This document shows positions 1 through 64,000 of a DNA stretch of 64,000 nt, piece after piece. The notes under the pieces were generated by a model, which ran no database searches, was not told where the DNA came from, and worked only from the letters and a program-made list of their open reading frames with translations. Position 1 is the first letter of the stretch, and the number at the start of each line of letters is the position of its first letter. Origin of the DNA: Desulfuromonas sp. (GTDB taxonomy: Bacteria > Desulfobacterota > Desulfuromonadia > Desulfuromonadales > Geothermobacteraceae); assembly GCA_002868905.1 (NCBI GenBank), contig PKUA01000029.1, positions 80,204 through 144,203 of the forward strand, given 5' to 3'. Position numbers and translations under genes: made by a program.

Positions 1-762
1 CTGCCCCACAGACGTCCAAGATGAAACTGTCATGAAATCAGGTAACATACTAACGACCGACTGCGTGGTTCGCAAGAATAAAATCATGTTCAACAGACCC
101 AACAAATCCTCAACTACCGTTATGATCCGCGATGATTAAAACGTCAATTCCAAGAGTGAAACCGACCAGGGTCAACAATGTTGCGCCGAAGTGGGATCGG
201 CAGTCGGGTGGATCAGGTGGAAATCAAGCATCTAAGGTTTCTTAGCCTCACGATAAACACCTTGATTCATTCATGATGAAAACCAGACCCAAAAACCAGC
301 AAGGCCTTTATCAGGCCTGATCACGAAGACATCACGAAGCTAAATTCTGTTTGCCCATTTTCCTTTGAAGTCCTCGGACCAGATGACACCCGATCGCCAT
401 GAAAAGAGAGTCCCCCGGATTTCATTTCGCCGTCATCACCCCCGACCACGATCCTTGAAACATGCCGACATGGTGGCTTTCGATAGCAACTTCAGCATCA
501 GAGGCATCTTAAGCAAGCGGCTGAATTTGGTTGATTTTCCAGACATGGATACCTGTTGGGAAAGTCAAAGCCTCGGTCACTGTTGAGTCGGCATCAACAC
601 CACAAGGGGTCTTACCTTGATGAACTCGACCTGCTTTTTCGGAAAGAGTCGATATACTTGGACATGAGCGCACATTGGCTCTTTTTCTAAAATGCTTGCT
701 TTTTATTACCATTTTGGTCATATTTGCAATAACGATAACACAGCAACCAGGGGGTGCTACCC
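1..762. other. Gene-poor left edge, no supported feature
   Basis: This stretch is lower in GC than the rest and shows no reading frame with a ribosome binding site or recognisable protein. Two overlapping short frames (365-586 plus, 509-721 minus) have no Shine-Dalgarno sequence and no family resemblance. A small self-complementary hairpin (AGGCCT, TTATC, AGGCCT) lies near 310-330. The promoter of the thioredoxin-like gene presumably lies in the last 100 bases, but no clear -35/-10 pair could be picked. It may be decayed mobile DNA; that is a guess. Confidence 0.5.
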
Positions 763-1005
763 ATGACCATCGAAATCCTCTGTAACAATAGAATCGAATG
801 CCGGGTCCTGCATGGCAAGGTGCGTCAGGTCCTCTCCGACCTGAACCTTAAGGCCGACGTGGTTTCCTGCAGCGTAAACCAGGCCAGTGCGCAATCGATT
901 GCCGGTATCACCGGGCTGGTTCTGGACGGATTTTGCATTCCGACCCGGCAACATATCTCGATTGAGGACTTGAAAGCGGTCATCGAGCGCCAGACCAACC
1001 ACTGA
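763..1005 (+). CDS. Small thioredoxin-fold protein with altered cysteine spacing
   Basis: This 80-residue protein has the pattern of the small thioredoxin-like proteins of the MTH895/redox-active disulfide protein 2 type: a beta strand (MTIEIL), a cysteine-bearing turn, a long helix, a second strand, then a GLVLDG strand leading to a conserved-looking IEDLKAVI helix. The usual CxxC is absent; the two nearest cysteines, Cys7 and Cys13, are five residues apart. The ATG at 763 is preceded by a G-rich stretch (AGGGGGT); a GTG at 754 is the alternative start. A strong terminator follows. Function is unknown; normal dithiol chemistry is doubtful. Confidence 0.65.
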   Translation: MTIEILCNNRIECRVLHGKVRQVLSDLNLKADVVSCSVNQASAQSIAGITGLVLDGFCIPTRQHISIEDLKAVIERQTNH

Positions 1006-1030
1006 CGAATCAACCAGAGTCCAAAAACAA

Positions 1031-1060
1031 CAAGGGCGGACCCAAACGGTTCCGCCCTTT
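1031..1060 (+). terminator. Rho-independent terminator between convergent genes
   Basis: AAGGGCGGA and TCCGCCCTT form a 9-bp stem around a 10-base loop, with A-rich sequence on the left and a short T-rich run on the right. It sits between the thioredoxin-like gene and the convergent TAXI receptor gene, so it may serve both strands. Confidence 0.75.
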
Positions 1061-1096
1061 CCATTTCCGTGACAGCTTGACCGACGGACTCCGGAA

Positions 1097-2038
1097 TCAC
1101 TCCCGCGCCAGGTCGGTGCAGTCGTAACCGTAGCTTTTGATTACGTTGCAGGCGCGCAGTGAGTTGAGCACCGAGACATGCGCGACACTCTCGTTGAACC
1201 CATTGAACAACACGTCCTTCCACTTCGGGTGCCCTTCTTTTTTCAGCCTTCTCTCGTTGGCCATAATGGTGAAATGCACTGTGCCGACCAGGTCGTTGGC
1301 CAGCCCCTCCTGCTCCTGGATCATCGTTGCCAGCACCGTCCGCACCCCATAGGTTTTCACCGGGCGATCGAGCCAGGCGTAATCAGCCGAAGTGATGGTG
1401 GTCGGCAGGTAGACCAGGGCCGCCTTCTCGGTTCTAGGGAGTTCGACCAGGTCGAGACCGGTCTGCCCGGACAGGAGCTTCAAGGGTTTGCCGCCGGTGA
1501 TCACCACCAGGTCGAGTTTCCCTCGCCTCAGGTCGGCCAGGGCCTGTTCATAACTGCCGTAAGCGTAGGAGAACTTTTTATCGTAGAAACTGGCGATGAT
1601 GTCGGCAGAGAGGCACGAGCCGCTGTTGACCGGGCCGCAACCGACCCTGAAAGAGGTGTCGCCGAGGAAATCGAGTGGCCGGTCCTTCGCCGTGACGACG
1701 TGGATCTCGTCATGGTAAAGGGACATCACCAGCTTGATCTCCTCATCGAGGTTCCGGTCGGTATTGCGGTAGTAGTTGCGCGCCGCCTTCAGGTAAGCGT
1801 CGAGCTGGAAAATCGCGAACTCGGCATCGCTGTTGACCAGGGCGGTGATGTTGGCCCACGACCCTTCGGACGGCAGGACTTTCAGGGTAATCCCGACCTT
1901 CTCGGTCTGCTCGGCGATCTCCCGGCCGATCTGATAATAGGTCCCCTGATCATCCCCGGTCATCAGGCGCATCTCGATTGCCAGCGCCGGGCTACTGAGC
2001 ACTCCAAGGAGCAGGCCGATATAGAGCCAAACTTTCAT
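1097..2038 (-). CDS. TAXI-family TRAP transporter solute-binding protein
   Basis: A 313-residue exported binding protein of the TAXI/NMT1-like receptor family, which delivers solutes to TRAP transporters. Residues 1-20 form a signal peptide ending in ALA. The mature start carries the TGDDQGTYYQIGREIAEQ segment typical of these receptors, followed by SEGSWANITALVNSDAEFAIFQLD. No TRAP membrane subunit lies beside it, so it may be an orphan receptor or work with a transporter elsewhere. The ligand cannot be read from the sequence. It is divergent from the peroxiredoxin gene and convergent with the thioredoxin-like gene. Confidence 0.85.
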   Translation of the reverse strand: MKVWLYIGLLLGVLSSPALAIEMRLMTGDDQGTYYQIGREIAEQTEKVGITLKVLPSEGSWANITALVNSDAEFAIFQLDAYLKAARNYYRNTDRNLDEEIKLVMSLYHDEIHVVTAKDRPLDFLGDTSFRVGCGPVNSGSCLSADIIASFYDKKFSYAYGSYEQALADLRRGKLDLVVITGGKPLKLLSGQTGLDLVELPRTEKAALVYLPTTITSADYAWLDRPVKTYGVRTVLATMIQEQEGLANDLVGTVHFTIMANERRLKKEGHPKWKDVLFNGFNESVAHVSVLNSLRACNVIKSYGYDCTDLARE

Positions 2039-2238
2039 GCGTCATATCCTCTTGATTTTCTGGCCGACAATCGGCCTTGTGGACAAAAACGGTCAGGGCA
2101 ATTCTAACATGGAATCTCGATCCTGTTGACCGCTTTCAATCAGAGTTTCGAACCCGCCACTCCAATGCGAATCAAACACACGCCCCTTCCCTTCGGAATC
2201 GAATGCGCTATAGTTACAGTGAACGAAAGGAGGTCACG

Positions 2239-2718
2239 ATGAAACGTTTCCTGCGTGCGGGAGCGGTCGCCGCCGCGACCCTGCTGGCGTCCAACGTCGC
2301 CGCCATCGAGGTCGGCAGCCCCGCCCCCGACTTCCGGGCGCCCTCGACCCACGGTGAGATTGTCCTCTCCGAGAAGCTGGAGAAAGGTCCGGTGATTCTG
2401 GCGTACTACTACGCCGACTTCACCTCCGGCTGAACCAGCGAAATGAACGCTTTTCAAAACGACATCGAGCGTTTTGAAAAGTTGAACGCCCAGGTTCTGG
2501 GCGTCAGCGCAGATTCGGTCGCAACCCACAAGGAATTCGCCAAGGAGCTCGGGCTCAGCTTCCCGCTGATCTCGGACGACGGCACCATCCGCAAGCTCTA
2601 CGGCAACGGCCGCATCACCCACCTGATCGACCAACGGGGGATCGTCCGTTATGTGCACAAGGGGATGCCGGACAACGATCGGCTGATTAAAGAGATCGAG
2701 AAACTGACGGGGAACTGA
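2239..2718 (+). CDS. Exported selenocysteine-containing peroxiredoxin (in-frame TGA read as Sec)
   Basis: One 159-residue AhpC/TSA-type peroxiredoxin is encoded if the TGA at 2431-2433 is read as selenocysteine (residue 65). The frame, composition and family similarity continue across it: YYADFTSG-U-TSEMNAFQ matches the peroxidatic site, with Sec replacing the peroxidatic Cys, and the C-terminal half (VLGVSADSVATHKEFA, FPLISDDG) is typical of the family. There is no cysteine anywhere, so this would be a one-selenol enzyme needing an external reductant. Residues 1-22 look like a signal peptide, placing it in the periplasm. The start has a strong AAAGGAGGT site. A perfect hairpin follows the TGA. 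Standard gene finders would split it. Confidence 0.88.
2450..2481 (+). promoter_or_regulatory. Candidate bacterial SECIS hairpin in the peroxiredoxin gene
   Basis: CTTTTCAAAACG (2450-2461) and CGTTTTGAAAAG (2470-2481) form a perfect 12-bp stem with the 8-base loop ACATCGAG. It begins 16 bases after the TGA and its loop starts 28 bases after it, in the window where SelB-binding SECIS elements lie. The loop does not match the GGUCU-type loop of fdhF, so SelB recognition is inferred from position and stem only. Confidence 0.75.
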
Positions 2719-2958
2719 TCAAGCACACATCTTGAAATCACAGACGCGGCAGCGCCATTCGTTAAACACGCTACTAAAATAGATGGAGTTGCCGACGCCC
2801 GGAATAAAACCGAGACTGTGCAGGTCGTATTTGCCCGTGGTCATGCAGCGCGGGAAGAAGTCCGTCTGGCCCTGGCGTACCTTGTATCCAAGCTCTGATT
2901 CGAGGGTTTTGACTTGTTTTTCGACCAGTTTGCGGTACTGTGAGCGCGATTCGTACAT
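2719..2958 (-). CDS. Small cysteine-containing protein of unknown function
   Basis: A 79-residue protein starting at the ATG at 2958, which has a good AAGGAAGG site seven bases upstream (a GTG at 2964 is less well placed). The C-terminus holds WRCRVCDFKMC, three cysteines that with an upstream RCMTTG could bind a metal, but this is not a recognised zinc ribbon. It is tail-to-tail with the selenoperoxiredoxin gene, the stop codons being adjacent. I do not recognise the family. Confidence 0.6.
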   Translation of the reverse strand: MYESRSQYRKLVEKQVKTLESELGYKVRQGQTDFFPRCMTTGKYDLHSLGFIPGVGNSIYFSSVFNEWRCRVCDFKMCA

Positions 2959-3127
2959 CAGCACCTTCCTTTCCTGCTACCTTTCATTATAACTCAGGTC
3001 GGTTTTTCATGAGATTGGGCGGTGAGCTGAGCAATGGCAGGAGCAGCAGGACGATGCTTGGTTATGAAAGGATTTGGGTAACTAGAATCGTTGATTCCGT
3101 AATGGGGAATTGAACCTTGGGTCTAAA

Positions 3128-3484
3128 TCATGGATGCACTTCTCTCTTCAACAAGTGCAACAGCGGCAACAATTCAGGCACATCATCCCGAATGATGCTC
3201 CAGAGAGTATCGTTATCGATACCAAGATATCCGTGAATGAGCTTGTTGCGAGTGGCAATGATCATTCGCCAAGGGATCTCGGGATGGGCGTCCCTAATCT
3301 CACCTGGAATGTGAGTCGCGGCTTCGCCGATCAGTTCAAGGTTACGCAAGGTTGCGTCATAGGTGAGCTCGGCACCGACGAAACCGTCTTGATCCAATCC
3401 TTCGGTGTAAGTCAGAACCTTTCCGCAGAAATTAATCATATCGTCGATGTAGATACGCCATTCGCGTTTACCTGCATCAGACAT
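3128..3484 (-). CDS. hepT: HepT-like HEPN ribonuclease toxin
   Basis: A 118-residue HEPN-domain protein of the HepT/DUF86 family. The diagnostic R-x4-H-x-Y motif is present as RNKLIHGY in the second half, after a helix carrying ELIGEAATHIP. HepT proteins are RNases that their partner MntA neutralises by AMPylating the motif tyrosine. The ATG at 3484 lies within the end of mntA (8-base overlap), the usual coupled arrangement. Upstream in-frame sequence belongs to the mntA shadow and is not part of the protein. Confidence 0.88.
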   Translation of the reverse strand: MSDAGKREWRIYIDDMINFCGKVLTYTEGLDQDGFVGAELTYDATLRNLELIGEAATHIPGEIRDAHPEIPWRMIIATRNKLIHGYLGIDNDTLWSIIRDDVPELLPLLHLLKREVHP

Positions 3485-3767
3485 TGACCCTCTCCTGCTC
3501 GATATAAGGCCACAGCTCTGGCCGCAGGGCCTTTTCGGTGACGAGGTCGACGGAGCAACCAAGAAGATCTTCAAGAAAAAACTGTACTCCGAAATAGCGC
3601 TTAGAGTTCGCTGGGCCATCAAAGGCCACCAGGATGTCAACATCGCTGTCAGTGGTCGCCGCATTTCGGACGGTTGAACCGAACAGTGCGAGTCGGGTAA
3701 CACCGAAACGTGCCTTCAACTCTGGCTTGCTACGGCTCAGCAGTTCCAGAGCACGCTGTTTGTTCAC
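3477..3767 (-). CDS. mntA: MntA-like minimal nucleotidyltransferase antitoxin
   Basis: A 96-residue minimal nucleotidyltransferase with the GS-x10-DxD signature (GSTVRN...DSDVD) and a downstream VDLVTEKAL segment where the third catalytic Asp of the fold is found. It is the antitoxin partner of hepT in type VII systems, where it AMPylates the toxin. The start is the GTG at 3767, preceded by GGAGG at good spacing. It is promoter-proximal to hepT and the genes overlap by 8 bases. The pair sits in an accessory-looking patch beside a RAYT transposase. Confidence 0.87.
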   Translation of the reverse strand: MNKQRALELLSRSKPELKARFGVTRLALFGSTVRNAATTDSDVDILVAFDGPANSKRYFGVQFFLEDLLGCSVDLVTEKALRPELWPYIEQERVNV

Positions 3768-3978
3768 GGTCAACCTCCAAAAAAACTTAAGTAATGCCAA
3801 ATTATCTCGGTCAACTTAACAACTGAAATCTGCCTAAACTATAACATTTGCCATGTTGGGCACAAAACATATTTCAAAGTAACGGGTGCAGAGGGACAGT
3901 CACCTTAATTATAGGTCGCGTTTGCACCACCTCGTTTTTTGAGACTGGTGGCGCAGTTGATGCCAATCAAAAGCCTAC

Positions 3979-5601
3979 TCATTGTGGTTCATCCCCGGTC
4001 CAAAGCGCCATGGCTACTTCTTCAACGGCCTCTTGCAATTCAAGCCCACTCAACCATTCTTCTGGAATCGCTTCATCTCCGAGCATAGCTCCCAGAATGT
4101 TCCCGGTTATGGCCCCGGTGCTGTCACTGTCCCCACCATGATTGATCGCCAACTGGATGGCTTTTTGAAAGTCCGTGGGATAAGACAAGGCGCAATAGAG
4201 GCTCATAGCCAGGGCCTCCTCGGCCACCCACCCTTCCCCGATTGTTGTGATCGCTTCTCTTGAAGGACGATGGGCCGTTTGCTCGAAGACCTCTTCAGCC
4301 TTGATAACCGCGCGCAGGACTTCTTCATGGCCCGGGTAGCTTTGCATTTCACCCTTCGTTCGGTTGATACCCTCCCTGAGGGAATCCCCCATAACGAGGC
4401 GACGAATCAAAAGCGCAAGGAATCCACCGGCAAGCCAGCCACTCGGATGACCATGAGTCAGGGCGGACACTTCACATCCGATACGAAATGCTTCCTTGTC
4501 CGCATCAATCTCGTCAAGGTGGCCCAAAACAACCGGGGAGGCCAGGAAAAGCCCGACAGGCGCCACACGCATGACGGTGCCACACCCTTTGCTGTCGTTG
4601 ATCGGTTTTTCGACGTCTCCCATCGAGCCCGTTTCAAGGGCACTCAGGCATGTGGATCCAGGCGCCCGGCGAACAAACAAATCTGCATGCTGTAACAACC
4701 AGCCATCCTCACCCCGTGGCCGCCAACCGGGATTGAATGACTCGTTTTGAGTCACGAGCCATCTTTGATAGGCATGCCAGGTCATCGTTTTGAATGATGG
4801 ACCAATCCCCTTGTTGAGAAATCGCCGATAGGCAAGCACCATCCCCTCTGCGGTGAACAGACTCATCTGCGTATCGTCTGTAACTTCAAACACGCCGGTT
4901 GCGTTATTCATCGGTTGGGTCAAGCCGTCAGCGCCAAACTTACTCTCGATCTGGGGCCATTTGAAGAATTCTACAGGCCAACCGAACGCATCACCGACGG
5001 CACCGCCGAGCATGCAACCTTTAAAGTTTGCGGGTAATTGTCGACCCGTCCACGAACGATATTCTGTGACGTAATTTTCCTGATCGCTCGTCTCGATGGC
5101 GTTGGGCCGAGCCTGCCGAACCAGGGCAATCGCGGTTGAAGCATCGACGCCGAGATCTTTAAGTATCAATGCAGCAACCAATCCCGTACGCCCCAAACCA
5201 CCACGGCAATGCAGCAAAATCCGTTCTCCCCGAAGCAAGCGGTTCCGCAGTTGCGTCCCGGCAGCTTGATTCCAGTTGTCCAACCATCCCGTGCCAGGGA
5301 CATCAACGTCGCGAATAGGCAGATGCAACCACTGCATGCCGTATTTGCGTACCGTATCGGGAAGCTGCTCCACCCCAAGCATCGGAAACTCATTGTCTTC
5401 TATCAAACTGACAACGGCGGACGCACCCCATTCCGAAATAGCTGTTATGTCTGTCTCAAGACAACGATTCCAGGAAATCCCAAACAGGCTGTCACCTTTT
5501 TTCCCGGGGCAGAAAGTCAGGCCAATACGCCCCCTGACCGCTGGAGGTTGAATAGAAGCTATTTGCAGGGGATCGGTTTCGCTAGTCCGAAATTGAAGCA
5601 T
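3979..5601 (-). CDS. Dual-specificity phosphatase / ADP-ribosylglycohydrolase fusion
   Basis: A 540-residue two-domain protein. Residues about 30-185 form a cysteine-based dual-specificity phosphatase domain (CDKN3/DSP-like), with the P-loop HCRGGLGRTG, Cys132 being the nucleophile, and an upstream general-acid region PIRDVDVPG. Residues about 190-535 form an ADP-ribosylglycohydrolase (DraG/ARH) domain with KGCMLGGAVGDAFGWPVE, the metal-binding TDDTQMSL and the C-terminal GGDSDSTGAITGNILGAMLG. Both active sites look intact. The ATG at 5601 has AAGGAG eight bases upstream. It probably removes ADP-ribose and phosphate from protein, nucleic acid or small-molecule targets; the substrate is unknown. 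No ADP-ribosyltransferase gene is adjacent. Confidence 0.87.
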   Translation of the reverse strand: MLQFRTSETDPLQIASIQPPAVRGRIGLTFCPGKKGDSLFGISWNRCLETDITAISEWGASAVVSLIEDNEFPMLGVEQLPDTVRKYGMQWLHLPIRDVDVPGTGWLDNWNQAAGTQLRNRLLRGERILLHCRGGLGRTGLVAALILKDLGVDASTAIALVRQARPNAIETSDQENYVTEYRSWTGRQLPANFKGCMLGGAVGDAFGWPVEFFKWPQIESKFGADGLTQPMNNATGVFEVTDDTQMSLFTAEGMVLAYRRFLNKGIGPSFKTMTWHAYQRWLVTQNESFNPGWRPRGEDGWLLQHADLFVRRAPGSTCLSALETGSMGDVEKPINDSKGCGTVMRVAPVGLFLASPVVLGHLDEIDADKEAFRIGCEVSALTHGHPSGWLAGGFLALLIRRLVMGDSLREGINRTKGEMQSYPGHEEVLRAVIKAEEVFEQTAHRPSREAITTIGEGWVAEEALAMSLYCALSYPTDFQKAIQLAINHGGDSDSTGAITGNILGAMLGDEAIPEEWLSGLELQEAVEEVAMALWTGDEPQ

Positions 5602-5629
5602 ATGACTCCTTAGGCATTTCTTTAGGACA

Positions 5630-5664
5630 TTCAAACGGGGCATCCTAAATTAAGGGCCCCGCTG
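5630..5664. repeat. Diverged copy of the RAYT-associated REP palindrome
   Basis: The stretch ATTCAAACGGGGCATCC...AAGGGCCCCGCTG has the same layout as the unit right of the transposase (ACTCAAACGGGACACTC...GAGTGTCCCGCTG). GGGGC and GCCCC with an inner CCT/AGG form the stem at 5637-5660. It overlaps the start region of the phosphatase-glycohydrolase gene. Confidence 0.6.
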
Positions 5665-5707
5665 CTTTTCATAGTATAAAATCAGCCTGTCCCCTTTTTC
5701 TTTTTCC

Positions 5708-5731
5708 GGGACACTCTAAAATGAGTGTCCC
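5708..5731. repeat. REP palindrome left of the RAYT gene
   Basis: GGGACACTC and GAGTGTCCC form a perfect 9-bp stem with the loop TAAAAT. A second short inverted pair (GTCCC/GGGAC) follows at 5739-5756, overlapping the end of the transposase gene. The same stem recurs at 6483-6506 on the other side of that gene. Confidence 0.85.
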
Positions 5732-5746
5732 ATTTGAGCGTCCCAA

Positions 5747-6379
5747 TTACAGGGACCTACCGAGTTGTGCCTCCAATCGCAGCAATGTTTCATGACCACA
5801 TAATGGACGACCGCTTCGTGTGGCCTGCTTGATGACAGTCGTCAACTTCATATCATCCTCCTGCATAAAAGCCTGGTAAGCATCAACATCATTCAATCCG
5901 AGCCATTCTGAACGTTCAAGCAGAGTGTCTGCCTCGCCTCCTAGATGAAAACGAGCACTCGACCAACGATACTCACAGGCATTTGTAACCATACCAGCGT
6001 TGACTGGATTGTTCTCGATGTAGCGAGCAACAGCCCAAAGGTGTTCATCCGTATCAACGATGCATGAGTGAAAGCGGTTCTGCCAAACACGGCCAGATCG
6101 AAAATACCGCCGGTTGATATAACGAGTGTATTGTTGGTTGACGAGACCGATCCCCCTTCCTAAACCCTCAGGGGTACGCGGGACAGCCAGCAGGTGGATG
6201 TGGTTTGTCATCAGGCAGTAAGCCCACAGGTCAATTTCATATTGTGAGCAATACTCCTTCAGAAAAGCTATGTATTTTAACCGGTCTTGATCATCAAAAA
6301 AGACAGGTTCACGATTGTTCCCGCGCTGTGTGACGTGATGCGGATAACCAACAGCTACCGCACGTGAAGTTCGTGGCAT
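5747..6379 (-). CDS. REP-associated tyrosine transposase (RAYT)
   Basis: A 210-residue Y1_Tnp/TnpA-REP family protein. The HUH motif is NHIHLLAVP (His60, His62) and the RYINRRYFRSGRVWQNRFHS segment follows with the expected tyrosines (84 and 87 are the likely catalytic candidates). IENNPVNAGMV and YRWSSARFHLGG are typical of RAYTs. Related single-strand transposases cut and move REP palindromes and are usually single-copy and domesticated. Palindromes sharing a 9-bp stem lie on both sides, supporting the assignment and suggesting an intact unit. Confidence 0.93.
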   Translation of the reverse strand: MPRTSRAVAVGYPHHVTQRGNNREPVFFDDQDRLKYIAFLKEYCSQYEIDLWAYCLMTNHIHLLAVPRTPEGLGRGIGLVNQQYTRYINRRYFRSGRVWQNRFHSCIVDTDEHLWAVARYIENNPVNAGMVTNACEYRWSSARFHLGGEADTLLERSEWLGLNDVDAYQAFMQEDDMKLTTVIKQATRSGRPLCGHETLLRLEAQLGRSL

Positions 6380-6482
6380 GATCCCCCCTGGAATGGTTTC
6401 ACTTCAAACCACTACTATTGATAAGTGAATTTCCTCATGCAGTCAAAGGAAAATACAACATTTCTACGGGGGACACTCAAAC

Positions 6483-6506
6483 GGGACACTCTAAATTGAG
6501 TGTCCC
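6483..6506. repeat. REP palindrome right of the RAYT gene
   Basis: GGGACACTC and GAGTGTCCC form the same 9-bp stem as the copy at 5708, with the loop TAAATT. An extra half-site GGGGACACTC lies just left at 6468-6477, and the GCTG tail to the right is shared with the diverged copy at 5630-5664. Confidence 0.85.
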
Positions 6507-6589
6507 GCTGCATTACAGCGTCTTTCTAAAACCTGCAACCAACAGGCACCAAGTCAATATTAGCTTTCATCTTTTAGCTGACATCAACG

Positions 6590-6619
6590 AAAAAGGGCCT
6601 GCCGTTTAGGCAGGCCCTT
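6590..6619 (-). terminator. Rho-independent terminator of the tmRNA
   Basis: Read on the minus strand, AAGGGCCTGCC and GGCAGGCCCTT form an 11-bp stem with the loop TAAAC, followed by a run of T. It lies a few bases past the CCA end of the tmRNA. Confidence 0.9.
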
Positions 6620-6625
6620 CACATC

Positions 6626-6978
6626 TGGTGGAGGTGGCGGGAATCGAACCCGCGTCCGAAAATCTTCCACGTAAGGCCTCTACATGCTTAGTTCGTGTAT
6701 TGAATTAACCCTTGGGACTCCCACGAACAGGATTCCTTCCGGGCGAGTCTGCTTGAGTTTCGCCCGAGTGCCACAGACACTCACTCGGACTAGCCCACTA
6801 AATTAGCGTCTTGAGCCCCACATGGGCGATGGAAAACAAGACGTGGTCGCTTAATTAAGCGGCCAGTGCGTAACGAACGTCAGTATCGGCGTTTGTATGT
6901 GTTGGGCTTTTTAACGGAGCCTGCCCACTCCGGCATGCCACCTTCGCTTTCAATCCCCGTCGAAACCGTGTCACCCCC
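6626..6978 (-). ncRNA. ssrA: Transfer-messenger RNA
   Basis: One-piece tmRNA of 353 bases that rescues stalled ribosomes with SmpB. The 5' end GGGGGTG pairs with CACCTCC next to the 3' ACCA, giving the tRNA-like acceptor stem. The T arm is GCGGGTTCGATTCCCGC and the 5' side carries GACACGGTTTCGACGGGG. The tag reading frame on the minus strand runs from about 6890 to 6855 and reads ADTDVRYALAA then TAA; the exact resume codon is inferred. smpB lies just upstream in the same orientation. The 3' end faces the accessory patch at 2719-6600; tmRNA 3' ends are common integration sites, but no integrase or duplicated end is visible. Confidence 0.97.
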
Positions 6979-7114
6979 GTTCAAGTTAGTTATCAGATAT
7001 GCGGCCTTAACCTGCCGCTGCTTAACAGCTTATTTGTTCAGGGTGTTATCTCTTCAGCACCCTGCAACGACCCCATTATCTCACACTTCAGCGGAAAAAG
7101 CGAAACCGATCTCG

Positions 7115-7570
7115 CTAACCGTTATGTTGTCGAATTGCCCGCTCAACCTCTCGGTTGTCCTGCTTCTTCTTCAGCGTCTCTCGCTTGTCATGCAGCTTCT
7201 TCCCCTTGCCGATGCCGACCTCGAGCTTGGCCTTACCGCTCTTGAAGTAGATCTTGGTCGGGATCAGCGCCAACCCCTTTTCGTCGACCTTCTTGCCGAG
7301 CTTGAGGATCTCGTGGGTGTGGGCGAGCAGCTTCCGCTCGCGCAGCGGCTCGTGGTTCTCCCGGTTGCCGAAGTCGTAAGGGCTGATGTGCATGTTGCAG
7401 ACGAACAGCTCCCCGTTCTTGATGCGGCAGTAGCTGTCGCGCAGGTTGACCTTGGCGTCACGCAGCGACTTGACCTCGGTCCCCTGCAGCACGATACCGG
7501 TCTCGATCACATCCTCGATGTAATACTCGTGGTACGCCTTCTTGTTGGTGCCGACGATTTTAATTCCCAT
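7115..7570 (-). CDS. smpB: SsrA-binding protein SmpB
   Basis: A 151-residue SmpB, the protein partner that delivers tmRNA to stalled ribosomes. It shows the canonical N-terminal HEYYIEDVIETGIVLQGTEVKSLRDAKVNLRDSY and the basic tail GKKLHDKRETLKKK that enters the mRNA channel. Length is normal. The start overlaps the end of the rseC-like gene by 11 bases, so the two are co-transcribed, and ssrA follows 137 bases downstream. Confidence 0.97.
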   Translation of the reverse strand: MGIKIVGTNKKAYHEYYIEDVIETGIVLQGTEVKSLRDAKVNLRDSYCRIKNGELFVCNMHISPYDFGNRENHEPLRERKLLAHTHEILKLGKKVDEKGLALIPTKIYFKSGKAKLEVGIGKGKKLHDKRETLKKKQDNREVERAIRQHNG

Positions 7571-8066
7571 GCTTCAACTCTTCACCCAGCGCGCACTCGT
7601 CATCGAGAATCCGGACGATGCGCGGCATATAGTCTTCCTGCGGCAACGCTTTGCTGCCGACCTTGATCACCAGCAGCGACCCGACCATGAAGGCGCTGCC
7701 GAGCAGCGCGGCGAGCAGGTTCGGATCGGGGCCCTGCGCCATCTTCTCCCCGATGAACTGGCCGAGCCCGGCGCCGACCAGCAGCGCGATCAGCGGCACG
7801 ATGTAGACCAGGAACGAGGAGCGCAGCAGGGTGCGGGAGGTGATCGCGATCCGCACCTTGTCACCGACTTTGGCGCCGAGCTGGTTGTCCGCCTCGACCA
7901 GCCGGGTCCCCTCGTCGCTGCCGAGACCGCACGCCTCCTTCGAGGAGCAATGCTGACAGGCGCTGCTCTTGCGGCAGAGCACCATCGCCCGCTGCGGGCT
8001 CTTCAACTCGACAATTGTTCCGGTTTCTTCGATCACAACAGCTCTCTTATGCGCCGCCTCATACAT
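7560..8066 (-). CDS. RseC/MucC-type SoxR-reducing system protein
   Basis: A 168-residue inner-membrane protein of the RseC family. The cytoplasmic N-terminus has the family cysteine cluster (Cys31, 37, 40 and 46 in CRKSSACQHCSSKEACG). Two hydrophobic segments lie at about 85-104 and 118-136. RseC modulates the sigma-E anti-sigma complex or SoxR reduction in enterobacteria; in anaerobes it often accompanies Rnf-type electron transfer genes, which are not present here. The role in this organism is not established. Confidence 0.88.
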   Translation of the reverse strand: MYEAAHKRAVVIEETGTIVELKSPQRAMVLCRKSSACQHCSSKEACGLGSDEGTRLVEADNQLGAKVGDKVRIAITSRTLLRSSFLVYIVPLIALLVGAGLGQFIGEKMAQGPDPNLLAALLGSAFMVGSLLVIKVGSKALPQEDYMPRIVRILDDECALGEELKHGN

Positions 8067-8130
8067 AGCGCACAGTCGACACTCAAAGGCGGCGGCACAA
8101 CGGTCACAGAAAGGGGATTATAGGGAGTGC

Positions 8131-9405
8131 TCAGGCAGATGGCAAGCAATCGCTGCCGTTGAGATAAAGATGGCGCACGTCGTCGTTTCGTCCCGGCCCG
8201 GTGAGGAATTCGAACAGTTCTCCCGGCGAGGAGAGATCGCCCCCCTCAACCACCTGAAAGTTGACACCCCACCCCTGTTGTAGCGCCCCGAGCTCCCCGA
8301 CCAGGCCGAGGGCGTCAGCACCGCCGACCGTCGCCATCTCGAGCAGGGTGGCGGGGTGCAGCCCCGGGTAACTGTTGCGGGCGAAGGCGATCTCGTCCCA
8401 GACCGAGAGGGAGTCGTTGGAGGCGCGGCTGTCGGTGCCGAGGGAAAGCCGGACCCGGTGCTGCTTGTAGAGCTCGATCGGGGCTTGCCCGACTCCGAGC
8501 CGATGATTGGAGCGGGGGCAGACCACAACCGAGGTGCCGGCCGCGGCCAGCTGCTCGACATCGGCCTCGTCGACCTGAACACCGTGCACCACCGTGTTCG
8601 CGGAGGTAACCCCGCCGAGCCGGGCGAGGTAGGCGACCGGCGAGAGCCCCTCGCCTTCCGGGATATCGTCACCCCAGCCGACCAACGGGTAAAGCCGTTC
8701 GGCCAATGGTCCGCTCGCATCCTGCAGAAAATCGGATTCTGGCTGGGACTCGGCTAAATGGATGGTACAGGGGAGACTCTCCTTACGCGCGTAGCCGAGC
8801 AGCTCCTCGAGGTACTTGGCCGAGATGCTGTACGGTGCATGCGGGGCGAGCCCTGTCTCCAGACCGCCGCACTCCCCTTCCCTGAGCAATTGACCAATTT
8901 TTTTGTGGAGCTTGCGGGTCGGCTCCGCCTTACGGCCGACCGCCTCGTAGTAGAGCCGTCCCAATAGCGGGGACTGCTGATGCGGCGACCGCGCGTCGAA
9001 CTGGGAGATAACATCGCCGATCGCGCCGGTGCCGGCGCGCAGGGACTCGGAGATGCCGTGGGCAACGGCGGCGCTGAACTGCTCCGGCGAGGTGGCACGC
9101 TTGACCCGGATCACCCGCTCGATCCAGCCGACGAAATCGTCGGGGGACGGGGGGCCGGTCTCACCGAGCTCTTCGGCCCAGACAGGGAAGTCGCTCAACT
9201 CAAGGTGTGCATGGGCGTTGACCAGCGGCGGCAGCAGGATGCCGTCTTCAAACTCGACGATCTCGGCGTCCGGGACAATTTTCTGCAGCTCACGCTGGTG
9301 CCCGACCATGGCGATCCGGCCATCGCGGACCAGAAGGGCGCCATGCTCGATCGGCGGAGTACTGATCGGCAGGATGTATTTCGCGCTGAAAATTTGACTT
9401 AACAC
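8131..9405 (-). CDS. Amidohydrolase, probable aminodeoxyfutalosine/SAH deaminase type
   Basis: A 424-residue metal-dependent hydrolase of the TrzN/SsnA/MqnX superfamily. Metal ligands are visible: NAHAHLELS (His65, His67), HLAES (His216), VVHGVQ (His274) and GTDSRASN (Asp325). NAHxHLELS resembles the aminofutalosine deaminases of the futalosine menaquinone pathway, which many anaerobic deltaproteobacteria use, but S-adenosylhomocysteine deaminase is possible. The start is probably the GTG at 9405 preceded by GGTGAG. It lies between rseC and the pantothenate genes on the same strand; no other menaquinone gene is near. Confidence 0.78.
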   Translation of the reverse strand: MLSQIFSAKYILPISTPPIEHGALLVRDGRIAMVGHQRELQKIVPDAEIVEFEDGILLPPLVNAHAHLELSDFPVWAEELGETGPPSPDDFVGWIERVIRVKRATSPEQFSAAVAHGISESLRAGTGAIGDVISQFDARSPHQQSPLLGRLYYEAVGRKAEPTRKLHKKIGQLLREGECGGLETGLAPHAPYSISAKYLEELLGYARKESLPCTIHLAESQPESDFLQDASGPLAERLYPLVGWGDDIPEGEGLSPVAYLARLGGVTSANTVVHGVQVDEADVEQLAAAGTSVVVCPRSNHRLGVGQAPIELYKQHRVRLSLGTDSRASNDSLSVWDEIAFARNSYPGLHPATLLEMATVGGADALGLVGELGALQQGWGVNFQVVEGGDLSSPGELFEFLTGPGRNDDVRHLYLNGSDCLPSA

Positions 9406-9448
9406 AGCTCACCGCACCTGGCTCGCACCATGAGAATAGGACAACAAC

Positions 9449-11113
9449 TCAACAGCATTCTCCATTTTTACCATGAAATGGGTTGAATGTCTCGTTAAGT
9501 TCCTGAATCAATTGTCGAATTTCGTCCCGTTCGACAATCGCGAGCTGCTCTTGCAACACGGCGTCGAGAATCTCGTCGGTGGTCAGGGGGTTGGCCAGCA
9601 CCACGCGGAACACGGTCAGGACCGTCACTCCGTAGCGGGGAACCCGCAGGCGGGTCCGGGAGACAAAGCTCTTGCCGGTTTCCCGCTGGACTTTCTGCAC
9701 CAGTCGCGTGATCTGGTCGAGCAACCGGTTGATCCGCTCGGCCTGGTCCGCATCGGCCGTCTCCAGGGCGGTCTGGACCCAGGACGGGTTGTAGCGGTAG
9801 GTCAGAATGTTCAGCTCAGGCTCGGTGATCAGCTCGAAATCGGGATGACCCTTGATTTTCTCGGCCATCTGCCGGGCGCGGGCGATACCGAGGTCGATCA
9901 ACAGCTCGTAGCCCTTGCGCCCGATGATCGAGAGCCCGGCGTGAACCAACATCGACTTACCGGGGCGCGAACCTTCGAGGGTGTGACTGCCGAGGTCTTT
10001 GGAGCCGTGCCGCAGGATATAGGCGGCGTGATGCTCGATCGCCGCCAGGGCAGCCGGATCCTTGAACACCACCATACCCGCCCCCATCGGCACATAGAGC
10101 TGTTTGTGGGCATCGAGGGTGACGGAATCGGCCCGTTCGATACCTTGCAGCAGGTGGCGGTTTTTGTCGGAGAAGAGGGTCGGCCCGCCCCAGGCAGCGT
10201 CGACGTGGAAATGACAACCGACCTCGGCTGCGATATCGGCCAGCGCCTCGAGCGGGTCGACGTTGCCGGTCTCGGTGGTCCCTGCGATCCCGACCAGCGC
10301 CAGCGGCCGGATTTTCTCCCCCTGCAACTGGTCGATCTTACGTTGCAGCGCGTCCAGGTCGATCCGGTTACGATCGTCGGTATCAACCAGCACCAGGTTG
10401 TCCCGGCCGAGGCCGAGCAGGTCGGCAGCCTTGCCGAGAGAGTAGTGACCGCGCCGGGAGACCAGTACGGCTAGCCCTTCGCAGCCGAGATGGCGCAAGG
10501 CGGCCCCCATTCCCTCCCGGGCGATCCCGCGAAATTCTCCATCCGGACCGCACAGCTTGTTGCGCGCTGTCCAGAGAGCGGTGACATTGGCGATGGTGCC
10601 GCCGGAACAGAAGGCGCCGAGTGCATGCTCGCTGTCATGAATATATTTCCGGTAAAACGAGTCGTCCTGCTCGTAGACCAGGCGATGCAGCATGGCGAGA
10701 ACCTGCCGCTCCATCGGCGTAAACGCCTTGGAGGTCTCGACTTTGACCAGGTTCTGGTTGAGGGCGGTCATGATGCGCGACAGCGGCAGCATGAAGTACG
10801 GCAGGGCCGAGGTCATGTGGCCGATGAAACCGGGGGCGGCGGTATGCACCGACTGCGCCACCAGCTTCTCCTTGACGAACGCGCTGTACTCGGAGACGAA
10901 GGTCGGCTCTTCGGGGATGCAGGGATCGTCGAAATCCTCTTCGATATCCTCGAGGCTGTGCTCCAGGGCGACGATATGTTCCTGCAGGAAACCGGTGACG
11001 TTATCGGTGATCGCCTGGTCGACCCGACCGAGGGTCGAATCGGGCGCCTCCGGCACGGTGAAGATCCGGTAGAGGTTTTCCAGGTTCGCTTTGGCGAGTT
11101 CGCGCGGTGTCAT
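9449..11113 (-). CDS. panP: PLP-dependent aspartate 1-decarboxylase (PanP type)
   Basis: A 554-residue group II PLP decarboxylase of the glutamate decarboxylase fold. The PLP lysine is Lys337 in DAHKQLYVPMG, HVDAAWGG supplies the cofactor-binding Asp, and FCSGGTIANVTAL is the phosphate-binding loop. Its place directly after panC, 16 bases downstream, argues for PanP, the PLP enzyme that makes beta-alanine from aspartate where the pyruvoyl enzyme PanD is missing. No panD is seen in the window. A glutamate or other amino acid decarboxylase is the alternative. Confidence 0.88.
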   Translation of the reverse strand: MTPRELAKANLENLYRIFTVPEAPDSTLGRVDQAITDNVTGFLQEHIVALEHSLEDIEEDFDDPCIPEEPTFVSEYSAFVKEKLVAQSVHTAAPGFIGHMTSALPYFMLPLSRIMTALNQNLVKVETSKAFTPMERQVLAMLHRLVYEQDDSFYRKYIHDSEHALGAFCSGGTIANVTALWTARNKLCGPDGEFRGIAREGMGAALRHLGCEGLAVLVSRRGHYSLGKAADLLGLGRDNLVLVDTDDRNRIDLDALQRKIDQLQGEKIRPLALVGIAGTTETGNVDPLEALADIAAEVGCHFHVDAAWGGPTLFSDKNRHLLQGIERADSVTLDAHKQLYVPMGAGMVVFKDPAALAAIEHHAAYILRHGSKDLGSHTLEGSRPGKSMLVHAGLSIIGRKGYELLIDLGIARARQMAEKIKGHPDFELITEPELNILTYRYNPSWVQTALETADADQAERINRLLDQITRLVQKVQRETGKSFVSRTRLRVPRYGVTVLTVFRVVLANPLTTDEILDAVLQEQLAIVERDEIRQLIQELNETFNPFHGKNGECC

Positions 11114-11129
11114 GACGGTAACGGGGGAA

Positions 11130-11993
11130 TCAGCTCCCGCCCTCCCCGTTGGTGTGCAGCAGCCCGTTGTCGATCAGGCGGGTTTCGCCGATGAACACGG
11201 CGAGCAACAGCACCGAATCGGCGTCGATCGCCTGTTGCGCTTCGAGGCTGTTCTGGTGACAAATTTCTAGGTAATCAATTCGCGCGTCCGGCATCGCCTC
11301 GATGGTCTGCCTGACCCCTTCGATCACGATGGCGGCCGAGGATTCGCCGGCGGCGACCTGCTGCCTGGCTTCTGCGATCGACTTGGAGAGCGCCAGCGCC
11401 TGCCAGCGCTGATCGGCACCAAGGTAGACGTTGCGTGAGCTCATCGCCAGGCCGTCCTTTTCCCGCACGATCGGCATGCCGACCACCTCGACCGGCAGGT
11501 TGAGGTCGACGGTCATACGGCGAATGACGGCGAGCTGCTGGAAGTCTTTTTCGCCGAACAGGGCGATGTGCGGCTGCACGATGGTGAACAGTTTGGTGAC
11601 GACGGTGGTGACGCCACGGAAATGGCCGGGACGGCTCGCCCCGCACAACACCGAGGTGATCCCTTCGACATCGACATAGGTGGCGTAGCCGCGCGGATAC
11701 ATGTCGGACGCTTCGGGGGCGAAGATGATGTCGGTCCCGACCTCTTCGGCCAGGGCGGCATCCCGGCTCAGGTCGCGCGGGTAGCTGTCGAAGTCCTCAC
11801 CCTGCCCAAACTGGGCCGGATTGACGAAGATGGAGAGGACCAGGACGTCGCCACGCTCCCGACCCGCCTCCAGCAACGAGAGGTGGCCACGGTGCAACCA
11901 CCCCATGGTCGGAACGAAGGCGATACGGCGCCCCTCGGCCCGCAGGGCGAGAGCGCGTTGCTGCATCTGGGAAACGGAGCGGATGATTTCCAT
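11130..11993 (-). CDS. panC: Pantothenate synthetase
   Basis: A 287-residue PanC, which joins pantoate and beta-alanine with ATP. Signature segments are PTMGWLHRGHLSLL (HxGH nucleotide-binding motif), FVNPAQFGQGEDFDSYPRD, FGEKDFQQLAVIRRM and SSRNVYL (KMSKS equivalent). Length is normal. It lies 52 bases after panB and 16 bases before panP, so panB-panC-panP form one operon covering the last steps of vitamin B5 synthesis. Confidence 0.97.
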   Translation of the reverse strand: MEIIRSVSQMQQRALALRAEGRRIAFVPTMGWLHRGHLSLLEAGRERGDVLVLSIFVNPAQFGQGEDFDSYPRDLSRDAALAEEVGTDIIFAPEASDMYPRGYATYVDVEGITSVLCGASRPGHFRGVTTVVTKLFTIVQPHIALFGEKDFQQLAVIRRMTVDLNLPVEVVGMPIVREKDGLAMSSRNVYLGADQRWQALALSKSIAEARQQVAAGESSAAIVIEGVRQTIEAMPDARIDYLEICHQNSLEAQQAIDADSVLLLAVFIGETRLIDNGLLHTNGEGGS

Positions 11994-12045
11994 GGCACCA
12001 GTTGGTCGGGGTCGCTTTCCGGTGGATTACCCTGGTTTACGTCGG

Positions 12046-12849
12046 CTACTTGAAGCTGTGCTCGCTGCCCGGGAACTGCTCGGACTTGACCTCGTCGATA
12101 TAGTCGCGAATCCCCTGGCGGATGGTGCCGGAGACGTCGGCGAACTTCTTGACGAACTTGGGTGAATATTTCTCGCACAGACCGAGAATATCGTGGATGA
12201 CCAGCACCTGGCCGTCACAGTCGACCCCGGCGCCGATGCCGATGGTCGGAATGGAGACGGCAGCGGTGATCTCACGAGCCAGTCCGGCCGGAATCCCCTC
12301 CAGAACTACCGAGAAAGCCCCGGCCTGTTCAACCGCCTGTGCGTCGGCGAGCAGCCGGTCGGCCTGTTCCCGCCCTTTCCCCTGCACCTTGTATCCACCC
12401 ATCCGGTGCACCGACTGCGGGGTCAACCCGACATGCCCCATGACCGGGACATCCATATCGACGATCGCCCGGATGGTGTCTGCGACGTTGCTCCCCCCTT
12501 CGAGCTTGACCGCTTCCGCCCCACCTTCCTTGACCAGACGACCGGCGTTACGTCGCGCCTCGGTCAGGTCGATCTGGTAGGAGAGGAACGGCATGTCGAC
12601 AACGAGCAGGGCCTGCCGCACCCCCCGCCTCACGGCACGGCAATGGTAGAGCATCTCGTCCATGGTGACCGGCAGGGTATCGTCGTAACCGGCGACCACC
12701 GTGCCGACCGAATCGCCGACCAGGATCATGTCGATCCCCTCGCCGTCCATCATGCTGGCGAAGGGGTAATCGTAAGCGGTCAGCACGGTGATTTTCTCAC
12801 CAGCCTGCCGCATTTTTTGGATATCGAGAATGGTCTTTTTCTTCTGCAT
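12046..12849 (-). CDS. panB: 3-methyl-2-oxobutanoate hydroxymethyltransferase
   Basis: A 267-residue PanB, which makes ketopantoate from 2-ketoisovalerate and methylene-tetrahydrofolate. The metal and substrate segments [47 protein letters not shown] and [17 protein letters not shown] are all present. The start is taken at the ATG at 12849 (MQKKKTILD), with AAAGGA upstream; an upstream extension would run into the leader terminator. It is the first gene of the pantothenate operon. Confidence 0.96.
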
Positions 12850-12877
12850 TTCCAATCCTTTAAACCGGAACACATGA

Positions 12878-12909
12878 TAAAAAACGCCAACCACGGCGGT
12901 GGAAGGCGT
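12878..12909 (-). terminator. Intrinsic terminator just upstream of panB
   Basis: On the minus strand ACGCC-TT-CCAC, loop CGCC, GTGG-TT-GGCGT forms a symmetric hairpin with a TT/TT internal loop, followed directly by six T. It ends 28 bases before the panB start codon, so it either ends a separate small RNA or acts as an attenuator of the pan operon. Confidence 0.88.
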
Positions 12910-13067
12910 CGGCGCGGCCCGTTGTCGAACTGAACAGGGTGCGTGGTTGCTGGCTACCTTCCGTCCCGGTCGAATCGATCCAGGCGGTTTCCGGTTATGT
13001 CATGGTTACTCCGCCGGCAGCTCCGGTGCGTGTCCCGGGCCGCTTCGGGCAGTCCTGCCAAAAAGCG
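12878..13067 (-). ncRNA. Structured leader or small RNA upstream of panB (pan-motif candidate)
   Basis: A promoter and a terminator bracket about 190 bases with no open frame and many inverted pairs, for example GGCGG...CCGCC around AGTAACC...ACCGGAAA. The setting, a 5' leader of panB in a deltaproteobacterium, is where the described pan RNA motif (hairpins with two conserved bulged A) occurs. I could not confirm the bulged-A consensus by eye, so the family is unproven. 6S RNA and SRP RNA were considered and do not fit. Confidence 0.6.
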
Positions 13068-13073
13068 TTCTAC

Positions 13074-13082
13074 TCTATAGCA
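13074..13082 (-). promoter_or_regulatory. Extended -10 promoter of the pan leader
   Basis: The minus strand reads TGCTATAGA, an extended -10 element, with only a weak -35 match upstream. Transcription would begin near 13067 and run through the leader towards panB. Confidence 0.55.
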
Positions 13083-13139
13083 TACCGACTTTTGCCAAGT
13101 CCAGGGTTTTCCCGGCGCAATCGCCAGGGTTTCCCCGGC

Positions 13140-13715
13140 CTATTCGAGTAGCTTCAAACCGTCGCGATAGGCGACACCGCACCGTTCACCGAGGCTCCAG
13201 TATTCCCGCACGCCACCGAGATAAACCAGGGGATCGAAAACCGTCGCATCGATGGTCCCATCTTCGTCGAAGGCGGCCTCGACGGCATGAATTTCGACGA
13301 TCTCGCCGAGGATCAGGCGATAATCACCGATCTCGATCTCCCGATCAAAGCGGCATTCGACATTAAGGGGAGACTGCTGCAACAGTGGGACCGGCAGCAC
13401 GCTCCCCTCCTCGACATCGAGATGGCAAGTCTCCAACTTGTCGAGATCGCGTCCGGAACGGACTCCGCACAGGTCCGCCTCGAGCACCAGCGAGGACGGC
13501 ACCCCGTTGACGCCGAACATGCCGGTGGCGCGGATGTTCTCGTAGGTCTGGCGTCCCTGATTAAGGCTGACCGCCATGGTCGGCGGGGTCTTGCTGACGA
13601 TTCCTGCCCAGGAGGCGGTCATCAGGTTGACCTCTCCCGCTTCGCTACGGGTGGAGATGATGGTGGTCGGTTGCGGAAAAAAGGTCACACACGGTCCGAG
13701 TCTCCGTTTCTGCAT
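13140..13715 (-). CDS. Flavin reductase-like FMN-binding protein
   Basis: A 191-residue protein of the flavin reductase/flavoredoxin (DIM6/NTAB) family. The N-terminal PTTIISTRSEAGEVNLMTASWAGIVSKTPPTMAVSL strand-turn pattern forms the FMN site, and FGVNGVPSSLVLEADLCG follows. Relatives are NAD(P)H:flavin reductases or FMN electron carriers such as flavoredoxin in sulfate reducers. The start ATG at 13715 has AAAGGA upstream. It stands alone between the palindromic repeat cluster and the pan leader. Confidence 0.87.
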   Translation of the reverse strand: MQKRRLGPCVTFFPQPTTIISTRSEAGEVNLMTASWAGIVSKTPPTMAVSLNQGRQTYENIRATGMFGVNGVPSSLVLEADLCGVRSGRDLDKLETCHLDVEEGSVLPVPLLQQSPLNVECRFDREIEIGDYRLILGEIVEIHAVEAAFDEDGTIDATVFDPLVYLGGVREYWSLGERCGVAYRDGLKLLE

Positions 13716-13741
13716 CTACATATCCTTTGATTCAAGATTCA

Positions 13742-13920
13742 GTAGAGACGTAGCATGCTACGTCTCTGCATGGATCAATACGAACAATTCTCCGTAGAGA
13801 CGTCCCGCCGGGACGTCTCCGGCCTGTCGCGTTACACGAACCCGGAGACGCGCCACCGACGCGTCTCTACGATCATTCATCCCCCGGGCTGCCGCAGAGA
13901 TGCATTGCAATGCGTCTCTA
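13742..13920. repeat. Cluster of four GAGACG palindromic repeats
   Basis: Four palindromes share AGAGA(C/T)G...CGTCTCT ends but have different centres that stay self-complementary: 13744-13767 (perfect, 24 bases), 13797-13819 (10-bp stem, loop GCC), 13845-13867 (8-bp stem, loop CCACCGA) and 13896-13919 (one T-G mismatch). Most units carry a flanking GTA or TAC. A fifth unit lies at 26037-26065. The compensated centres suggest selection on structure or a mobile short palindrome family. Confidence 0.9.
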
Positions 13921-13962
13921 CAGGAACGTTAACCATATGCCGAAATCCGGCTCCCCATCGAC

Positions 13963-16900
13963 CTATCCCCGCCCGGGCTGGTCGAGCATCTTCTCCATCA
14001 TCCCCACCAGCACCGAAAACGGATGCAGGTTGCGTGGAACTGCGGCGAGTTCCGACAGCATGGCGTGATAAACCTGCACCTGGCCGCGTCTCTCCCGGAA
14101 GAAACGGTTGCACTCACCCTCCCCCTCCTCCCAGGCGGCGAGGGCGAGACCGTAACGGAGGGCGCCGATTCTCAATTCGAGGGTATTTTTCGCCTGGCGG
14201 TCCCAACGGTCCTGCAACACCACGCGGTCGAGGGATGCCTGCAGCTGGGTCAACTGGAGGCGTCGCGTCACCTCCTCGAGACAAGACCCGACAGCTGCAA
14301 AAGGTTGCTTCGTCGCGGACGAGAGCGACATCACCACGAGAAAATCTTTGATGAGGGGAAGATCGACCAGCATATCAACCGCATCCTGGTCGAGACCGGC
14401 TTCCAGCAACTCGTCGCAGCTCGTACGCCGCGCCGTCCGTTGTTCTTCATCGAGCGCGTCACGTTTCAGCTGCAGGAACTGTTGGAGAGCCGCACTGTAG
14501 TCCGCAATCTCTTCCCGGCCCAACCGCAGACCGAGTTGCCGGTTAAGGGCCCAGCGGCAAAAATGCGCGAGCAGGTTTTCAAAATCGAGCAGCAGCTCGT
14601 ACTGCCGACCTGCCGGCAGCCGATTATCGAGGCGGGACAGCGAACTGCGCAGTTTTGGCGCGTCGAAGACCCGGTCGAGGGCCATGTAGGTCGAAACCAC
14701 CTCGACCAGGGTCGCACCGGTCTCGCGGACGAGCTCGGCGGCGAAGGTGCATCCGGCCTGATCCACCAGCCTGTTGGTCAGCATGGTTGCGGTAATTTCG
14801 ACCGCGAGGGGATGGCCGGCAAGTTCGCTACCAAAGGTTTTTCGGAATTCCGGCGGGAAGTAAGCGACCAGCGTATCCGCAGTCTCTTCCGCCCCCGGGA
14901 GGGGGCTCTCGAGCAAGGCCTGGTAAATCTGCATCTTGCTGTAAGCGAGCAGGATTGCGATCTCGGGGCGGCTCAGGTCCTGCTCCGGGCGGGCGGCAAT
15001 TTCGCGTGCCGCCGGCAAAAACTCCCCTTTGCGGTCGAGCAGGCCGGCTTCAACCAGCCGGTCGATCAGGTTGATAAACGGGCTGACCGCCTCGAGACAA
15101 CGCAGGCGGTCGAGGGAGAGGCAGAGGCTCTGAGTGTAGTTGTTGTGGAGGACGCTGTCACAGACTTCATCCGCAGCGGATTCAAGCAGACGGTCACGTT
15201 CATCCTCGCCGGCGACACGGCCGCTCTCCATCAGGCGATGCAGGAAAATCTTCAGGTTGACCTCGTGGTCGGAACAGTCAACGCCGCCGGAGTTGTCGAT
15301 GGCGTCGGTGTTGATCCTGCCACCGCCGAGAGCGTATTCGATCCTGGCCCGCTGAGTAAAGCCGAGATTTCCCCCTTCCCCGACCACCCGGACTTGCAGC
15401 CGGTCGGCATCGACCCGTAAGGTGTCGTTGGCCCGGTCACCGGCATCTTCGTGCTTCTCGCTGCTCGCCTTGACATAAGTGCCGATCCCGCCGTTCCAGA
15501 GCAGATCGACCTGCGCGGTCAACAGCAAGCGGATCAGCCCCTCTGGATCCATCGAGGAGTGGCGCACCCCGAGCCAGGCCCGCACCTGTGAGGACAGCGG
15601 AATATCCTTGGCGTCCCGTGAGAAAACCCCCCCCCCTTCGGAGATCAGTTCCAGGTTGTAGTCGTCCCAGCCGGAGCGGGGCAGGTCGAACAACCTCATC
15701 CGCTCCTGCCACGAGGTTACGGCATCGGGATCGGGGTCGAGGAAGATATGGCGATGGTTGAAGGCCGCCAGCAGCTTGAGTGCCTTTGATTGCAGCATGC
15801 CGTTGCCGAAGACGTCGCCGCTCATGTCACCGATACCGACGACGCTGACCGACTCCTCCTGCACGTCAATCCCGATCTCACGGAAATGTCGCTGCACACA
15901 AACCCAGGCCCCGCGCGCGGTAATACCGAGTTTCTTGTGATCGTACCCCTTCGAACCGCCGCTGGCGAAGGCATCCTTGAGCCAGTACCTGTATTCGGCG
16001 CTGATCCCGTTGGCGGTGTCGGGCAGGTGGGCCGTCCCCTTGTCGGCCGCCACCACCAGGTAAGGGTCGTCACCGTCGTAAGCGACGATCCCCTCCGGTC
16101 GAATGACCTCTTCCCCCTGGCGATTGTCGCACAGATCGAGCAGGCCACGCATGAAGGTCTGATAAGCCTTCTTCGACAACGTCATCCCCTCGTCCCGCGT
16201 CTGGAACGGAGTCTTGACGACAAACCCCCCTTTGGACCCAACCGGCACGATCAGGGCGTTCTTGGTCATTTGGGTTTTCATCAGCCCGAGGACTTCAGTC
16301 CGAAAATCGTCCGGTCGATCGGACCAGCGGATACCGCCGCGGGCCACTTTCCCGCCGCGCAGGTGAATCCCCTCCATCGAAGCGCTGTGGACATAAGTCT
16401 CGTACAGCGGGCGCGGCGCCGGCATGTCGATGATGCCGATGGCGCTGATTTTGAACGACAGGAAGTAATCGTCGCGCCGATGGCGCAGGAAGTAGTTGCT
16501 CCGCACGGTTGAATCCATCAGGTTGAAAAATGTGCGGAGGATGGAATCCTCGTTGACGTCGCTCACCTTCTCGAGAGCCCTGATCAACTCCATCCTGACC
16601 GGCATCAGCAGTTTTTCTTCCCGTTCGAGCAGATCGTCCGCCCCATCCATCGGTTGAAAACGCCCCTCGAAATAACGGAACAACAACCTGGCGACGTCAG
16701 GGTTGTTGATCAGGGCAAACGCCTCACGTTTCTTGGTATAGGGGGACCCGAGCTGATGGTAGTAATTCCGGTAGGCGCGGAAGATGTCGATCTGGCGCCA
16801 GCCAAGACCTGACAGCGGAATCAGCCGGTTGAGATAGTCGTTTTCCAGACGACCGTCACGCAGGGCGGTCAGGGCATCGAGCAACGGAACCTTCAGCTTG

Positions 16901-18726
16901 GCCAGGTCGGCTTCACCCGGTCCCTGGACGGTGAAACTCTTGATATAAAGAGACTGCCGGTCGATCTCGAAGGAGAAGTCGACCTCGTCGATAACGCAGA
17001 GGCTCAGGTTCTCGATCAACGGCATCAGGTCGTTCAGGTAGCTCCGTTTCCGGCTGTAGAACTGCAATCGGAACAGGACCCCGTCCGGGGAGGGGAACGG
17101 GCCCCAGAGACCGAAACTCTCTTTTCCGTCCCGGATCAGCTGTTCCAGCGCCATCAAGTCCCGGACCGCGAAACGCGGGTGGATCATGTGGCGATATTCG
17201 GAACCGATCACCTTCTCCCACCGTTTCCAGAGCTGTCTACCCACTTCTTCGCCGAGCTGTTGCTCCAGGCGATGCTGCAGGCGGGAATCCCAGGGGCGCG
17301 CCAGGTGGGTCAGGCCCCGTTCCAATCGGCTGATGTCCGCCTCCGGCTCCCAGGTATCCTCCCTCTGCACGTTGACATGCAGGCTCAAATAGTCGCTGGT
17401 GAGGTTAATCAAACGGGAGGTGACGATCTCCGCCTTGAAAAACCGCTTCAGCCACCCTTCCATCCGCGGCAGATCGGCCGGACTGTAAAAATGGGCCGGC
17501 ATGATCACCAGCAGGGTCAGGCCGCGAACCGTCAAACCGTGCGCCGGGACCACCTTGACGGCACCGTGGCGATAGATGTTGGCCAGAACCCGGATCACTT
17601 TTTCGAGCTCATCATCCGCCATGAAAAAGAGTTCCACCTTCGGGAAGGCATTGACAATCTCGATTGCCTTGCGCCAATCATGGCATCCGTGTGGAATATG
17701 CAACCGTTCAAGAGCCGCTTCGACCCTCTCGCGCAACACCGGAACCGCCAGGGTCGGCTCCTCGTGCACCTTCGGTGCGAACAGTCCGAGGAAAGCGTGC
17801 TCCACCAGCTTGTCCCCTTCCTGCCGGCGGCAGCCGATGTAAATCAGTTTTTCTTCACGATAAATCGGGCTGTTTCTCACCGTCTGTTCCACCACCACCC
17901 TGCTCGGGCGCTTCAATCGCGTGCGGAACTCTTCGGGAAGGTCGTGCAGGGGGTGAAAGTGGCCGGGCTCGACGCGAACGACCTTCCAGGGAAGACCGAG
18001 GTGGGACGACGGTATTTCCCGGACAGAGTCACCGTCGGCGGACAGCTCGAAACTCTTGTAAGAGAAGGGGAGGAAATTGTCCTCGATCAGCCAACGCCAG
18101 AACGGCGCCTCCCGCTGGTCGGCCTGGTCTGCGATTCCCCGGAGCAGCCCACACATCCCCTCCCGCGCCTGTCGGACCTCCAGCACCAGTGAGAGAACCC
18201 GGGTCGCCTCGTTGAGCAGGAACTCCTGTTCATCCTTGTCCAGGCGCTGTTCAAGCTCGACAATAATGAAAGACTCAAGCTCCCCCTCTCCTTTCGGGAG
18301 GTCGAGATCAACGATCTTCCCTTTCTCACGTCGCAAAGGGATCAGGGGATGACAAACGACGTGAAAACGAATCTTCTGCCGGATCAGGACCGACTGCAGA
18401 GAATGGAGCAGGAAGGGGGCGTCGACAGCATTGGCCACCAGGAAGACACGTTTGCTACCGGTCGGAGTCAGCAGGTGTACAGCGACCTCCTGGTTCCGGT
18501 TGAGAAAGGCCAGGTAAAACGTACGGAGCCACGCGACGAGTTCTTCCTCGTCCGGCTCAATGAAAAAAGCGAGCGGTGTATGATCGCGGAGCCGATCGAC
18601 GAAGGGTTGCAACAGTTTTCCCGAATCTTCGTCACCACCGAGGGCGCTTCGAACCGCTGAAAGTTTGGCATCCAGCTCCGCGGTGCTGGCACGTTTTCCT
18701 TTTAAATCGATCAGGTATTCGGTCAT
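13963..18726 (-). CDS. gdhB: Large NAD-specific glutamate dehydrogenase
   Basis: A 1587-residue enzyme of the large bacterial NAD-GDH class, which deaminates glutamate to 2-oxoglutarate. The catalytic core in the second half has GKVARGGIRWSDR and PVGSKGGFVVK (substrate-binding lysines), and GDMSGDVFGNGML is in the dinucleotide-binding part. Long N- and C-terminal regulatory regions without enzymatic motifs flank it, as usual for the class. The start is the ATG at 18726 (MTEYLIDLKG) with GGGAG upstream. A PpiC-type isomerase gene lies 58 bases upstream. Confidence 0.95.
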   Translation of the reverse strand: MTEYLIDLKGKRASTAELDAKLSAVRSALGGDEDSGKLLQPFVDRLRDHTPLAFFIEPDEEELVAWLRTFYLAFLNRNQEVAVHLLTPTGSKRVFLVANAVDAPFLLHSLQSVLIRQKIRFHVVCHPLIPLRREKGKIVDLDLPKGEGELESFIIVELEQRLDKDEQEFLLNEATRVLSLVLEVRQAREGMCGLLRGIADQADQREAPFWRWLIEDNFLPFSYKSFELSADGDSVREIPSSHLGLPWKVVRVEPGHFHPLHDLPEEFRTRLKRPSRVVVEQTVRNSPIYREEKLIYIGCRRQEGDKLVEHAFLGLFAPKVHEEPTLAVPVLRERVEAALERLHIPHGCHDWRKAIEIVNAFPKVELFFMADDELEKVIRVLANIYRHGAVKVVPAHGLTVRGLTLLVIMPAHFYSPADLPRMEGWLKRFFKAEIVTSRLINLTSDYLSLHVNVQREDTWEPEADISRLERGLTHLARPWDSRLQHRLEQQLGEEVGRQLWKRWEKVIGSEYRHMIHPRFAVRDLMALEQLIRDGKESFGLWGPFPSPDGVLFRLQFYSRKRSYLNDLMPLIENLSLCVIDEVDFSFEIDRQSLYIKSFTVQGPGEADLAKLKVPLLDALTALRDGRLENDYLNRLIPLSGLGWRQIDIFRAYRNYYHQLGSPYTKKREAFALINNPDVARLLFRYFEGRFQPMDGADDLLEREEKLLMPVRMELIRALEKVSDVNEDSILRTFFNLMDSTVRSNYFLRHRRDDYFLSFKISAIGIIDMPAPRPLYETYVHSASMEGIHLRGGKVARGGIRWSDRPDDFRTEVLGLMKTQMTKNALIVPVGSKGGFVVKTPFQTRDEGMTLSKKAYQTFMRGLLDLCDNRQGEEVIRPEGIVAYDGDDPYLVVAADKGTAHLPDTANGISAEYRYWLKDAFASGGSKGYDHKKLGITARGAWVCVQRHFREIGIDVQEESVSVVGIGDMSGDVFGNGMLQSKALKLLAAFNHRHIFLDPDPDAVTSWQERMRLFDLPRSGWDDYNLELISEGGGVFSRDAKDIPLSSQVRAWLGVRHSSMDPEGLIRLLLTAQVDLLWNGGIGTYVKASSEKHEDAGDRANDTLRVDADRLQVRVVGEGGNLGFTQRARIEYALGGGRINTDAIDNSGGVDCSDHEVNLKIFLHRLMESGRVAGEDERDRLLESAADEVCDSVLHNNYTQSLCLSLDRLRCLEAVSPFINLIDRLVEAGLLDRKGEFLPAAREIAARPEQDLSRPEIAILLAYSKMQIYQALLESPLPGAEETADTLVAYFPPEFRKTFGSELAGHPLAVEITATMLTNRLVDQAGCTFAAELVRETGATLVEVVSTYMALDRVFDAPKLRSSLSRLDNRLPAGRQYELLLDFENLLAHFCRWALNRQLGLRLGREEIADYSAALQQFLQLKRDALDEEQRTARRTSCDELLEAGLDQDAVDMLVDLPLIKDFLVVMSLSSATKQPFAAVGSCLEEVTRRLQLTQLQASLDRVVLQDRWDRQAKNTLELRIGALRYGLALAAWEEGEGECNRFFRERRGQVQVYHAMLSELAAVPRNLHPFSVLVGMMEKMLDQPGRG

Positions 18727-18784
18727 TTGGCTCCCTCTGTCTGCAATGTCACCGGCAGAAGTATACGCTATCGTTTCACCCTTG

Positions 18785-19675
18785 TCAGCCCACGTCGAGC
18801 TCTCCGGAAAACTCAATGACGGCCAGTTTCTTCAAATCCTCGACCCACTGCTGCAGAGCCCTGGCCGCATTCCGTTCCTGCAGCAATTGGCAGATTTTGG
18901 GGCGGGCCTCCTCAAGGCTCAATGCCTGGTCATCCTCCCGCTCCAGAACCTTGATCAGGTGAAGACCGAATTGAGTCTCCACCGGACCGCCCACCTCGCC
19001 GACGGGAAGTTGAAAAGCGGCCTGCTCGAACGGCTTGACCATATCCCCTTTGCGAAAAAAACCGAGGTCACCACCGCCGGGAGCGCTGGGGCACTTGGAA
19101 TAGCGCATCGCCAGTTCGGTGAAGGGTTCATTTTGGCTGCGCTGCTTCAACTCTTCGATCAGCTGTTCGGCCTCTTCGCGCGGCAGGTCGTCGGTTCGAA
19201 TCAGGATATGAGCCGCACGCACCCGGCCGGAGCGGACCATCCGTTCCGGATGCTCACGATAGGTCTGTTCGATTTCGTCCTCACCGGGCTCGGGGAGTTG
19301 CTTGACCTTCCGTTGCTTCATCTGTTCGACCGTGACGTCCTGACGGATCATCCGGTGATAGTCGAGAGGGGTGATCCCCGCCTTCTCAAGAGTCGCATAG
19401 AACTCCTCCTCGGTCGGAAAATTGGCAACGATTTTCTGCTTCTCCTCATCGACAGCGGCCTCGTCGGCCACCATCCCCATCGCCAGTCCTTCCTGGAAAA
19501 TCAACTCCCGGGCGATCAACCGCTCGCGCACGACATCTTTCGCCTCGCTCAGCTCTGCAGCGCTGAGTTGATCGCTGGTCTTGCGGTAGTTCTCCATGCT
19601 GTAACCCTGCAGGGCGTTGGCAAAATCGCTCTCGGAGATCGGTGTTCCGTTGACCTTTATCACGTAATCCTGCAT
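18785..19675 (-). CDS. PpiC-type peptidyl-prolyl isomerase without signal peptide
   Basis: A 296-residue protein with a SurA-like N-terminal helical domain and a parvulin domain (AAHILIRTDDLPREEAEQL, FTELAMRYSKCPSAPGGGDLGFFRKGDMVKPFEQAAFQL, ETQFGLHLIKVLE). Unlike SurA or PrsA it starts MQDYVIKVNG with no signal peptide or lipobox, so it should be cytoplasmic. A GGAAGGAG site precedes the ATG. It lies between rsmA and the GDH gene on the same strand. Confidence 0.92.
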   Translation of the reverse strand: MQDYVIKVNGTPISESDFANALQGYSMENYRKTSDQLSAAELSEAKDVVRERLIARELIFQEGLAMGMVADEAAVDEEKQKIVANFPTEEEFYATLEKAGITPLDYHRMIRQDVTVEQMKQRKVKQLPEPGEDEIEQTYREHPERMVRSGRVRAAHILIRTDDLPREEAEQLIEELKQRSQNEPFTELAMRYSKCPSAPGGGDLGFFRKGDMVKPFEQAAFQLPVGEVGGPVETQFGLHLIKVLEREDDQALSLEEARPKICQLLQERNAARALQQWVEDLKKLAVIEFSGELDVG

Positions 19676-19705
19676 CTATTCGCTCCTTCCGAACGGCCGT
19701 ACGTC

Positions 19706-20512
19706 TCAGCCGTGATCTACGCTCAAGCTGTTCAGGGCATCGGTAAGACGGGCAAACTCCTCCAGGGTCAGGGTCTCGCCGCGCCGTTGCGGATCGATAG
19801 AAGCCATCTCCAGCCCTTGACCGACCTGTTCCCTGGAGAAACCGGCTCCGGTCAGAGTATTACGTAAAGTTTTCCGTCTTTGCGCGAAAGCGGCCTTGAC
19901 GACCTTGAGGAAAAACGGTTCATCGGCGATCTCAACCCGGGGTGATGGCAAGCGATCGAAGCAAAGAACCATCGATTCGACTTTCGGCGGAGGGAAAAAC
20001 GCCCCCGGTGCGACCCGGACCACCTTGCGGATATCGAACCAGACCTGGCACAGCACCGAGAGAATGCCGTAATTCTTTCCGCCGGGAGATGCTGCGAGTC
20101 GTTCGGCCACCTCACGTTGAAACATCAGCACCATGCGGGTGAACATGTCTCTATGTTCAAGGATCTTGAAAACAACCTGGCTGGAGATGTTATACGGCAG
20201 GTTGGCGACCATTTTCCAGGGTCCGGGGTGAAGCTGCTCGTTCCAGTCAAGGGACAGGGCGTCCCCCTCGACGACCTGCAGGCCGTCCTCGTCACGCTTT
20301 CGCCAGAGCGCGGCGATATCGCGATCGACTTCCAACAGCAGGAGCCGGGATGTTTGACCGACCATATTTTCGGTCAGGGCGCCGAGGCCGGGGCCGATCT
20401 CCACGACCTGGTCGTCAGGATCGAGTTCGGCGGCCTCCAGGATTGCGCGGATCACCGACTGATCTTTCAGAAAATTCTGTCCGAATCGTTTTTTGGGGCG
20501 GATGGATGGCAT
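19706..20512 (-). CDS. rsmA: 16S rRNA dimethyladenosine transferase RsmA (KsgA)
   Basis: A 268-residue SAM-dependent methyltransferase that dimethylates two adenines near the 3' end of 16S rRNA. KKRFGQNFLKD, VVEIGPGLGALTE (SAM loop), VANLPYNISSQV (NLPY catalytic motif) and the FFPPPKVES stretch are present. The start is the ATG at 20512 (MPSIRPKKRFG) with AGGA upstream; the longer open frame upstream is out of phase with the DUF2062 gene and is not coding. Follows tsaD and DUF2062 on the same strand. Confidence 0.97.
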   Translation of the reverse strand: MPSIRPKKRFGQNFLKDQSVIRAILEAAELDPDDQVVEIGPGLGALTENMVGQTSRLLLLEVDRDIAALWRKRDEDGLQVVEGDALSLDWNEQLHPGPWKMVANLPYNISSQVVFKILEHRDMFTRMVLMFQREVAERLAASPGGKNYGILSVLCQVWFDIRKVVRVAPGAFFPPPKVESMVLCFDRLPSPRVEIADEPFFLKVVKAAFAQRRKTLRNTLTGAGFSREQVGQGLEMASIDPQRRGETLTLEEFARLTDALNSLSVDHG

Positions 20513-20522
20513 AACGTCCTGA

Positions 20523-21002
20523 TCAGACCCGGCGCTTACGCGGCCAGCGGGCGACTTTGATCCGTTTCGCCACGGGTCCGAGGCGGAGACAGATCGAATA
20601 GGCGACCAGCCAGCCGAGGATCGCCCAGACCAGGCTGCCGAGACACAACGGGGCAAGGACCTCCCAACCGAGATGGCCGAGGGTTTGAAAACTGAATTCG
20701 CTGGGCAACGTGACTCGCTGCATATCGAGCAGGAAACGGCCCGTTTCATACTGCAAGGCGTAAATAACCGGAGCGGTGACCGGGTTGGTGACCCAGACTC
20801 CGAGGACCGCGGCGACCTTGCTCTCACGCAGCAACCAGGCGAAGAACAGGGCGATGATCATCTGAAAACCGAAGGTCGGGGTCATGCCGATGAAGATGCC
20901 GAGCGCGACGCCTTTCGAAACTTCGTGCGGCGTCCCCTCCAACCTGATAAAGCGCAGGAACATCAGCTTCACCCATCGGGCAATACCCCAACGCCGATAC
21001 AT
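20523..21002 (-). CDS. DUF2062 membrane protein
   Basis: A 159-residue inner-membrane protein of the DUF2062 family. GTPHEVSKGVALGIFIGMTPTFGFQM and the NPVTAPVIYALQYETGRFLL segment are family hallmarks. Three hydrophobic stretches are visible, at about 30-55, 60-80 and 115-140. The function is not known. The ATG at 21002 lies 4 bases after the tsaD stop, indicating translational coupling. Confidence 0.9.
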   Translation of the reverse strand: MYRRWGIARWVKLMFLRFIRLEGTPHEVSKGVALGIFIGMTPTFGFQMIIALFFAWLLRESKVAAVLGVWVTNPVTAPVIYALQYETGRFLLDMQRVTLPSEFSFQTLGHLGWEVLAPLCLGSLVWAILGWLVAYSICLRLGPVAKRIKVARWPRKRRV

Positions 21003-21006
21003 CCGA

Positions 21007-22050
21007 CTATCCCTCCCCGGCGAGAGGATCGAACCCGCCAAGTGGCTCCAGCTGGTCGAGAGACCAGTTGGCAACGGCGTTAAGCCTCCAGCCGTCGTGT
21101 CGGCCGTGTTCCAGGTAGGCGTTGGCCGCAACCCCGAGCATCGCAGCGTTGTCGGCACAGAGGGCGGGGCTCGGGAAGACGATCTGCAACCCTTCGCTTG
21201 CCGCCAGTTCGGCAAAACGCTGCCGAAGACCGCGGTTGCAGGCCACACCTCCGGCCACGACAATTCTCTCCAGACCCTGCTCCATGGCGGCGCGTACTGT
21301 TTTCCTGGTGAGGACCTCGACAACGGCCGCCTGAAAACTCGCTGCGATATCCCGGGTCGATTTCTCGTCGACCTTTTCCAGCGAGCGAATCGCGTACATC
21401 ACCGCGGTCTTGATTCCGCTGAAACTGAAATCGAGCCCTTTTTTATGCAGCATAGGTCGTGGAAAAACAAAGGCCTCTGGGTCTCCTTCCGTCGCGAGGC
21501 GATCAATGACCGCGCCACCGGGATAGCCGAGACCAAGCATCTTGGCGACCTTGTCAAACGCTTCACCGGCGGCATCGTCCAGCGTTCGACCGATCGTCCG
21601 GTAGGAGCCAATGCCATCGACACGATAGAGGTGAGTATGTCCGCCGGAAACCGCCAGGGCAAGATAAGGGAACGATAAATCGGTTTCGAGCAGCGGCGCG
21701 AGAATATGCCCCTCGATGTGATGCAGGCCGATCAACGGCAGTTTCCTTGCGCAGGCAATCCCCTTGCCGACGGAGAGACCGACCAGGAGTGCGCCGATCA
21801 AGCCGGGACCGCGCGTTACGGCGACCCCGTCGAGGTCGTCATACGAAACCTTGGCCTCGCGCAGGGCCGCTTCAATCACCTGGGAAATCGATTCAAGGTG
21901 CTTCCGCGAAGCGATTTCCGGCACCACTCCGCCGAAACGGGCATGGACGTCGATCTGCGAAGCGACGATATTGGAGAGGATTTCACTCCCATTCCCGACC
22001 ACAGCCGCGGCGGTCTCATCACAGGATGTTTCGATACAGAGAATCAACAT
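21007..22050 (-). CDS. tsaD: tRNA threonylcarbamoyladenosine transferase subunit TsaD
   Basis: A 347-residue TsaD (Kae1/YgjD family), which transfers the threonylcarbamoyl group to A37 of ANN-decoding tRNAs with TsaB and TsaE. IETSCDETAAAVV opens the ASKHA fold, HHIEGH supplies the metal-binding histidines, and SGGHTHLY and GGVACNRGLR are the nucleotide-binding segments. Length is normal. It heads the tsaD-DUF2062-rsmA run. Confidence 0.97.
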   Translation of the reverse strand: MLILCIETSCDETAAAVVGNGSEILSNIVASQIDVHARFGGVVPEIASRKHLESISQVIEAALREAKVSYDDLDGVAVTRGPGLIGALLVGLSVGKGIACARKLPLIGLHHIEGHILAPLLETDLSFPYLALAVSGGHTHLYRVDGIGSYRTIGRTLDDAAGEAFDKVAKMLGLGYPGGAVIDRLATEGDPEAFVFPRPMLHKKGLDFSFSGIKTAVMYAIRSLEKVDEKSTRDIAASFQAAVVEVLTRKTVRAAMEQGLERIVVAGGVACNRGLRQRFAELAASEGLQIVFPSPALCADNAAMLGVAANAYLEHGRHDGWRLNAVANWSLDQLEPLGGFDPLAGEG

Positions 22051-22141
22051 AAATGAGACATTCTATCCGGATTCGAAATCGGGGTTTGAAGAGGCTTAAA
22101 AAGTTCGCCGTTCTCTGCCACGCCTTCGGTCCGCTTCCTGG

Positions 22142-23470
22142 TTAGAGCAGGTTCGCAGCCAGCTCTGCCAGACAGGAACGCTCCCCCTTGGTCAAGGTGA
22201 TATGCCCGGCGATCTCCTGCTCCTTGAATTTCTCCACCACGTAGGTCAAACCGTTACTGGAGGAATCGACGTATGGGTTGTCGATCTGGTAGGGGTCGCC
22301 GGTCAGAACCACCTTGGTCCCCTCCCCGGCCCGGGTCACGATGGTCTTGATCTCGTGCGGGGTCAGGTTCTGCGCCTCGTCAACGATCAGGAACTGGTTC
22401 GGAATCGAACGACCACGGATATAGGTCAAAGCCTCGAGCTCAAGTATCCCCATATCGACCAGTTCCCGGTAGCCCCGCTTCCGTTTTCCACGTTCGTCGA
22501 CGGCACCGAGCAGCAATTCCACGTTGTCGAATATCGGCTGCATCCATGGGGCCAGTTTCTCCTCGACATCCCCCGGCAGAAAGCCAAGGTCGCGACCAAG
22601 TGGAAAGACCGGTCGGGAGACGAGCAGACGGGTGTAGCTGTTCTCATCTGCGGTCAGGTGCAAACCGGCAGCCAGGGCGATGAGCGTCTTGCCCGTCCCG
22701 GCCATTCCGACCAGGGTCACCAGCTGGATATCGTCATTCAGTAACATGTCGAGTGCGAACTGCTGCTCGCGGTTGCGCGGGTGAATCCCCCACAACCCCT
22801 CTTTCTGTGGACGGACCAGGGAGACGATCCTGCCGAGCGGTGACTGGTAACGACCAAGCGCCGTGTGAGAGGGGTTACATTCATCGACCAGGGTCAGGCA
22901 CTGGTTCGGGTAAAACTCCCCCTCGAGGTCGATCTGTCCCTCCTGGTAAAAAAGGTCGACGGTCTCCTTGTCGACCAACAGCTCCGATTTGCCCGAATAA
23001 AGGTCGTCGATCGAAACCTTGTCGGTCTCATAATCCTCGGCGGTCAACCCGACAGCATCCGCCTTGATCCGCAGGTTGGTATCCTTGGTGACGAAGATCA
23101 CCTGCTTGTCGTCCTGCTCGGCCTGCTGCAGGGCAACGGCAAGGATTCGATTATCCCCCCGGTCAGCTCGCAGCTCGGGCGGCAAGCGGCGAGCCGATTC
23201 CTCGGTAAACAATTCGACTTTGAGGGTTCCCCCCTTTTCGAGCGGAACTCCCTCAACCAGGGAATTGGCTTTACGCAGGCCGTCAAGCAGGCGGCTGATC
23301 TGCCGGGCGTTTCGCCCGGTTTCACTCTGGTTCTTTTTGAACCCGTCGATCTCCTCGATCACCGTGATCGGGATTATCACGTCATTGTCTTCGAAACAGA
23401 ACAATGCCTGCGGATCGTGCAACAGGACGTTGGTGTCGAGCACAAAAGTCTTACGTCTGGAAGAGTTCAA
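22142..23470 (-). CDS. PIN domain-PhoH ATPase fusion (PhoH2 type)
   Basis: A 442-residue protein with an N-terminal PIN nuclease domain (residues about 5-150; FVLDTNVLLHDPQAL, VIEEIDGFKK, FVTKDTNLRIKA) and a C-terminal PhoH P-loop ATPase (GMAGTGKT, then IVDEAQNLTPHEIKTI and LTGDPYQIDNP). PhoH2 proteins are RNA helicase-ribonucleases. The start is probably the TTG at 23470, with AAGG upstream. A second PhoH-family gene without a PIN domain (ybeZ) lies at 58901. Confidence 0.93.
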   Translation of the reverse strand: MNSSRRKTFVLDTNVLLHDPQALFCFEDNDVIIPITVIEEIDGFKKNQSETGRNARQISRLLDGLRKANSLVEGVPLEKGGTLKVELFTEESARRLPPELRADRGDNRILAVALQQAEQDDKQVIFVTKDTNLRIKADAVGLTAEDYETDKVSIDDLYSGKSELLVDKETVDLFYQEGQIDLEGEFYPNQCLTLVDECNPSHTALGRYQSPLGRIVSLVRPQKEGLWGIHPRNREQQFALDMLLNDDIQLVTLVGMAGTGKTLIALAAGLHLTADENSYTRLLVSRPVFPLGRDLGFLPGDVEEKLAPWMQPIFDNVELLLGAVDERGKRKRGYRELVDMGILELEALTYIRGRSIPNQFLIVDEAQNLTPHEIKTIVTRAGEGTKVVLTGDPYQIDNPYVDSSSNGLTYVVEKFKEQEIAGHITLTKGERSCLAELAANLL

Positions 23471-23482
23471 CGGCTTGTCACC

Positions 23483-23758
23483 TTACTTGTCGTAGTCGAG
23501 GATTTCCAATCCCTCGGAGGTTGCCAGCAATTTGATATAGACGGGAAAATCCTTCCCCCGAATTTTCCGTTTCCCCTCCAGGATAACTTCACCGTTCCGA
23601 TTGAGGGCATTGAGGATCATCTCGGGCGATTCCTTGATTTCGAACCTCTGGTAGAGGCCGGTCAGGTTCAATTCACGACGTGTCACCGGCTTGTCTGGCG
23701 GCAGTGAACAGGCTGAAAACAGTAGCATAATCAGCAGCAGGATGGGGATATACCTCAT
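23483..23758 (-). CDS. Small lipoprotein of unknown function
   Basis: A 91-residue protein with a lipoprotein signal peptide: MRYIPILLLIMLLFSACS, with lipobox cysteine at residue 17. The mature part is short, basic and beta-rich (GEVILEGKRKIRGKDFPVYIKLL). AGAAGGAG lies upstream of the ATG at 23758. The gene ends 12 bases before the PhoH2 start and follows the desulfurase-like gene. No family recognised. Confidence 0.82.
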   Translation of the reverse strand: MRYIPILLLIMLLFSACSLPPDKPVTRRELNLTGLYQRFEIKESPEMILNALNRNGEVILEGKRKIRGKDFPVYIKLLATSEGLEILDYDK

Positions 23759-23820
23759 ACTCGAAGCTCCTTCTGAGATGTGGTGATCAATGGCCCTATT
23801 CCAGCGGCAATCGGTGTTTT

Positions 23821-24966
23821 TCACGAACTTGCCGTCAAGCTTGCAACAGCCTGCAGCAGCAGGTCGATCTCCTCGGCGGTGTTGAAAAAGCCGGGGCTGA
23901 CCCGGATCGTCCCTCCGGGAAACGTGCCGATGGTCCGATGGGCTTCCGGGGCGCAGTGCAAACCGACCCTTGTCAGGATACCGTATTCCCGATCGAGGAG
24001 GAAACCGATTTCAGCCGGATCGCGTCCTTCGACCAGAAACGAGACCACCCCACCGTTGTTCTCCAACGAGGTGGGGCCGAAAACCCGGGTCCCGTTGATT
24101 TTTTCAAGTCCGGCATAGAGCAGCTGAAGTTGTTCCTGCTTACGGGCAGCCAGAACGTGCAGTCCGGTCTCGGAGAGAAAGTCGAGGCCGGCCTTGAGGC
24201 CGGCTATGCCTGGCAGGTTCGGCGTGCCGGCTTCCAGCCGCTCCGGGAGTTCCGTCGGCGGGATTATTTCACTCGAATTCGCCCCGGTCCCTCCATAGAT
24301 CAGCGGCTCGAGTCGCAGCCCGGGACGGACACAGAGCAGCCCAATGCCGCTCGGACCATACAACCCCTTATGACCAGCGACCGCGAGCAGATCGATCGCA
24401 TCATCTTCGACGTTAATCGGCAGAACCCCGGCGCTCTGGGCCGCATCGACCAAGAGGAGGATTCCATGCTGCCGGCACCAGCGACCGATTTCACCGATCG
24501 GTTGAATGGTACCGGTCACATTGGAACAGTGGCTTAACGCGACCAGCCGGGTCGGAGTGGAACATGCCGCCCTGATCTGTTCCAGGGTCACACGTCCGTC
24601 GGTTCCGGCCGCAACCCGTTCGACCACGACGCCGCGCTGTTCCAGGGCATGCAACGGTCGGCTCAGTGCATTATGTTCCATGCTGGTGGTCACAACCCGG
24701 TCACCGGGTTGAAGCAGCCCGAATAACGCCTGGTTGATCGAGGCGGTTGCTCCGGAAGTAAACACTACGCTTGCGGCATCCCGGACCCCGAAAAAGGCAG
24801 CGGCCGTCTCCCGGGCATCGAGGACCATTCGCCCCGCTTCAAGGGTCATCCGATGCCCCCCGCGGCCGGGGTTTCCACCAACGTTCCGAAAAGCGGCATC
24901 CACTGCCCGGTATACCGGTTCAGGCTTGGGAAAACTGGTCGCAGCGTGATCGAGATAAATAGCCAT
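23821..24966 (-). CDS. Cysteine desulfurase-family aminotransferase
   Basis: A 381-residue class V PLP aminotransferase of the NifS/Csd group. YLDHAATSFPKP opens the domain, VAGHKGLYGPSGIG holds the PLP lysine, and RVGLHCAPEAHRTIGT carries the catalytic cysteine. The sequence is closer to the desulfurase-family subgroup often found with selenium genes (SelD, YedE/YedF) than to IscS. It may supply sulfur or selenium. It starts 53 bases after the stop of the GeoRSP SPASM gene, so it could be the tail of that operon. Confidence 0.85.
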   Translation of the reverse strand: MAIYLDHAATSFPKPEPVYRAVDAAFRNVGGNPGRGGHRMTLEAGRMVLDARETAAAFFGVRDAASVVFTSGATASINQALFGLLQPGDRVVTTSMEHNALSRPLHALEQRGVVVERVAAGTDGRVTLEQIRAACSTPTRLVALSHCSNVTGTIQPIGEIGRWCRQHGILLLVDAAQSAGVLPINVEDDAIDLLAVAGHKGLYGPSGIGLLCVRPGLRLEPLIYGGTGANSSEIIPPTELPERLEAGTPNLPGIAGLKAGLDFLSETGLHVLAARKQEQLQLLYAGLEKINGTRVFGPTSLENNGGVVSFLVEGRDPAEIGFLLDREYGILTRVGLHCAPEAHRTIGTFPGGTIRVSPGFFNTAEEIDLLLQAVASLTASS

Positions 24967-25019
24967 ATAACTCAAATGATAGAGGATTTTGCCATGGTTT
25001 GACAGAAAAATTGTCCGAA

Positions 25020-25943
25020 TTATCGTGGTTCTTTACAGAGTGGATCGCGGCTCTCCGAAGTTCCGAGACAACGGGCGAGTCCGCGACATCCGCCGAAACA
25101 GATCTCGTAGGCATGACAGTCACGACAGTCCCGGGGAGTTGTCCCGATTTCGCTGCAGACAGCGGTGCGGGCCTGTGATTGCCAGAGATCGGCCAATGGT
25201 TGTTCTAACAGAGAACCGATTCTCAGCTGCCAGGAAGAACAGGGATAAAGATCCCCCTCTGCGGAAATGTGAGCCAGACCGTTTCCGGCCTGGCAACCTG
25301 AGTAATGCTCGCGCGGTGCCTCCGGGCAGAGCAACTCCCAGAGAAACAGGTCGTGCACCTCAAGTTTCAGGTCAGTGGACGAGCGACGACAGGTTGGCGC
25401 GAGAGGGCGAAACGATTCGAGGTCGTCGGCCTCAAGAACCCGCGACGCGAGGTCCGGACGATCGACCAGTGGGAAATTCGGGAGTTTGACGCCGGCAACA
25501 CCAACCTCACCGGCAACCTGGAAAAGACGCGGCAGTTGTTCAAGGCGACCTCTGATGGGGAGTAGTTGCAACTCGGGATAATAGCCGAGCTTGCGGAAAT
25601 TTTTGACCGCGTCGACCACCTCTGCGTTCTGCCAACCTTCTTCGTCAACGACCGCCCCAATATCCAGGAGCAGGCGGGTTAGAGGCAAGTCGGGGTTCAA
25701 GACGGAAAAACCTGCACGGCACAACGGCACAACCAGGGTCACCTGCACCGATCCCCCATCAAGCTGCCGAATCAACGTCTCCAGGCCGGGATGGCGCCAG
25801 GCGTCACCGCCAAGGGTTACAAAGAAGATTCCGCCCTCGACAAGGCTCTCGGCAATACGCCCCAGCTCAGACTCGGAGAGGGGCGCAGCGTCTTTCAGGG
25901 TCCAGGTGATGCGCAACGGCGCATCAAACAGATCGAGTCCCAC
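25020..25943 (-). CDS. GeoRSP system SPASM-domain protein lacking radical-SAM cysteines
   Basis: A 307-residue protein with a radical-SAM-like barrel and a C-terminal SPASM domain. Where radical SAM enzymes have CxxxCxxC after the first strand, this protein reads ITWTLKDAAPLSESEL, so the SAM cluster cannot form. The C-terminus keeps a full cysteine set: CQAGNGLAHISAEGDLYPC, then CRDCHAYEICFGGCRGLARC and a last DPLC, able to hold auxiliary Fe-S clusters. The start is a GTG at 25943, only 6 bases after the precursor peptide stop. It is likely a paralogous partner or scaffold of the active enzyme. Confidence 0.85.
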   Translation of the reverse strand: MGLDLFDAPLRITWTLKDAAPLSESELGRIAESLVEGGIFFVTLGGDAWRHPGLETLIRQLDGGSVQVTLVVPLCRAGFSVLNPDLPLTRLLLDIGAVVDEEGWQNAEVVDAVKNFRKLGYYPELQLLPIRGRLEQLPRLFQVAGEVGVAGVKLPNFPLVDRPDLASRVLEADDLESFRPLAPTCRRSSTDLKLEVHDLFLWELLCPEAPREHYSGCQAGNGLAHISAEGDLYPCSSWQLRIGSLLEQPLADLWQSQARTAVCSEIGTTPRDCRDCHAYEICFGGCRGLARCLGTSESRDPLCKEPR

Positions 25944-25949
25944 TCCAGG

Positions 25950-26006
25950 TCAGCAGGGGTGAACGTTACCGGAAGAGATGACACGCGGCTTGGCATACTT
26001 TTTCAT
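25950..26006 (-). CDS. GeoRSP precursor peptide, 18 residues
   Basis: The reading frame MKKYAKPRVISSGNVHPC lies between the radical SAM enzyme and the SPASM protein, with an AAAAGGAG site six bases before its ATG. Position, size and the invariant-looking basic start and HPC end fit the ribosomally made peptide of the GeoRSP system. The single Cys18 and His16 are likely modification or metal-binding sites; which residues are modified is unknown. It is too short for most gene finders. It is tightly coupled to the following gene. Confidence 0.85.
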   Translation of the reverse strand: MKKYAKPRVISSGNVHPC

Positions 26007-26036
26007 GATCGACTCCTTTTGGGTTGAGAGTGGTTT

Positions 26037-26065
26037 GTAGAGACGCCCCGGCGGGGCGTCTCTAC
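26037..26065. repeat. GAGACG palindrome within the GeoRSP operon
   Basis: GTAGAGACGCCCC and GGGGCGTCTCTAC form perfect 13-bp arms with a three-base loop. It is the same family as the cluster at 13742-13920 and lies in the 74-base gap between the radical SAM gene and the precursor peptide. In the mRNA it would be a stable hairpin that could set the ratio of upstream and downstream messages. Confidence 0.88.
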
Positions 26066-26080
26066 AAAAAACGGACGAAA

Positions 26081-27082
26081 TTATTTCCAACAGTGCGGGT
26101 CGGGCTCGGAAAAATCACCGGTTTCGGCAAAAGCGCGCGCCGTGCAACCGCCGAGACAGTCCTCGTAGGCGCCGCAGCCGACACATTTCCCTTTCGCCTC
26201 CTTGGTGCGCATCTTCAGCAACAGCGGTGATTCGTTCCAGAGCGTGTCAAAATCATCCCGCAGAATGTTACCGACCACCAGCGGGATGAAACCGCACGGG
26301 GTAATATCACCGTTCGGTCGCAGATGAAGCGAGAGTTTGCCACAGCTGCTCCCTTTGACCAACGGGTCCGCGTCGTAACCGGGGAGAGACGCGATAACCG
26401 GATCATCGAAGGAGATGGAAAGGTCATCGGTCTCCTGCTTGACCTCAAGAGCCTCCCGGTAGAAGTCTTTCCATTCCTCCGGAGTCAGATCGAGTTCTTC
26501 CCGGTTCTGAAACCCGCGCCCGCTACACTTGAAGTTGTGCAGGTAGACCTGCTTAACCTCATGCTCGCGGGCAAGCTGCAGCAGCTCGCGGAATTGGCGA
26601 AAGTTGATCCGGGAGATGACGGCGCTCATGGTTGTGCGGATTCCAGCTGACGCAAGGTGCTGAAGAGCGGCGGTGGCCCGGTCGAAAGAACCGGGCATGC
26701 AGCGAAACTCGTCATGCAGACCGGCCTCCGCGCTGTCAATGCTGATTCCGACGCTTTTGAAACCGGCCGCCTTGACCTTCTCGGCGGCACCGGCATCCAA
26801 CAACCAGCCGTTGGAGTTCATCGACACATTCAAGCCCTGGGCCGTCGCGTACCCGGCGAGGTCGTAAAGATCGGGACGGATCAACGGCTCGCCACCACCG
26901 AAGTTGATAAATGGCACTTGCTTCTGCCGCAGGATATCGACGACCTGTTTCAACTCGGCCAGCGAAAGTTCCGGCACCTGCTCCTCGCGGCTGTAACAGT
27001 GGCTGCAGCTGAAATTACAGCGGAACGAGAGGGTCCAGTTGAACGTCAGCGGCGCTGAAAGTAAGGTGTTCTGCTCACGCAT
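26081..27082 (-). CDS. GeoRSP system radical SAM/SPASM enzyme
   Basis: A 333-residue radical SAM enzyme. The SAM cluster motif CNFSCSHC (Cys22, 26, 29) is intact, followed by INFGGGEPLIRPDL and MNSNGWLL. The SPASM region has SCGKLSLHLRPNGDITPCGF, then CVGCGAYEDCLGGCTARA and a final DPHC. SPASM enzymes of this kind modify ribosomal peptides by radical crosslinking or epimerisation. The ATG overlaps the end of the PqqD-like gene by 8 bases. The substrate is inferred to be the 18-residue peptide encoded directly downstream. Confidence 0.93.
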   Translation of the reverse strand: MREQNTLLSAPLTFNWTLSFRCNFSCSHCYSREEQVPELSLAELKQVVDILRQKQVPFINFGGGEPLIRPDLYDLAGYATAQGLNVSMNSNGWLLDAGAAEKVKAAGFKSVGISIDSAEAGLHDEFRCMPGSFDRATAALQHLASAGIRTTMSAVISRINFRQFRELLQLAREHEVKQVYLHNFKCSGRGFQNREELDLTPEEWKDFYREALEVKQETDDLSISFDDPVIASLPGYDADPLVKGSSCGKLSLHLRPNGDITPCGFIPLVVGNILRDDFDTLWNESPLLLKMRTKEAKGKCVGCGAYEDCLGGCTARAFAETGDFSEPDPHCWK

Positions 27083-27386
27083 CGGTCACCCACCCCCGTT
27101 GTTGCAGGTCGACGAGGAATTCTCGCACGTCTTGCTCTAACTCCTCGGCCGCGACCTCGTACTCGGCACCGATCTCCTGCACGATAGCTGCGAGTTCAGT
27201 TTCGCCGTCGCAACGACGCCAGATCTCTCCGCCGAGGAGGTTGAGTTGATGCATGGTCCCGTTGACGACCAGGATCACCGTTCCCCCCTCCGAAATATCT
27301 TCACCTCGTTCAGCCGCTTCAAGCAGCTGCTGCTCCCGGCGCTGCTCGTGTCGCCAGATCACATCCGGGTTCCGCTTTGGTTTCAC
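27075..27386 (-). CDS. GeoRSP system PqqD-like peptide chaperone
   Basis: A protein of about 103 residues of the PqqD/RRE family, which binds the leader of a precursor peptide and hands it to the radical SAM enzyme. The family fold shows in GGTVILVVNGTMHQLNLLGGEIWRRCDGETELAAIVQEI followed by VAAEELEQDVREFLVDLQQRGWV. The start is taken at the GTG at 27386, about 9 bases after AAAGG; a GTG at 27395 is possible. It overlaps the radical SAM gene. Confidence 0.87.
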   Translation of the reverse strand: MKPKRNPDVIWRHEQRREQQLLEAAERGEDISEGGTVILVVNGTMHQLNLLGGEIWRRCDGETELAAIVQEIGAEYEVAAEELEQDVREFLVDLQQRGWVTDA

Positions 27387-27411
27387 AATACACACCTTTC
27401 CTTACCCCGTT

Positions 27412-28473
27412 TCATGATGTCCGATCCCGCCACAGAAGGGAGTTGGTCAACAGGAACAGAAAACCGACCAGGGTCGCTACCTTGCCGTAAAACGGTACGC
27501 CAGCCGCCGTCGCTGTCAAGCCCCAGGCCTGGACCAGACCGCCGCCAATGACCATGCCGATCACCACCAGACCGGCGTCGGCATCCCCTTCCCCCGCTTT
27601 AATCAACTGACGGAATGGGCAACCGCCGATCAGCACTGACAACCAGCCGACCAGCGCCATGCCGGCAAAACTCCAAAAATGCTGCAGATGGGCGCCGGGC
27701 TGACCGTACATCCCGAGCCGGAACTGTCCGCTGAACAGGTTGAATCCGACCGCCACCACCACGAAGACCAGCAGGCCCCAGAGCAACGGGGTACGCCCTC
27801 GCATCAGGAAACTGTCCCTGATGCTGCCGGTAATGCAGAATCGGCTCCGTTGCGCCAGCATGCCCAGCAGCAGGCCGGCACCGAGCGACAGCAGCATCGG
27901 CGCATGCTGGGCCGCGCTGCCGCTGGTGGAAAACAGCAGGAACCCGGGGCGGAACAGGTAAAACAGCAGCAGGGCAACACCAAGACACGGTATCCACCAG
28001 CCGCTGCCACGCTGCTTTTCCGCCCGGCCAAAATGAATGCCGGCGGCGAGTCCGCGCAGTCCGATCCACACCCCTGCGACCAGTCCAGCCAGGCCGGCCA
28101 GGCTGGTCAAGTCACCGGCCGTCAGACGGAGGAACAATTTAATCGGGCAACCGATAAAAACGCCGCAGCCGATCATCAGGAAAATCCCGGCAAGAAGGCG
28201 GACCAGCGGAGCGCTCCCGCCACGGCTGTTAAACTCGCGAAACAGGCCGGCGCTGAGGACGGCCCCGAGAACAAAACCGATAATCTCCGGACGGAGGTAC
28301 TGCATGCGGGCATTGTCATGCAGGCCGAGGGCACCGGCGCTGTTTTCCAGGAAACAGGAGATACAGATCCCCGAGTTTTCCGGATTGCCCGCCACGGCGA
28401 GACCGACGCCGGCGATGCCGAGGGCGAGACTGGCGACGATCACCAGCCAGAAATGTCGATCGAGAGTCGGCAT
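27412..28473 (-). CDS. YedE-family putative selenium transporter
   Basis: A 353-residue membrane protein of the YeeE/YedE family with about nine hydrophobic segments. Family cysteine motifs are present: SGICISCFLEN, GCGVFIGCPIKLFLRLTAGDLTSL, QRSRFCITGSIRD and GGCPFRQLIKAGEGD. The YeeE branch carries thiosulfate, and the YedE branch is associated with selenium use. Two selenoprotein genes in the window fit a selenium role, but the gene is embedded in the GeoRSP operon, so the substrate may belong to that pathway. Confidence 0.87.
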   Translation of the reverse strand: MPTLDRHFWLVIVASLALGIAGVGLAVAGNPENSGICISCFLENSAGALGLHDNARMQYLRPEIIGFVLGAVLSAGLFREFNSRGGSAPLVRLLAGIFLMIGCGVFIGCPIKLFLRLTAGDLTSLAGLAGLVAGVWIGLRGLAAGIHFGRAEKQRGSGWWIPCLGVALLLFYLFRPGFLLFSTSGSAAQHAPMLLSLGAGLLLGMLAQRSRFCITGSIRDSFLMRGRTPLLWGLLVFVVVAVGFNLFSGQFRLGMYGQPGAHLQHFWSFAGMALVGWLSVLIGGCPFRQLIKAGEGDADAGLVVIGMVIGGGLVQAWGLTATAAGVPFYGKVATLVGFLFLLTNSLLWRDRTS

Positions 28474-28476
28474 ACT

Positions 28477-29016
28477 CTATTCACACCCTCCCGCCAACCT
28501 GCTCTGCAGGTAGTAGAGATCACGCATGGTCTCCTGCAGGGAGCTGTTGTCCGGGTGTTGTTTCACCTGTGCTCCGACCTGCCGCAACCCTTCATCGACC
28601 ACCCGGCTGATGGACTCGTAACGCGAGAGCGGGCTCTTCGCATCGACGTAATCGCCGTTCCCCTTCACCCCCCGGACAAAGCTGGCCGTCGCCGGCTGCC
28701 ACGCCTGCTGGGCGAGGAGGATTTCACCGCGTAAAATATCTCCATGCGGCTCGCCGGGGTACTCACGCCCCAGCTCCTTGAGCTTCAACAACGCCGCGGC
28801 GTACTCGCCCGAAGCCGTGAGGTCCACGACGGGCGCATAGGTCTGTTTGAGGAAGTCGGTCCGCGCCCGGGCCAGCATCTGCTTCTCCATGGCCCGATCC
28901 AGGCGTCCCCCATGCATCGCACCCGCCTCCGGCTGCGGGGTCAGAACGAGTAGCAGCAGACCGCCGGCCACGACCAGCAGGCCGACAAGATGAAGCATGT
29001 CAAACCGGTCCGGCAT
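28477..29016 (-). CDS. Membrane-anchored TPR-like protein
   Basis: A 179-residue protein with one N-terminal transmembrane helix (residues about 8-26) and a periplasmic helical part. ASGEYAAALLKLKELGREYPGEPHGDILRGEILLAQQAWQPATASFVRGV has tetratricopeptide spacing. The start is the ATG at 29016, three bases after the preceding stop; it ends 3 bases before the YedE start. No known family; probably a scaffold for the neighbouring envelope proteins. Confidence 0.7.
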   Translation of the reverse strand: MPDRFDMLHLVGLLVVAGGLLLLVLTPQPEAGAMHGGRLDRAMEKQMLARARTDFLKQTYAPVVDLTASGEYAAALLKLKELGREYPGEPHGDILRGEILLAQQAWQPATASFVRGVKGNGDYVDAKSPLSRYESISRVVDEGLRQVGAQVKQHPDNSSLQETMRDLYYLQSRLAGGCE

Positions 29017-29019
29017 CAA

Positions 29020-29925
29020 TCAAAACTCCTGGTAAGGGGGCATATTGGCGCGTCGCGCCATTTCCCGCAACGGATCGTAATCGCTGTCGACCAACTGGTC
29101 GAAACCATCAACCCAGGCGCCATCCAGAACCTTGACGACCTCACCGTCCAGTTCGACCGTCACCTCGGGTGTCAACTCCAGCAGGGCACGTTGAAACCTG
29201 TTGACCAGGTCCGTATCGAGCCTTTTCGCCGCCCCGAAGGTGCAGTAGGGAAAAATCCGACTCTGGCCAATAATGTTGAAATCGTCGGCGCGTATTTTCC
29301 CTTCCGCGGCCATGGTTTCCAAATCGAGGGCGGGAGCGGCTGCGACGTCGTAAGCGCCGAAATAAACCCCGTAGACCACCTTTTCATGCTTGAAGGAACC
29401 GTGCGGGATGCCGTAATAGGAGAGATCGGTCTCCGGGTCGAATCCGGCCTGCAACATCAGGTCATACTGAGCGAGAAAACCGCTCGGCGCCAGCTGCGGC
29501 CCGAACAGCATCCGCTTCCCCTTCATATCGTCGATGGTTTTGATCCCGCTCCCCTTGCGCGAAATAATTGCTCCGGCGGTGCGGGATCCGTACTCTCCCC
29601 GCCTCTCGGTAGCGACCAGACTCAGCCCGGCCTCCTTGTGCAATATGATGTAAAGCAGGGAATTGGTATGGGTAAAGTCGAATTCTCCGGCCTTGAACCG
29701 CTCGGGGAAATCCTGCGTATCGACCGGCACCAACTTGAAGTTAACGCCAAGCTTTTCACCCAGATACCGGGTCAGGGGTTGAAACCGCTGGATCGTCTCA
29801 GCCTCGCTGTTGCAATTCATGTAACCGATGGTGTAGGTCGGTCGCTCAGTCTCAGGCTGACATCCAGCCAGCAGACTCAAGGCGATCAACAGCAACAGGG
29901 TTATCAGGAAGGATGATAATTTCAT
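29020..29925 (-). CDS. PhnD-like periplasmic binding lipoprotein
   Basis: A 301-residue binding protein of the phosphate/phosphite/phosphonate (PhnD) family. It is a lipoprotein (LLAGC, Cys22). TIGYMNCNSEAETIQRFQPLTRYLGEKLGVNFKLVP, FDFTHTNSLLYI and GKRMLFGPQLAPSGFLAQYDLM are typical of the fold. No ABC permease or ATPase genes are adjacent, so it may sense or chaperone an oxyanion or small ligand for this operon instead of feeding an importer. ATGA overlap with the gene upstream. Confidence 0.85.
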   Translation of the reverse strand: MKLSSFLITLLLLIALSLLAGCQPETERPTYTIGYMNCNSEAETIQRFQPLTRYLGEKLGVNFKLVPVDTQDFPERFKAGEFDFTHTNSLLYIILHKEAGLSLVATERRGEYGSRTAGAIISRKGSGIKTIDDMKGKRMLFGPQLAPSGFLAQYDLMLQAGFDPETDLSYYGIPHGSFKHEKVVYGVYFGAYDVAAAPALDLETMAAEGKIRADDFNIIGQSRIFPYCTFGAAKRLDTDLVNRFQRALLELTPEVTVELDGEVVKVLDGAWVDGFDQLVDSDYDPLREMARRANMPPYQEF

Positions 29926-31013
29926 TCTCTGTCTTTCTTCGGGATCGGTGGCTGTGGCAAATCCGGTTCCTGTGGAAGCGGGGCATCCCAGCGGACCGGA
30001 CCGACATCGGCCCGATCAGATTGATCGCGCACCAGACCGGCGACCCGGCTGCTTTTCCCCCACCAGTTACGACCGATCGACATCTCGTCGCTACCGTCGT
30101 TGATGACAGCGTATTCACCATTGTCCGAAAGGTCGTTCCCGACGATGGTCCCGCCGGATTCGATCCAGCGGATACCGGCCCGACCGTTGCCGGCAATCCT
30201 GTTTCCAACGAGGTTAATATCTGATTCTTCAAAAAAGGTGCCATGCTCGGCGTTGCCCTGCAGCCAATTTCCATCGATCTCCCCCCGGCTCCGCTGCAGG
30301 TAGAGGCCTCTGCGGTTGCGGGTGATCGTATTACCGCGGGCGACCAGGTCTGAATCGCGCAGGCTGACACCATTGGCCAAGTTCCCCTCGATCAGGTTGT
30401 TGACCAGTTCGATATCGCTGTAAACGCAGCGCACACCCCAGTTTCCACCCCTGACCGTCGATTCCACCATGCGCACGGTCGAGTCGCGAAACTGAATACC
30501 GTTGAAGTTGTCTACGATGCGGCAGCGCTCAATTGAAACGGTCGACTCCTGGAACTGAAAGGCGCGCCGGTTATGGCGGAACACGCTGTCTCGCACCTTT
30601 CCCCGCCCGAAATGAGCGTGAAACCCGCGATAGGCAAACTCGACCAGACAGTGTTCCAGGCGATTATCGTTCTCGGACGCCATCATGTTGATCGCCCCCC
30701 AGAAACCGGGGAAGCCGTCACCGGCCGCGGTGAAACGGATCGGCGCCTCGGCGGTCCCGAGGGCGAGCAGTTCCCCCTGGACAAAAAGTTCGTGCTCGCC
30801 GATCCCGTCCCCGTTGGTATCGTTACGGGTAAAACGAATGACGCTTCCTGGGCGGATTTCCAGCCGGACCTCGGGTGCCACCGTCAGGATTCCGTCGATC
30901 AGGATCTCGCCTTCCCACACCGTGTCCTGCCATAATGTCTGTTCGCCGCGATACACGGTCTCGGCCCATGCCGTAACGGGAGCCAGGAGCAGCAGCAGGA
31001 GCAACAACCTCAT
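29922..31013 (-). CDS. Secreted right-handed beta-helix protein (NosD-like)
   Basis: A 363-residue protein with a signal peptide ending TAWA and about ten beta-helix coils rich in N-x-I/G turns (RDSVFRHNRRAFQF, NNLIEGNLANGVSL, GNTITRNRRGLYL, GNRIAGNGRAGI). NosD, a periplasmic beta-helix protein of nitrous oxide reductase maturation, is the closest well-known comparison, along with CASH-domain carbohydrate-binding proteins. A proline-rich tail ends it. ATGA overlaps on both sides show tight coupling. Confidence 0.82.
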   Translation of the reverse strand: MRLLLLLLLLAPVTAWAETVYRGEQTLWQDTVWEGEILIDGILTVAPEVRLEIRPGSVIRFTRNDTNGDGIGEHELFVQGELLALGTAEAPIRFTAAGDGFPGFWGAINMMASENDNRLEHCLVEFAYRGFHAHFGRGKVRDSVFRHNRRAFQFQESTVSIERCRIVDNFNGIQFRDSTVRMVESTVRGGNWGVRCVYSDIELVNNLIEGNLANGVSLRDSDLVARGNTITRNRRGLYLQRSRGEIDGNWLQGNAEHGTFFEESDINLVGNRIAGNGRAGIRWIESGGTIVGNDLSDNGEYAVINDGSDEMSIGRNWWGKSSRVAGLVRDQSDRADVGPVRWDAPLPQEPDLPQPPIPKKDRE

Positions 31014-31798
31014 GGGCCCACCTCCACCCTCTGCAGGTGGTCGACCCGGTTGTCGACAAAACGGATACGTCCGGTCTCCATGGCGGAACCGACAAGACCG
31101 AGGTCATTTCCGCGAATTTCCACCTCCTGCAAAACCGTTTGACACCCTGGCCCGAGCACCACCCCTTCCTCGTCGTGCCCGACGATGTTACCGCGACGGA
31201 TGTCCAGGGAACCTTCGCCCCAGCAGAGGATGCCGGTTTCACCCCGGTCTATCAGGACATCGGTTCCGCTGAAACGTCCCCCGTTCTGCAGAATGACACC
31301 GTAGCGGTTGTCGGTGACAACCACCTGGTCGAGAACGGCACTGGCTCCGCTGACCAGCAGGGCTGTCTCAGCACCGGACAACCGGACATTGTTAAAGCGC
31401 CCTACCCCTCCGGCGATAAGCTCGATACCTGCCCAGCCCGTCTCCCCGGCGTCCTCGCTCCCGACAGTTACATAAGGAAGGACATGAACCGGCTCGGCAC
31501 CAGCGGCACCGACGACCAGTTCACCTTCAACCAGCAACTCGACCTTGGAAGAGAGGAACTCAGGATCGATCTTGGTCGAGTCGGTCGAGTGAACGAGGAT
31601 GGTGCTTCCCGGCTCGATCACCAGTCGGGCACCCACCGGAACACGAACGTCGGCGACGAGGTGCACGATGTCGTGCAGGACCGTCTCCCCCGCGAGCACA
31701 CCGGCGAGTTCGAAAACGTTGGCCTGCCCGGTTGTCTGCCTGGGGGCGGAACAAGCCGTGAGCAGCAGGCAAAGCAGCAGACCGAGTCGATATACCAT
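31010..31798 (-). CDS. Beta-helix lipoprotein
   Basis: A 262-residue lipoprotein (MVYRLGLLLCLLLTACS, lipobox Cys16) with parallel beta-helix repeats, e.g. RFNNVRLSGAETALLVSG, LDQVVVTDNRYGVIL and FSGTDVLIDRGETGILCWG. It resembles the following beta-helix protein and the two are probably paralogues that pair in the envelope. The start shares a base with the preceding stop (TGATG). Function unknown. Confidence 0.78.
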   Translation of the reverse strand: MVYRLGLLLCLLLTACSAPRQTTGQANVFELAGVLAGETVLHDIVHLVADVRVPVGARLVIEPGSTILVHSTDSTKIDPEFLSSKVELLVEGELVVGAAGAEPVHVLPYVTVGSEDAGETGWAGIELIAGGVGRFNNVRLSGAETALLVSGASAVLDQVVVTDNRYGVILQNGGRFSGTDVLIDRGETGILCWGEGSLDIRRGNIVGHDEEGVVLGPGCQTVLQEVEIRGNDLGLVGSAMETGRIRFVDNRVDHLQRVEVGP

Positions 31799-32271
31799 CA
31801 GATCCAGCCTTGCTTTTGGAGAAACCGGCGAGCCGTGGCCAGCGGGGGTGCTCCGGATTCAACCCTGCCGATCAGGCGCCGCACCTGCTCCGGTTGCAAC
31901 AGCCCCTGCAATTTTTTCAACGCGGGGACAACCAGCGAGAATTGCAACTCCTCCAGGGGCCGTGGGCCGCTGAAGAGGCTGGAAAGAGCCTCGACCTTGA
32001 AAACACGAGTCGCTCCGACCATCTCGTCGGGTGAGAACACCAGGTCGACCCGGTCCTCTTGCAGAGCCTGCTGCCCGCCGCCGGGCGGGATGGTGACCAG
32101 GTTCGATTCGATGCCGGTCTTTTCCTGCAGGTAAATGGTGACGACCGCCGACAGGAGCTGCTGTCGTGCCCCCCCGTCAGTGGCGACGAACAGCTTCGGT
32201 CCGAAACAGGCGACGGCCGGTGTTCCGGAGAGCAAACAGATGCCCAGCGCCAACAGGATGACGTATCTCAT
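31798..32271 (-). CDS. Small secreted substrate-binding-like protein
   Basis: A 157-residue exported protein. The signal peptide ends near AVAC; the mature part has LFVATDGGARQQLLSAVVTIYLQEKTGIESNLVTIPPGGGQQALQEDRVDLVFSPDE, which resembles the N-terminal lobe of OpuAC/PBP-like periplasmic binding proteins. It is only about half the usual length, so it is either a one-lobe protein or a truncated derivative. ATGA overlap with the 4Fe-4S membrane protein upstream. Confidence 0.65.
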   Translation of the reverse strand: MRYVILLALGICLLSGTPAVACFGPKLFVATDGGARQQLLSAVVTIYLQEKTGIESNLVTIPPGGGQQALQEDRVDLVFSPDEMVGATRVFKVEALSSLFSGPRPLEELQFSLVVPALKKLQGLLQPEQVRRLIGRVESGAPPLATARRFLQKQGWI

Positions 32272-33770
32272 CGGACGAACAGCCATTCAAAGATGGTGGC
32301 GCCGGTCATGCCGCCGACGATCAGGGCCGAGACGATAACACCGAACAGATACCCCCGGTCCACGCCCAGGGTATTGCAACAGCGTCGCGCGGCAACGATG
32401 GACAGGCTGAACCCTGCGAGCAGAATAAGCGAAACCAGCCACTTCAAAATATCGAGGGTAACAAGCACTCCCGGCGGGGTGATGGTCTGCATCACGTTCA
32501 AGGCCAGATAGCTCCGAACCCCGCTCGGGTCCTGAAGCACCAACGGAAGGTAACCGATCTTGGCGTTAAGTTTGACCACGGCGAGAATCAGGTGCACCGC
32601 CAGCAGCAGCGGAATCAGGGGGAGCGCCAGGGCACCGAGGCGGCGGCCAAAACCGGTGTGGTCCCCGCGAACCTCCGTTTCGGCAACCGGTTCCCCGTCA
32701 ACCGGTGGCGCCTCGCCGCCTGTCTGAGTTTCACTCAAACGCCAGAGAATCAGGCCGGGTAGCAGCAGCAGCAGCGGCAGCAGAAGGGCGATCCAGACAC
32801 AGGCGAGAAATTGAAATCCGTTGACCTGCCAACCAAGCAGCTGCGCGGTCTGCTCAGGGACCCAGAAAACCAGGTCGCGCAGATCGACATAAACCTTGCT
32901 GAAATTGGCTGTCAGCAGCCCGAGCAGCACGACGAAGAAGAGGGTCTCGCCACGTCGCATCCAGGCCGAACCGAAATCGGCCAACCAGGACCGCCTGCCG
33001 ACCAGGATATTGTCCTTGTCGCATTGCTTGACACAGTTGAGGCAAAGGGTGCAGTCAACGCTGTCGGTCAGGTGCTGTGGCACCAGGTCGACCGGACAAC
33101 CGGCCCGCCCCGAACGCCAGTAGAACACTCCCGGGCCGAGGGCAAACCGATTCCAGATCGGGGTGGTGGCGATACACGCCTGGCTCTCACATCCGTCACA
33201 GACGCTGCTTTCCCGCACCCGGAGATGAAATGGCGCCACCCGGGCGTAGAGCCCGAACAGGGCCCCGGCTGGGCAAAGAAGTGTACAGAAAGCGCGGCCC
33301 CGGAACACCAGCCCGGCCGTCACGGTCAATATCAGGACCACGGTCAACAGCCATGCGGTGTAGTCGGGGAAACGATGAATAGTGAAGAGATAGACCGACA
33401 ACTGCAGCACGATCAGCACCAGGGTCACCGGCAACAATCCCTGGAGCCACCGGGGGATGGAAGCTCCCAGTCCGAACCTGCTGACCAGGCCGTTCAGCCA
33501 ACCGAGAGGACAGACGGTACACCAGGCCCGGCCGAACAACAGGGCGACCACCACGATAATCATGATCCAGAGGACCCAGAAAAAATGGGTCGCAAAATTC
33601 AGATACATCAGTGGGTCGGGGACCTCGACGCCGGGAATGGCGTGATGATGCCAGCCGAAAGCGATCATGGCCAGCATCAGCAACAGGAAAACAGCCCGCA
33701 CCAGTCGCCAAGTCCAGGCAGACCGGAGCAGCGAACCCAGCCCCTTTATTTTTAACAGATCCGTGAACAT
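32268..33770 (-). CDS. NapH/NosR-like 4Fe-4S membrane protein
   Basis: About 500 residues with roughly ten transmembrane segments and a polyferredoxin core. Cysteine motifs are CTVCPLGW and CTLLCPAG between membrane helices (NapH/NosR/CcoG style), then CDGCESQACIA, CPVDLVP and a ferredoxin-type CTLCLNCVKQCDKDN. Proteins like this move electrons across the inner membrane from quinol to periplasmic partners or maturation systems. The ATG at 33770 is the likely start, but its ribosome site is weak and a TTG at 33821 is possible. A heme-binding lipoprotein in the same operon is a candidate acceptor. Confidence 0.85.
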   Translation of the reverse strand: MFTDLLKIKGLGSLLRSAWTWRLVRAVFLLLMLAMIAFGWHHHAIPGVEVPDPLMYLNFATHFFWVLWIMIIVVVALLFGRAWCTVCPLGWLNGLVSRFGLGASIPRWLQGLLPVTLVLIVLQLSVYLFTIHRFPDYTAWLLTVVLILTVTAGLVFRGRAFCTLLCPAGALFGLYARVAPFHLRVRESSVCDGCESQACIATTPIWNRFALGPGVFYWRSGRAGCPVDLVPQHLTDSVDCTLCLNCVKQCDKDNILVGRRSWLADFGSAWMRRGETLFFVVLLGLLTANFSKVYVDLRDLVFWVPEQTAQLLGWQVNGFQFLACVWIALLLPLLLLLPGLILWRLSETQTGGEAPPVDGEPVAETEVRGDHTGFGRRLGALALPLIPLLLAVHLILAVVKLNAKIGYLPLVLQDPSGVRSYLALNVMQTITPPGVLVTLDILKWLVSLILLAGFSLSIVAARRCCNTLGVDRGYLFGVIVSALIVGGMTGATIFEWLFVR

Positions 33771-33833
33771 CGAACGGTCAGCTGGCCTTTCGTCGGTGGA
33801 ACGGTTTGATCTTAACAGCAATCCGCCTGCCGG

Positions 33834-34733
33834 TTAGTGATAGATGTGATACGGCAGGACCATCTCGCCCTGGCTGTTCCGAAACAGGGTCCGTTTGCCG
33901 CTGATCATTTCAAGAGAGCGCGCCGACCACTCACGCACCACCTCGACCTCGTCATCCAGGGTTGTCCGCAAGGCAGCTTCGGCTTTCGGTCCGCCGATCG
34001 GGCCAAGAGCCGTGGCGGCAGCCATCCGGTTCTGCCAATCGGCGTCGCTCAACCCGGCGACCAGACCCTGCTCAGCGCGTGGGTCTTTCAATTTGCCGAG
34101 GGCATGGAATATCTCCCGCCGCATCGGCGAATCGAGCAACTGCAGCAGCACCGGCAAAGCGCGCCGGTCACCGATATCTCCGAGCGCCCGGATTGCGCCG
34201 GCGGCCCCTCTTGCAGGTGCACTCGGGAGATAGTCAAGCAGAGCCGGCAGGGCGCTCTTGTTCAACTTGATCAGGGAACGGGTGGCACGTTTACGGACCT
34301 CCCCGTCCGGATCATCCAGGGCAGCCACCAGGAAGGGAACCCCGTTGTCCTTGCCGATTTCTCCCAAGGCCCACGCCGCAACATAGCGTCGGTTCAGGCC
34401 GACATTCTGCAAGACCGCACCGATCGGCGTGACAGCCGCTTCGGCCTTCAGGGTGCCGAGGCCGGCGATGACGTATTCGCGACGCTCGTCATTTGGATCA
34501 TCGACCTTCTCCAACAGGTAGGGGATCGAGGCAACGCCCTGCTCCATGAGCACGCCATAGGCTCGCCCGTTCAGATCATTCTGAGTCTCACCGAGCAACT
34601 CGACCAGGGTGCGGAACGCCTCCGCCTGTCCGGTCTTGGCCCGGGTGGAGAGGCCTTCAAAATCGAGCGGCCCTTCCCGGGTGTCACACCCGACCAGCAG
34701 AAGCAGCAGAAGCAGGGGAAGCAGGTATTTCAT
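33834..34733 (-). CDS. HEAT-repeat lipoprotein
   Basis: A 299-residue lipoprotein (LLLVGCD, Cys16) built of HEAT or PBS-lyase-like repeats: VTPIGAVLQNVGLNRRYVAAWALGEIG, VPFLVAALDDPDGEVRKRATRSLIKL, RALPVLLQLLDSPMRREIFHALGKLKD, and one more. Such proteins are protein-binding scaffolds. Its start overlaps the preceding stop (TGATG). Partner unknown; probably another envelope protein of this operon. Confidence 0.85.
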   Translation of the reverse strand: MKYLLPLLLLLLLVGCDTREGPLDFEGLSTRAKTGQAEAFRTLVELLGETQNDLNGRAYGVLMEQGVASIPYLLEKVDDPNDERREYVIAGLGTLKAEAAVTPIGAVLQNVGLNRRYVAAWALGEIGKDNGVPFLVAALDDPDGEVRKRATRSLIKLNKSALPALLDYLPSAPARGAAGAIRALGDIGDRRALPVLLQLLDSPMRREIFHALGKLKDPRAEQGLVAGLSDADWQNRMAAATALGPIGGPKAEAALRTTLDDEVEVVREWSARSLEMISGKRTLFRNSQGEMVLPYHIYH

Positions 34734-35491
34734 CACCAGACCTTGGTTACGGTGATATCGATCTGTTGCAGGACTTCGCCGTCCCGGACCACTACGGCGG
34801 ACGGCTCGATGGTTCCCTGGTCGTAGCGACCATAGAGGTCACCGAGTTTCGGCGGACCACCGAACTTGTCGCGTGCCGCGAGATAATAGGTGCCTCCTTC
34901 GGGAAGGAGGATCAGGTAACGGCCGTCCGGACCGGTTTTTTCCGAGACGAATTTCGGCCGTTCCGACATCTGCACATGATCGTAGATATGAACCCGGGCA
35001 TCCATCACCGGCTCCCCGTCAGCGTTCAGAATCCGCCCCGAGATGCCGGTCTTGGTCTTCTCCGCGTCCTTGGTCAGTCGCCGGCTGTCACCGATCTTGA
35101 CCGGCGCAACCAGGGTCAGGGCGGACTGGTCGCCACGGACACTCAACTTGATAAACTCGCTCTTGTGATCACCGGCGACCACCGGACCGGCCGCCTCTCC
35201 GTTCTGCCTTTTCCTCACCACCAGGACATATTCCCCGTCCGGAAGCTGCAGGTCGAATTGACCGTCAGCCCCGGTCGCCTCGGACACCACATAGGCGGGT
35301 CCGTAAAGATCCATCCCCTGCTTGTAGACGTAGAGGTAGGCGCCTTCGAGAGGGTTCACCACCTGTCCGGTAATTCGCCCCAGGCCGGACTGACCCGTTC
35401 CGGTCGCGGTGTCGTTCCCCTCCTGACAACCGAGCATCGTCACCATGGCGACGAGCAGCATGCCGCAGAAAAGTGTCTTCAACAGTTTCAT
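34733..35491 (-). CDS. Carboxypeptidase-regulatory-like lipoprotein
   Basis: A 252-residue lipoprotein (VTMLGCQ, Cys22) with two transthyretin-like Ig domains of the carboxypeptidase regulatory type: GRITGQVVNPLEGAYLYVYK...GQFDLQLPDGEYVLVVRKR and GISGRILNADGEPVMDARVHIYD...GRYLILLPEGGTYYLAARDK. These domains are usually structural or ligand-binding. The ATG at 35491 has GAGG six bases upstream; an ATG at 35503 is less well spaced. Second gene of the operon. Confidence 0.85.
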   Translation of the reverse strand: MKLLKTLFCGMLLVAMVTMLGCQEGNDTATGTGQSGLGRITGQVVNPLEGAYLYVYKQGMDLYGPAYVVSEATGADGQFDLQLPDGEYVLVVRKRQNGEAAGPVVAGDHKSEFIKLSVRGDQSALTLVAPVKIGDSRRLTKDAEKTKTGISGRILNADGEPVMDARVHIYDHVQMSERPKFVSEKTGPDGRYLILLPEGGTYYLAARDKFGGPPKLGDLYGRYDQGTIEPSAVVVRDGEVLQQIDITVTKVW

Positions 35492-35509
35492 TGCAATCCT
35501 CATCCCCTC

Positions 35510-36523
35510 TTATTGATCCGCCAGCAAAATCAGCCGTTCGTTCGTGCGGGACGCGTAATGCTGATTGAGGGTGTGATCCATGACGGCAAGGCCGAAAGAG
35601 ACCCCCGCCTCGTCTCCCGGCACGAAAACGACATCGTGCGGGTCCCCGGTGCGCAGCTTCCGTTGCAGGGTCACGACCCAGTGACCATTGATATGCTCAG
35701 AACGACACACGACATCGCCGCGTCCACCCTGCGGAACGTCCGTCATGTAGCCGGGAGCCGGACTTCCCGGTGCGACAAATCGCCCCTTCAACGGCTCTCC
35801 CTGAAGGTCGTACAACGGTTCGTCTCCTTCACGAAACGGCTCCTGGTTGGTAACGGCGAAGCGGGAGTTTGGTTTGAACAGTTCACCCGGCTCATCTCCG
35901 TGCATCCCTTCCTGGTCGACAAAGCGATCGTCGGCGAAACCGTATCGTCCGGTCCGCTCCGCCTTCCAATGCCACAGGTCGGTCCAGGCACCGTTCCGTG
36001 CCAGGCGCATCTTGTTCTGGGCATGGAAATTCGCGCCGGAGACACCGAAATCCTCGATGTGGCACGCATAGGAACAGGAGAACCTGGGGAATTTCCCCTG
36101 AGCGTCGAACATGATGCCGAAGCCATCCTCCAACCCGCCCTGATTGGCCCATGCGACACCATTGAACAGCCAGCGCATGAAGCTGTCATCCCTGGTCGCA
36201 TCGCGCCAGGAGAGACGGAGGAACAGGGAATGATCCGTATAGAACGCCCGCAGGTCGACTTCAACCGGGTCGGGAAGTGTGCTGCCGTGATGACAGGAGG
36301 CGGTCGTGGTATGAACCGTGTCGCTGTCAACATCGGCAAGCTTCTTCAGCCGGTGCAGATCACCGCCGCGAACGCTGATCAGCCGCGGCAGCGCCCTCTC
36401 CCAGGTCGAATCTTCCGGAGGCCCGTCGAGATGAATCGCATAGAGCTTGTCGCCGCCCAACTCACGGCAACCGCCTGCACCCATCACCGAGATGGTTATC
36501 AATGCAAGTATCAGGAATCTCAT
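35510..36523 (-). CDS. Ethylbenzene dehydrogenase-like heme-binding lipoprotein with a CxxCH site
   Basis: A 337-residue lipoprotein (GAGGC, Cys19) of the EB_dh/DOMON-type heme-binding domain family, related to the gamma subunit of ethylbenzene dehydrogenase. VDLRAFYTDHSLFLRLSWRDATRDD and GFGIMFDAQGKFPRFSCSYACH are family-like. CSYACH (Cys150-His155) is a CxxCH motif, implying covalent heme c, and SCHHG lies upstream at Cys77. It is the first gene of the operon, behind a sigma-54-type promoter. Probably an envelope electron-transfer protein; the donor may be the 4Fe-4S membrane protein. Confidence 0.82.
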   Translation of the reverse strand: MRFLILALITISVMGAGGCRELGGDKLYAIHLDGPPEDSTWERALPRLISVRGGDLHRLKKLADVDSDTVHTTTASCHHGSTLPDPVEVDLRAFYTDHSLFLRLSWRDATRDDSFMRWLFNGVAWANQGGLEDGFGIMFDAQGKFPRFSCSYACHIEDFGVSGANFHAQNKMRLARNGAWTDLWHWKAERTGRYGFADDRFVDQEGMHGDEPGELFKPNSRFAVTNQEPFREGDEPLYDLQGEPLKGRFVAPGSPAPGYMTDVPQGGRGDVVCRSEHINGHWVVTLQRKLRTGDPHDVVFVPGDEAGVSFGLAVMDHTLNQHYASRTNERLILLADQ

Positions 36524-36568
36524 CGCTATGCTCGTTGTGCGGCCGCAAAAGGCCGCGCAACAAAACAC

Positions 36569-36584
36569 AGCAAGGACCATACCA
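36569..36584 (-). promoter_or_regulatory. Sigma-54 (-24/-12) promoter of the GeoRSP envelope operon
   Basis: The minus strand reads TGGTATG-GTCC-TTGCT, matching TGGCACG-N4-TTGCW at the key GG and GC with correct spacing. It lies 46 bases before the first start codon, and the gene immediately upstream encodes an NtrC-family activator. Confidence 0.72.
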
Positions 36585-36587
36585 TGG

Positions 36588-36601
36588 CGATGACGTCATC
36601 G
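36588..36601. promoter_or_regulatory. Palindrome adjoining the sigma-54 promoter
   Basis: CGATGACGTCATCG is a perfect 14-base palindrome, flanked by ACCAT (36581) and ATGGT (36602) in inverted order. It touches the -24 element, closer than a usual activator site, so a repressor or second regulator could bind here. Confidence 0.5.
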
Positions 36602-36693
36602 ATGGTACGGGTGGGAGCTTGTAACAAACGGTTATGAGAGGGGATTTTCCACGTTCAACTCTGGCGGGAACCGGGAGGAGTACGGAGCGATCC

Positions 36694-36709
36694 TGACAGA
36701 AAAGTGTCA
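36694..36709. promoter_or_regulatory. Candidate upstream activator site TGACA-N6-TGTCA
   Basis: An inverted repeat TGACA-GAAAAG-TGTCA at the end of the regulator gene, about 140 bases upstream of the expected start of the GeoRSP operon, the normal distance for an NtrC-family binding site. Confidence 0.45.
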
Positions 36710-38128
36710 AGCATCATCGGATGTTATATCGTCATCCATCTCCCCCTCGTCTCCTTCGCCTCCCCGGGTGACCAGACCGTATTTCTCCATTTTGTAACGG
36801 AGAGTGGTTCGCTTGATCCCGAGGATTTCCGCGGTTCGCGTCTGCGACCTTCCTTCACGGTTCAGCGTCTGCACGATCAGCTGTTTTTCCAGGTCTTCGA
36901 GGATTTCCGTCAAACTTCCGCCCCTCTCGGGAAGAGACAGGCAGATCTGGTCCGTCTCCTGGACCCCCTGGGGGAAGTCCCTGGGAGTCAGGGTCGGGGT
37001 CTTCGCCAGGACGACGGCACGTTCCATGGCATTTTCCAGTTCGCGGACATTTCCCGGCCAGTCGTACGCCACCAGGCAAGCTATCGCCTTGGGGGCTATC
37101 TCCTCGATCTTTTTCCCGGTCTCCGCCGTATACTTGTCGAGAAAATGACGAGCCAACGGTTCGATGTCCTCCCGCCGCGACCGCAGAGGGGGAAGGTCGA
37201 CGTTCACGACGTTGAGCCGGTAGAAGAGGTCCTCCCGGAATTCGCCGTTTTTTACCGCCTGCTCAAGGTTCTTGTTGGTCGCGGCCACCAGCCTGACATC
37301 GACACCAATGGTCCGGGTCCCGCCGACCCGCTCGAATTCGTGCTCCTGTAAAACGCGCAGCAGCTTGACCTGGGCGGCGAGGCTCATCTCGCCAACCTCG
37401 TCGATGAAGAGCGTCCCCTGGTCAGCAAGCTCAAAGCGGCCCTTTTTGGTGTGCAGGGCACCCGAGAAAGCCCCTTTTTCATGGCCGAAAAGTTCACTCT
37501 CGAGCACCCCCTCGGAGAGAGCGGCACAATTGAGGACGATGAACGGTTTCTCCTTGCGGCTCGAGTTGAAATGGATGGAGCGGGCGATCAACTCCTTCCC
37601 GGTCCCCGATTCACCGGTGATCAGGACATTGGCGTTGCTCACCGCGACAGAGGAAGAGACATCGAAGACATCCTGCATCGCCTGGGATTTCCCTACGATA
37701 CCGCTGACGCTGTAGCGTCCTTCGAGCTCCTCGTGCAGGTAGCGATTCTCCGCCAACAGCCGTTCATGTTCGAGCGCCTTGGACACCGTCATGCGGATGG
37801 CATCGGTTTCGAACGGCTTGGTGATGAAATCATACGCCCCTGAACGGAGAGCCTGCACAGCACTTTCCACCGTCCCGTAGGCGGTCATGACGATGATCGG
37901 CAACTGCGGATCGAACCCTTTCAGTTCGGCCAGCAGCTGCAAACCGTCCATCCCCGGCATTTTCATATCGGTGATGACGAGATCGAACTCATCATGGGCG
38001 ACCTGCTGCATCGCTTCTTCGCCGGAACCGACCGCTGCGGTCTCGTACCCTTCCTTGACCAGGATGCGCGACAGCAGGCGCCGCATCCCCTCTTCGTCGT
38101 CTACGATCAGTATTTTTTCAGCTGGCAT
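36707..38128 (-). CDS. Sigma-54-dependent response regulator (NtrC/AtoC family)
   Basis: A 473-residue three-domain activator. Receiver: residues 1-120, with DDEE, phosphoacceptor in ITDMKMPGMDG and the KPF lysine. AAA+ domain: GESGTGKE (Walker A), GAFSGA (the sigma-54 contact loop, a GAFTGA variant), DEVGEMSLAAQ (Walker B) and WPGNVRELENAM. C-terminal Fis-type helix-turn-helix: RSQTRTAEILGIKRTTLRYKM. It ends upstream of the GeoRSP operon on the same strand and is the obvious candidate regulator of that operon. It begins directly after the GGDEF gene. No cognate kinase is adjacent. Confidence 0.95.
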   Translation of the reverse strand: MPAEKILIVDDEEGMRRLLSRILVKEGYETAAVGSGEEAMQQVAHDEFDLVITDMKMPGMDGLQLLAELKGFDPQLPIIVMTAYGTVESAVQALRSGAYDFITKPFETDAIRMTVSKALEHERLLAENRYLHEELEGRYSVSGIVGKSQAMQDVFDVSSSVAVSNANVLITGESGTGKELIARSIHFNSSRKEKPFIVLNCAALSEGVLESELFGHEKGAFSGALHTKKGRFELADQGTLFIDEVGEMSLAAQVKLLRVLQEHEFERVGGTRTIGVDVRLVAATNKNLEQAVKNGEFREDLFYRLNVVNVDLPPLRSRREDIEPLARHFLDKYTAETGKKIEEIAPKAIACLVAYDWPGNVRELENAMERAVVLAKTPTLTPRDFPQGVQETDQICLSLPERGGSLTEILEDLEKQLIVQTLNREGRSQTRTAEILGIKRTTLRYKMEKYGLVTRGGEGDEGEMDDDITSDDA

Positions 38129-39232
38129 CTAGCACTCTGTCGGTTGATTGAAATGAGGATCGGACAAGGCCTGGCCACGATCTTCAGGCCCATTCGCATC
38201 GAGATGATAAACCCGGTTCTTGCCGGATTTTTTGGCGACATACATCAGGTCGTCGACCACCTTCAACAGCTCATCGTGGGTCGAACCGTCGCGGGGAAAA
38301 CTGGCAACACCGATGCTCACGCTCACCGGGTGAGCATTCTCCCCTTTGGAATGACGGAGGGAATCTTCAGCTATTCTCTGCCGAACCCGTTCGGCCGCCG
38401 GCAGGGCCTCCCCGATCTCTGTTTCCGGCAGGATGGCGACAAATTCCTCACCACCGTAGCGGAAGCAGATATCGCAGTCGCGCAAAGTTTCGCGCAGGAT
38501 CTCTGAAACAGCCACCAACACCCGGTCCCCTTCCGGATGACCGTGGGTATCGTTGAACGCCTTGAAATCATCGACATCAAGCATCATCAGGGAGAGGACG
38601 TTACGGTAACGCCGGGTGCGGTGAAATTCCTCCCGGAACAACTGGGTAAACATGCGATGATTGAAAAGACCGGTCAAACCATCCGTGCAGGCGAGCTGTT
38701 GGGTCCGATGATGAAGCCGGGCGTTGTCGATGCTCATGGTGGCGAACGAAGCCAGGATCGAAAGTAGCTTGAGACGCTGTTCCGGGAATTGACGCGGGGT
38801 AAAATCGTCGAGATAGAGCACACCAACGATCTTATCCTGAATTTTCAGCGGAACGGCGATGAGCGAACGAATCCCCTCGCTCAGGGCGAGCGGATTATTG
38901 AAAAAATCCGCCTTATCGGTATCTTCCACGATAAAGAGTTCGCCCCGATCGAGAATTTCAGCGGTCAACCCCCCCTGCTTGACCCGCCAGCGGTTCCGTT
39001 CGACCAGCCGGGGACTCAACCCCTCGTGAACATGGAGCTTAAGCATCACGGTCGCATCGTCATAGAGGGCAATACTCCCGGCCGGCATCTCCATGATCGC
39101 CATGGAACTCATCAGGATGTTACTCAGCACTTCGTCCAGGTCGATAGACGAGACCACCACCTGGGCGACGCTGACCAGATCTTTAAGCCCCCTGAGTTCC
39201 TCTTCCAATATGTTGCTGTCAGATGACGCCAT
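38129..39232 (-). CDS. GAF-GGDEF diguanylate cyclase
   Basis: A 367-residue protein: N-terminal GAF sensor domain (about 15-165) and C-terminal GGDEF domain (about 185-350). The active-site motif is YGGEEF, with the product-inhibition site RDCD five residues before it, so it should make c-di-GMP with feedback control. No transmembrane segment, so it senses a cytoplasmic ligand. Its stop abuts the start of the sigma-54 regulator gene, suggesting joint transcription. Confidence 0.94.
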   Translation of the reverse strand: MASSDSNILEEELRGLKDLVSVAQVVVSSIDLDEVLSNILMSSMAIMEMPAGSIALYDDATVMLKLHVHEGLSPRLVERNRWRVKQGGLTAEILDRGELFIVEDTDKADFFNNPLALSEGIRSLIAVPLKIQDKIVGVLYLDDFTPRQFPEQRLKLLSILASFATMSIDNARLHHRTQQLACTDGLTGLFNHRMFTQLFREEFHRTRRYRNVLSLMMLDVDDFKAFNDTHGHPEGDRVLVAVSEILRETLRDCDICFRYGGEEFVAILPETEIGEALPAAERVRQRIAEDSLRHSKGENAHPVSVSIGVASFPRDGSTHDELLKVVDDLMYVAKKSGKNRVYHLDANGPEDRGQALSDPHFNQPTEC

Positions 39233-39345
39233 AATTGAGATTGAAGATATCCTGAGTATTTTTTAAAAAACTACCACGGAGAGAAAGCAGGTGTAAAGCC
39301 GTTTTCCCTATGATTTCCAATAGTAACAGGGCTGAAGAAACGCCC

Positions 39346-40062
39346 CTATTCATCCGCCCGCAGCCGCTGCATAACCTGCTTGACGTCTTCCCAAACCTCA
39401 CGTTTCCCTGCAGGATTACGCAACAGGTAGGCGGGGTGGTACGTCGGCATCAGCGGAAGCCCCTGGTAACTATACCAGTTACCGCGAAGCCGGCTGATTG
39501 GAGTGTCATTGCGTAACAGAGTCTGTGCGGAGAAACGGCCGAGCGCCAGGATGATATCAGGCTTCAATGCTGCAAGCTGACGTTGCAGAAACGGCTCGCA
39601 CGCAGCGATCTCTTCCGGTTCGGGATCCCGGTTTCCCGGTGGGCGGCACTTCTGCACGTTGCAGATATAAACATCCTCGCGACAGGTTCCCATGGAGAGC
39701 AGAATCCTGTCCAGCAGGCGACCGGCCTCTCCCACGAAAGGTTCACCCTGCAGATCCTCCTGTCGTCCGGGAGCCTCTCCGACCAGCACCAGGCGGGCTC
39801 GCGGATTGCCGACCCCGAAGACAATCTTTTTTCGATGGTCGCACAGCGGACAACGCTGACAATCGCCAAGGTCCTCCCTGACCATCTCAAGAGTTTCGCG
39901 GCCACCACTGTCTGCCGACGAATCAACAACCCGTTCAAATTCCGACACGGATGGAGACGCGAGAGTCGGCAATTCACGCACCCCGAGGAGTTCCGCCTGC
40001 TCAAGCCAGATGCGCGCCTCGGAGACGAGGGCGCCAAAGTCATGGCGATTTTTTATCGGCAT
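39346..40062 (-). CDS. Family 4 uracil-DNA glycosylase (4Fe-4S)
   Basis: A 238-residue uracil-DNA glycosylase of the thermophile/anaerobe type. GEAPGRQEDLQGEPFVGEAGRLLD is the catalytic motif A region, and PTYHPAYLLRNP the second. Cysteines of the Fe-S cluster are CQRCPLC and CNVQKCRPPGNRDP with another at CEPF. It removes uracil from deaminated DNA. It is divergent from the phospholipase-like gene. Confidence 0.94.
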   Translation of the reverse strand: MPIKNRHDFGALVSEARIWLEQAELLGVRELPTLASPSVSEFERVVDSSADSGGRETLEMVREDLGDCQRCPLCDHRKKIVFGVGNPRARLVLVGEAPGRQEDLQGEPFVGEAGRLLDRILLSMGTCREDVYICNVQKCRPPGNRDPEPEEIAACEPFLQRQLAALKPDIILALGRFSAQTLLRNDTPISRLRGNWYSYQGLPLMPTYHPAYLLRNPAGKREVWEDVKQVMQRLRADE

Positions 40063-40128
40063 CTCTTGCCATGCTCCGCGTCAAAGTCTATGCTGAAATT
40101 ATTAGTGACCCTGATTTGCAAAGGCCCC

Positions 40129-41037
40129 ATGGCTTTTATCATCTTCCTATTGCTGCTAGTTTTTGCCTGCCCCGTGGAAGCCCACGCGTGGGGCATCGGT
40201 TTTCATCTGCACGTCGGCTCGCAACTGCTGGAGCATATCGGACAGTTTGCTCCGCACCTGGAGGCGATTCTAAAAGCGCAACCTTACGACTACCTCTACG
40301 GCTGCATCAGCGCCGACATTACTATCGGTAAAAAGTTCACACACTACCTGGAACATTGTCACTCTTGGCGCATTGCCAGGAAACTAATCAAAGCGGCCAA
40401 GGACGATCGGCAGAAGGCCTGCGCCTACGGTTACCTGAGCCACCTCGCCATGGATACCATCGCCCACTCCTATTTCGTGCCATTCAAAACCATCCGCAGT
40501 TTCAACACCGTGATGCTCAAGCACGCCTACTGGGAAATGCGGATCGAAGCGGAAATTCCGGCCGCAACCTGGACCCTGGCGCGAAACCTGGCCCGAAAGA
40601 ATTACCAGCACAACGATGCCATGCTTCGCAGCATTGTGGCCGACACCATCTTCTCGTTCGGCACCAACAAACGCCTGTTCAACTCACTGCTGTTGCTCAA
40701 CCGCCTGCAACACTGGCAGAAGATACTTCGATCGATCAACCGGGCTTCCCGCTGGACGATCGACGGAGAAGATATCGACGAATACTTCACCCTATCCTAC
40801 GAAGCAGCCGCGAGCATTCTGGCCGACATGGAACGAAGCCCTTACTGGCGAGCCGACCCCGCCGGTGAAAGAGCCCTCGGCGCGGCGAGTGAAATCAGGA
40901 AGAGCCTCAACCTTCTCTGGCTCGACGGCAAACTGACCGAACAGGAAGCCGATCGGTTAATCGCCGAATTGAAACCGCGCCTGAAGGAGGGAATCACCGA
41001 CCCGGACCACCTGCTCGATCTTCTCTCTGCCGGCTGA
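40129..41037 (+). CDS. Secreted zinc-dependent phospholipase C-like protein
   Basis: A 302-residue protein of the zinc-dependent phospholipase C (PLC/S1-P1 fold) family. The signal peptide MAFIIFLLLLVFACPVEAHA would leave tryptophan as the mature N-terminus (WGIGFHLHVG), which in Bacillus and Clostridium enzymes is a zinc ligand. Other likely ligands are in GCISADITIGKKFTHY, HCHSW and YLSHLAMDTIAHSYF. AAAGG lies before the ATG at 40129; an in-frame ATG at 40090 would lengthen the signal region. A membrane or lipid role is inferred only. Confidence 0.83.
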   Translation: MAFIIFLLLLVFACPVEAHAWGIGFHLHVGSQLLEHIGQFAPHLEAILKAQPYDYLYGCISADITIGKKFTHYLEHCHSWRIARKLIKAAKDDRQKACAYGYLSHLAMDTIAHSYFVPFKTIRSFNTVMLKHAYWEMRIEAEIPAATWTLARNLARKNYQHNDAMLRSIVADTIFSFGTNKRLFNSLLLLNRLQHWQKILRSINRASRWTIDGEDIDEYFTLSYEAAASILADMERSPYWRADPAGERALGAASEIRKSLNLLWLDGKLTEQEADRLIAELKPRLKEGITDPDHLLDLLSAG

Positions 41038-41053
41038 TCCGCACAGGGTTTGT

Positions 41054-42259
41054 TCAGCCTGCGGCACCGAGCTGGCCGGCAAACAGATCGATTAACCTCT
41101 CGGCCACCTCGTCCTTGCCGAGACAGGGCCATTTTTCGTTGCGACCATCCTTGGAAAAAACAGTCACCTGGTTGGTGTCGACCTCGAACCCGCAACCTTC
41201 GGCCGAGACATCATTCGCCACCAGCAGGTCGCAGTTCTTGGCCTGCAACTTGGCACGGGCATTCTCCTCAAGGTCGTTGGTTTCTGCCGCGAAGCCGACC
41301 AACAGGTAGTCCCTTTTCCCCTCCCCCAGCTCGGCGAGGATGTCGGGATTCCGGACCAATTCAACCGGAGGCGTCGGACCGTCGTTACCCTTTTTCATCT
41401 TCTGCGATGCTCGCTGTTTCGGACGATAATCGGCGACCGCTGCCGCCTTGACGACGATGTCGGCTGAGCCGGTTTCGTCGAGAACCGCCTTACGCATAGC
41501 GACTGCGCTATCAACAGCAACAAGACGGACCCCGGCCGGTGCAGCTAGAGCGCAAGGGCCGCTCACCAGGGTGACATCGGCGCCATGTCGCCATGCGGCG
41601 GCGGCGATGGCATACCCCATCTTCCCGGAGGAATGATTGCTTAAGTAGCGGACCGGATCGATCTCTTCCCGGGTCGGACCAGCCGTCACGACGACCTTCC
41701 TGCCTGCAAGCCGTTGCGGCGTCAAACAACGTCGGCACTCATCCAGAATCCGTTGCGGATCGGGGAGTTTCCCCTCTCCCTCCCAACCGCAGGCCAGCTC
41801 ACCGCGGACCGGAGCAAGGAAGTGATAGCCGAGGTCGGTTAAAGTCTGCTGGTTCCTCTGGTAGATCGGGTTTTCCCACATGTTGACGTTCATTGCCGGG
41901 GCAAACAGAACAGGCGCCTTGGTCGCCATGATGGTTGTCGTCAGTAGGTCATCGGCAATACCGCCGGCAATTTTCCCTACCAGATTGGCGGTGGCAGGAG
42001 CAATCACCAGCAGGTCGGCACGGTCGGCCAGAGAGATATGACCAATCTCCTGTTCCTGGTAGAGATTGAACAGATCGGTATGAACCGGGTTGCCGGAGAG
42101 GGTCTGGAACGTCAGCGGGGTTACGAATTCCTGCGCGTTCCGGGTCATGATGACGTGAACCTCGGCACCCGCCTTGACCAGCAATCTGAGCAGCTCAACC
42201 CCCTTGTAAGCGGCGATCCCGCCTGAGATGCCTAGTACGATTCTCTTCCCCTGCAACAT
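41054..42259 (-). CDS. coaBC: Bifunctional phosphopantothenoylcysteine decarboxylase/synthetase
   Basis: A 401-residue CoaBC, coenzyme A synthesis. The N-terminal flavoprotein half (GISGGIAAYKGVELLRLL, PAMNVNMWENP with the conserved PxMNxxMW) decarboxylates; the C-terminal half (VTAGPTREEIDPVRYLSNHSSGKMGYAIA, AAVADYRP) ligates cysteine to phosphopantothenate. The ATG at 42259 has GGGAG upstream; an ATG at 42274 is also in frame. It uses the product chain begun by the pan operon at 9449-12849. Downstream of the MBL hydrolase on the same strand. Confidence 0.96.
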   Translation of the reverse strand: MLQGKRIVLGISGGIAAYKGVELLRLLVKAGAEVHVIMTRNAQEFVTPLTFQTLSGNPVHTDLFNLYQEQEIGHISLADRADLLVIAPATANLVGKIAGGIADDLLTTTIMATKAPVLFAPAMNVNMWENPIYQRNQQTLTDLGYHFLAPVRGELACGWEGEGKLPDPQRILDECRRCLTPQRLAGRKVVVTAGPTREEIDPVRYLSNHSSGKMGYAIAAAAWRHGADVTLVSGPCALAAPAGVRLVAVDSAVAMRKAVLDETGSADIVVKAAAVADYRPKQRASQKMKKGNDGPTPPVELVRNPDILAELGEGKRDYLLVGFAAETNDLEENARAKLQAKNCDLLVANDVSAEGCGFEVDTNQVTVFSKDGRNEKWPCLGKDEVAERLIDLFAGQLGAAG

Positions 42260-42276
42260 GGTGGAGGCTCCCATGA

Positions 42277-42903
42277 TCAGCCAGCCCCGCAAAACGGGTT
42301 GTGTTGTTTTTCGCGACCGATGGTCGTCTTCGGTCCGTGCCCGGGACAAACCACGGTTTCGTCGGGGAGAGCCCAGAGTTTGCCCTGAATCCCTTCGATG
42401 AGAGTATCATGGCTCCCTCCCGGCAGGTCGGTTCGACCGACAGATCCGGCAAACAGGACGTCGCCGACAAACAGGTGGCCATGCCCGTAAAGGCAGATGC
42501 TGCCGGGGGAATGACCGGGAACATGCAGAACCTTGAACGTCAAGGTTCCGACGAAGATCTCGTCCCCTTCCTCGAGCAACCGGTCGGGTTGGGGCGAAGC
42601 CTCAACTGTCAACCCAAAAGCCGCCGCCTGTCTCCCGGCATTTTTCATGACCGCAACTGCGGCAGGGTGCATCAGCAGGTCGACGCCGGTCGCCTCGACC
42701 AGCTCGCGATTCCCACCGATATGATCAAAGTGACCGTGGGTGTTAACGATGCAGTCGACCTTCTCTCCGGCCGTGGAAACAAGATCGAGCAGTTTCGCGG
42801 CATCCGCACCGGGGTCGACAACCATACATTCCTTCGATTCGTCACAGGTGACCAGGTAACAGTTGACCTGGAGCGGACCGACCGGGACGACACGAACATT
42901 CAT
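42277..42903 (-). CDS. MBL-fold hydrolase, glyoxalase II-like
   Basis: A 208-residue metallo-beta-lactamase-fold protein of the small glyoxalase II-like (YcbL) type. The metal motif is THGHFDHIGG, and HVPGHSPGSICLY, FVGDVLFAGSVGRTDLPGG and CPGHGPKTTIGREKQHNPF supply the other ligands. Substrate unknown; hydroxyacyl thioesters are likely. It lies between the OB-HD protein and coaBC on the same strand with 1- and 17-base gaps. Confidence 0.92.
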   Translation of the reverse strand: MNVRVVPVGPLQVNCYLVTCDESKECMVVDPGADAAKLLDLVSTAGEKVDCIVNTHGHFDHIGGNRELVEATGVDLLMHPAAVAVMKNAGRQAAAFGLTVEASPQPDRLLEEGDEIFVGTLTFKVLHVPGHSPGSICLYGHGHLFVGDVLFAGSVGRTDLPGGSHDTLIEGIQGKLWALPDETVVCPGHGPKTTIGREKQHNPFCGAG

Positions 42904-42904
42904 G

Positions 42905-44068
42905 CTATTTCTCCTCATCATCGACACTGAACAGATCGAGGCTCTTCCCCTTGAGCTGCTCACCGAGGGAGAAACCGAATCCGCGCTCTGAAGAATCTTT
43001 GCGTCTTGGTTTGTTGTCACCGTCGGCATTCTCTCGCCGGACCGGCGCCGAAGTGGATGTCTTTTTAGGCGTTTCAACCGTTTCAGCCGTGCCTTCCTCG
43101 TCCGGTATGATGCCCCCCTTGAAGAAATAGCGGTCATACATGCGCTGATACCCGGTCCACGGACCCTCGACGTGCTCCTCTTTGGCCATCAGGGAGCGTA
43201 TTCCGTTCATCTTGGAATCGAGATCGTCCAGGAAGTTCAGCGCGATCGCCTCCAGAGTTTTCGGCCGCTTGGGTGAGCCGAAATCATATTGACCGTGATG
43301 CGACAGCAGCAGGTGCTTGATATGCACGACCAGCGACCGCGGGAAATCGGGCAGGGTCCGAACTCTCTCCTCCACCATTTCCACCCCGATGACGATATGG
43401 CCGATCAGTTTCCCCTCGTCGGAATAATCGAACGAACGTGCATAGGTCAATTCATCCGTTTTGCCGACATCATGCAATAAGGCGCCGACCAGCAGCAGGT
43501 CCCGGTCGAGAAATGGATAACGAACCGATACATCGTCAACCAGGTCGGCGATGGCGAGGGAGTGTTCCAGCAGTCCGCCGAGATAGACATGGTGCATGCT
43601 CTTGGCGGCGGGAGCGGAACTGTACCGTTTGAGAAATTCGGCATCGGCCAGGAACGCGTCCATCAGCCCCCGCAGGTGGCGATTCTTGATGGAGGCGACA
43701 TGCTGGCGCAACCTCTCCTGCAATCGTTCCGGCGCGATGTCCGAAACCGGCAAAAAATCTCCCAGATCGACCGCCGATTCATCCAACCGGATCATATCCT
43801 GAACGACGAGTTGCATCTTGTTCAGATAAACACTCGCCTTTCCGCGGACCTGGAGGAAATCGTTTTTATCGAATCGCGCGGAGAACTCGTCTACCCGATC
43901 CCAGACCCGACCCTCGACTTCGCCGGTTTTATCCATCAACTTCAGGGTCAGGTAAGGCTTGCCGTTCCGCGCCATCGCGGTGACCTTGTCCCGCACCAGG
44001 AAAGGCGCCTCAACGACATCCCGGTCCTGCAGATCCTTAACCCAGTGACTCCGTTTAAACTCTCCCAC
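42905..44068 (-). CDS. OB-fold/HD-domain 3'-5' exoribonuclease (YhaM-like)
   Basis: A protein of about 387 residues with an N-terminal OB-fold nucleic-acid-binding domain (GKPYLTLKLMDKTGEVEGRVWDRVDEF) and a central HD hydrolase domain (HHVYLGGLLEHSLAIADL, LLLVGALLHDVGKTDELTY, HLLLSHHGQYDFGSPKRPKTLEAI). The C-terminal 80 residues are charged and low complexity. The domain order matches YhaM exoribonucleases. The start is taken at the GTG at 44068, nine bases after AAAGG; a TTG at 44077 sits too close. Confidence 0.9.
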   Translation of the reverse strand: MGEFKRSHWVKDLQDRDVVEAPFLVRDKVTAMARNGKPYLTLKLMDKTGEVEGRVWDRVDEFSARFDKNDFLQVRGKASVYLNKMQLVVQDMIRLDESAVDLGDFLPVSDIAPERLQERLRQHVASIKNRHLRGLMDAFLADAEFLKRYSSAPAAKSMHHVYLGGLLEHSLAIADLVDDVSVRYPFLDRDLLLVGALLHDVGKTDELTYARSFDYSDEGKLIGHIVIGVEMVEERVRTLPDFPRSLVVHIKHLLLSHHGQYDFGSPKRPKTLEAIALNFLDDLDSKMNGIRSLMAKEEHVEGPWTGYQRMYDRYFFKGGIIPDEEGTAETVETPKKTSTSAPVRRENADGDNKPRRKDSSERGFGFSLGEQLKGKSLDLFSVDDEEK

Positions 44069-44166
44069 TCCGAACAACCTTTCTTATGAATTTCACGGAT
44101 CCTTTGATCCGTTTTTGGGTTAGTTGTGCCAGCATAACACTTTTAACCGCCCAGGTTAAACCAGAT

Positions 44167-45753
44167 TCACCCCTCTCGCTGCCGCTGGATAATCGAGTTT
44201 GCGCACCGCAAACCGTCCAGCGCTGAGCTCATGATTCCCCCCGCATAACCGGCGCCCTCCCCGGCCGGATAAAGTCCTGGATGACTGATCGATTGTCCAT
44301 CCGCACCACGAACAATCCTTAAAGGTGAGGATGTCCGGGTCTCCACGCCAACCAGGCAGGCGTCCCTGGTGACGAAACCACGCATACGTCGATCGAACTG
44401 GGGCAACGCCTGACGCAGCGCTGATGTGATGAAACCAGGAAGCAGCTCGCCGAGATCGGTGTCCCTGACTCCCGGGCGCACACTGCTTTGGAGCGGGGCA
44501 CTTCCTCGACCGAGAAAAGCCATCATGTTCTGTGCCGGCGCCATGAAGTCAGCCCCGGCAGCCTGGAAAGCCCTGGCCTCCAGTTCTTCCTGAAAGCGGA
44601 GACCTGCCATGATATCCGTCCCGGCCATATCATCAACACCGACAGAGACCACCAGGGCGCTGTTGGAAAATTCTCCGGCTCTCGCCAGAGAGCTCATGCC
44701 ATTGACAACCAGTCGCCCCGACTCGGACGAAGCGTTGACCACTTCACCGCCGGGACACATGCAAAAGCTGTAGATGCCGCGCTTTGAGCCGGGCTCATTC
44801 CAGGCGAGGCGGTAATCGGCCGGTGGCAGGTCAGGGTGCCTTGGTCGTTGCCCGTACTGGATGGCGTCGATCAATCCGGCAGGGTGCTCCACCCGGAGAC
44901 CGACGGCAAACCCTTTCGCCTCGAGCATAACCCCCGTATCGGCAAGCATCCGGAAAACCTCACGGGAACTATGTCCCGGCGCCAGCAGGACGGCATCCGC
45001 CAGGAGGGATTCCCCGGATCGCAGCTTGCCTCCGCAAACCTTCTCCCCTTCAAGGCAAAGCCCTGTCAGGGTGGACTCGTAACGGAGTTGTACACCGAGT
45101 TCGATCAACACCTGGCGAAGCCGGAGCAGGACCAACCGGAGCCGGTCCGTACCGACATGGGGCCTGGCATCAACCAGGATCGATTCCGGGGCGCCGCAGT
45201 TCACCAACTGTTCGAGGATCAACCTGATATCGGGATGCTTGAGGCGGGTGGTCAGTTTCCCGTCCGAAAACGTCCCGGCGCCCCCCTCCCCGAATTGGAC
45301 GTTACTCTCCGGGTCGAGAACGCCGGTGTCCCAAAACCTTCTCACGTCCACGACTCTCTGCTCCACCGGCCTCCCACGCTCCAGCAGGGTGACCGGCACG
45401 CCGTGACGCGCAAGCTGCCAGGCCGCAAACAGGCCGCTCGGGCCCATCCCGACCACCAGGACCGGTCGGGGCCGGGATAGTCGCGTGATCGCTTCGGGGG
45501 GTCGATTCTCCACCCTGCTCAACAACCCTCTTTCGAGCAGGAGCTCGGCCTCCCCATCCCCCGGGTCGAGTTCGAACCTGACCGTCAAAACCCATTTGAT
45601 TCGCGGCTTCTGCCGTGAATCAATCGCCCTGCGGACAATGCGCAAACCGGAAACCCTCTGCGGTTCAACGCCAAGGCGATCTGCGACACGGCGGTGAAGT
45701 TCGGACTCCCCCATGCCGACCGGCAAGTTAAGATCTCTGATTTCGTAGACCAC
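44167..45753 (-). CDS. FAD-dependent dehydrogenase-like protein (COG2509 type)
   Basis: A 528-residue flavoprotein of the NAD(FAD)-utilising dehydrogenase group. Residues 1-90 form an alpha-beta N-terminal domain; VVGMGPSGLFAAWQLARHGVPVTLLERG is the FAD-binding loop, followed by VQFGEGGAGTFSDGKLTTR, typical of this family, and GEGAGYAGGIMSSALDGL at the end. Substrate unknown. Stands between the sensor kinase and the OB-HD gene on the same strand. Confidence 0.88.
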   Translation of the reverse strand: MVYEIRDLNLPVGMGESELHRRVADRLGVEPQRVSGLRIVRRAIDSRQKPRIKWVLTVRFELDPGDGEAELLLERGLLSRVENRPPEAITRLSRPRPVLVVGMGPSGLFAAWQLARHGVPVTLLERGRPVEQRVVDVRRFWDTGVLDPESNVQFGEGGAGTFSDGKLTTRLKHPDIRLILEQLVNCGAPESILVDARPHVGTDRLRLVLLRLRQVLIELGVQLRYESTLTGLCLEGEKVCGGKLRSGESLLADAVLLAPGHSSREVFRMLADTGVMLEAKGFAVGLRVEHPAGLIDAIQYGQRPRHPDLPPADYRLAWNEPGSKRGIYSFCMCPGGEVVNASSESGRLVVNGMSSLARAGEFSNSALVVSVGVDDMAGTDIMAGLRFQEELEARAFQAAGADFMAPAQNMMAFLGRGSAPLQSSVRPGVRDTDLGELLPGFITSALRQALPQFDRRMRGFVTRDACLVGVETRTSSPLRIVRGADGQSISHPGLYPAGEGAGYAGGIMSSALDGLRCANSIIQRQREG

Positions 45754-45771
45754 AATCCCGACTTTCGCAGG

Positions 45772-46956
45772 TCAGAGTTTGGTAGGGGGCTGTAACGGAA
45801 GCCGGATGGTGAAGGTCGTTCCTTGTTCAGGGTTGCTCTCCACGTCGATATGCCCGTGGCAGGTTTTAACAATCCTCAGGACCACCGAGAGGCCGAACCC
45901 GGTCCCCTTCGACTTGGTGGTAAAGAACGGATCGAATATTTTGCCGAAATGGGCCTCAGGAATGCCGCAACCGTCATCACTGACGACAATGTGCAGGTTC
46001 TCGCCTTGCTCCGACACGGCAACCTGCAGAGTCCCCCCGTTCTCCATGGCCTGCAGGGAATTGGTCAACAGGTTGGTGAAAATTTGCTCGATTTCGTCCC
46101 GGTTCGCCCAGAGGGGGGAGAGTTTACCGGCCATATCGGTCAACAAGGTGACGCCTTGCGCCTCTGCCTTATCCTTGATCGTGCCGAGGACCTCCCCGAT
46201 GACCTTATCGACATGAACGGCAGCAAACTCACCGTAGGTCTGCTTGCTTGCGGCCAACAGCTTGACCAGCAGGTTGTCAATGCGGTCGACCTCGTTCATG
46301 ATCTTTCCAATCGATTCCAGCTGGTCATCGTTATCCTGGAGATCTGACTGCAACAGTTGCGAAAAGAGACTGATGGAGTTCAGAGGATTGCGAATTTCAT
46401 GGGCGAGACCTGCTGAAATATGACCGAAAGTCGCAAGTTTCTCGGCCTGGATGATTTCAGCCTGGGCTTTCTCCAGTTCACGGCTCTTTTCATCGACTCG
46501 GCACTCAAGCTCGAGGTTCCACTCTTCAACTTCACGCAGCAGCCTTTCTCGCTCAGTCCTCAGCTCCATGTTGTGCAATTCGATGCGACGCAGTTTCAAT
46601 ACCGTCGAGATCCGTTCGAGCAGCTCCTGGTTGCCGAACGGTTTGCGCAGGTAGTCGGACGCACCCGCTTTCATCAACTCGACAGCAATCTCCTCGCTCC
46701 CTTTGCCGGTAAACATCACCACGTAGCTGCGCGGAAAGCGTTCCCGTATCTCACGCAGGGCGGTGAATCCATCCATGACCGGCATCATGTAATCAAGCAG
46801 CACCAGGGCGGGGGAGTGTTTTTCAATCAGTTCAAGGCCGGCAATCGCGTCGCTCGCGGTGAGGACCTCGTATCCCTGGCTCTCCAGCAGCATTTGAGTT
46901 AACTCGAGGATGCCGCGTTCATCATCGATGACGAGAATTGTTTCAGGCATGGTCAT
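45772..46956 (-). CDS. Receiver-histidine kinase hybrid protein
   Basis: A 394-residue protein with an N-terminal receiver (residues 1-125; DDERG, phosphoacceptor in LLDYMMPVMDG), a coiled linker, a HisKA domain (HISAGLAHEIRNPLNSISLFSQL, phosphorylated His in AHEIRNP) and a HATPase domain (DEIEQIFTNLLTNSLQAME, DDGCGIPEAHFGKIFDPFFTTKSKGTGFGLS, without splitting further). No membrane segments. It could relay to the single receivers nearby at 47636 and 48938; that is inference. Confidence 0.94.
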   Translation of the reverse strand: MTMPETILVIDDERGILELTQMLLESQGYEVLTASDAIAGLELIEKHSPALVLLDYMMPVMDGFTALREIRERFPRSYVVMFTGKGSEEIAVELMKAGASDYLRKPFGNQELLERISTVLKLRRIELHNMELRTERERLLREVEEWNLELECRVDEKSRELEKAQAEIIQAEKLATFGHISAGLAHEIRNPLNSISLFSQLLQSDLQDNDDQLESIGKIMNEVDRIDNLLVKLLAASKQTYGEFAAVHVDKVIGEVLGTIKDKAEAQGVTLLTDMAGKLSPLWANRDEIEQIFTNLLTNSLQAMENGGTLQVAVSEQGENLHIVVSDDGCGIPEAHFGKIFDPFFTTKSKGTGFGLSVVLRIVKTCHGHIDVESNPEQGTTFTIRLPLQPPTKL

Positions 46957-47101
46957 GTCTTCAAGCAGTCGGGTTGGAATTCAGCAGCGCCCTCTTCGAC
47001 GCATCATATCGGTTGCAAAGAATAGCGTTCCCCTGGGGTGAAAACAAGTCCGAATCATTGGTCCGGCAGGCCCTTCCGGCCAATCCTCTTGCCGCAGACA
47101 A

Positions 47102-47134
47102 TAAAAATCCCGGCATGTTCTGGCACATGCCGGG
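47102..47134 (-). terminator. Terminator downstream of the uspA-like gene
   Basis: On the minus strand CCCGGCATGT and ACATGCCGGG form a 10-bp stem with a six-base loop, followed by ATTTTTATT. It lies just past the universal stress protein stop. Confidence 0.88.
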
Positions 47135-47155
47135 TGAGGTTGGCGAGACGGGAGT

Positions 47156-47602
47156 TTAATCCTGATTCCTGATGGTCATGACCGGAATGGGGGATTTACG
47201 GACAATTTTTTCAGCAGTGCTGCCGAATAGAACATGATCCAATCCTGTTCGGCCATGCGTGCCAAGCACGATCAAGTCGGCATTGATGGCGCCGGCCTTC
47301 TTGATAACAGTATCGTAAGGGATTCCCGGTTCAACAAATGTCTGGTAATCGCTGAAATCGCCCAGGTGGGTGCTACAGAACTTTTCCATCATCTTTTCTG
47401 CCCCGGCCCGGACCTCTTCCTCAAGTTGATCAAACGAAATGTGAGGGACATAAAACCCCCGCAGGTCGACCGGCTCATTGATCACGTGCAGGATCACCAG
47501 GTGGGCCTGGTAGGTCTTGGCCAGGGAGATCGCGTAAGAGAAGGCTGCCTCGGAACATTCCGAAAAATCGGTTGCGAACAGAACGTTACGAAATTTGTTC
47601 AT
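47156..47602 (-). CDS. Universal stress protein UspA family
   Basis: A 148-residue UspA-domain protein. FRNVLFATDFSECSEAAFSYAISLAKTYQAHLVILHV opens the fold, and the ATP-binding G-2x-G-9x-G(S/T) signature shows in GTHGRTGLDHVLFGSTAEKIVRKSPIPV. It probably binds ATP and acts in stress survival. It is downstream of a single-domain receiver and ended by a clear terminator. Confidence 0.93.
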   Translation of the reverse strand: MNKFRNVLFATDFSECSEAAFSYAISLAKTYQAHLVILHVINEPVDLRGFYVPHISFDQLEEEVRAGAEKMMEKFCSTHLGDFSDYQTFVEPGIPYDTVIKKAGAINADLIVLGTHGRTGLDHVLFGSTAEKIVRKSPIPVMTIRNQD

Positions 47603-47635
47603 ATTTCACCTGCCTTTCCGGGTGTGTTTCCAGGT

Positions 47636-48004
47636 TCAGGCCGAAAGTTTGCTCATCACCGATTTCAACTCATCCAGCTTGACCGGCTTGTGAATATATT
47701 CGAAGGCCCCAAGATTCATCGCCTCGAGATAGGACTCGACCCCCCCGTAAGCGGTGATCATGATGACATGCGTTCTCGGATAATTCCGCTTCAGTTCCCG
47801 CAGAAAATTCAACCCGTTCATGCGTGGCATGTTGATATCGCTGATGACCAGGTGAACTGGATGCCGACGCAACCGCTCCAGCGCTTCGAATCCGTCAGCG
47901 ACGCTCTCGACTGCATATCCTTCCTGGGTCAGGAGACGGCTCAGTCCAAGCCGGGCATTCTCCTCGTCATCAACCACCAGGATCGTCTCAATATCACCGC
48001 TCAA
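47636..48004 (-). CDS. Single-domain response regulator
   Basis: A 122-residue CheY-like receiver with DDEE, phosphoacceptor in VISDINMPRMNG, the conserved Thr/Ala of MITAYGGVES and KPVK lysine. There is no output domain. The start is probably TTG at 48004, seven bases after GGAG. It precedes the UspA gene, with the kinase-receiver hybrid further downstream. Confidence 0.93.
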   Translation of the reverse strand: MSGDIETILVVDDEENARLGLSRLLTQEGYAVESVADGFEALERLRRHPVHLVISDINMPRMNGLNFLRELKRNYPRTHVIMITAYGGVESYLEAMNLGAFEYIHKPVKLDELKSVMSKLSA

Positions 48005-48104
48005 AGGTAAACTCCCATTGCCATATGCTCGAATTTCAGTCTAGCAAACGGCCCTTTATTGTCAATCCGGCATTGAGAAAAACCAAGCTTTAATGAATAC
48101 TTAA

Positions 48105-48941
48105 CTACGAGGAGGGAGCAACGGATTCAGTCGAACCATAGGCCAGAAAATCCGGCAGGAAACACCCGGAAACAGCTACGGCGGAACGGACAGTCGCCAT
48201 AACACTGGAATGGTCGAGGAGAGAATTGGTCAAACCTGCACCGGGATTGGCAACCAGTGCCAGCCCGACCAGTTCCATACCGTAAAACCCGGCCTGGATC
48301 GCTTCGGGTACCGTCGACATCGAGACGACATCGGCACCGAGCGTCCTGAGCATTCTCACTTCGGCCGGGGTTTCATAGTTCGGACCCGGTACGGCTGCCA
48401 GCACCCCTTTTTTGAGTTCGAAATCGTGCTTCGCTGCCAGCTTTAAGGCCTCGGGGAAGAGATGGTTGGCGTAAAGGCGGCTCAAATCAAGAAACCCGGC
48501 ATCCCCCATCCCGCGCAGTGGAGTATCACCCTGCAGGTTGATATGGTCGGCAATCCAGAGCAGATCGCCTGGATCGAGGTCGTTTCGCAGACCGCCGACC
48601 GCACAGGTCAGCACTAGCCTGCGACAGCCGAGTCCGGCCGCGATTCGCACAGGGGCGGCCGCCTCGAACGAGGTCAGCCCCTGATAGAGGTGGAACCTCC
48701 CGCTAAAAAGAAGAATCCGCTCACCATGACAGCGCGCCGCATAGAGGGTACAGTTGTGACCGGCGACCGTTCCAAGAGGGAAACAGGAGTACCGTGCGTA
48801 AGGGAACTCGGCAAGGATCTCGAAATGATCAACCAGGTTGGAGAAACCGGAGCCGAGGATGACAGCAGTGGAAAACGGTTCTTTTCCGGTTGTCCGCTCA
48901 ACATCCTCCAGCAGGGGCTGAAGCGGGTTTTCTAGGCTCAT
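48105..48941 (-). CDS. Purine nucleoside phosphorylase (trimeric type)
   Basis: A 278-residue PNP of the PunA/mammalian-like family, which cleaves guanosine and inosine with phosphate. VILGSGFSNLVDHF, FSGRFHLYQGL, LTCAVGGLR, INLQGDTPLRG, GPNYETPAEVRMLRTLGADVVSMSTVPE are the expected phosphate, base and ribose segments. It shares ATGA with the stop of the zinc-ribbon receiver gene upstream. Confidence 0.93.
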   Translation of the reverse strand: MSLENPLQPLLEDVERTTGKEPFSTAVILGSGFSNLVDHFEILAEFPYARYSCFPLGTVAGHNCTLYAARCHGERILLFSGRFHLYQGLTSFEAAAPVRIAAGLGCRRLVLTCAVGGLRNDLDPGDLLWIADHINLQGDTPLRGMGDAGFLDLSRLYANHLFPEALKLAAKHDFELKKGVLAAVPGPNYETPAEVRMLRTLGADVVSMSTVPEAIQAGFYGMELVGLALVANPGAGLTNSLLDHSSVMATVRSAVAVSGCFLPDFLAYGSTESVAPSS

Positions 48942-49486
48942 TGTTCAAGCAACCGGCCAACCAGGCCGAGGAGTTCATCCGGACGGAAAGACTTGTTGAG
49001 AAAATCGTCGGCCCCTGCGTCCAGCACCTTGTCGACTTCCCCCTTCTGGCGATAGATACTGCTCATGGCCAAAATCTTGGTCCATTTCAGGGCAGGATCG
49101 GAACGAATTTCACCGATCAGCTGGTAGCCGTCAAGCTTCGGCAATTTCAGGTCGAGAATGATCAAGGCGGGTCTTTCCTCCCGGGCGATGCGAAGCGCCT
49201 CCTCGCCATCGCTGGCCTTGAGAATTTCCATCGGCAGGTGCTGTAATATATCAATCACGACTTCCCTGAAAAACTTCGCATCATCGACAACCAGGATTTT
49301 CTTCACCTGCTTTTCTTCGACGGCAGAGTGGTCTCCCCACCCGGCCTCCTCCCTTTTTTCAACTTTCGGCACCTTGACCTCAAAACCGGCCTGGCACTTT
49401 GTACAGCGGATTTTGCCGGACGATCTCTCCGCCTGGCTACGATCAATACGGAATCTGGCGCCACATGATGGGCATTGAACTGTCAT
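48938..49486 (-). CDS. Response regulator with N-terminal zinc ribbon
   Basis: A 182-residue protein: residues 1-40 form an MJ0042-type zinc ribbon (CPSCGARF and CTKCQAGF), residues about 63-180 a receiver (VVDDAKFFREVVIDIL, LDLKLPKLDG as phosphoacceptor, KSFRPDEL). This combination is common in deltaproteobacteria that have developmental or gliding regulation. AGGAG precedes the ATG. It may bind nucleic acid or protein through the ribbon; unknown. Confidence 0.92.
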   Translation of the reverse strand: MTVQCPSCGARFRIDRSQAERSSGKIRCTKCQAGFEVKVPKVEKREEAGWGDHSAVEEKQVKKILVVDDAKFFREVVIDILQHLPMEILKASDGEEALRIAREERPALIILDLKLPKLDGYQLIGEIRSDPALKWTKILAMSSIYRQKGEVDKVLDAGADDFLNKSFRPDELLGLVGRLLEQ

Positions 49487-49740
49487 GGAAACTCCTCATT
49501 TAACAACCAATCAACGGTCATTCACTCAATTTCGAATCCTAGTTTAACTTAAAATTGCAGTTTTTTGGCAACAATCATTAATGAATGAAGATCTTTCCCC
49601 GTACATTGATCCGCGTTTTATCTCCTCGGTCAGGTTCGATAACAGGATGCTGCCGCAAAAGTCCCTGCAAGCAATGGCCACTTTCCCATCCAGGGCGTTC
49701 ATGCCATAATGTCTGTCCATTTCATGCATCGGAGAATTTC

Positions 49741-52410
49741 ATGTCAGAACGTCAACGACTCTACCTGATCGACGGGTCGAGTTATATTTTTCGCGCCTAT
49801 TATGCCATCCGGCACCTCACCAACAGCAGCGGCATGTCGACCAATGCGGTTTTCGGCTTCACCAACATGCTGCTCAAGGTTGTTCGTGATGAGCAACCCG
49901 ATCTGCTCGCTGTAATCTTTGACAGCAAGGAACCTTCGTTCCGCAAAAAACTCTATCCCGAGTACAAGGCAAACCGCGCCGAGACCCCTCCCGATCTCAT
50001 TCCGCAGTTCCCTTATATCCGCCGAGTCGTTGACGGATTCAATGTTCCAAGTCTCGAGTTGGCCGGATACGAGGCGGACGACATTATCGCCACCGTTGCA
50101 AAACAGTTTGCCAACGATGGCTACGAGGTGGTCATTGTTACCGGCGACAAAGACTTGATGCAGGTCGTCAGTGAACATATCTGCCTGCTCGACACCATGA
50201 AAAACCAACGCTTCGGCCCGGCAGAAGTTGCGGAGCGCTTCGGCTCTCCGGAACAGGTCATTGAAGTGCAGGGACTGGCAGGGGACTCTTCGGACAACGT
50301 CCCCGGTGTCCCTGGTATCGGTGAGAAGACCGCCCGGCAACTGATCGCAGACTACGGCAGTATTGACAACCTTCTGGAACATCTTGACCAGATCAAGCAG
50401 CCGAAGCGACGTGAGAACCTGGAACAATACGCGGACCAGGCGCGGCTCTCGAAGGAGTTGGTCACCCTGGTTGACAACCTCGACCTCAGGCTCTCTCCTG
50501 ACGATTGTCGAATCAGCGAACCGGACCGGGAAAAGCTGACAGGCCTGTTTAACGAACTCGAATTTCACAAACTTCTGCAGGAATTTTCGGAATCCAAGGG
50601 AGCCGAACCAGGTCAATACCAATCAGTGCTCGATTCAGGAGAATTGGAGAGACTGGTGAAAAAGCTCGAGGCGGTCGACGAAATCTGCTTTGACACTGAA
50701 ACGACAGGTCTTGATCCTTTACAAGCCGACCTGGTCGGACTCTCCTTTGCCACCGAACCGGAAACCGGCTGCTACATCCCCTTGACCCACCATTACCTCG
50801 GCGCCCCATCCCAACTGGCGCAAGATCAGGTTCTAACCGCCCTTAAACCTCTCCTGGAAAACAAAAAGATTGGGAAAATAGCCCAGAACGCCAAATATGA
50901 CCTGCTGGTCATGCGTCGCGCCGGAATCAACGTGGCCGGCTTGAGCTTTGACCCGATGGTCGCCTCCTATCTCGCCCGACCCGCGGCAAAAAGTCATGGC
51001 ATGGACGCCCTGGCCAACGATCTGCTTGGCTACAGGACCATCAGCTACGAAGAGGTTTGCGGGAAAGGGAAAAATCAGACCTGTTTCAGTGAAGTGGAGG
51101 TTGAAAGAGCGACCGTCTATGCCGCGGAAGACGCCGACATCACACTCAGGCTCGCCCGCGAACTTGAACCGATGCTCGAATCGAGCGAGCAGGTGGCGCT
51201 GTTTCGGGATATCGAGTTGCCGCTGGTGGAAGTTCTCGCCGAGATGGAATGGCAGGGGATCCGGCTCGACACCGGGATGCTCGGATCCCTTTCAAAAACG
51301 ATGGCAGAGCAGATCAAACAACTCGAAACGGAGATCTATGAGCTGGCCGGCGGTCCGTTTAACGTCGCGTCTCCGAAACAACTCGGCGAAGTCCTGTTCG
51401 AACGTCTCCAGTTGCCCAGAAGCAAAAAAACCAAAACCGGCTGGTCGACCGACGTGGAGGTCCTGAAAAAACTCGCTGAAGAGTGCGATATCGCGGCGCG
51501 GCTGCTCGACTACCGTACCCTGAGTAAGCTGAAGAGTACCTACACCGACGCACTGCCGAAACTGGTTAACCCGGAAACAGGCAGGATTCACACCTCGTTC
51601 AACCAGACCGTCACCGTGACCGGTCGACTTTCGTCATCACATCCGAACCTGCAGAACATCCCGATCCGCACCGAAGAGGGCCGTCGCATCAGGAAAGCCT
51701 TTATTCCGGACGAGGGGAACCTCCTCCTCTCAGCCGATTACTCCCAGGTCGAACTTCGGCTGCTCGCTCACCTGGCCGACGAATCGACCTTGAAGCAAAG
51801 CTTCGCTGCCGGAGAAGATATCCATCGGCGTACCGCCAGTGAAGTCTTTGAGGTTTTCCCCGAAATGGTCACCGATGAACAGAGACGGCAGGCCAAGGCG
51901 ATCAACTTCGGGGTCATCTACGGCATGAGCGCGTTCGGACTCGACCGCCAACTCGGTATCGGACGGGCCAGGGCTAAGGAGTACATCGATCGATATTTCG
52001 AACATTACGGCAATATTCGCCAGTTCATGGATCGCTGTATCGAGGAGGCGAAGGAAAACAAGTTTGCCACCACCCTGCTCGGTCGCCGCTGTGCCATTCC
52101 CGAAATCGACAGCAGAAACGGTGGCCTTCGTGGCAATGCGGAACGAAACGCCATCAACTACCCGGTTCAGGGTTCAGCCGCCGACCTGATCAAGGTCGCC
52201 ATGATCAGAATTCATGCGAGGCTGCGTCGTGAAAACCTGGCCAGCCGCATGGTGCTGCAAGTTCACGACGAACTGGTGTTCGACGTTCCCGAGAAGGAGT
52301 TGGGGGTCATGACCGAACTGGTCCGCAGCGAAATGGAGGGTGCCATGCAGCTGTCAGTCCCGCTCCAGGTCGACATCGGTCACGGGGTTAACTGGAGCGA
52401 CGCCCATTGA
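49741..52410 (+). CDS. polA: DNA polymerase I
   Basis: An 889-residue PolA with all three activities. The 5'-3' exonuclease (1-290) has DGSSYIFRAYYAI, VTGDKDLMQVV and SDNVPGVPGIGEKTA. The 3'-5' exonuclease (about 300-490) keeps the catalytic FDTETTGLD, QNAKYDLLVM and YAAEDADITLRL, so proofreading should be active. The polymerase has SADYSQVELRLLAHL, QAKAINFGVIYGMS and LQVHDELVF. The ATG at 49741 has GGAG upstream. The pseudopilin-like gene follows on the same strand. Confidence 0.98.
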   Translation: MSERQRLYLIDGSSYIFRAYYAIRHLTNSSGMSTNAVFGFTNMLLKVVRDEQPDLLAVIFDSKEPSFRKKLYPEYKANRAETPPDLIPQFPYIRRVVDGFNVPSLELAGYEADDIIATVAKQFANDGYEVVIVTGDKDLMQVVSEHICLLDTMKNQRFGPAEVAERFGSPEQVIEVQGLAGDSSDNVPGVPGIGEKTARQLIADYGSIDNLLEHLDQIKQPKRRENLEQYADQARLSKELVTLVDNLDLRLSPDDCRISEPDREKLTGLFNELEFHKLLQEFSESKGAEPGQYQSVLDSGELERLVKKLEAVDEICFDTETTGLDPLQADLVGLSFATEPETGCYIPLTHHYLGAPSQLAQDQVLTALKPLLENKKIGKIAQNAKYDLLVMRRAGINVAGLSFDPMVASYLARPAAKSHGMDALANDLLGYRTISYEEVCGKGKNQTCFSEVEVERATVYAAEDADITLRLARELEPMLESSEQVALFRDIELPLVEVLAEMEWQGIRLDTGMLGSLSKTMAEQIKQLETEIYELAGGPFNVASPKQLGEVLFERLQLPRSKKTKTGWSTDVEVLKKLAEECDIAARLLDYRTLSKLKSTYTDALPKLVNPETGRIHTSFNQTVTVTGRLSSSHPNLQNIPIRTEEGRRIRKAFIPDEGNLLLSADYSQVELRLLAHLADESTLKQSFAAGEDIHRRTASEVFEVFPEMVTDEQRRQAKAINFGVIYGMSAFGLDRQLGIGRARAKEYIDRYFEHYGNIRQFMDRCIEEAKENKFATTLLGRRCAIPEIDSRNGGLRGNAERNAINYPVQGSAADLIKVAMIRIHARLRRENLASRMVLQVHDELVFDVPEKELGVMTELVRSEMEGAMQLSVPLQVDIGHGVNWSDAH

Positions 52411-52436
52411 TTCTTTGCAAACGCCAGGGCAAATGC

Positions 52437-53024
52437 ATGAAACGATCGGATAACCGACCGTCCCTGAATCAAGGGCCTCTGCGGAACGAACAGGGGATGG
52501 TCCTTCTCATGGTCTTGCTGGCCGTGGTTATCATCGGTCTCGCTGCCGGCATGGCAGGTTCGACATGGCGCGACATGATGGCGCGGGTCAAGGAACAGGA
52601 GCTCCTGTTTCGTGGGGATCAGTACCGTCGTGCCATTGAAAGTTATTACAACGTCAAACATGGCGGCGCCCAGAACGTTTATCCGAGTAAACTGGAAGAC
52701 TTGCTGAAAGACGCCCGCTTCCCGGGAACGACCCGACATCTGCGCAAACTCTGGCCGGATCCGATCACCGGGGATGCGTTTGTCCCGATTAAAGATCCGA
52801 CCAAAGGGGGGAGAATCACCGGCGTGAAGAGCGGCAGTCCGAATGAACCGTTTAAAAAGGATGGATTCTCGCTGGAAAACGAAGATTTTACCGACAAGAA
52901 AAGCTACCAGGAGTGGCTGTTTGTCTATGAGCCTCCCAAGCAGGTGAACCGGAAGGCGCAGCAACCGAAGAAAGTCATGCAGCAGAACCAGCAGAACCAG
53001 CAGAATCAGCAGAATCAGCCTTAG
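52437..53024 (+). CDS. Type IV pilin-like/pseudopilin protein with Q/N-repeat tail
   Basis: A 195-residue protein with a type IV prepilin-like N-terminus: after a basic stretch comes NEQG-MVLLMVLLAVVIIGLAAG, in which the peptidase would cut after Gly. The +5 residue is not Glu, which is atypical. The soluble part has YRRAIESYYNVKHGGAQNVYPSKLEDLLKD and the PDPITGDAFVPI signature of GspG-like pseudopilins. The last residues are a QQN repeat coded by a tandem 9-base repeat shared with the lnt gene on the other strand. Confidence 0.83.
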   Translation: MKRSDNRPSLNQGPLRNEQGMVLLMVLLAVVIIGLAAGMAGSTWRDMMARVKEQELLFRGDQYRRAIESYYNVKHGGAQNVYPSKLEDLLKDARFPGTTRHLRKLWPDPITGDAFVPIKDPTKGGRITGVKSGSPNEPFKKDGFSLENEDFTDKKSYQEWLFVYEPPKQVNRKAQQPKKVMQQNQQNQQNQQNQP

Positions 53025-54549
53025 AACCCTTACCGCGACGGAGCCAGATCAAACCGATCACCGTCAGCAGCAGACAACCCCAAGGCAACACATCCCCGAG
53101 GGCACGGTACAGCGTCGGTCTTGCCCCAAGACCAACGTCCCCTTTCACGATCTGCTCATTGAACAATCCCCCCTGGACCACCACGCGACCTGACGGACCG
53201 ATCAGGGCAGAGACCCCTGTGTTGGCCGCCCTGGCCATCCAGACCCTGTTCTCGATGGCGCGGAACCGACTCATCGCCAGGTGTTGCCACGGAGCCGAGG
53301 AACGCCCGAACCAGGCATCGTTGGTGATGTTGACCAGCAGGTCAGCACCACGGTTGACGTATTCGCGGGCTAACTCGGGGAAAATTGCTTCGTAACAGAC
53401 CAACACCCCGAGTTCGGACCCGTTCAGCGCTAACGGTTGTAAATCGCCGGGCTTAAAATCACCAATCCCGACCACCAGTTTGTTGACAAACGGCAACAGC
53501 GGCTTTAACGGTACATACTCCCCGAATGGGACCAGGTGCACTTTGTCGCTTCGACCCAGCTCCCGACCGTCCGGATCGAGAAGGTAACTGCTGTTGAAAC
53601 TGACCCGCTCCTCGTCGCGATATTCATATGCCGGGCTACCGAACAGCAGATGCGCGCCCGTCTGCCGCGGCAAGGCCGAAACCAACTCCCGCGGCTGGCC
53701 TGGTTCCTGGTAAAAAAACGGCGTGGCCGCCTCGGGCCAGACGATAAGGTCCGGTTTCTCCTGCGCCGCCTCCAAGGACATGGAACGGTAACGATCGATG
53801 ATCGACCAACGGTAGCGTGAATCCCACTTGAGCCCTTGGTCGACATTGCCCTGAACAAGGGCGGTTGACCAGGTTTCGTCCCGCAAGTCCGGTGCATTAT
53901 CGAGCCGATAATGTCCGTAACTCACGGTGCCGGCGACCAACAGCAGGGCAATGACCAGGCTCTTGATCGGCATATCCCCGGGACTGCGCTGCCAGAGAGC
54001 ACGCACAACAAGGGCGATCACCGCATTGACCAGGACAAGGAGGAATCCAATGCCGTAAATGCCAAACAGATCAGCAATCTGGACGACCGTCAACCACCGA
54101 TGCTGTGAATACCCGAGATTTGCCCACGGGAAACCGCTTAAGGCATGAGCACGAACAAATTCGAGGGCAACCCAGACGATCGGCAACGAGAAAGTGATCG
54201 CGACCCCGCGGTGTTTCCGCAGTTGACTGGCCGTCCAGGTGGCAACGCCGAAATAAAGGGCGAGATAAGCGATCAGCATCAGGTAAGCGGCAACGGAGAG
54301 AAACAGGTTGAGACCGCCATAGGTGGTCATCACGATGTTCAACCAATAGAGGGTGACGGCAAAAAATGTGACACCGGCGGCAAAGCCGCTGCGAAACGGG
54401 CGCTGGTCCATGGTTAAAAAAAGCGGAACCAACCCAATCCAGGCAAGCCAGGTCAAGTCGGGCCTGGGAAACGACAGAGCGAGCAACAAACCGGCGCAGC
54501 CACCGCCCGCAACATCGAGCGGCAAAAAACGCCGCAGAGGATCAAACAT
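52975..54549 (-). CDS. lnt: Apolipoprotein N-acyltransferase
   Basis: A 524-residue Lnt, which adds the third acyl chain to lipoproteins at the inner membrane. About seven N-terminal membrane helices precede the nitrilase domain. Catalytic residues are visible in WPEAATPF (Glu), SDKVHLVPFGEYVP (Lys) and VLVCYEAIFP (Cys). The ATG at 54549 (MFDPLRRFLP) is chosen. Its C-terminal D/G-S-A tail overlaps the pseudopilin gene tail. It serves the many lipoproteins in the GeoRSP operon. Confidence 0.96.
   Translation of the reverse strand: MFDPLRRFLPLDVAGGGCAGLLLALSFPRPDLTWLAWIGLVPLFLTMDQRPFRSGFAAGVTFFAVTLYWLNIVMTTYGGLNLFLSVAAYLMLIAYLALYFGVATWTASQLRKHRGVAITFSLPIVWVALEFVRAHALSGFPWANLGYSQHRWLTVVQIADLFGIYGIGFLLVLVNAVIALVVRALWQRSPGDMPIKSLVIALLLVAGTVSYGHYRLDNAPDLRDETWSTALVQGNVDQGLKWDSRYRWSIIDRYRSMSLEAAQEKPDLIVWPEAATPFFYQEPGQPRELVSALPRQTGAHLLFGSPAYEYRDEERVSFNSSYLLDPDGRELGRSDKVHLVPFGEYVPLKPLLPFVNKLVVGIGDFKPGDLQPLALNGSELGVLVCYEAIFPELAREYVNRGADLLVNITNDAWFGRSSAPWQHLAMSRFRAIENRVWMARAANTGVSALIGPSGRVVVQGGLFNEQIVKGDVGLGARPTLYRALGDVLPWGCLLLTVIGLIWLRRGKGSKADSADSAGSAGSAA
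52981..53016. repeat. Tandem 9-base repeat in overlapping convergent gene ends
   Basis: Four copies of AGCAGAACC/AGCAGAATC. On the plus strand they encode the QQN tail of the pseudopilin-like protein, on the minus strand the S-A-D/G tail of Lnt. Two copies end in ACC and two in ATC. Confidence 0.85.
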
Positions 54550-55414
54550 CGTCCGACTCGCCTTCTCCAACAGGCTCTCGCCGAATGCGAACCCTCGAAA
54601 TTCGCCTCTCATCGGCCGCGACAACGATCATACAAAAACCGTCCGCCCGGATCTCCTCACCGATGGCGGGAACATGCCCGGAGACGTGAAACAGGTAACC
54701 GGCCAGCGTATCGAATTGGTCTTTATTGGGGAAACCGCATTCCAGGTGATCTTCCAGTTCATCGATATTGATGCGGGCATCGACCAACAACGACCCATCC
54801 CCTTCTTCGACAACCATCTCTTCTTCAAGATCATACTCGTCCTGAATATCGCCGACGATCTCCTCTATCAAATCCTCGATAGTAATCAGGCCGCTGGTGC
54901 CGCCGAACTCGTCAACGGCGATGGCAAGATGGATTCGCCTGGTTTTGAAATCCTGCAGGAGCTCTTCGATTTTCTTGGTTTCCGGCACGAAGAAAGGCGG
55001 GCGCATGACCCGACGGATGGAAATTGTCGCATCGTCCTTGCCCCAATGCCGGAGCAGGTCCTTGGCATAAACCAATCCGACGATCCGGTCGGTGGTTCCC
55101 TCGTAGATCGGCAGACGGGTATGCCCCGATTCGATAATGGACTGAAGCAACTGGTCGAATGGCGCTTCGACAGGGCAACAGATCATATCGGTTCTGGGAA
55201 CCATTGCCTCGCGTACGATGGTTTCCCCGAACTGGAAGACGGAGTGAAGCATGTCCCCCTCCCCCTCGTTGATCAGCCCCTCCTCTTCCGATTCGTTGAT
55301 CAGGACCTGTAGATCTTTTTCCGAAAGCGCCTTCGGCTTGCCGGCAAGCCAACGCTGCAGCTGCCTGAGCCAGCCGGTACGTGGTTTGTTAGGCTGATTT
55401 GAGTTCGATTCCAA
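54542..55414 (-). CDS. corC: CorC/HlyC-type CBS-domain protein
   Basis: A 290-residue protein of the CorC family: a short N-terminal segment (no membrane domain), two CBS repeats (MVPRTDMICCPVEAPFDQLLQSIIESGHTRLPIYEG..., VRRVMRPPFFVPETKKIEELL) and a C-terminal CorC_HlyC transporter-associated domain (DARINIDELEDHLECGFP). Linked to magnesium and cobalt handling. The TTG at 55414 has GGGAGGA six bases upstream. Overlaps lnt by 8 bases and is part of the ybeZ-to-lnt run. Confidence 0.93.
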   Translation of the reverse strand: MESNSNQPNKPRTGWLRQLQRWLAGKPKALSEKDLQVLINESEEEGLINEGEGDMLHSVFQFGETIVREAMVPRTDMICCPVEAPFDQLLQSIIESGHTRLPIYEGTTDRIVGLVYAKDLLRHWGKDDATISIRRVMRPPFFVPETKKIEELLQDFKTRRIHLAIAVDEFGGTSGLITIEDLIEEIVGDIQDEYDLEEEMVVEEGDGSLLVDARINIDELEDHLECGFPNKDQFDTLAGYLFHVSGHVPAIGEEIRADGFCMIVVAADERRISRVRIRREPVGEGESDDV

Positions 55415-55433
55415 TAATTCCTCCCGCTCTGAT

Positions 55434-56174
55434 TCAGATACCGGCCTCGAAATAGCCGACCAACCAGGCAAGGCTGTTCATTACCAAGGTTACCACCACG
55501 CCGAGTACTGCGCCCAAGACAACTTCCTTGAGGGTATGTATTCCGAGCAGCAGACGACTGTGACTGACCATTCCTGCCAGCATGATCCCCAGGACAGCAA
55601 TCGCCGGATGGACACCGGCCAGGGCCACCGACGTGGCGATTGAAAAGGCAACGGCGGAGTGTCCGCTCGGCAACCCTCCATGCAAAGGTGTCCCTTTATT
55701 GAAACGGGCTTTGGCCAAAACAACGACGATGACCACCAACACGACTGAAAGAGCTGCGATCCCTCCAGGGGTCTCAGGAAGTCGGCCAAGAACCGAATCG
55801 ACCCCCGGGAACAGGTGGTGACCGAGGGTAAAAAATCCGACCACGACGGCACCGATGCTGGCAACCAGGACCGCACCCGCGGCGACATCCTTGGCCTGCT
55901 TCGCCAAGGGATGAAAATCGGGGGAGACGAGGTCGACCACGGCCTCCAGAGCAGTGTTAACAAGTTCGGAAAAAAGAACCAGGGTGATGGCAAAGGTGAG
56001 CAGGATAAGCTCGAACAGGTGAATGCGCAACAGGAAAGCCGACACCAGAACGGCCATGGCGGCCAGGAAATGCCAGCGGAGGTGACGCTGACTCCGGGTC
56101 GCCCAGAGCACCCCTTCAATGGCGCAGTTGACGCTTTCTAGCCAGTTGGCAGGCTTGATCGGTGGTTTTTTCAC
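55434..56174 (-). CDS. DgkA-PAP2 fusion (undecaprenol/diacylglycerol kinase and phosphatase)
   Basis: A 246-residue membrane protein fusing two lipid-cycle enzymes. Residues about 10-125 are a prokaryotic diacylglycerol kinase domain (SELVNTALEAVVDLVSPDFHPLAKQAKDVAAGAVLVAS). Residues about 130-240 are a PAP2 phosphatase domain (KGTPLHGGLPSGHSAVAFS and SHSRLLLGIHTLKEVVLGA, the KxxxxxxRP-like, PSGH and SRxxxGxH motifs). It may recycle undecaprenyl phosphate. It starts with GTG, overlapping the ybeY stop (GTGA). Confidence 0.92.
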   Translation of the reverse strand: MKKPPIKPANWLESVNCAIEGVLWATRSQRHLRWHFLAAMAVLVSAFLLRIHLFELILLTFAITLVLFSELVNTALEAVVDLVSPDFHPLAKQAKDVAAGAVLVASIGAVVVGFFTLGHHLFPGVDSVLGRLPETPGGIAALSVVLVVIVVVLAKARFNKGTPLHGGLPSGHSAVAFSIATSVALAGVHPAIAVLGIMLAGMVSHSRLLLGIHTLKEVVLGAVLGVVVTLVMNSLAWLVGYFEAGI

Positions 56175-56629
56175 GTTTCCAGAAAATGTCGCTGAATCAG
56201 GGCGAACAGCTCTCTCTCGCGATTTTCCATCGTCACGGCCTCTTCCTCGGTGCCCCGTTCATGGTCGAAACCGAGCAGGTGCAGGATGCCGTGCAGCAAA
56301 AGAAAATAGAGTTCATGCTCAAACGGGACTCCTGCTTCGACGGCGTCCCGGGCAGCGGTTTCGGTTGAGATTACCACATCACCCAGAAGTTCCGGATGAA
56401 GCGGTTCATCCTCCCCTTCCCTCATGGAGAAAGAGATCACGTTGGTCGGCCGGTCACGCTGCAGGTAGTCCCGGTTGATGTTCTGAATTCCGGCATCATC
56501 CACCAGCAGGATGGAAAGCTCGGCATCAGGACATTCCGAGTCGCTTAAGATCCTCTGTGCTACCTTTTTCAGGTTCTGTATCCCGACCTTTTGCCGGTTC
56601 TGTCGGTTCTCGATCTGAATTGTCGCCAT
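56171..56629 (-). CDS. ybeY: Endoribonuclease YbeY
   Basis: A 152-residue YbeY, needed for 16S rRNA maturation. The zinc motif is LHGILHLLGFDHE (H3xH5xH), with TNVISFSMREGE and LGDVVISTETA before it. The start MATIQIENRQ is the normal family N-terminus, so the 104-base overlap with the end of pgpH appears real. Confidence 0.96.
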   Translation of the reverse strand: MATIQIENRQNRQKVGIQNLKKVAQRILSDSECPDAELSILLVDDAGIQNINRDYLQRDRPTNVISFSMREGEDEPLHPELLGDVVISTETAARDAVEAGVPFEHELYFLLLHGILHLLGFDHERGTEEEAVTMENRERELFALIQRHFLET

Positions 56630-58898
56630 TCTTCTTTTTCGCCGTGTCCCGTTCTTTGTGGACTGGCTCCGGATAGTCGATACGGTAATGGAAAATCCCG
56701 GCCAGTATTCTGTTAAAGCTCCTGGCGATCAGGTGTAAATCCTTCAAGGTCAGATTACACTCGTCGAGCTGACCGTCAATAAAAATATTGTTGATAATCT
56801 TCTGTACCATCCCCTGAATACGCGCCGGAGTCGGGTCGGTCAGGGTTCGACCAGCCGCCTCAACTGCATCGGCCAACATGATCAGTGCCGCTTCCTTTGT
56901 CTGCGGTTTCGGCCCCGGGTAGCGATAATCCTGTTCATCAACATGCTGCACACCGGGATCCTGCTGGTTTTTCGCCTTATCGTAGAAAAACTTCATCAGC
57001 GCCGTTCCATGGTGTTGTCTGAGAATATCAATAATCGCGTCGCCGATTTTGTTCTCCTGGGCGAGCTCCAGGCCATCCTTGACATGAGCCATCAAAATCA
57101 AAGCGCTCATGGACGGGGCAAGTTTTTCGTGCTTGTTTTCGCCCCCGGACTGGTTCTCAACAAAGTAAAGCGGTTTGCGAATTTTACCGATGTCGTGATA
57201 ATAGGCTGCGACCCTGGCCAGCAACGGGTTGGCACGAATGGCCTCAGCACCTGCCTCGGCCAGGTTTCCAACCACGATGGAATGATGGTAGGTTCCGGGA
57301 GCACGAACCATCAGTTCTCGCAAGACAGGGGTATTCAGATTGGCGAGCTCGAGTAACTTGATGTCGGTTGTGTACTTAAAAAGCCCCTCGATTAAAGGAA
57401 CCAGCGCAGTAACCAGGACAGCGCAAAAGAATCCACCGGCAAAACCGAACCCGAGTTTGTAGAGCGTCTGAACGGTGAACGGGTTCCCGGCCATCAGCTG
57501 CAGACCGATGACGGCCATGCAATTGACCAGACTTAAACGGAGCCCGGCGCGATAAAGAGTCGCCCTCTCCTTGCAGTGGCGCAAGCCGTGAGCACCGGTC
57601 AAACTACTGATCAAAACAAAAACTGCGATAAAAAGACTGTTGCTGAACAAAAACCCCAGACAAAGTGCCACCAGCGCCGAAAAAACCAGGGCGGTTTCCG
57701 AATTGAGCACGAGTCGAACCAGCATGGCGCCAACCGCAAACGGGAAACCGTAAAAATAGGTCGAAGGCTCGATGTAGGGGAAAGAACCCTCTAAGGCGTT
57801 TGCGAAAAATATGCTCAGCTTGATCAGAACGAAAAGACCGAGGAATATGGTCACGAGAAACAGTGAATCACGAAAGGTCAACCGAAATTTACTGATATTC
57901 TCCTGGCCGAAGCGAAATCCGACCAGCAGCAACAACAGAATAACGACGAGCATGCCAAGAGCGGTGCGGAGATTTCCAAGGTCGCTGCCAAGATCGCGCA
58001 GAGCCTGCAACCTGGTTATCTGATCTGCGGTCACCCGCGCCCCTTCCCGCACGATCATTTCCCCTTTTTTCACCTGCAACAACACCGGCTGCACCGCATC
58101 ATGGGCGTCTTTTTTTCGCGCCTCCGTCTCGTTTTTATTAAATGTCAGGTTCGGCCTGAGCAATTTTCGGATCATCTCACCGAGCAACGAACGCTGTTGG
58201 CGACTGAGGTTGACATCCCCACCCAGACCCTCCTCGATCACATTCAACGCTTCACCCAGCCCGGAAACCTGGTCCGATGCCGTCAATTCCATTTCATTGG
58301 AACTGGCGAGGTTTCGAATGCGAACGCCTCGCTGCTGATCCTGCCTGAACAGCTGAAGGTTACCGACGATATATCGGTTGAGCGCGCCGGAAACCAATCG
58401 GGGCAACGTTTTGTGCAGTTCGGAATCCTTGCCGACCTCCCGCAGGAGATCGAGTTCATCCTCAGTGACAGGCAGACCGAGCGCATCTTCGACCGCGTTT
58501 TGAATTTCTCCCGGCAGCTGAGGAAGTTCGCTTCCTTCCGTTTCGAGAATGGCAAAGACATTCTGCAGGCGGGTTGGCAGATCCTGGGCCGTCGTCGGAT
58601 CGAAGTCGTAGAGCGAAAGCACCGCTGCTTGAGATTCAGCGCGTCGTTTATCAGTCAGGGCGGGGTCGGCAACGAGCATGTCGCGCGGCGCCTTGATATT
58701 CCTGGAGGCGATGTCGCCCGGCTCATAGTAGACAGGGGCCAGACCACCTTTCGGCATGATAATCACTGCCAGCAGCAGGGCCAGAAGAGTCAACAACAGG
58801 GTAGGACGCAAGGCCCGAAGCGGCAAACGCTCCTGTTTCGTCGAGCCCGATCCACGGGACTTCTTGGTTGTATCGCTTTTTCGTTCGGATTTGGTCAT
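56526..58898 (-). CDS. pgpH: 7TMR-HD (PgpH-like) phosphohydrolase
   Basis: A 790-residue membrane protein: one N-terminal helix, a long extracytoplasmic 7TMR-HDED domain (about 60-310), seven membrane helices, then a cytoplasmic HD domain. The HD residues are in TYHHSIVVGNLAEAGAEAI, AAYYHDIGKIRKP and LRQHHGTALMKFFY. Relatives degrade c-di-AMP. The last 35 codons, overlapping ybeY, are charged and low complexity. It lies 2 bases after the ybeZ stop. Confidence 0.94.
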   Translation of the reverse strand: MTKSERKSDTTKKSRGSGSTKQERLPLRALRPTLLLTLLALLLAVIIMPKGGLAPVYYEPGDIASRNIKAPRDMLVADPALTDKRRAESQAAVLSLYDFDPTTAQDLPTRLQNVFAILETEGSELPQLPGEIQNAVEDALGLPVTEDELDLLREVGKDSELHKTLPRLVSGALNRYIVGNLQLFRQDQQRGVRIRNLASSNEMELTASDQVSGLGEALNVIEEGLGGDVNLSRQQRSLLGEMIRKLLRPNLTFNKNETEARKKDAHDAVQPVLLQVKKGEMIVREGARVTADQITRLQALRDLGSDLGNLRTALGMLVVILLLLLVGFRFGQENISKFRLTFRDSLFLVTIFLGLFVLIKLSIFFANALEGSFPYIEPSTYFYGFPFAVGAMLVRLVLNSETALVFSALVALCLGFLFSNSLFIAVFVLISSLTGAHGLRHCKERATLYRAGLRLSLVNCMAVIGLQLMAGNPFTVQTLYKLGFGFAGGFFCAVLVTALVPLIEGLFKYTTDIKLLELANLNTPVLRELMVRAPGTYHHSIVVGNLAEAGAEAIRANPLLARVAAYYHDIGKIRKPLYFVENQSGGENKHEKLAPSMSALILMAHVKDGLELAQENKIGDAIIDILRQHHGTALMKFFYDKAKNQQDPGVQHVDEQDYRYPGPKPQTKEAALIMLADAVEAAGRTLTDPTPARIQGMVQKIINNIFIDGQLDECNLTLKDLHLIARSFNRILAGIFHYRIDYPEPVHKERDTAKKKNGDNSDREPTEPAKGRDTEPEKGSTEDLKRLGMS

Positions 58899-58900
58899 GG

Positions 58901-59899
58901 TTATTTGAGGTGACGTTTCCGACCGGATCCCGATTCGCCGGCATCAAGTCGTTCATACGCCTGGATAATTTTCTGCACAATAGGATGACGGACGACGTCT
59001 CGGTCAGTGAAGTGGACAAAGCCGATGCCGGCGAGATCCTGCAGAACATCTATAGCCTGCAGCAGGCCGGACGGTTTGTCCTGCGGCAAGTCAATCTGCG
59101 TGATATCACCGGTCACCACGGCCTTACTCCCAAAGCCGAGCCGGGTGAGAAACATCTTCATCTGTTCAGGGGACGTGTTCTGAGCCTCGTCGAGTATGAC
59201 GAAAGCATCATTGAGGGTCCGCCCCCGCATGAAGGCAAGCGGTGCGACCTCGACCACTCCCTGTTGGACAAGATCCTGTCCTTGTTTGAAATCCGCCATA
59301 TCGTAGAGAGCATCATAGAGAGGACGCAGGTACGGATTGACTTTTTCGGCAATATCCCCGGGAAGAAACCCAAGTTTCTCCCCCGCCTCCACCGCGGGTC
59401 GCACCAGCATGATCCGACTGACCTGTTTCCCTTTAAGGGCGGCGAGAGCCATCGCCATGGCGAGGTAAGTTTTACCGGTTCCGGCCGGGCCGACGCCGAA
59501 CACCACGTCTTTAGCGCGAATCGCGTCCAGATATTGTTTCTGGGCCAGGCTTTTGGGTGTGATGACCTTGTTTCTCGAGGAGATATAAACCGTATCGAGA
59601 AAGATATCGCGCAACCGCGCCTTGGAATCGGCCGACAGAATTCTGATGGCAAATTCGATATCGGTCGGATAGATAGGATAACCGCCCTGTACCAGCTCGA
59701 CCAGCTCCCGCCAGAGGCGGGCAGCCAGGTCGACATGGCGTTGTTCTCCCCGGATAGTGAGCTCATCGCCTTTTGATCCGAGCCGCACGTCAAGAAGTCG
59801 CTCGACCATCTTCAGATGGCAGTTCTGCTGACCAAAAAGACGATTCGCCATCTCGGCGTTCGGTAGGGCTAATCTATGTGAAGTGTCTTGTTCGCTCAA
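58901..59899 (-). CDS. ybeZ: PhoH-like ATPase YbeZ
   Basis: A 332-residue PhoH-family P-loop ATPase, usually partnered with YbeY in rRNA processing. GPAGTGKTYLAMAMA is the Walker A region, FVILDEAQNTSPEQMKMFLTRLG Walker B, VTGDITQIDLP follows. An N-terminal KH-like domain precedes. It begins with TTG, behind GGTGAG. First gene of the ybeZ-pgpH-ybeY-dgk-corC-lnt run. Confidence 0.95.
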   Translation of the reverse strand: MSEQDTSHRLALPNAEMANRLFGQQNCHLKMVERLLDVRLGSKGDELTIRGEQRHVDLAARLWRELVELVQGGYPIYPTDIEFAIRILSADSKARLRDIFLDTVYISSRNKVITPKSLAQKQYLDAIRAKDVVFGVGPAGTGKTYLAMAMALAALKGKQVSRIMLVRPAVEAGEKLGFLPGDIAEKVNPYLRPLYDALYDMADFKQGQDLVQQGVVEVAPLAFMRGRTLNDAFVILDEAQNTSPEQMKMFLTRLGFGSKAVVTGDITQIDLPQDKPSGLLQAIDVLQDLAGIGFVHFTDRDVVRHPIVQKIIQAYERLDAGESGSGRKRHLK

Positions 59900-61508
<1,609 letters not shown>

Positions 61509-61526
61509 GCCCGGAAAGAAAATGCA

Positions 61527-61563
61527 AAAAGCGGCTCGTATCGTCCTGATACGAGCCGCTTTT
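61527..61563. terminator. Bidirectional terminator after eno
   Basis: AAAAAGCGGCTCGTATC and GATACGAGCCGCTTTT form a stem of about 16 bp with loop GTCCT, A-rich on one side and T-rich on the other. It ends eno and can also end the convergent SelW-like gene. Confidence 0.93.
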
Positions 61564-61657
61564 CTGTAGCATTCAATCCCAGCAACTGCCATCAACTGTG
61601 ATAACAACTTTTTTCGAAACCGGAAACCGGGTCCTTTTCTGAATTGTTGGAAAGCCT

Positions 61658-61876
61658 CTAGTCCCGCAACTTCTGAATCAGCGTCTCCTCGTCCGGGAAA
61701 ACCCCGGTCTGTTTCTTCGAGTAGACCAGCCGTCCATCAACCGTCACCTCAAAGACGCCGCCGCTCCCTCCAACCAACTCGACCTCCGCACCAAGTTTTT
61801 CCTTCAACTTCGCCGCCAGACCGGCGGCCCGAGGTTGATAATTTCACTGCTGGCAATATTCGATCGTGACCTGCAT
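61658..61876 (-). CDS. SelW-like selenoprotein with CxxU motif (in-frame TGA)
   Basis: Reading the TGA at 61844-61846 as selenocysteine gives a 72-residue Rdx/SelW-family thioredoxin-fold protein. It begins MQVTIEYCQQU (Cys8, Sec11, the CxxU redox motif) and continues with a helix (GLAAKLKEKLGAEVELV), then GGVFEVTVDGRLVYSKKQTGVFPDEETLIQKL, the family pattern. AGGAGG lies five bases before the ATG. A hairpin with a GGUCU loop follows the TGA. Conventional gene finding misses it because the first half is only 10 codons. Cysteine-containing homologues are common; here Sec is strongly indicated. Confidence 0.93.
61808..61837 (-). promoter_or_regulatory. SECIS hairpin of the SelW-like gene
   Basis: On the minus strand TCAAC-C-TCG-GG-CCGCC, loop GGTCT, GGCGG-CGA-A-GTTGA forms a bulged stem. 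The loop begins 22 bases after the TGA. GGUCU in the loop and a bulged stem match the SelB-binding element of E. coli fdhF. Confidence 0.85.
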
Positions 61877-61905
61877 GGCAGCCTCCTACGTTAACTGTAT
61901 CTGCA

Positions 61906-62292
61906 TTAAGCGGGGAACAACTGGTAACTCGATCCCTTCTTGACCCGCCGAAGACGGCCGTCGTCTGCCAACTTTCGCAACTGTTCCTGAAGTGATTTGC
62001 GTGGTTGATCCGGTATCCTGCCATAGAGTTCGGTTTGCTTAATTCCCGGTTCTCTCTGGACAAGAGTCAAAATCTGTTCGGCCGGGCCGGAAGCCTCTTC
62101 CCGGTGTTCCATTTCCACGGGTTCCGCAGGACCGGAATCAACAGGCGTTTCTTCCTGCGGTGGAGCTTCCTCGTTGTTTTCATCCGCCGCGAGATCTCTT
62201 CGAATATCCTCCTCGATCAGTTTCAAGCGATGACAGAAATAGACCCCACAGCCAATGACCACCAGCAACAGCAGGAACAACCAGAATCCCAT
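61906..62292 (-). CDS. Membrane-anchored winged-helix-like protein
   Basis: A 128-residue protein with one N-terminal membrane helix (MGFWLFLLLLVVIGCGVYF), an acidic, proline-rich linker and a C-terminal helical domain QILTLVQREPGIKQTELYGRIPDQPRKSLQEQLRKLADDGRLRRVKKGSSYQLF, which looks like a winged helix (MarR/FeoC-like). GAGGAGG lies before the ATG at 62292. Possibly a membrane-bound regulator; no target known. Confidence 0.72.
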   Translation of the reverse strand: MGFWLFLLLLVVIGCGVYFCHRLKLIEEDIRRDLAADENNEEAPPQEETPVDSGPAEPVEMEHREEASGPAEQILTLVQREPGIKQTELYGRIPDQPRKSLQEQLRKLADDGRLRRVKKGSSYQLFPA

Positions 62293-62337
62293 CGAATCCT
62301 CCTCGATCAATGCAAACAGGCGAAAGCGGCTACCGTA

Positions 62338-62649
62338 TTACTCCGGCAACGGTTTTTCATCCGAATGAAACCATTTATCAAACCAGGTACGGTGATCCTT
62401 TTCCGAAAGAATCTGCAGGTCGTTAGGACCGAGCCAGACACCGCCACAGCCGGGGCACTTGTCGAGCGGTACACCACGAAAAGTGACTGCCTCAATCATT
62501 TCCCCGCATTTCGGACACCGGTTGTGACAGAGGTCTTTGATCAATTGATCGCGCGCCTCTGACTTCATCTTGGCGATTTGTTCTTTCTCCTGACGATAGA
62601 TGTACTCGTTTTCCAACGCTTTTTCACGGTCTTTCCAGATGTCTCCCAT
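62338..62649 (-). CDS. TFIIB-type zinc-ribbon protein
   Basis: A 103-residue protein with a zf-TFIIB domain: CPKCGEMIEAVTFRGVPLDKCPGCGGVWL, the four cysteines of the zinc site. A charged helix precedes it (DIWKDREKALENEYIYRQEKEQIAKMKSEARDQL), split here for reading only. Domain family is widespread and functionally undefined. It lies upstream of the winged-helix-like gene on the same strand. Confidence 0.88.
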   Translation of the reverse strand: MGDIWKDREKALENEYIYRQEKEQIAKMKSEARDQLIKDLCHNRCPKCGEMIEAVTFRGVPLDKCPGCGGVWLGPNDLQILSEKDHRTWFDKWFHSDEKPLPE

Positions 62650-62697
62650 AGTCCACTCCCCTGTAAATACAAGTGTTTATTTAATTATAGCTGGATA

Positions 62698-63618
62698 TTA
62701 TGTCCCATCAAGAGGTTTCAACAAGTATTGTCCGGCCCCGAAGGGACTTCCCTTTCCCACGTTACAGAGCTGTCCGACCTGCAATACCCAGAGCCACGAT
62801 TCGACATCTAGAGCGTCAAACTCCCATGTACCGAGGACGCCTCCCAGGTCGACGGTACGTCCTTCCTGATCGAGACAGCGCCAGTCACGCCAGTGACAAC
62901 CAACCGACATACCTTCGTTTGGAAGAGATGGAAGCTGAATCCCGACGTTCTCCAGCTCGATCCCACAGTGACAGGCAAGTATTCCAGCGATACGACGGAA
63001 AATTAACGGAACAATTTTGTCCAAACTCGGTCGAAACATGGGCCGTCTCCCGACAAGAAAACGGCCGGGAGTCAACCACTGCATCTGCCAACGTGGTGAA
63101 TAAGGTTGCTGTTGCAGATACCACTCCAAAGTCTGTCGCGGCAACTCACCCAGGTTGACCTTCTCCCCCGCTACCGATTGTACCGAACCATCAGCCTGGT
63201 ACACCTCCACCGAAAGAAGCTGCCCGTGTCCCATTCCAAAGAAAAGTCCGGATTCTCCGAGCGCATCAAACAATTTCACGAGGGCCCCGAAAGACTCGAT
63301 TCCACGACCCCACATGGTCCCCAAAATGGAAAGCTCATCCCCCGCCTGCAGTTGGCAACTGCCGACCGGCGGATGTAAAACGAACGCTGGTGGTGGACTC
63401 GGCCACTGGTGTGCCGTTGGCAAGTCCGTCGCCACCGGAGGCTGCACAAGGGAATTAAATCGTTCACGGTCGTCATCTGTCAGCAATAACGACGCTCGCT
63501 TCAATTCCCGCCGCAACCTCAACAGGGCATACTCCGGCAACAACACCTCGTCATCAATCAACCAGGTGACCTTGAAACGGATAAATTCGACCTGATTCAC
63601 TACGGCAGAGGGGATCAC
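62698..63618 (-). CDS. cas6: Cas6-like CRISPR RNA-processing protein (RAMP), orphan in window
   Basis: About 306 residues resembling the Cas6 family of PF10040 type. TMWGRGIESFGALVKLFDALGE lies mid-protein, and the C-terminal GTWEFDALDVESWLWVLQVGQLCNVGKGSPFGAGQYLLKP has the glycine-rich G-x-G-x-x-F-G-x-G loop that closes Cas6 proteins. Cas6 cuts precursor CRISPR RNA. No repeat array or other cas gene is visible within the window; they could lie beyond the right end. Start uncertain: GTG at 63618 with AAGG upstream is preferred to a TTG at 63627. Confidence 0.68.
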   Translation of the reverse strand: MIPSAVVNQVEFIRFKVTWLIDDEVLLPEYALLRLRRELKRASLLLTDDDRERFNSLVQPPVATDLPTAHQWPSPPPAFVLHPPVGSCQLQAGDELSILGTMWGRGIESFGALVKLFDALGESGLFFGMGHGQLLSVEVYQADGSVQSVAGEKVNLGELPRQTLEWYLQQQPYSPRWQMQWLTPGRFLVGRRPMFRPSLDKIVPLIFRRIAGILACHCGIELENVGIQLPSLPNEGMSVGCHWRDWRCLDQEGRTVDLGGVLGTWEFDALDVESWLWVLQVGQLCNVGKGSPFGAGQYLLKPLDGT

Positions 63619-63785
63619 GAAAAACAAACCTTACAAAATAACAGGCGACAGACGATGGCCACGACCGGAATAAAGTCCAGACAACAGAGACAGGCAGAAC
63701 GCACCACGCATAGTCAGCCACACTCTTTTATCATATTGCCTTTTGAATTGCAGGTCTTCTTGGCAATGGATCGCTTGAAAGGAGG

Positions 63786-64000
63786 TCAATATGGGATAAG
63801 TCTCTTATACATCTCTTGCCACCTACCAAACCTTCTGTATCGACCAAGCAGGGTGAAAAAATATTTCCCACGGAGAAAAGTCACGGAGTGGCGACTCTCC
63901 GGGTAGACATCGCGCAGTTGTTCCTGTGAAAAGGAGCGCTGCAGGTTTTCAATCATCAACCGCACCAGCTTTATCCCCTTCCGCCATCCCCTTCTGGTCG
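63786..64000 (-). CDS. C-terminal part of an unknown protein, cut by the window end
   Basis: An open frame of 71 codons enters from the right edge and stops at TGA 63786. It reads ...GIKLVRLMIENLQRSF, SQEQLRDVYPESRHSVTFLRG, KYFFTLLGRYRRFGRWQEMY, KRLIPY, a basic, aromatic-rich helical tail with coding-like composition. No family could be named from this fragment. Confidence 0.55.
   Translation of the reverse strand, partial: TRRGWRKGIKLVRLMIENLQRSFSQEQLRDVYPESRHSVTFLRGKYFFTLLGRYRRFGRWQEMYKRLIPY

Follow-up and report, generated by a model that had tools for sequence, protein, structure and literature searches.

What does a short-peptide maturation system do in the middle of a run of genes for envelope proteins? 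The question is raised by a unit of 14 genes on the minus strand of the 64-kb stretch of Desulfuromonas DNA analysed here (the window), which the initial annotation had described as one operon of touching genes, resembling a metalloenzyme maturation pathway such as nos but with a modified peptide where a known cofactor would be. ORF positions and domain scans confirmed the 14 genes at 25020-36523. In the order of transcription, they begin with a lipoprotein carrying a heme-binding domain of the ethylbenzene-dehydrogenase gamma type (EB_dh; 35510-36523; PF09459, 92 bits), for which the start at 36523 yields a lipobox-like signal, followed by a lipoprotein with CarboxypepD_reg domains (34733-35503; PF13620, 47.8 bits), a HEAT-repeat lipoprotein (33834-34736; PF13646, 173 bits) and a NosR/NapH-like membrane Fe-S protein (32268-33821), which matches Fer4_5 (PF12801) and falls far under the cut-offs of the NapH models. 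Next comes a small exported protein (31798-32286) with no Pfam match, identified by its position; the protein corresponding to it in locus L077 matches PF04069, and we read the small protein as equivalent, by position, to the OpuAC-type binding protein found in other lineages. Then follow a beta-helix lipoprotein (31010-31798; PF13229, 25.3 bits, slightly under the cut-off of 25.9, and pooled with the NosD-like set when loci were compared), a NosD-like beta-helix protein (29922-31013; PF05048, 60.7 bits), a PhnD-like binding lipoprotein (29020-29925; PF12974, 173 bits; PtxB is its top match among solved structures), whose ABC partner is absent from the unit, a membrane-anchored protein of 180 amino acids labelled TPR (28477-29019; no Pfam match, and found in 61 of 80 loci), and a YedE-type transporter (27412-28473). 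The last four genes encode a PqqD-like peptide chaperone (27075-27395), the GeoRSP radical SAM/SPASM enzyme (26081-27082, with a CNFSCSHC motif), the peptide itself (25950-26006) and a SPASM protein (25020-25943).

The spacings between these genes, again in transcription order, are 6, -4, 12, -19, -1, -4, -4, 0, 3, 16, -8, 74 and 6 nt, so that 12 of the 13 junctions are tight, at -19 to +16 nt. The sole exception to the tight packing that had been claimed for the unit, the 74-nt gap between the radical SAM enzyme and the peptide, contains a perfect palindrome with 17-nt arms (26034-26068, from an inverted-repeat search), of which no second copy was found in the window with up to three mismatches allowed. 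Promoter-like sites (6, against 4.3 expected) and terminator-like sites (16, against 17.5) were in no excess over chance on both strands of 21000-38500; yet in relatives a terminator-like hairpin, weak in some cases, lies within 90 nt 3' of the peptide in 20 of 27 loci (compared with 48 of 270 random windows from those loci), and the SPASM gene there may therefore have its own transcript. At the downstream border, a gene for a cysteine-desulfurase-family protein (23821-24975, minus strand; TIGR01977, 450.9 bits, cut-off 377) follows after 44 nt, and a further two genes, spaced by -4 and 12 nt, come after it; for this reason the unit may extend past 25020.

How closely is the maturation machinery related to known systems? 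The radical SAM enzyme passes the cut-off of its GeoRSP family (TIGR04303, 448.9 against 400 bits). The PqqD-like protein (PF05402, 68 bits) misses that of TIGR04302 (94.3 against 100 bits) and the SPASM protein that of TIGR04304 (86.2 against 300 bits), these models still being the best library match of each. Because the PqqD-like protein falls under its cut-off, we claim only, from these scores, that the system is 'GeoRSP-type'. The set of three genes is the same as that modelled by TIGR04302-04304, the one-line descriptions of which name neither clients nor an envelope module; the peptide, a very short query, was matched by no model. The SPASM protein is a pseudo-radical-SAM paralogue of the enzyme: the two are 23% identical over their full length, and the CX3CX2C stretch of the enzyme is missing from the SPASM protein and from all 71 relatives examined. 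A SPASM gene is present in 76 of 80 loci. After its own model, the enzyme is closest among NCBIfam families to MftC, AhbD and NirJ, which are all cofactor-making enzymes, and PqqE is among its solved relatives, so that relatives of both PqqD and PqqE of the PQQ pathway (PqqA/PqqD/PqqE) occur in the unit. When five of the peptides were compared with NCBIfam at E <= 10 there was no match of the MftA or PqqA type, but very short queries can escape such a search.

The peptide has 18 residues (MKKYAKPRVISSGNVHPC), ends in Val-His-Pro-Cys, has no signal sequence, and is preceded by the Shine-Dalgarno sequence AAAGGAG; a profile search recovered its gene (G000:C64:106156-106209). Among 92 copies collected by similarity, 91 have a Shine-Dalgarno-like site and 91 an ATG start, the minor-base fractions at the three codon positions are 0.147, 0.104 and 0.431, amino-acid change amounts to 0.38 of random expectation, and the VHPC end, Gly(-8) and Pro(-12) are invariant (92/92). 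These statistics mark it as a gene under constraint, with a ribosome-binding site of its own. In the window its stop codon is TGA, in frame with the SPASM gene, so that HPC-TGA might have been read through as selenocysteine; this was rejected, since relatives stop at TGA, TAA or TAG (23, 8 and 2 in a first set; 49, 37 and 6 among the 92 copies). A role as leader peptide or attenuator was judged unlikely, because a terminator-like hairpin lies 3' of most copies (76 of 89; 48 of 270 for random windows drawn from a different set of loci, that of the enzyme). A ribosomally made precursor adjoins its maturase, as in a RiPP, the modification itself being predicted.

Do the peptide system and the envelope genes belong together, as had been proposed? 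In a survey of 277 genomes of the class (with Fisher tests uncorrected for phylogeny), 85 have both enzyme and peptide, two the enzyme only, 10 the peptide only and 180 neither. Both enzyme-only genomes (G182 and G226) are 99-100% complete and gave no peptide match; of the ten with the peptide only, eight are 66-82% complete, G017 91% and G239 97%. YedE is present in 83 of the 87 enzyme-bearing genomes of the class (the other four are 52-97% complete) and in 22 of 26 further genomes, mostly Nitrospirota. Where the enzyme is flanked by 9 kb or more on each side (37 loci), the YedE, PhnD-like, TPR and NosD-like genes are all present in 35. Cultured carriers with the enzyme in their records include Geobacter sp. 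AOG1, Geomobilimonas luticola and Geothermobacter hydrogeniphilus. The association therefore holds, GeoRSP genes without envelope genes being confined to a few genomes in which gaps in the sequence are possible. The NosR-type conduit listed in the initial annotation is indeed present in the window, but the module to which it belongs (heme lipoprotein, HEAT and NosR) is specific to certain lineages: elsewhere its place is taken by a ResB-like protein together with an ArsP-type permease and a cupin, or by a NicO transporter, and NosR and ResB occur together in none of 80 loci. The likeness to nos maturation (NosR/NosD/NosL) accordingly extends to a membrane Fe-S protein, NosD-like beta-helix proteins and binding proteins in one unit, and not to nitrous oxide reductase or NosFYL, which gave no match in scans of 19 proteins covering the unit and the genes flanking it.

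The YedE protein might point instead to a selenium or sulfur oxyanion pathway, in which YedE would import the element, the cysteine-desulfurase-family protein would handle it and the peptide would carry it. The window YedE passes the selenium-transporter model TIGR04112 (397 against 200 bits), and the desulfurase gene follows in the Desulfuromonadales type of locus. However, the YedE matches of the class split into ten at 474-491 bits, eight of which come from genomes lacking the enzyme, and a remainder at 418 bits or below; it is this separate, lower-scoring group that tracks GeoRSP, and the window protein lies outside the top-scoring one. The desulfurase gene, directly after SPASM where present, occurs in just 30 of 80 loci, and the varied stops leave no selenocysteine in the peptide. 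We regard such a pathway as improbable, and a selenium role looks weak.

The initial picture also changes in that the peptide is not private to this operon. There are 220 matches in the 85 genomes with both enzyme and peptide, 62 of which have more than one, and carriers have from one to fifteen; enzyme loci of Nitrospirota and Geobacter contain few copies, and whole-genome searches found copies elsewhere, two Nitrospirota genomes having 14 and 15. This multicopy, scattered nature of the GeoRSP-type peptide is new here, and the open-licence literature yielded no description of the peptide or of its link to cytochromes. We fetched 89 copies from the class (L119-L197), mostly from outside the operon; five lie at contig ends, leaving 84 to be evaluated. 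Forty-nine of these are behind a multiheme cytochrome gene (47 after an ORF with 6-87 CXXCH motifs, at a distance of 14-122 nt in 44 cases, and two after a cut cytochrome), and 13 are behind an FG-GAP gene (the thirteenth, L121, being recognised by FG-GAP homology search), making 62 directly behind one or the other; for the remaining 22 the upstream gene is of another kind or absent. For scale, at least five CXXCH motifs occur in only 10 of 1311 ORFs of the enzyme's loci. In three Geobacter relatives, the operon is closely preceded, on its own strand, by a 34-heme cytochrome and a peptide. All six of the client cytochromes that were scanned have Cytochrome_C7 repeats, three have MtrC/MtrF-like and F5/8 type C domains, and one has the PF09698 Geobacter motif, features reminiscent of the giant cytochromes of Geobacter (PF09698 motif) and of cytochrome nanowires such as OmcS, OmcE and OmcZ.

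These placements, behind cytochrome and other exported-looking genes, provide a concrete list of candidate clients, comprising cytochromes, FG-GAP, CarboxypepD_reg, fn3/SBBP and Big_1/invasin proteins, which look exported from their N-termini and domains. Of 65 copies examined in the 26 additional genomes (Nitrospirota for the most part), only 10 are behind a cytochrome; where a genome has 14-15 matches, as two do, small proteins of the CarboxypepD_reg type make up many of the neighbours. Large membrane proteins that we read as TMTC-like (their Pfam match is to TPR only) recur in 11 loci of the set. No domain shared by the clients was found. A single C-terminal domain common to all of them was sought and rejected: several ends recur, and none is universal.

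The reading that we tentatively favour, and would put only a little short of probable, is that the GeoRSP-type operon matures the peptide to a prosthetic group or ligand shared by large exported proteins, with giant multiheme cytochromes foremost among them. The radical SAM enzyme, its pseudo-radical-SAM partner and the PqqD-like protein are predicted to modify the short peptide ending in Val-His-Pro-Cys, the radical SAM pair perhaps working on the His-Pro-Cys end, with a cross-link (His-Cys or another) or a metal/sulfur site among the conceivable outcomes. The peptide would then leave the cytoplasm, and the envelope proteins (electron carriers of the NosR or ResB type, beta-helix proteins, the two binding proteins, YedE and metal-type permeases) would finish it and install it on clients. 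Encoding the precursor on the client's own transcript would fit dose to demand.

Could the matured peptide instead be a sorting or anchoring tag, marking unrelated exported proteins or tethering them to the outer surface like a C-terminal sorting signal supplied in trans? The clients are unrelated in sequence, with export as their only apparent common trait, and the recurrence of the TMTC-like proteins also speaks for a tag. Among orthologues of the FG-GAP protein, however, the peptide gene is behind only 18 of 41, which contradicts an obligatory arrangement of one copy per client, and the 23 of 41 without a cis copy also speak against a tag. The conserved gene set showed no obvious sortase- or exosortase-like gene, and electron carriers, beta-helix proteins and permeases are better suited to the assembly of a cofactor, so that a tag seems rather unlikely.

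The same orthologues bear on another idea, according to which the operon makes a diffusible redox cofactor or metal binder (like PQQ, mycofactocin or a metallophore) and extra copies merely boost output when cytochromes are made. FG-GAP genes without a cis copy are still mainly in enzyme-bearing genomes (38 of all 41 orthologues; 37 of 40 for the family found by homology and independently of the peptide, as are 16 of 18 for one cytochrome family found in the same way), the exceptions including G129 and G130, which have the FG-GAP family with neither enzyme nor peptide, and in G130 the cytochrome family too. The peptide end is nearly constant whatever the neighbouring gene, and MftC is the enzyme's nearest NCBIfam model after its own. 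A diffusible product would nevertheless have no need of close placement behind many unrelated genes, nor does it readily account for binding proteins without an ABC partner, and we think it unlikely. Mycofactocin (MftA/MftB/MftC) and the GeoRSP-type system both have a PqqD-like protein and a radical SAM/SPASM enzyme for a short peptide, the action on the peptide being predicted in the GeoRSP case; the GeoRSP enzyme scores 199.2 bits to MftC, under the cut-off of 265. Client families of mycofactocin are reported to be concentrated in genomes with its maturation genes (PMC3023750), as the GeoRSP client families are too. Unlike mycofactocin, the GeoRSP-type system uses a peptide with a VHPC end and has numerous precursor copies next to clients; its candidate clients are cytochromes and other exported-looking proteins, and it includes in addition a pseudo-radical-SAM partner and an envelope module.

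Radical SAM/SPASM enzymes with PqqD are common RiPP machinery, and the peptide might accordingly be an antimicrobial or signalling RiPP, unconnected to the genes beside it. This is very improbable in view of its near-invariant end across Desulfuromonadia and Nitrospirota, its many copies and its strong tie to cytochrome and envelope genes; neither an immunity gene nor a peptide exporter was noticed in the unit.

Giant cytochromes bearing tens of hemes are believed to link cells electrically with minerals, electrodes and partner cells, and little is known about their completion and display. If a shared prosthetic group is indeed what the operon makes, a bolder version is conceivable, although we consider it doubtful: that giant exported cytochromes and their surface partners require one operon's His-Pro-Cys cofactor, which is encoded behind their genes and delivered to them, and which would be a hitherto undescribed, ribosomally made prosthetic group of the microbial electrical surface, used by metal-cycling bacteria from two or more phyla. 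A multicopy peptide shadowing cytochrome genes, together with one dedicated operon, would offer genetic handles on the finishing of cytochromes, and the GeoRSP protein families would gain a testable role.

The initial annotation had read the genes from the heme-domain lipoprotein to the SPASM protein as one unit, and this was confirmed: on the minus strand, 14 genes run from 36523, the start of the heme-domain lipoprotein gene, to 25020, the end of the SPASM gene. In order of transcription they encode lipoproteins of the EB_dh, CarboxypepD_reg and HEAT types, an Fe-S membrane protein resembling NosR/NapH, a small exported protein, a first beta-helix protein and a second, NosD-like one, a PhnD-like lipoprotein, a membrane-anchored protein of 180 amino acids, YedE, PqqD, the radical SAM enzyme (26081-27082), a short peptide (25950-26006) and the SPASM protein (25020-25943); all were assigned by profile scan save the fifth, ninth and thirteenth. 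Junctions measure -19 to +16 nt, the sole exception being a gap of 74 nt between the enzyme and peptide genes, which holds a perfect palindrome with 17-nt arms (26034-26068) found nowhere else in the window. Consensus scans gave no excess of promoters or terminators in the operon region. A cysteine-desulfurase-family gene 44 nt past the end of the SPASM gene may also belong to the unit. Just upstream on the same strand lie genes for a sigma-54 response regulator (matched in 18 of the 80 loci fetched around relatives of the enzyme) and a GAF-GGDEF protein (36707-39232); a tmRNA gene is found, also on the minus strand, at 6626-6978.

The radical SAM enzyme passes TIGR04303 (449 bits; cut-off 400), its next best families being mycofactocin MftC, heme-b synthase AhbD and NirJ, and its solved relatives (E <= 1e-10) are cytosylglucuronate decarboxylase, PqqE, SkfB and one named just 'Radical SAM'. 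The best matches of the PqqD and SPASM proteins, TIGR04302 and TIGR04304, are both below cut-off, for which reason the set is termed GeoRSP-type here. The SPASM protein aligns with the enzyme over its full length (23% identity) but without the CX3CX2C stretch, a motif present in 68/69 enzymes of the fetched loci (the single exception, in L078, is encoded by a gene that begins at a contig end) and in 0/71 SPASM proteins; judged by sequence, this makes it a pseudo-radical-SAM partner whose C-terminal cysteines are retained.

No NCBIfam model matched the peptide, in a scan that may miss very short queries. In the Desulfuromonadales type it follows the enzyme and has the form MKKYxKPRVVGSSNVHPC, and in several Geobacter types it is located upstream of the operon. 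Its stop codon varies, so the C-terminal cysteine is the true end. Among 92 peptide copies, 91 have a Shine-Dalgarno-like site and 91 an ATG start, third-position bias is strong, and amino-acid change is 0.38 of random. A terminator-like hairpin lies at most 90 nt downstream of 76/89 copies, against 48/270 random windows (sampled in loci of the enzyme rather than in those of the peptide copies). Slight end variation occurs outside the 92-copy set: IHPC (e.g. L038, L239, L246), MHPC (L232) and VYPC (L046/L320).

A profile built on 18 peptides and run on the 277 genomes of the class Desulfuromonadia matched 95 at E <= 1e-5, rising to 98 at E <= 0.05; the enzyme was found in 87 (E <= 1e-60), 81 of them exceeding the family cut-off. 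Both occur in 85 genomes, the enzyme alone in two (G182, G226), the peptide alone in 10 (13 at the looser threshold) and neither in 180 (Fisher test, 4e-57, uncorrected for kinship). The 85 genomes contain 220 peptide matches, with more than one in 62, and in the genome of the window itself a second copy lies 62 nt downstream of an FG-GAP gene (L119). The peptide was also found in 23 of 26 genomes, mostly Nitrospirota, reached through other loci; two genomes had 14 and 15 matches.

What precedes these copies was examined in regions, mostly outside operons, fetched around copies among the best peptide matches listed (89 distinct copies, five at contig ends). An ORF with 6-87 CXXCH motifs precedes 47 of the 84 evaluable copies, at 14-122 nt in 44 of them (one cytochrome is shared by two tandem copies); as a baseline, 10 of 1311 ORFs of the enzyme's loci have at least five such motifs. 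Two copies are behind a cytochrome truncated at the edge of the contig or of the region fetched, 13 are behind an FG-GAP protein (the thirteenth, L121, assigned through a homology search with the FG-GAP family), and 22 have another upstream gene or none within 320 nt. In Pfam, all six client cytochromes scanned (that is, cytochromes with a peptide copy behind them) matched Cytochrome_C7; F5/8 type C domains occur in three, MtrC/MtrF-like domains in three and the Geobacter CxxxxCH motif in one. FG-GAP clients combine FG-GAP repeats with UnbV_ASPIC (below cut-off in one), and among solved structures only cartilage acidic protein 1 is related to them at E <= 0.01. A 34-heme cytochrome and peptide lie just upstream of the operon genes in AOG1 (L316) and two relatives (L317, L318). 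In the 26 further genomes, 10 of 65 copies examined (70 in total) follow a cytochrome with 7-52 motifs, and many more lie behind proteins that are of CarboxypepD_reg type or otherwise look exported.

Several further neighbours deserve mention. The predicted cytochrome of L138 (2826-9101; about 2090 amino acids, 87 CXXCH motifs) has an F5/8 type C end, with a peptide directly after it. Two Nitrospirota genomes, G277 and G279 (loci L048, L053; regions L228-L233, L262-L264), have arrays of small CarboxypepD_reg-type proteins, and many of these genes have a peptide copy after them, in the form VCVHPC; part of the G279 array adjoins YedE. Large TPR-repeat membrane proteins, which we read as TMTC-like, recur by peptide copies (L127:7864-9552 and 10 further loci, same cluster), and similar matches in Geobacter operons (e.g. 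L044, L052, L056, L057, L061, L063) possibly arise via TPR alone. A lipoprotein of about 460 amino acids with a TPR end recurs likewise (L160:2702-4090 and 15 further loci, same cluster), as does a large membrane protein in L120, L121, L123 and L258; in L258 this has a sub-threshold spermidine-synthase match, and its gene shares 4 nt with the peptide gene. In L131 and L241, from two lineages, a B12-binding radical SAM protein or look-alike (scanned in L131 only) occurs 152 and 211 nt before the peptide.

When client families were sought independently, by homology, one FG-GAP family was found in 40/277 genomes, 37 of them enzyme-bearing, and one cytochrome family in 18/277, 16 of them enzyme-bearing. 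Two results speak against the idea that these are clients of the peptide: it is directly behind just 18 of 41 FG-GAP genes (17 of the 40 fetched, plus that of the window's genome; a strongly diverged peptide would escape), and the family is kept in two genomes with neither enzyme nor peptide. The peptide is therefore likely to be provided both in cis and in trans.

YedE is present in 83/87 enzyme-bearing genomes of the class and in 22/26 of the further genomes. TIGR04112 YedE proteins of the class form two score groups (474-491 and <=418 bits), of which the lower tracks GeoRSP; genomes named for this split are G086, G041, G122, G199, G042, G098, G096, G112, G113 and G109. Of the 80 loci, 15 are of NosR type and 34 of ResB type, with none having both, and the alternative genes around them include an ArsP-type permease with a cupin, NicO and FmdE.

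No mention of GeoRSP in the present sense, or of the TIGR numbers, was found in the open-licence papers searched, which also yielded nothing on a peptide linked to multiheme cytochromes; nor was a comparable peptide found in the portion considered of the OmcZ paper, whose subject is filaments and glycosylation (PMC9473688). The mycofactocin study used a similar pattern to argue for client dependence (PMC3023750). Gene content, constraint, copy number, neighbours and co-occurrence are established here at the level of sequence. From the protein families, PqqD is predicted to present the peptide for modification by the radical SAM pair. The modification may be at His-Pro-Cys; the peptide would be exported and completed by the envelope module, whose electron carrier, beta-helix proteins, binding protein and permeases of sulfur or metal type are suggestive of a role in building a redox or metal site, and the client would bind the completed peptide or have it attached.
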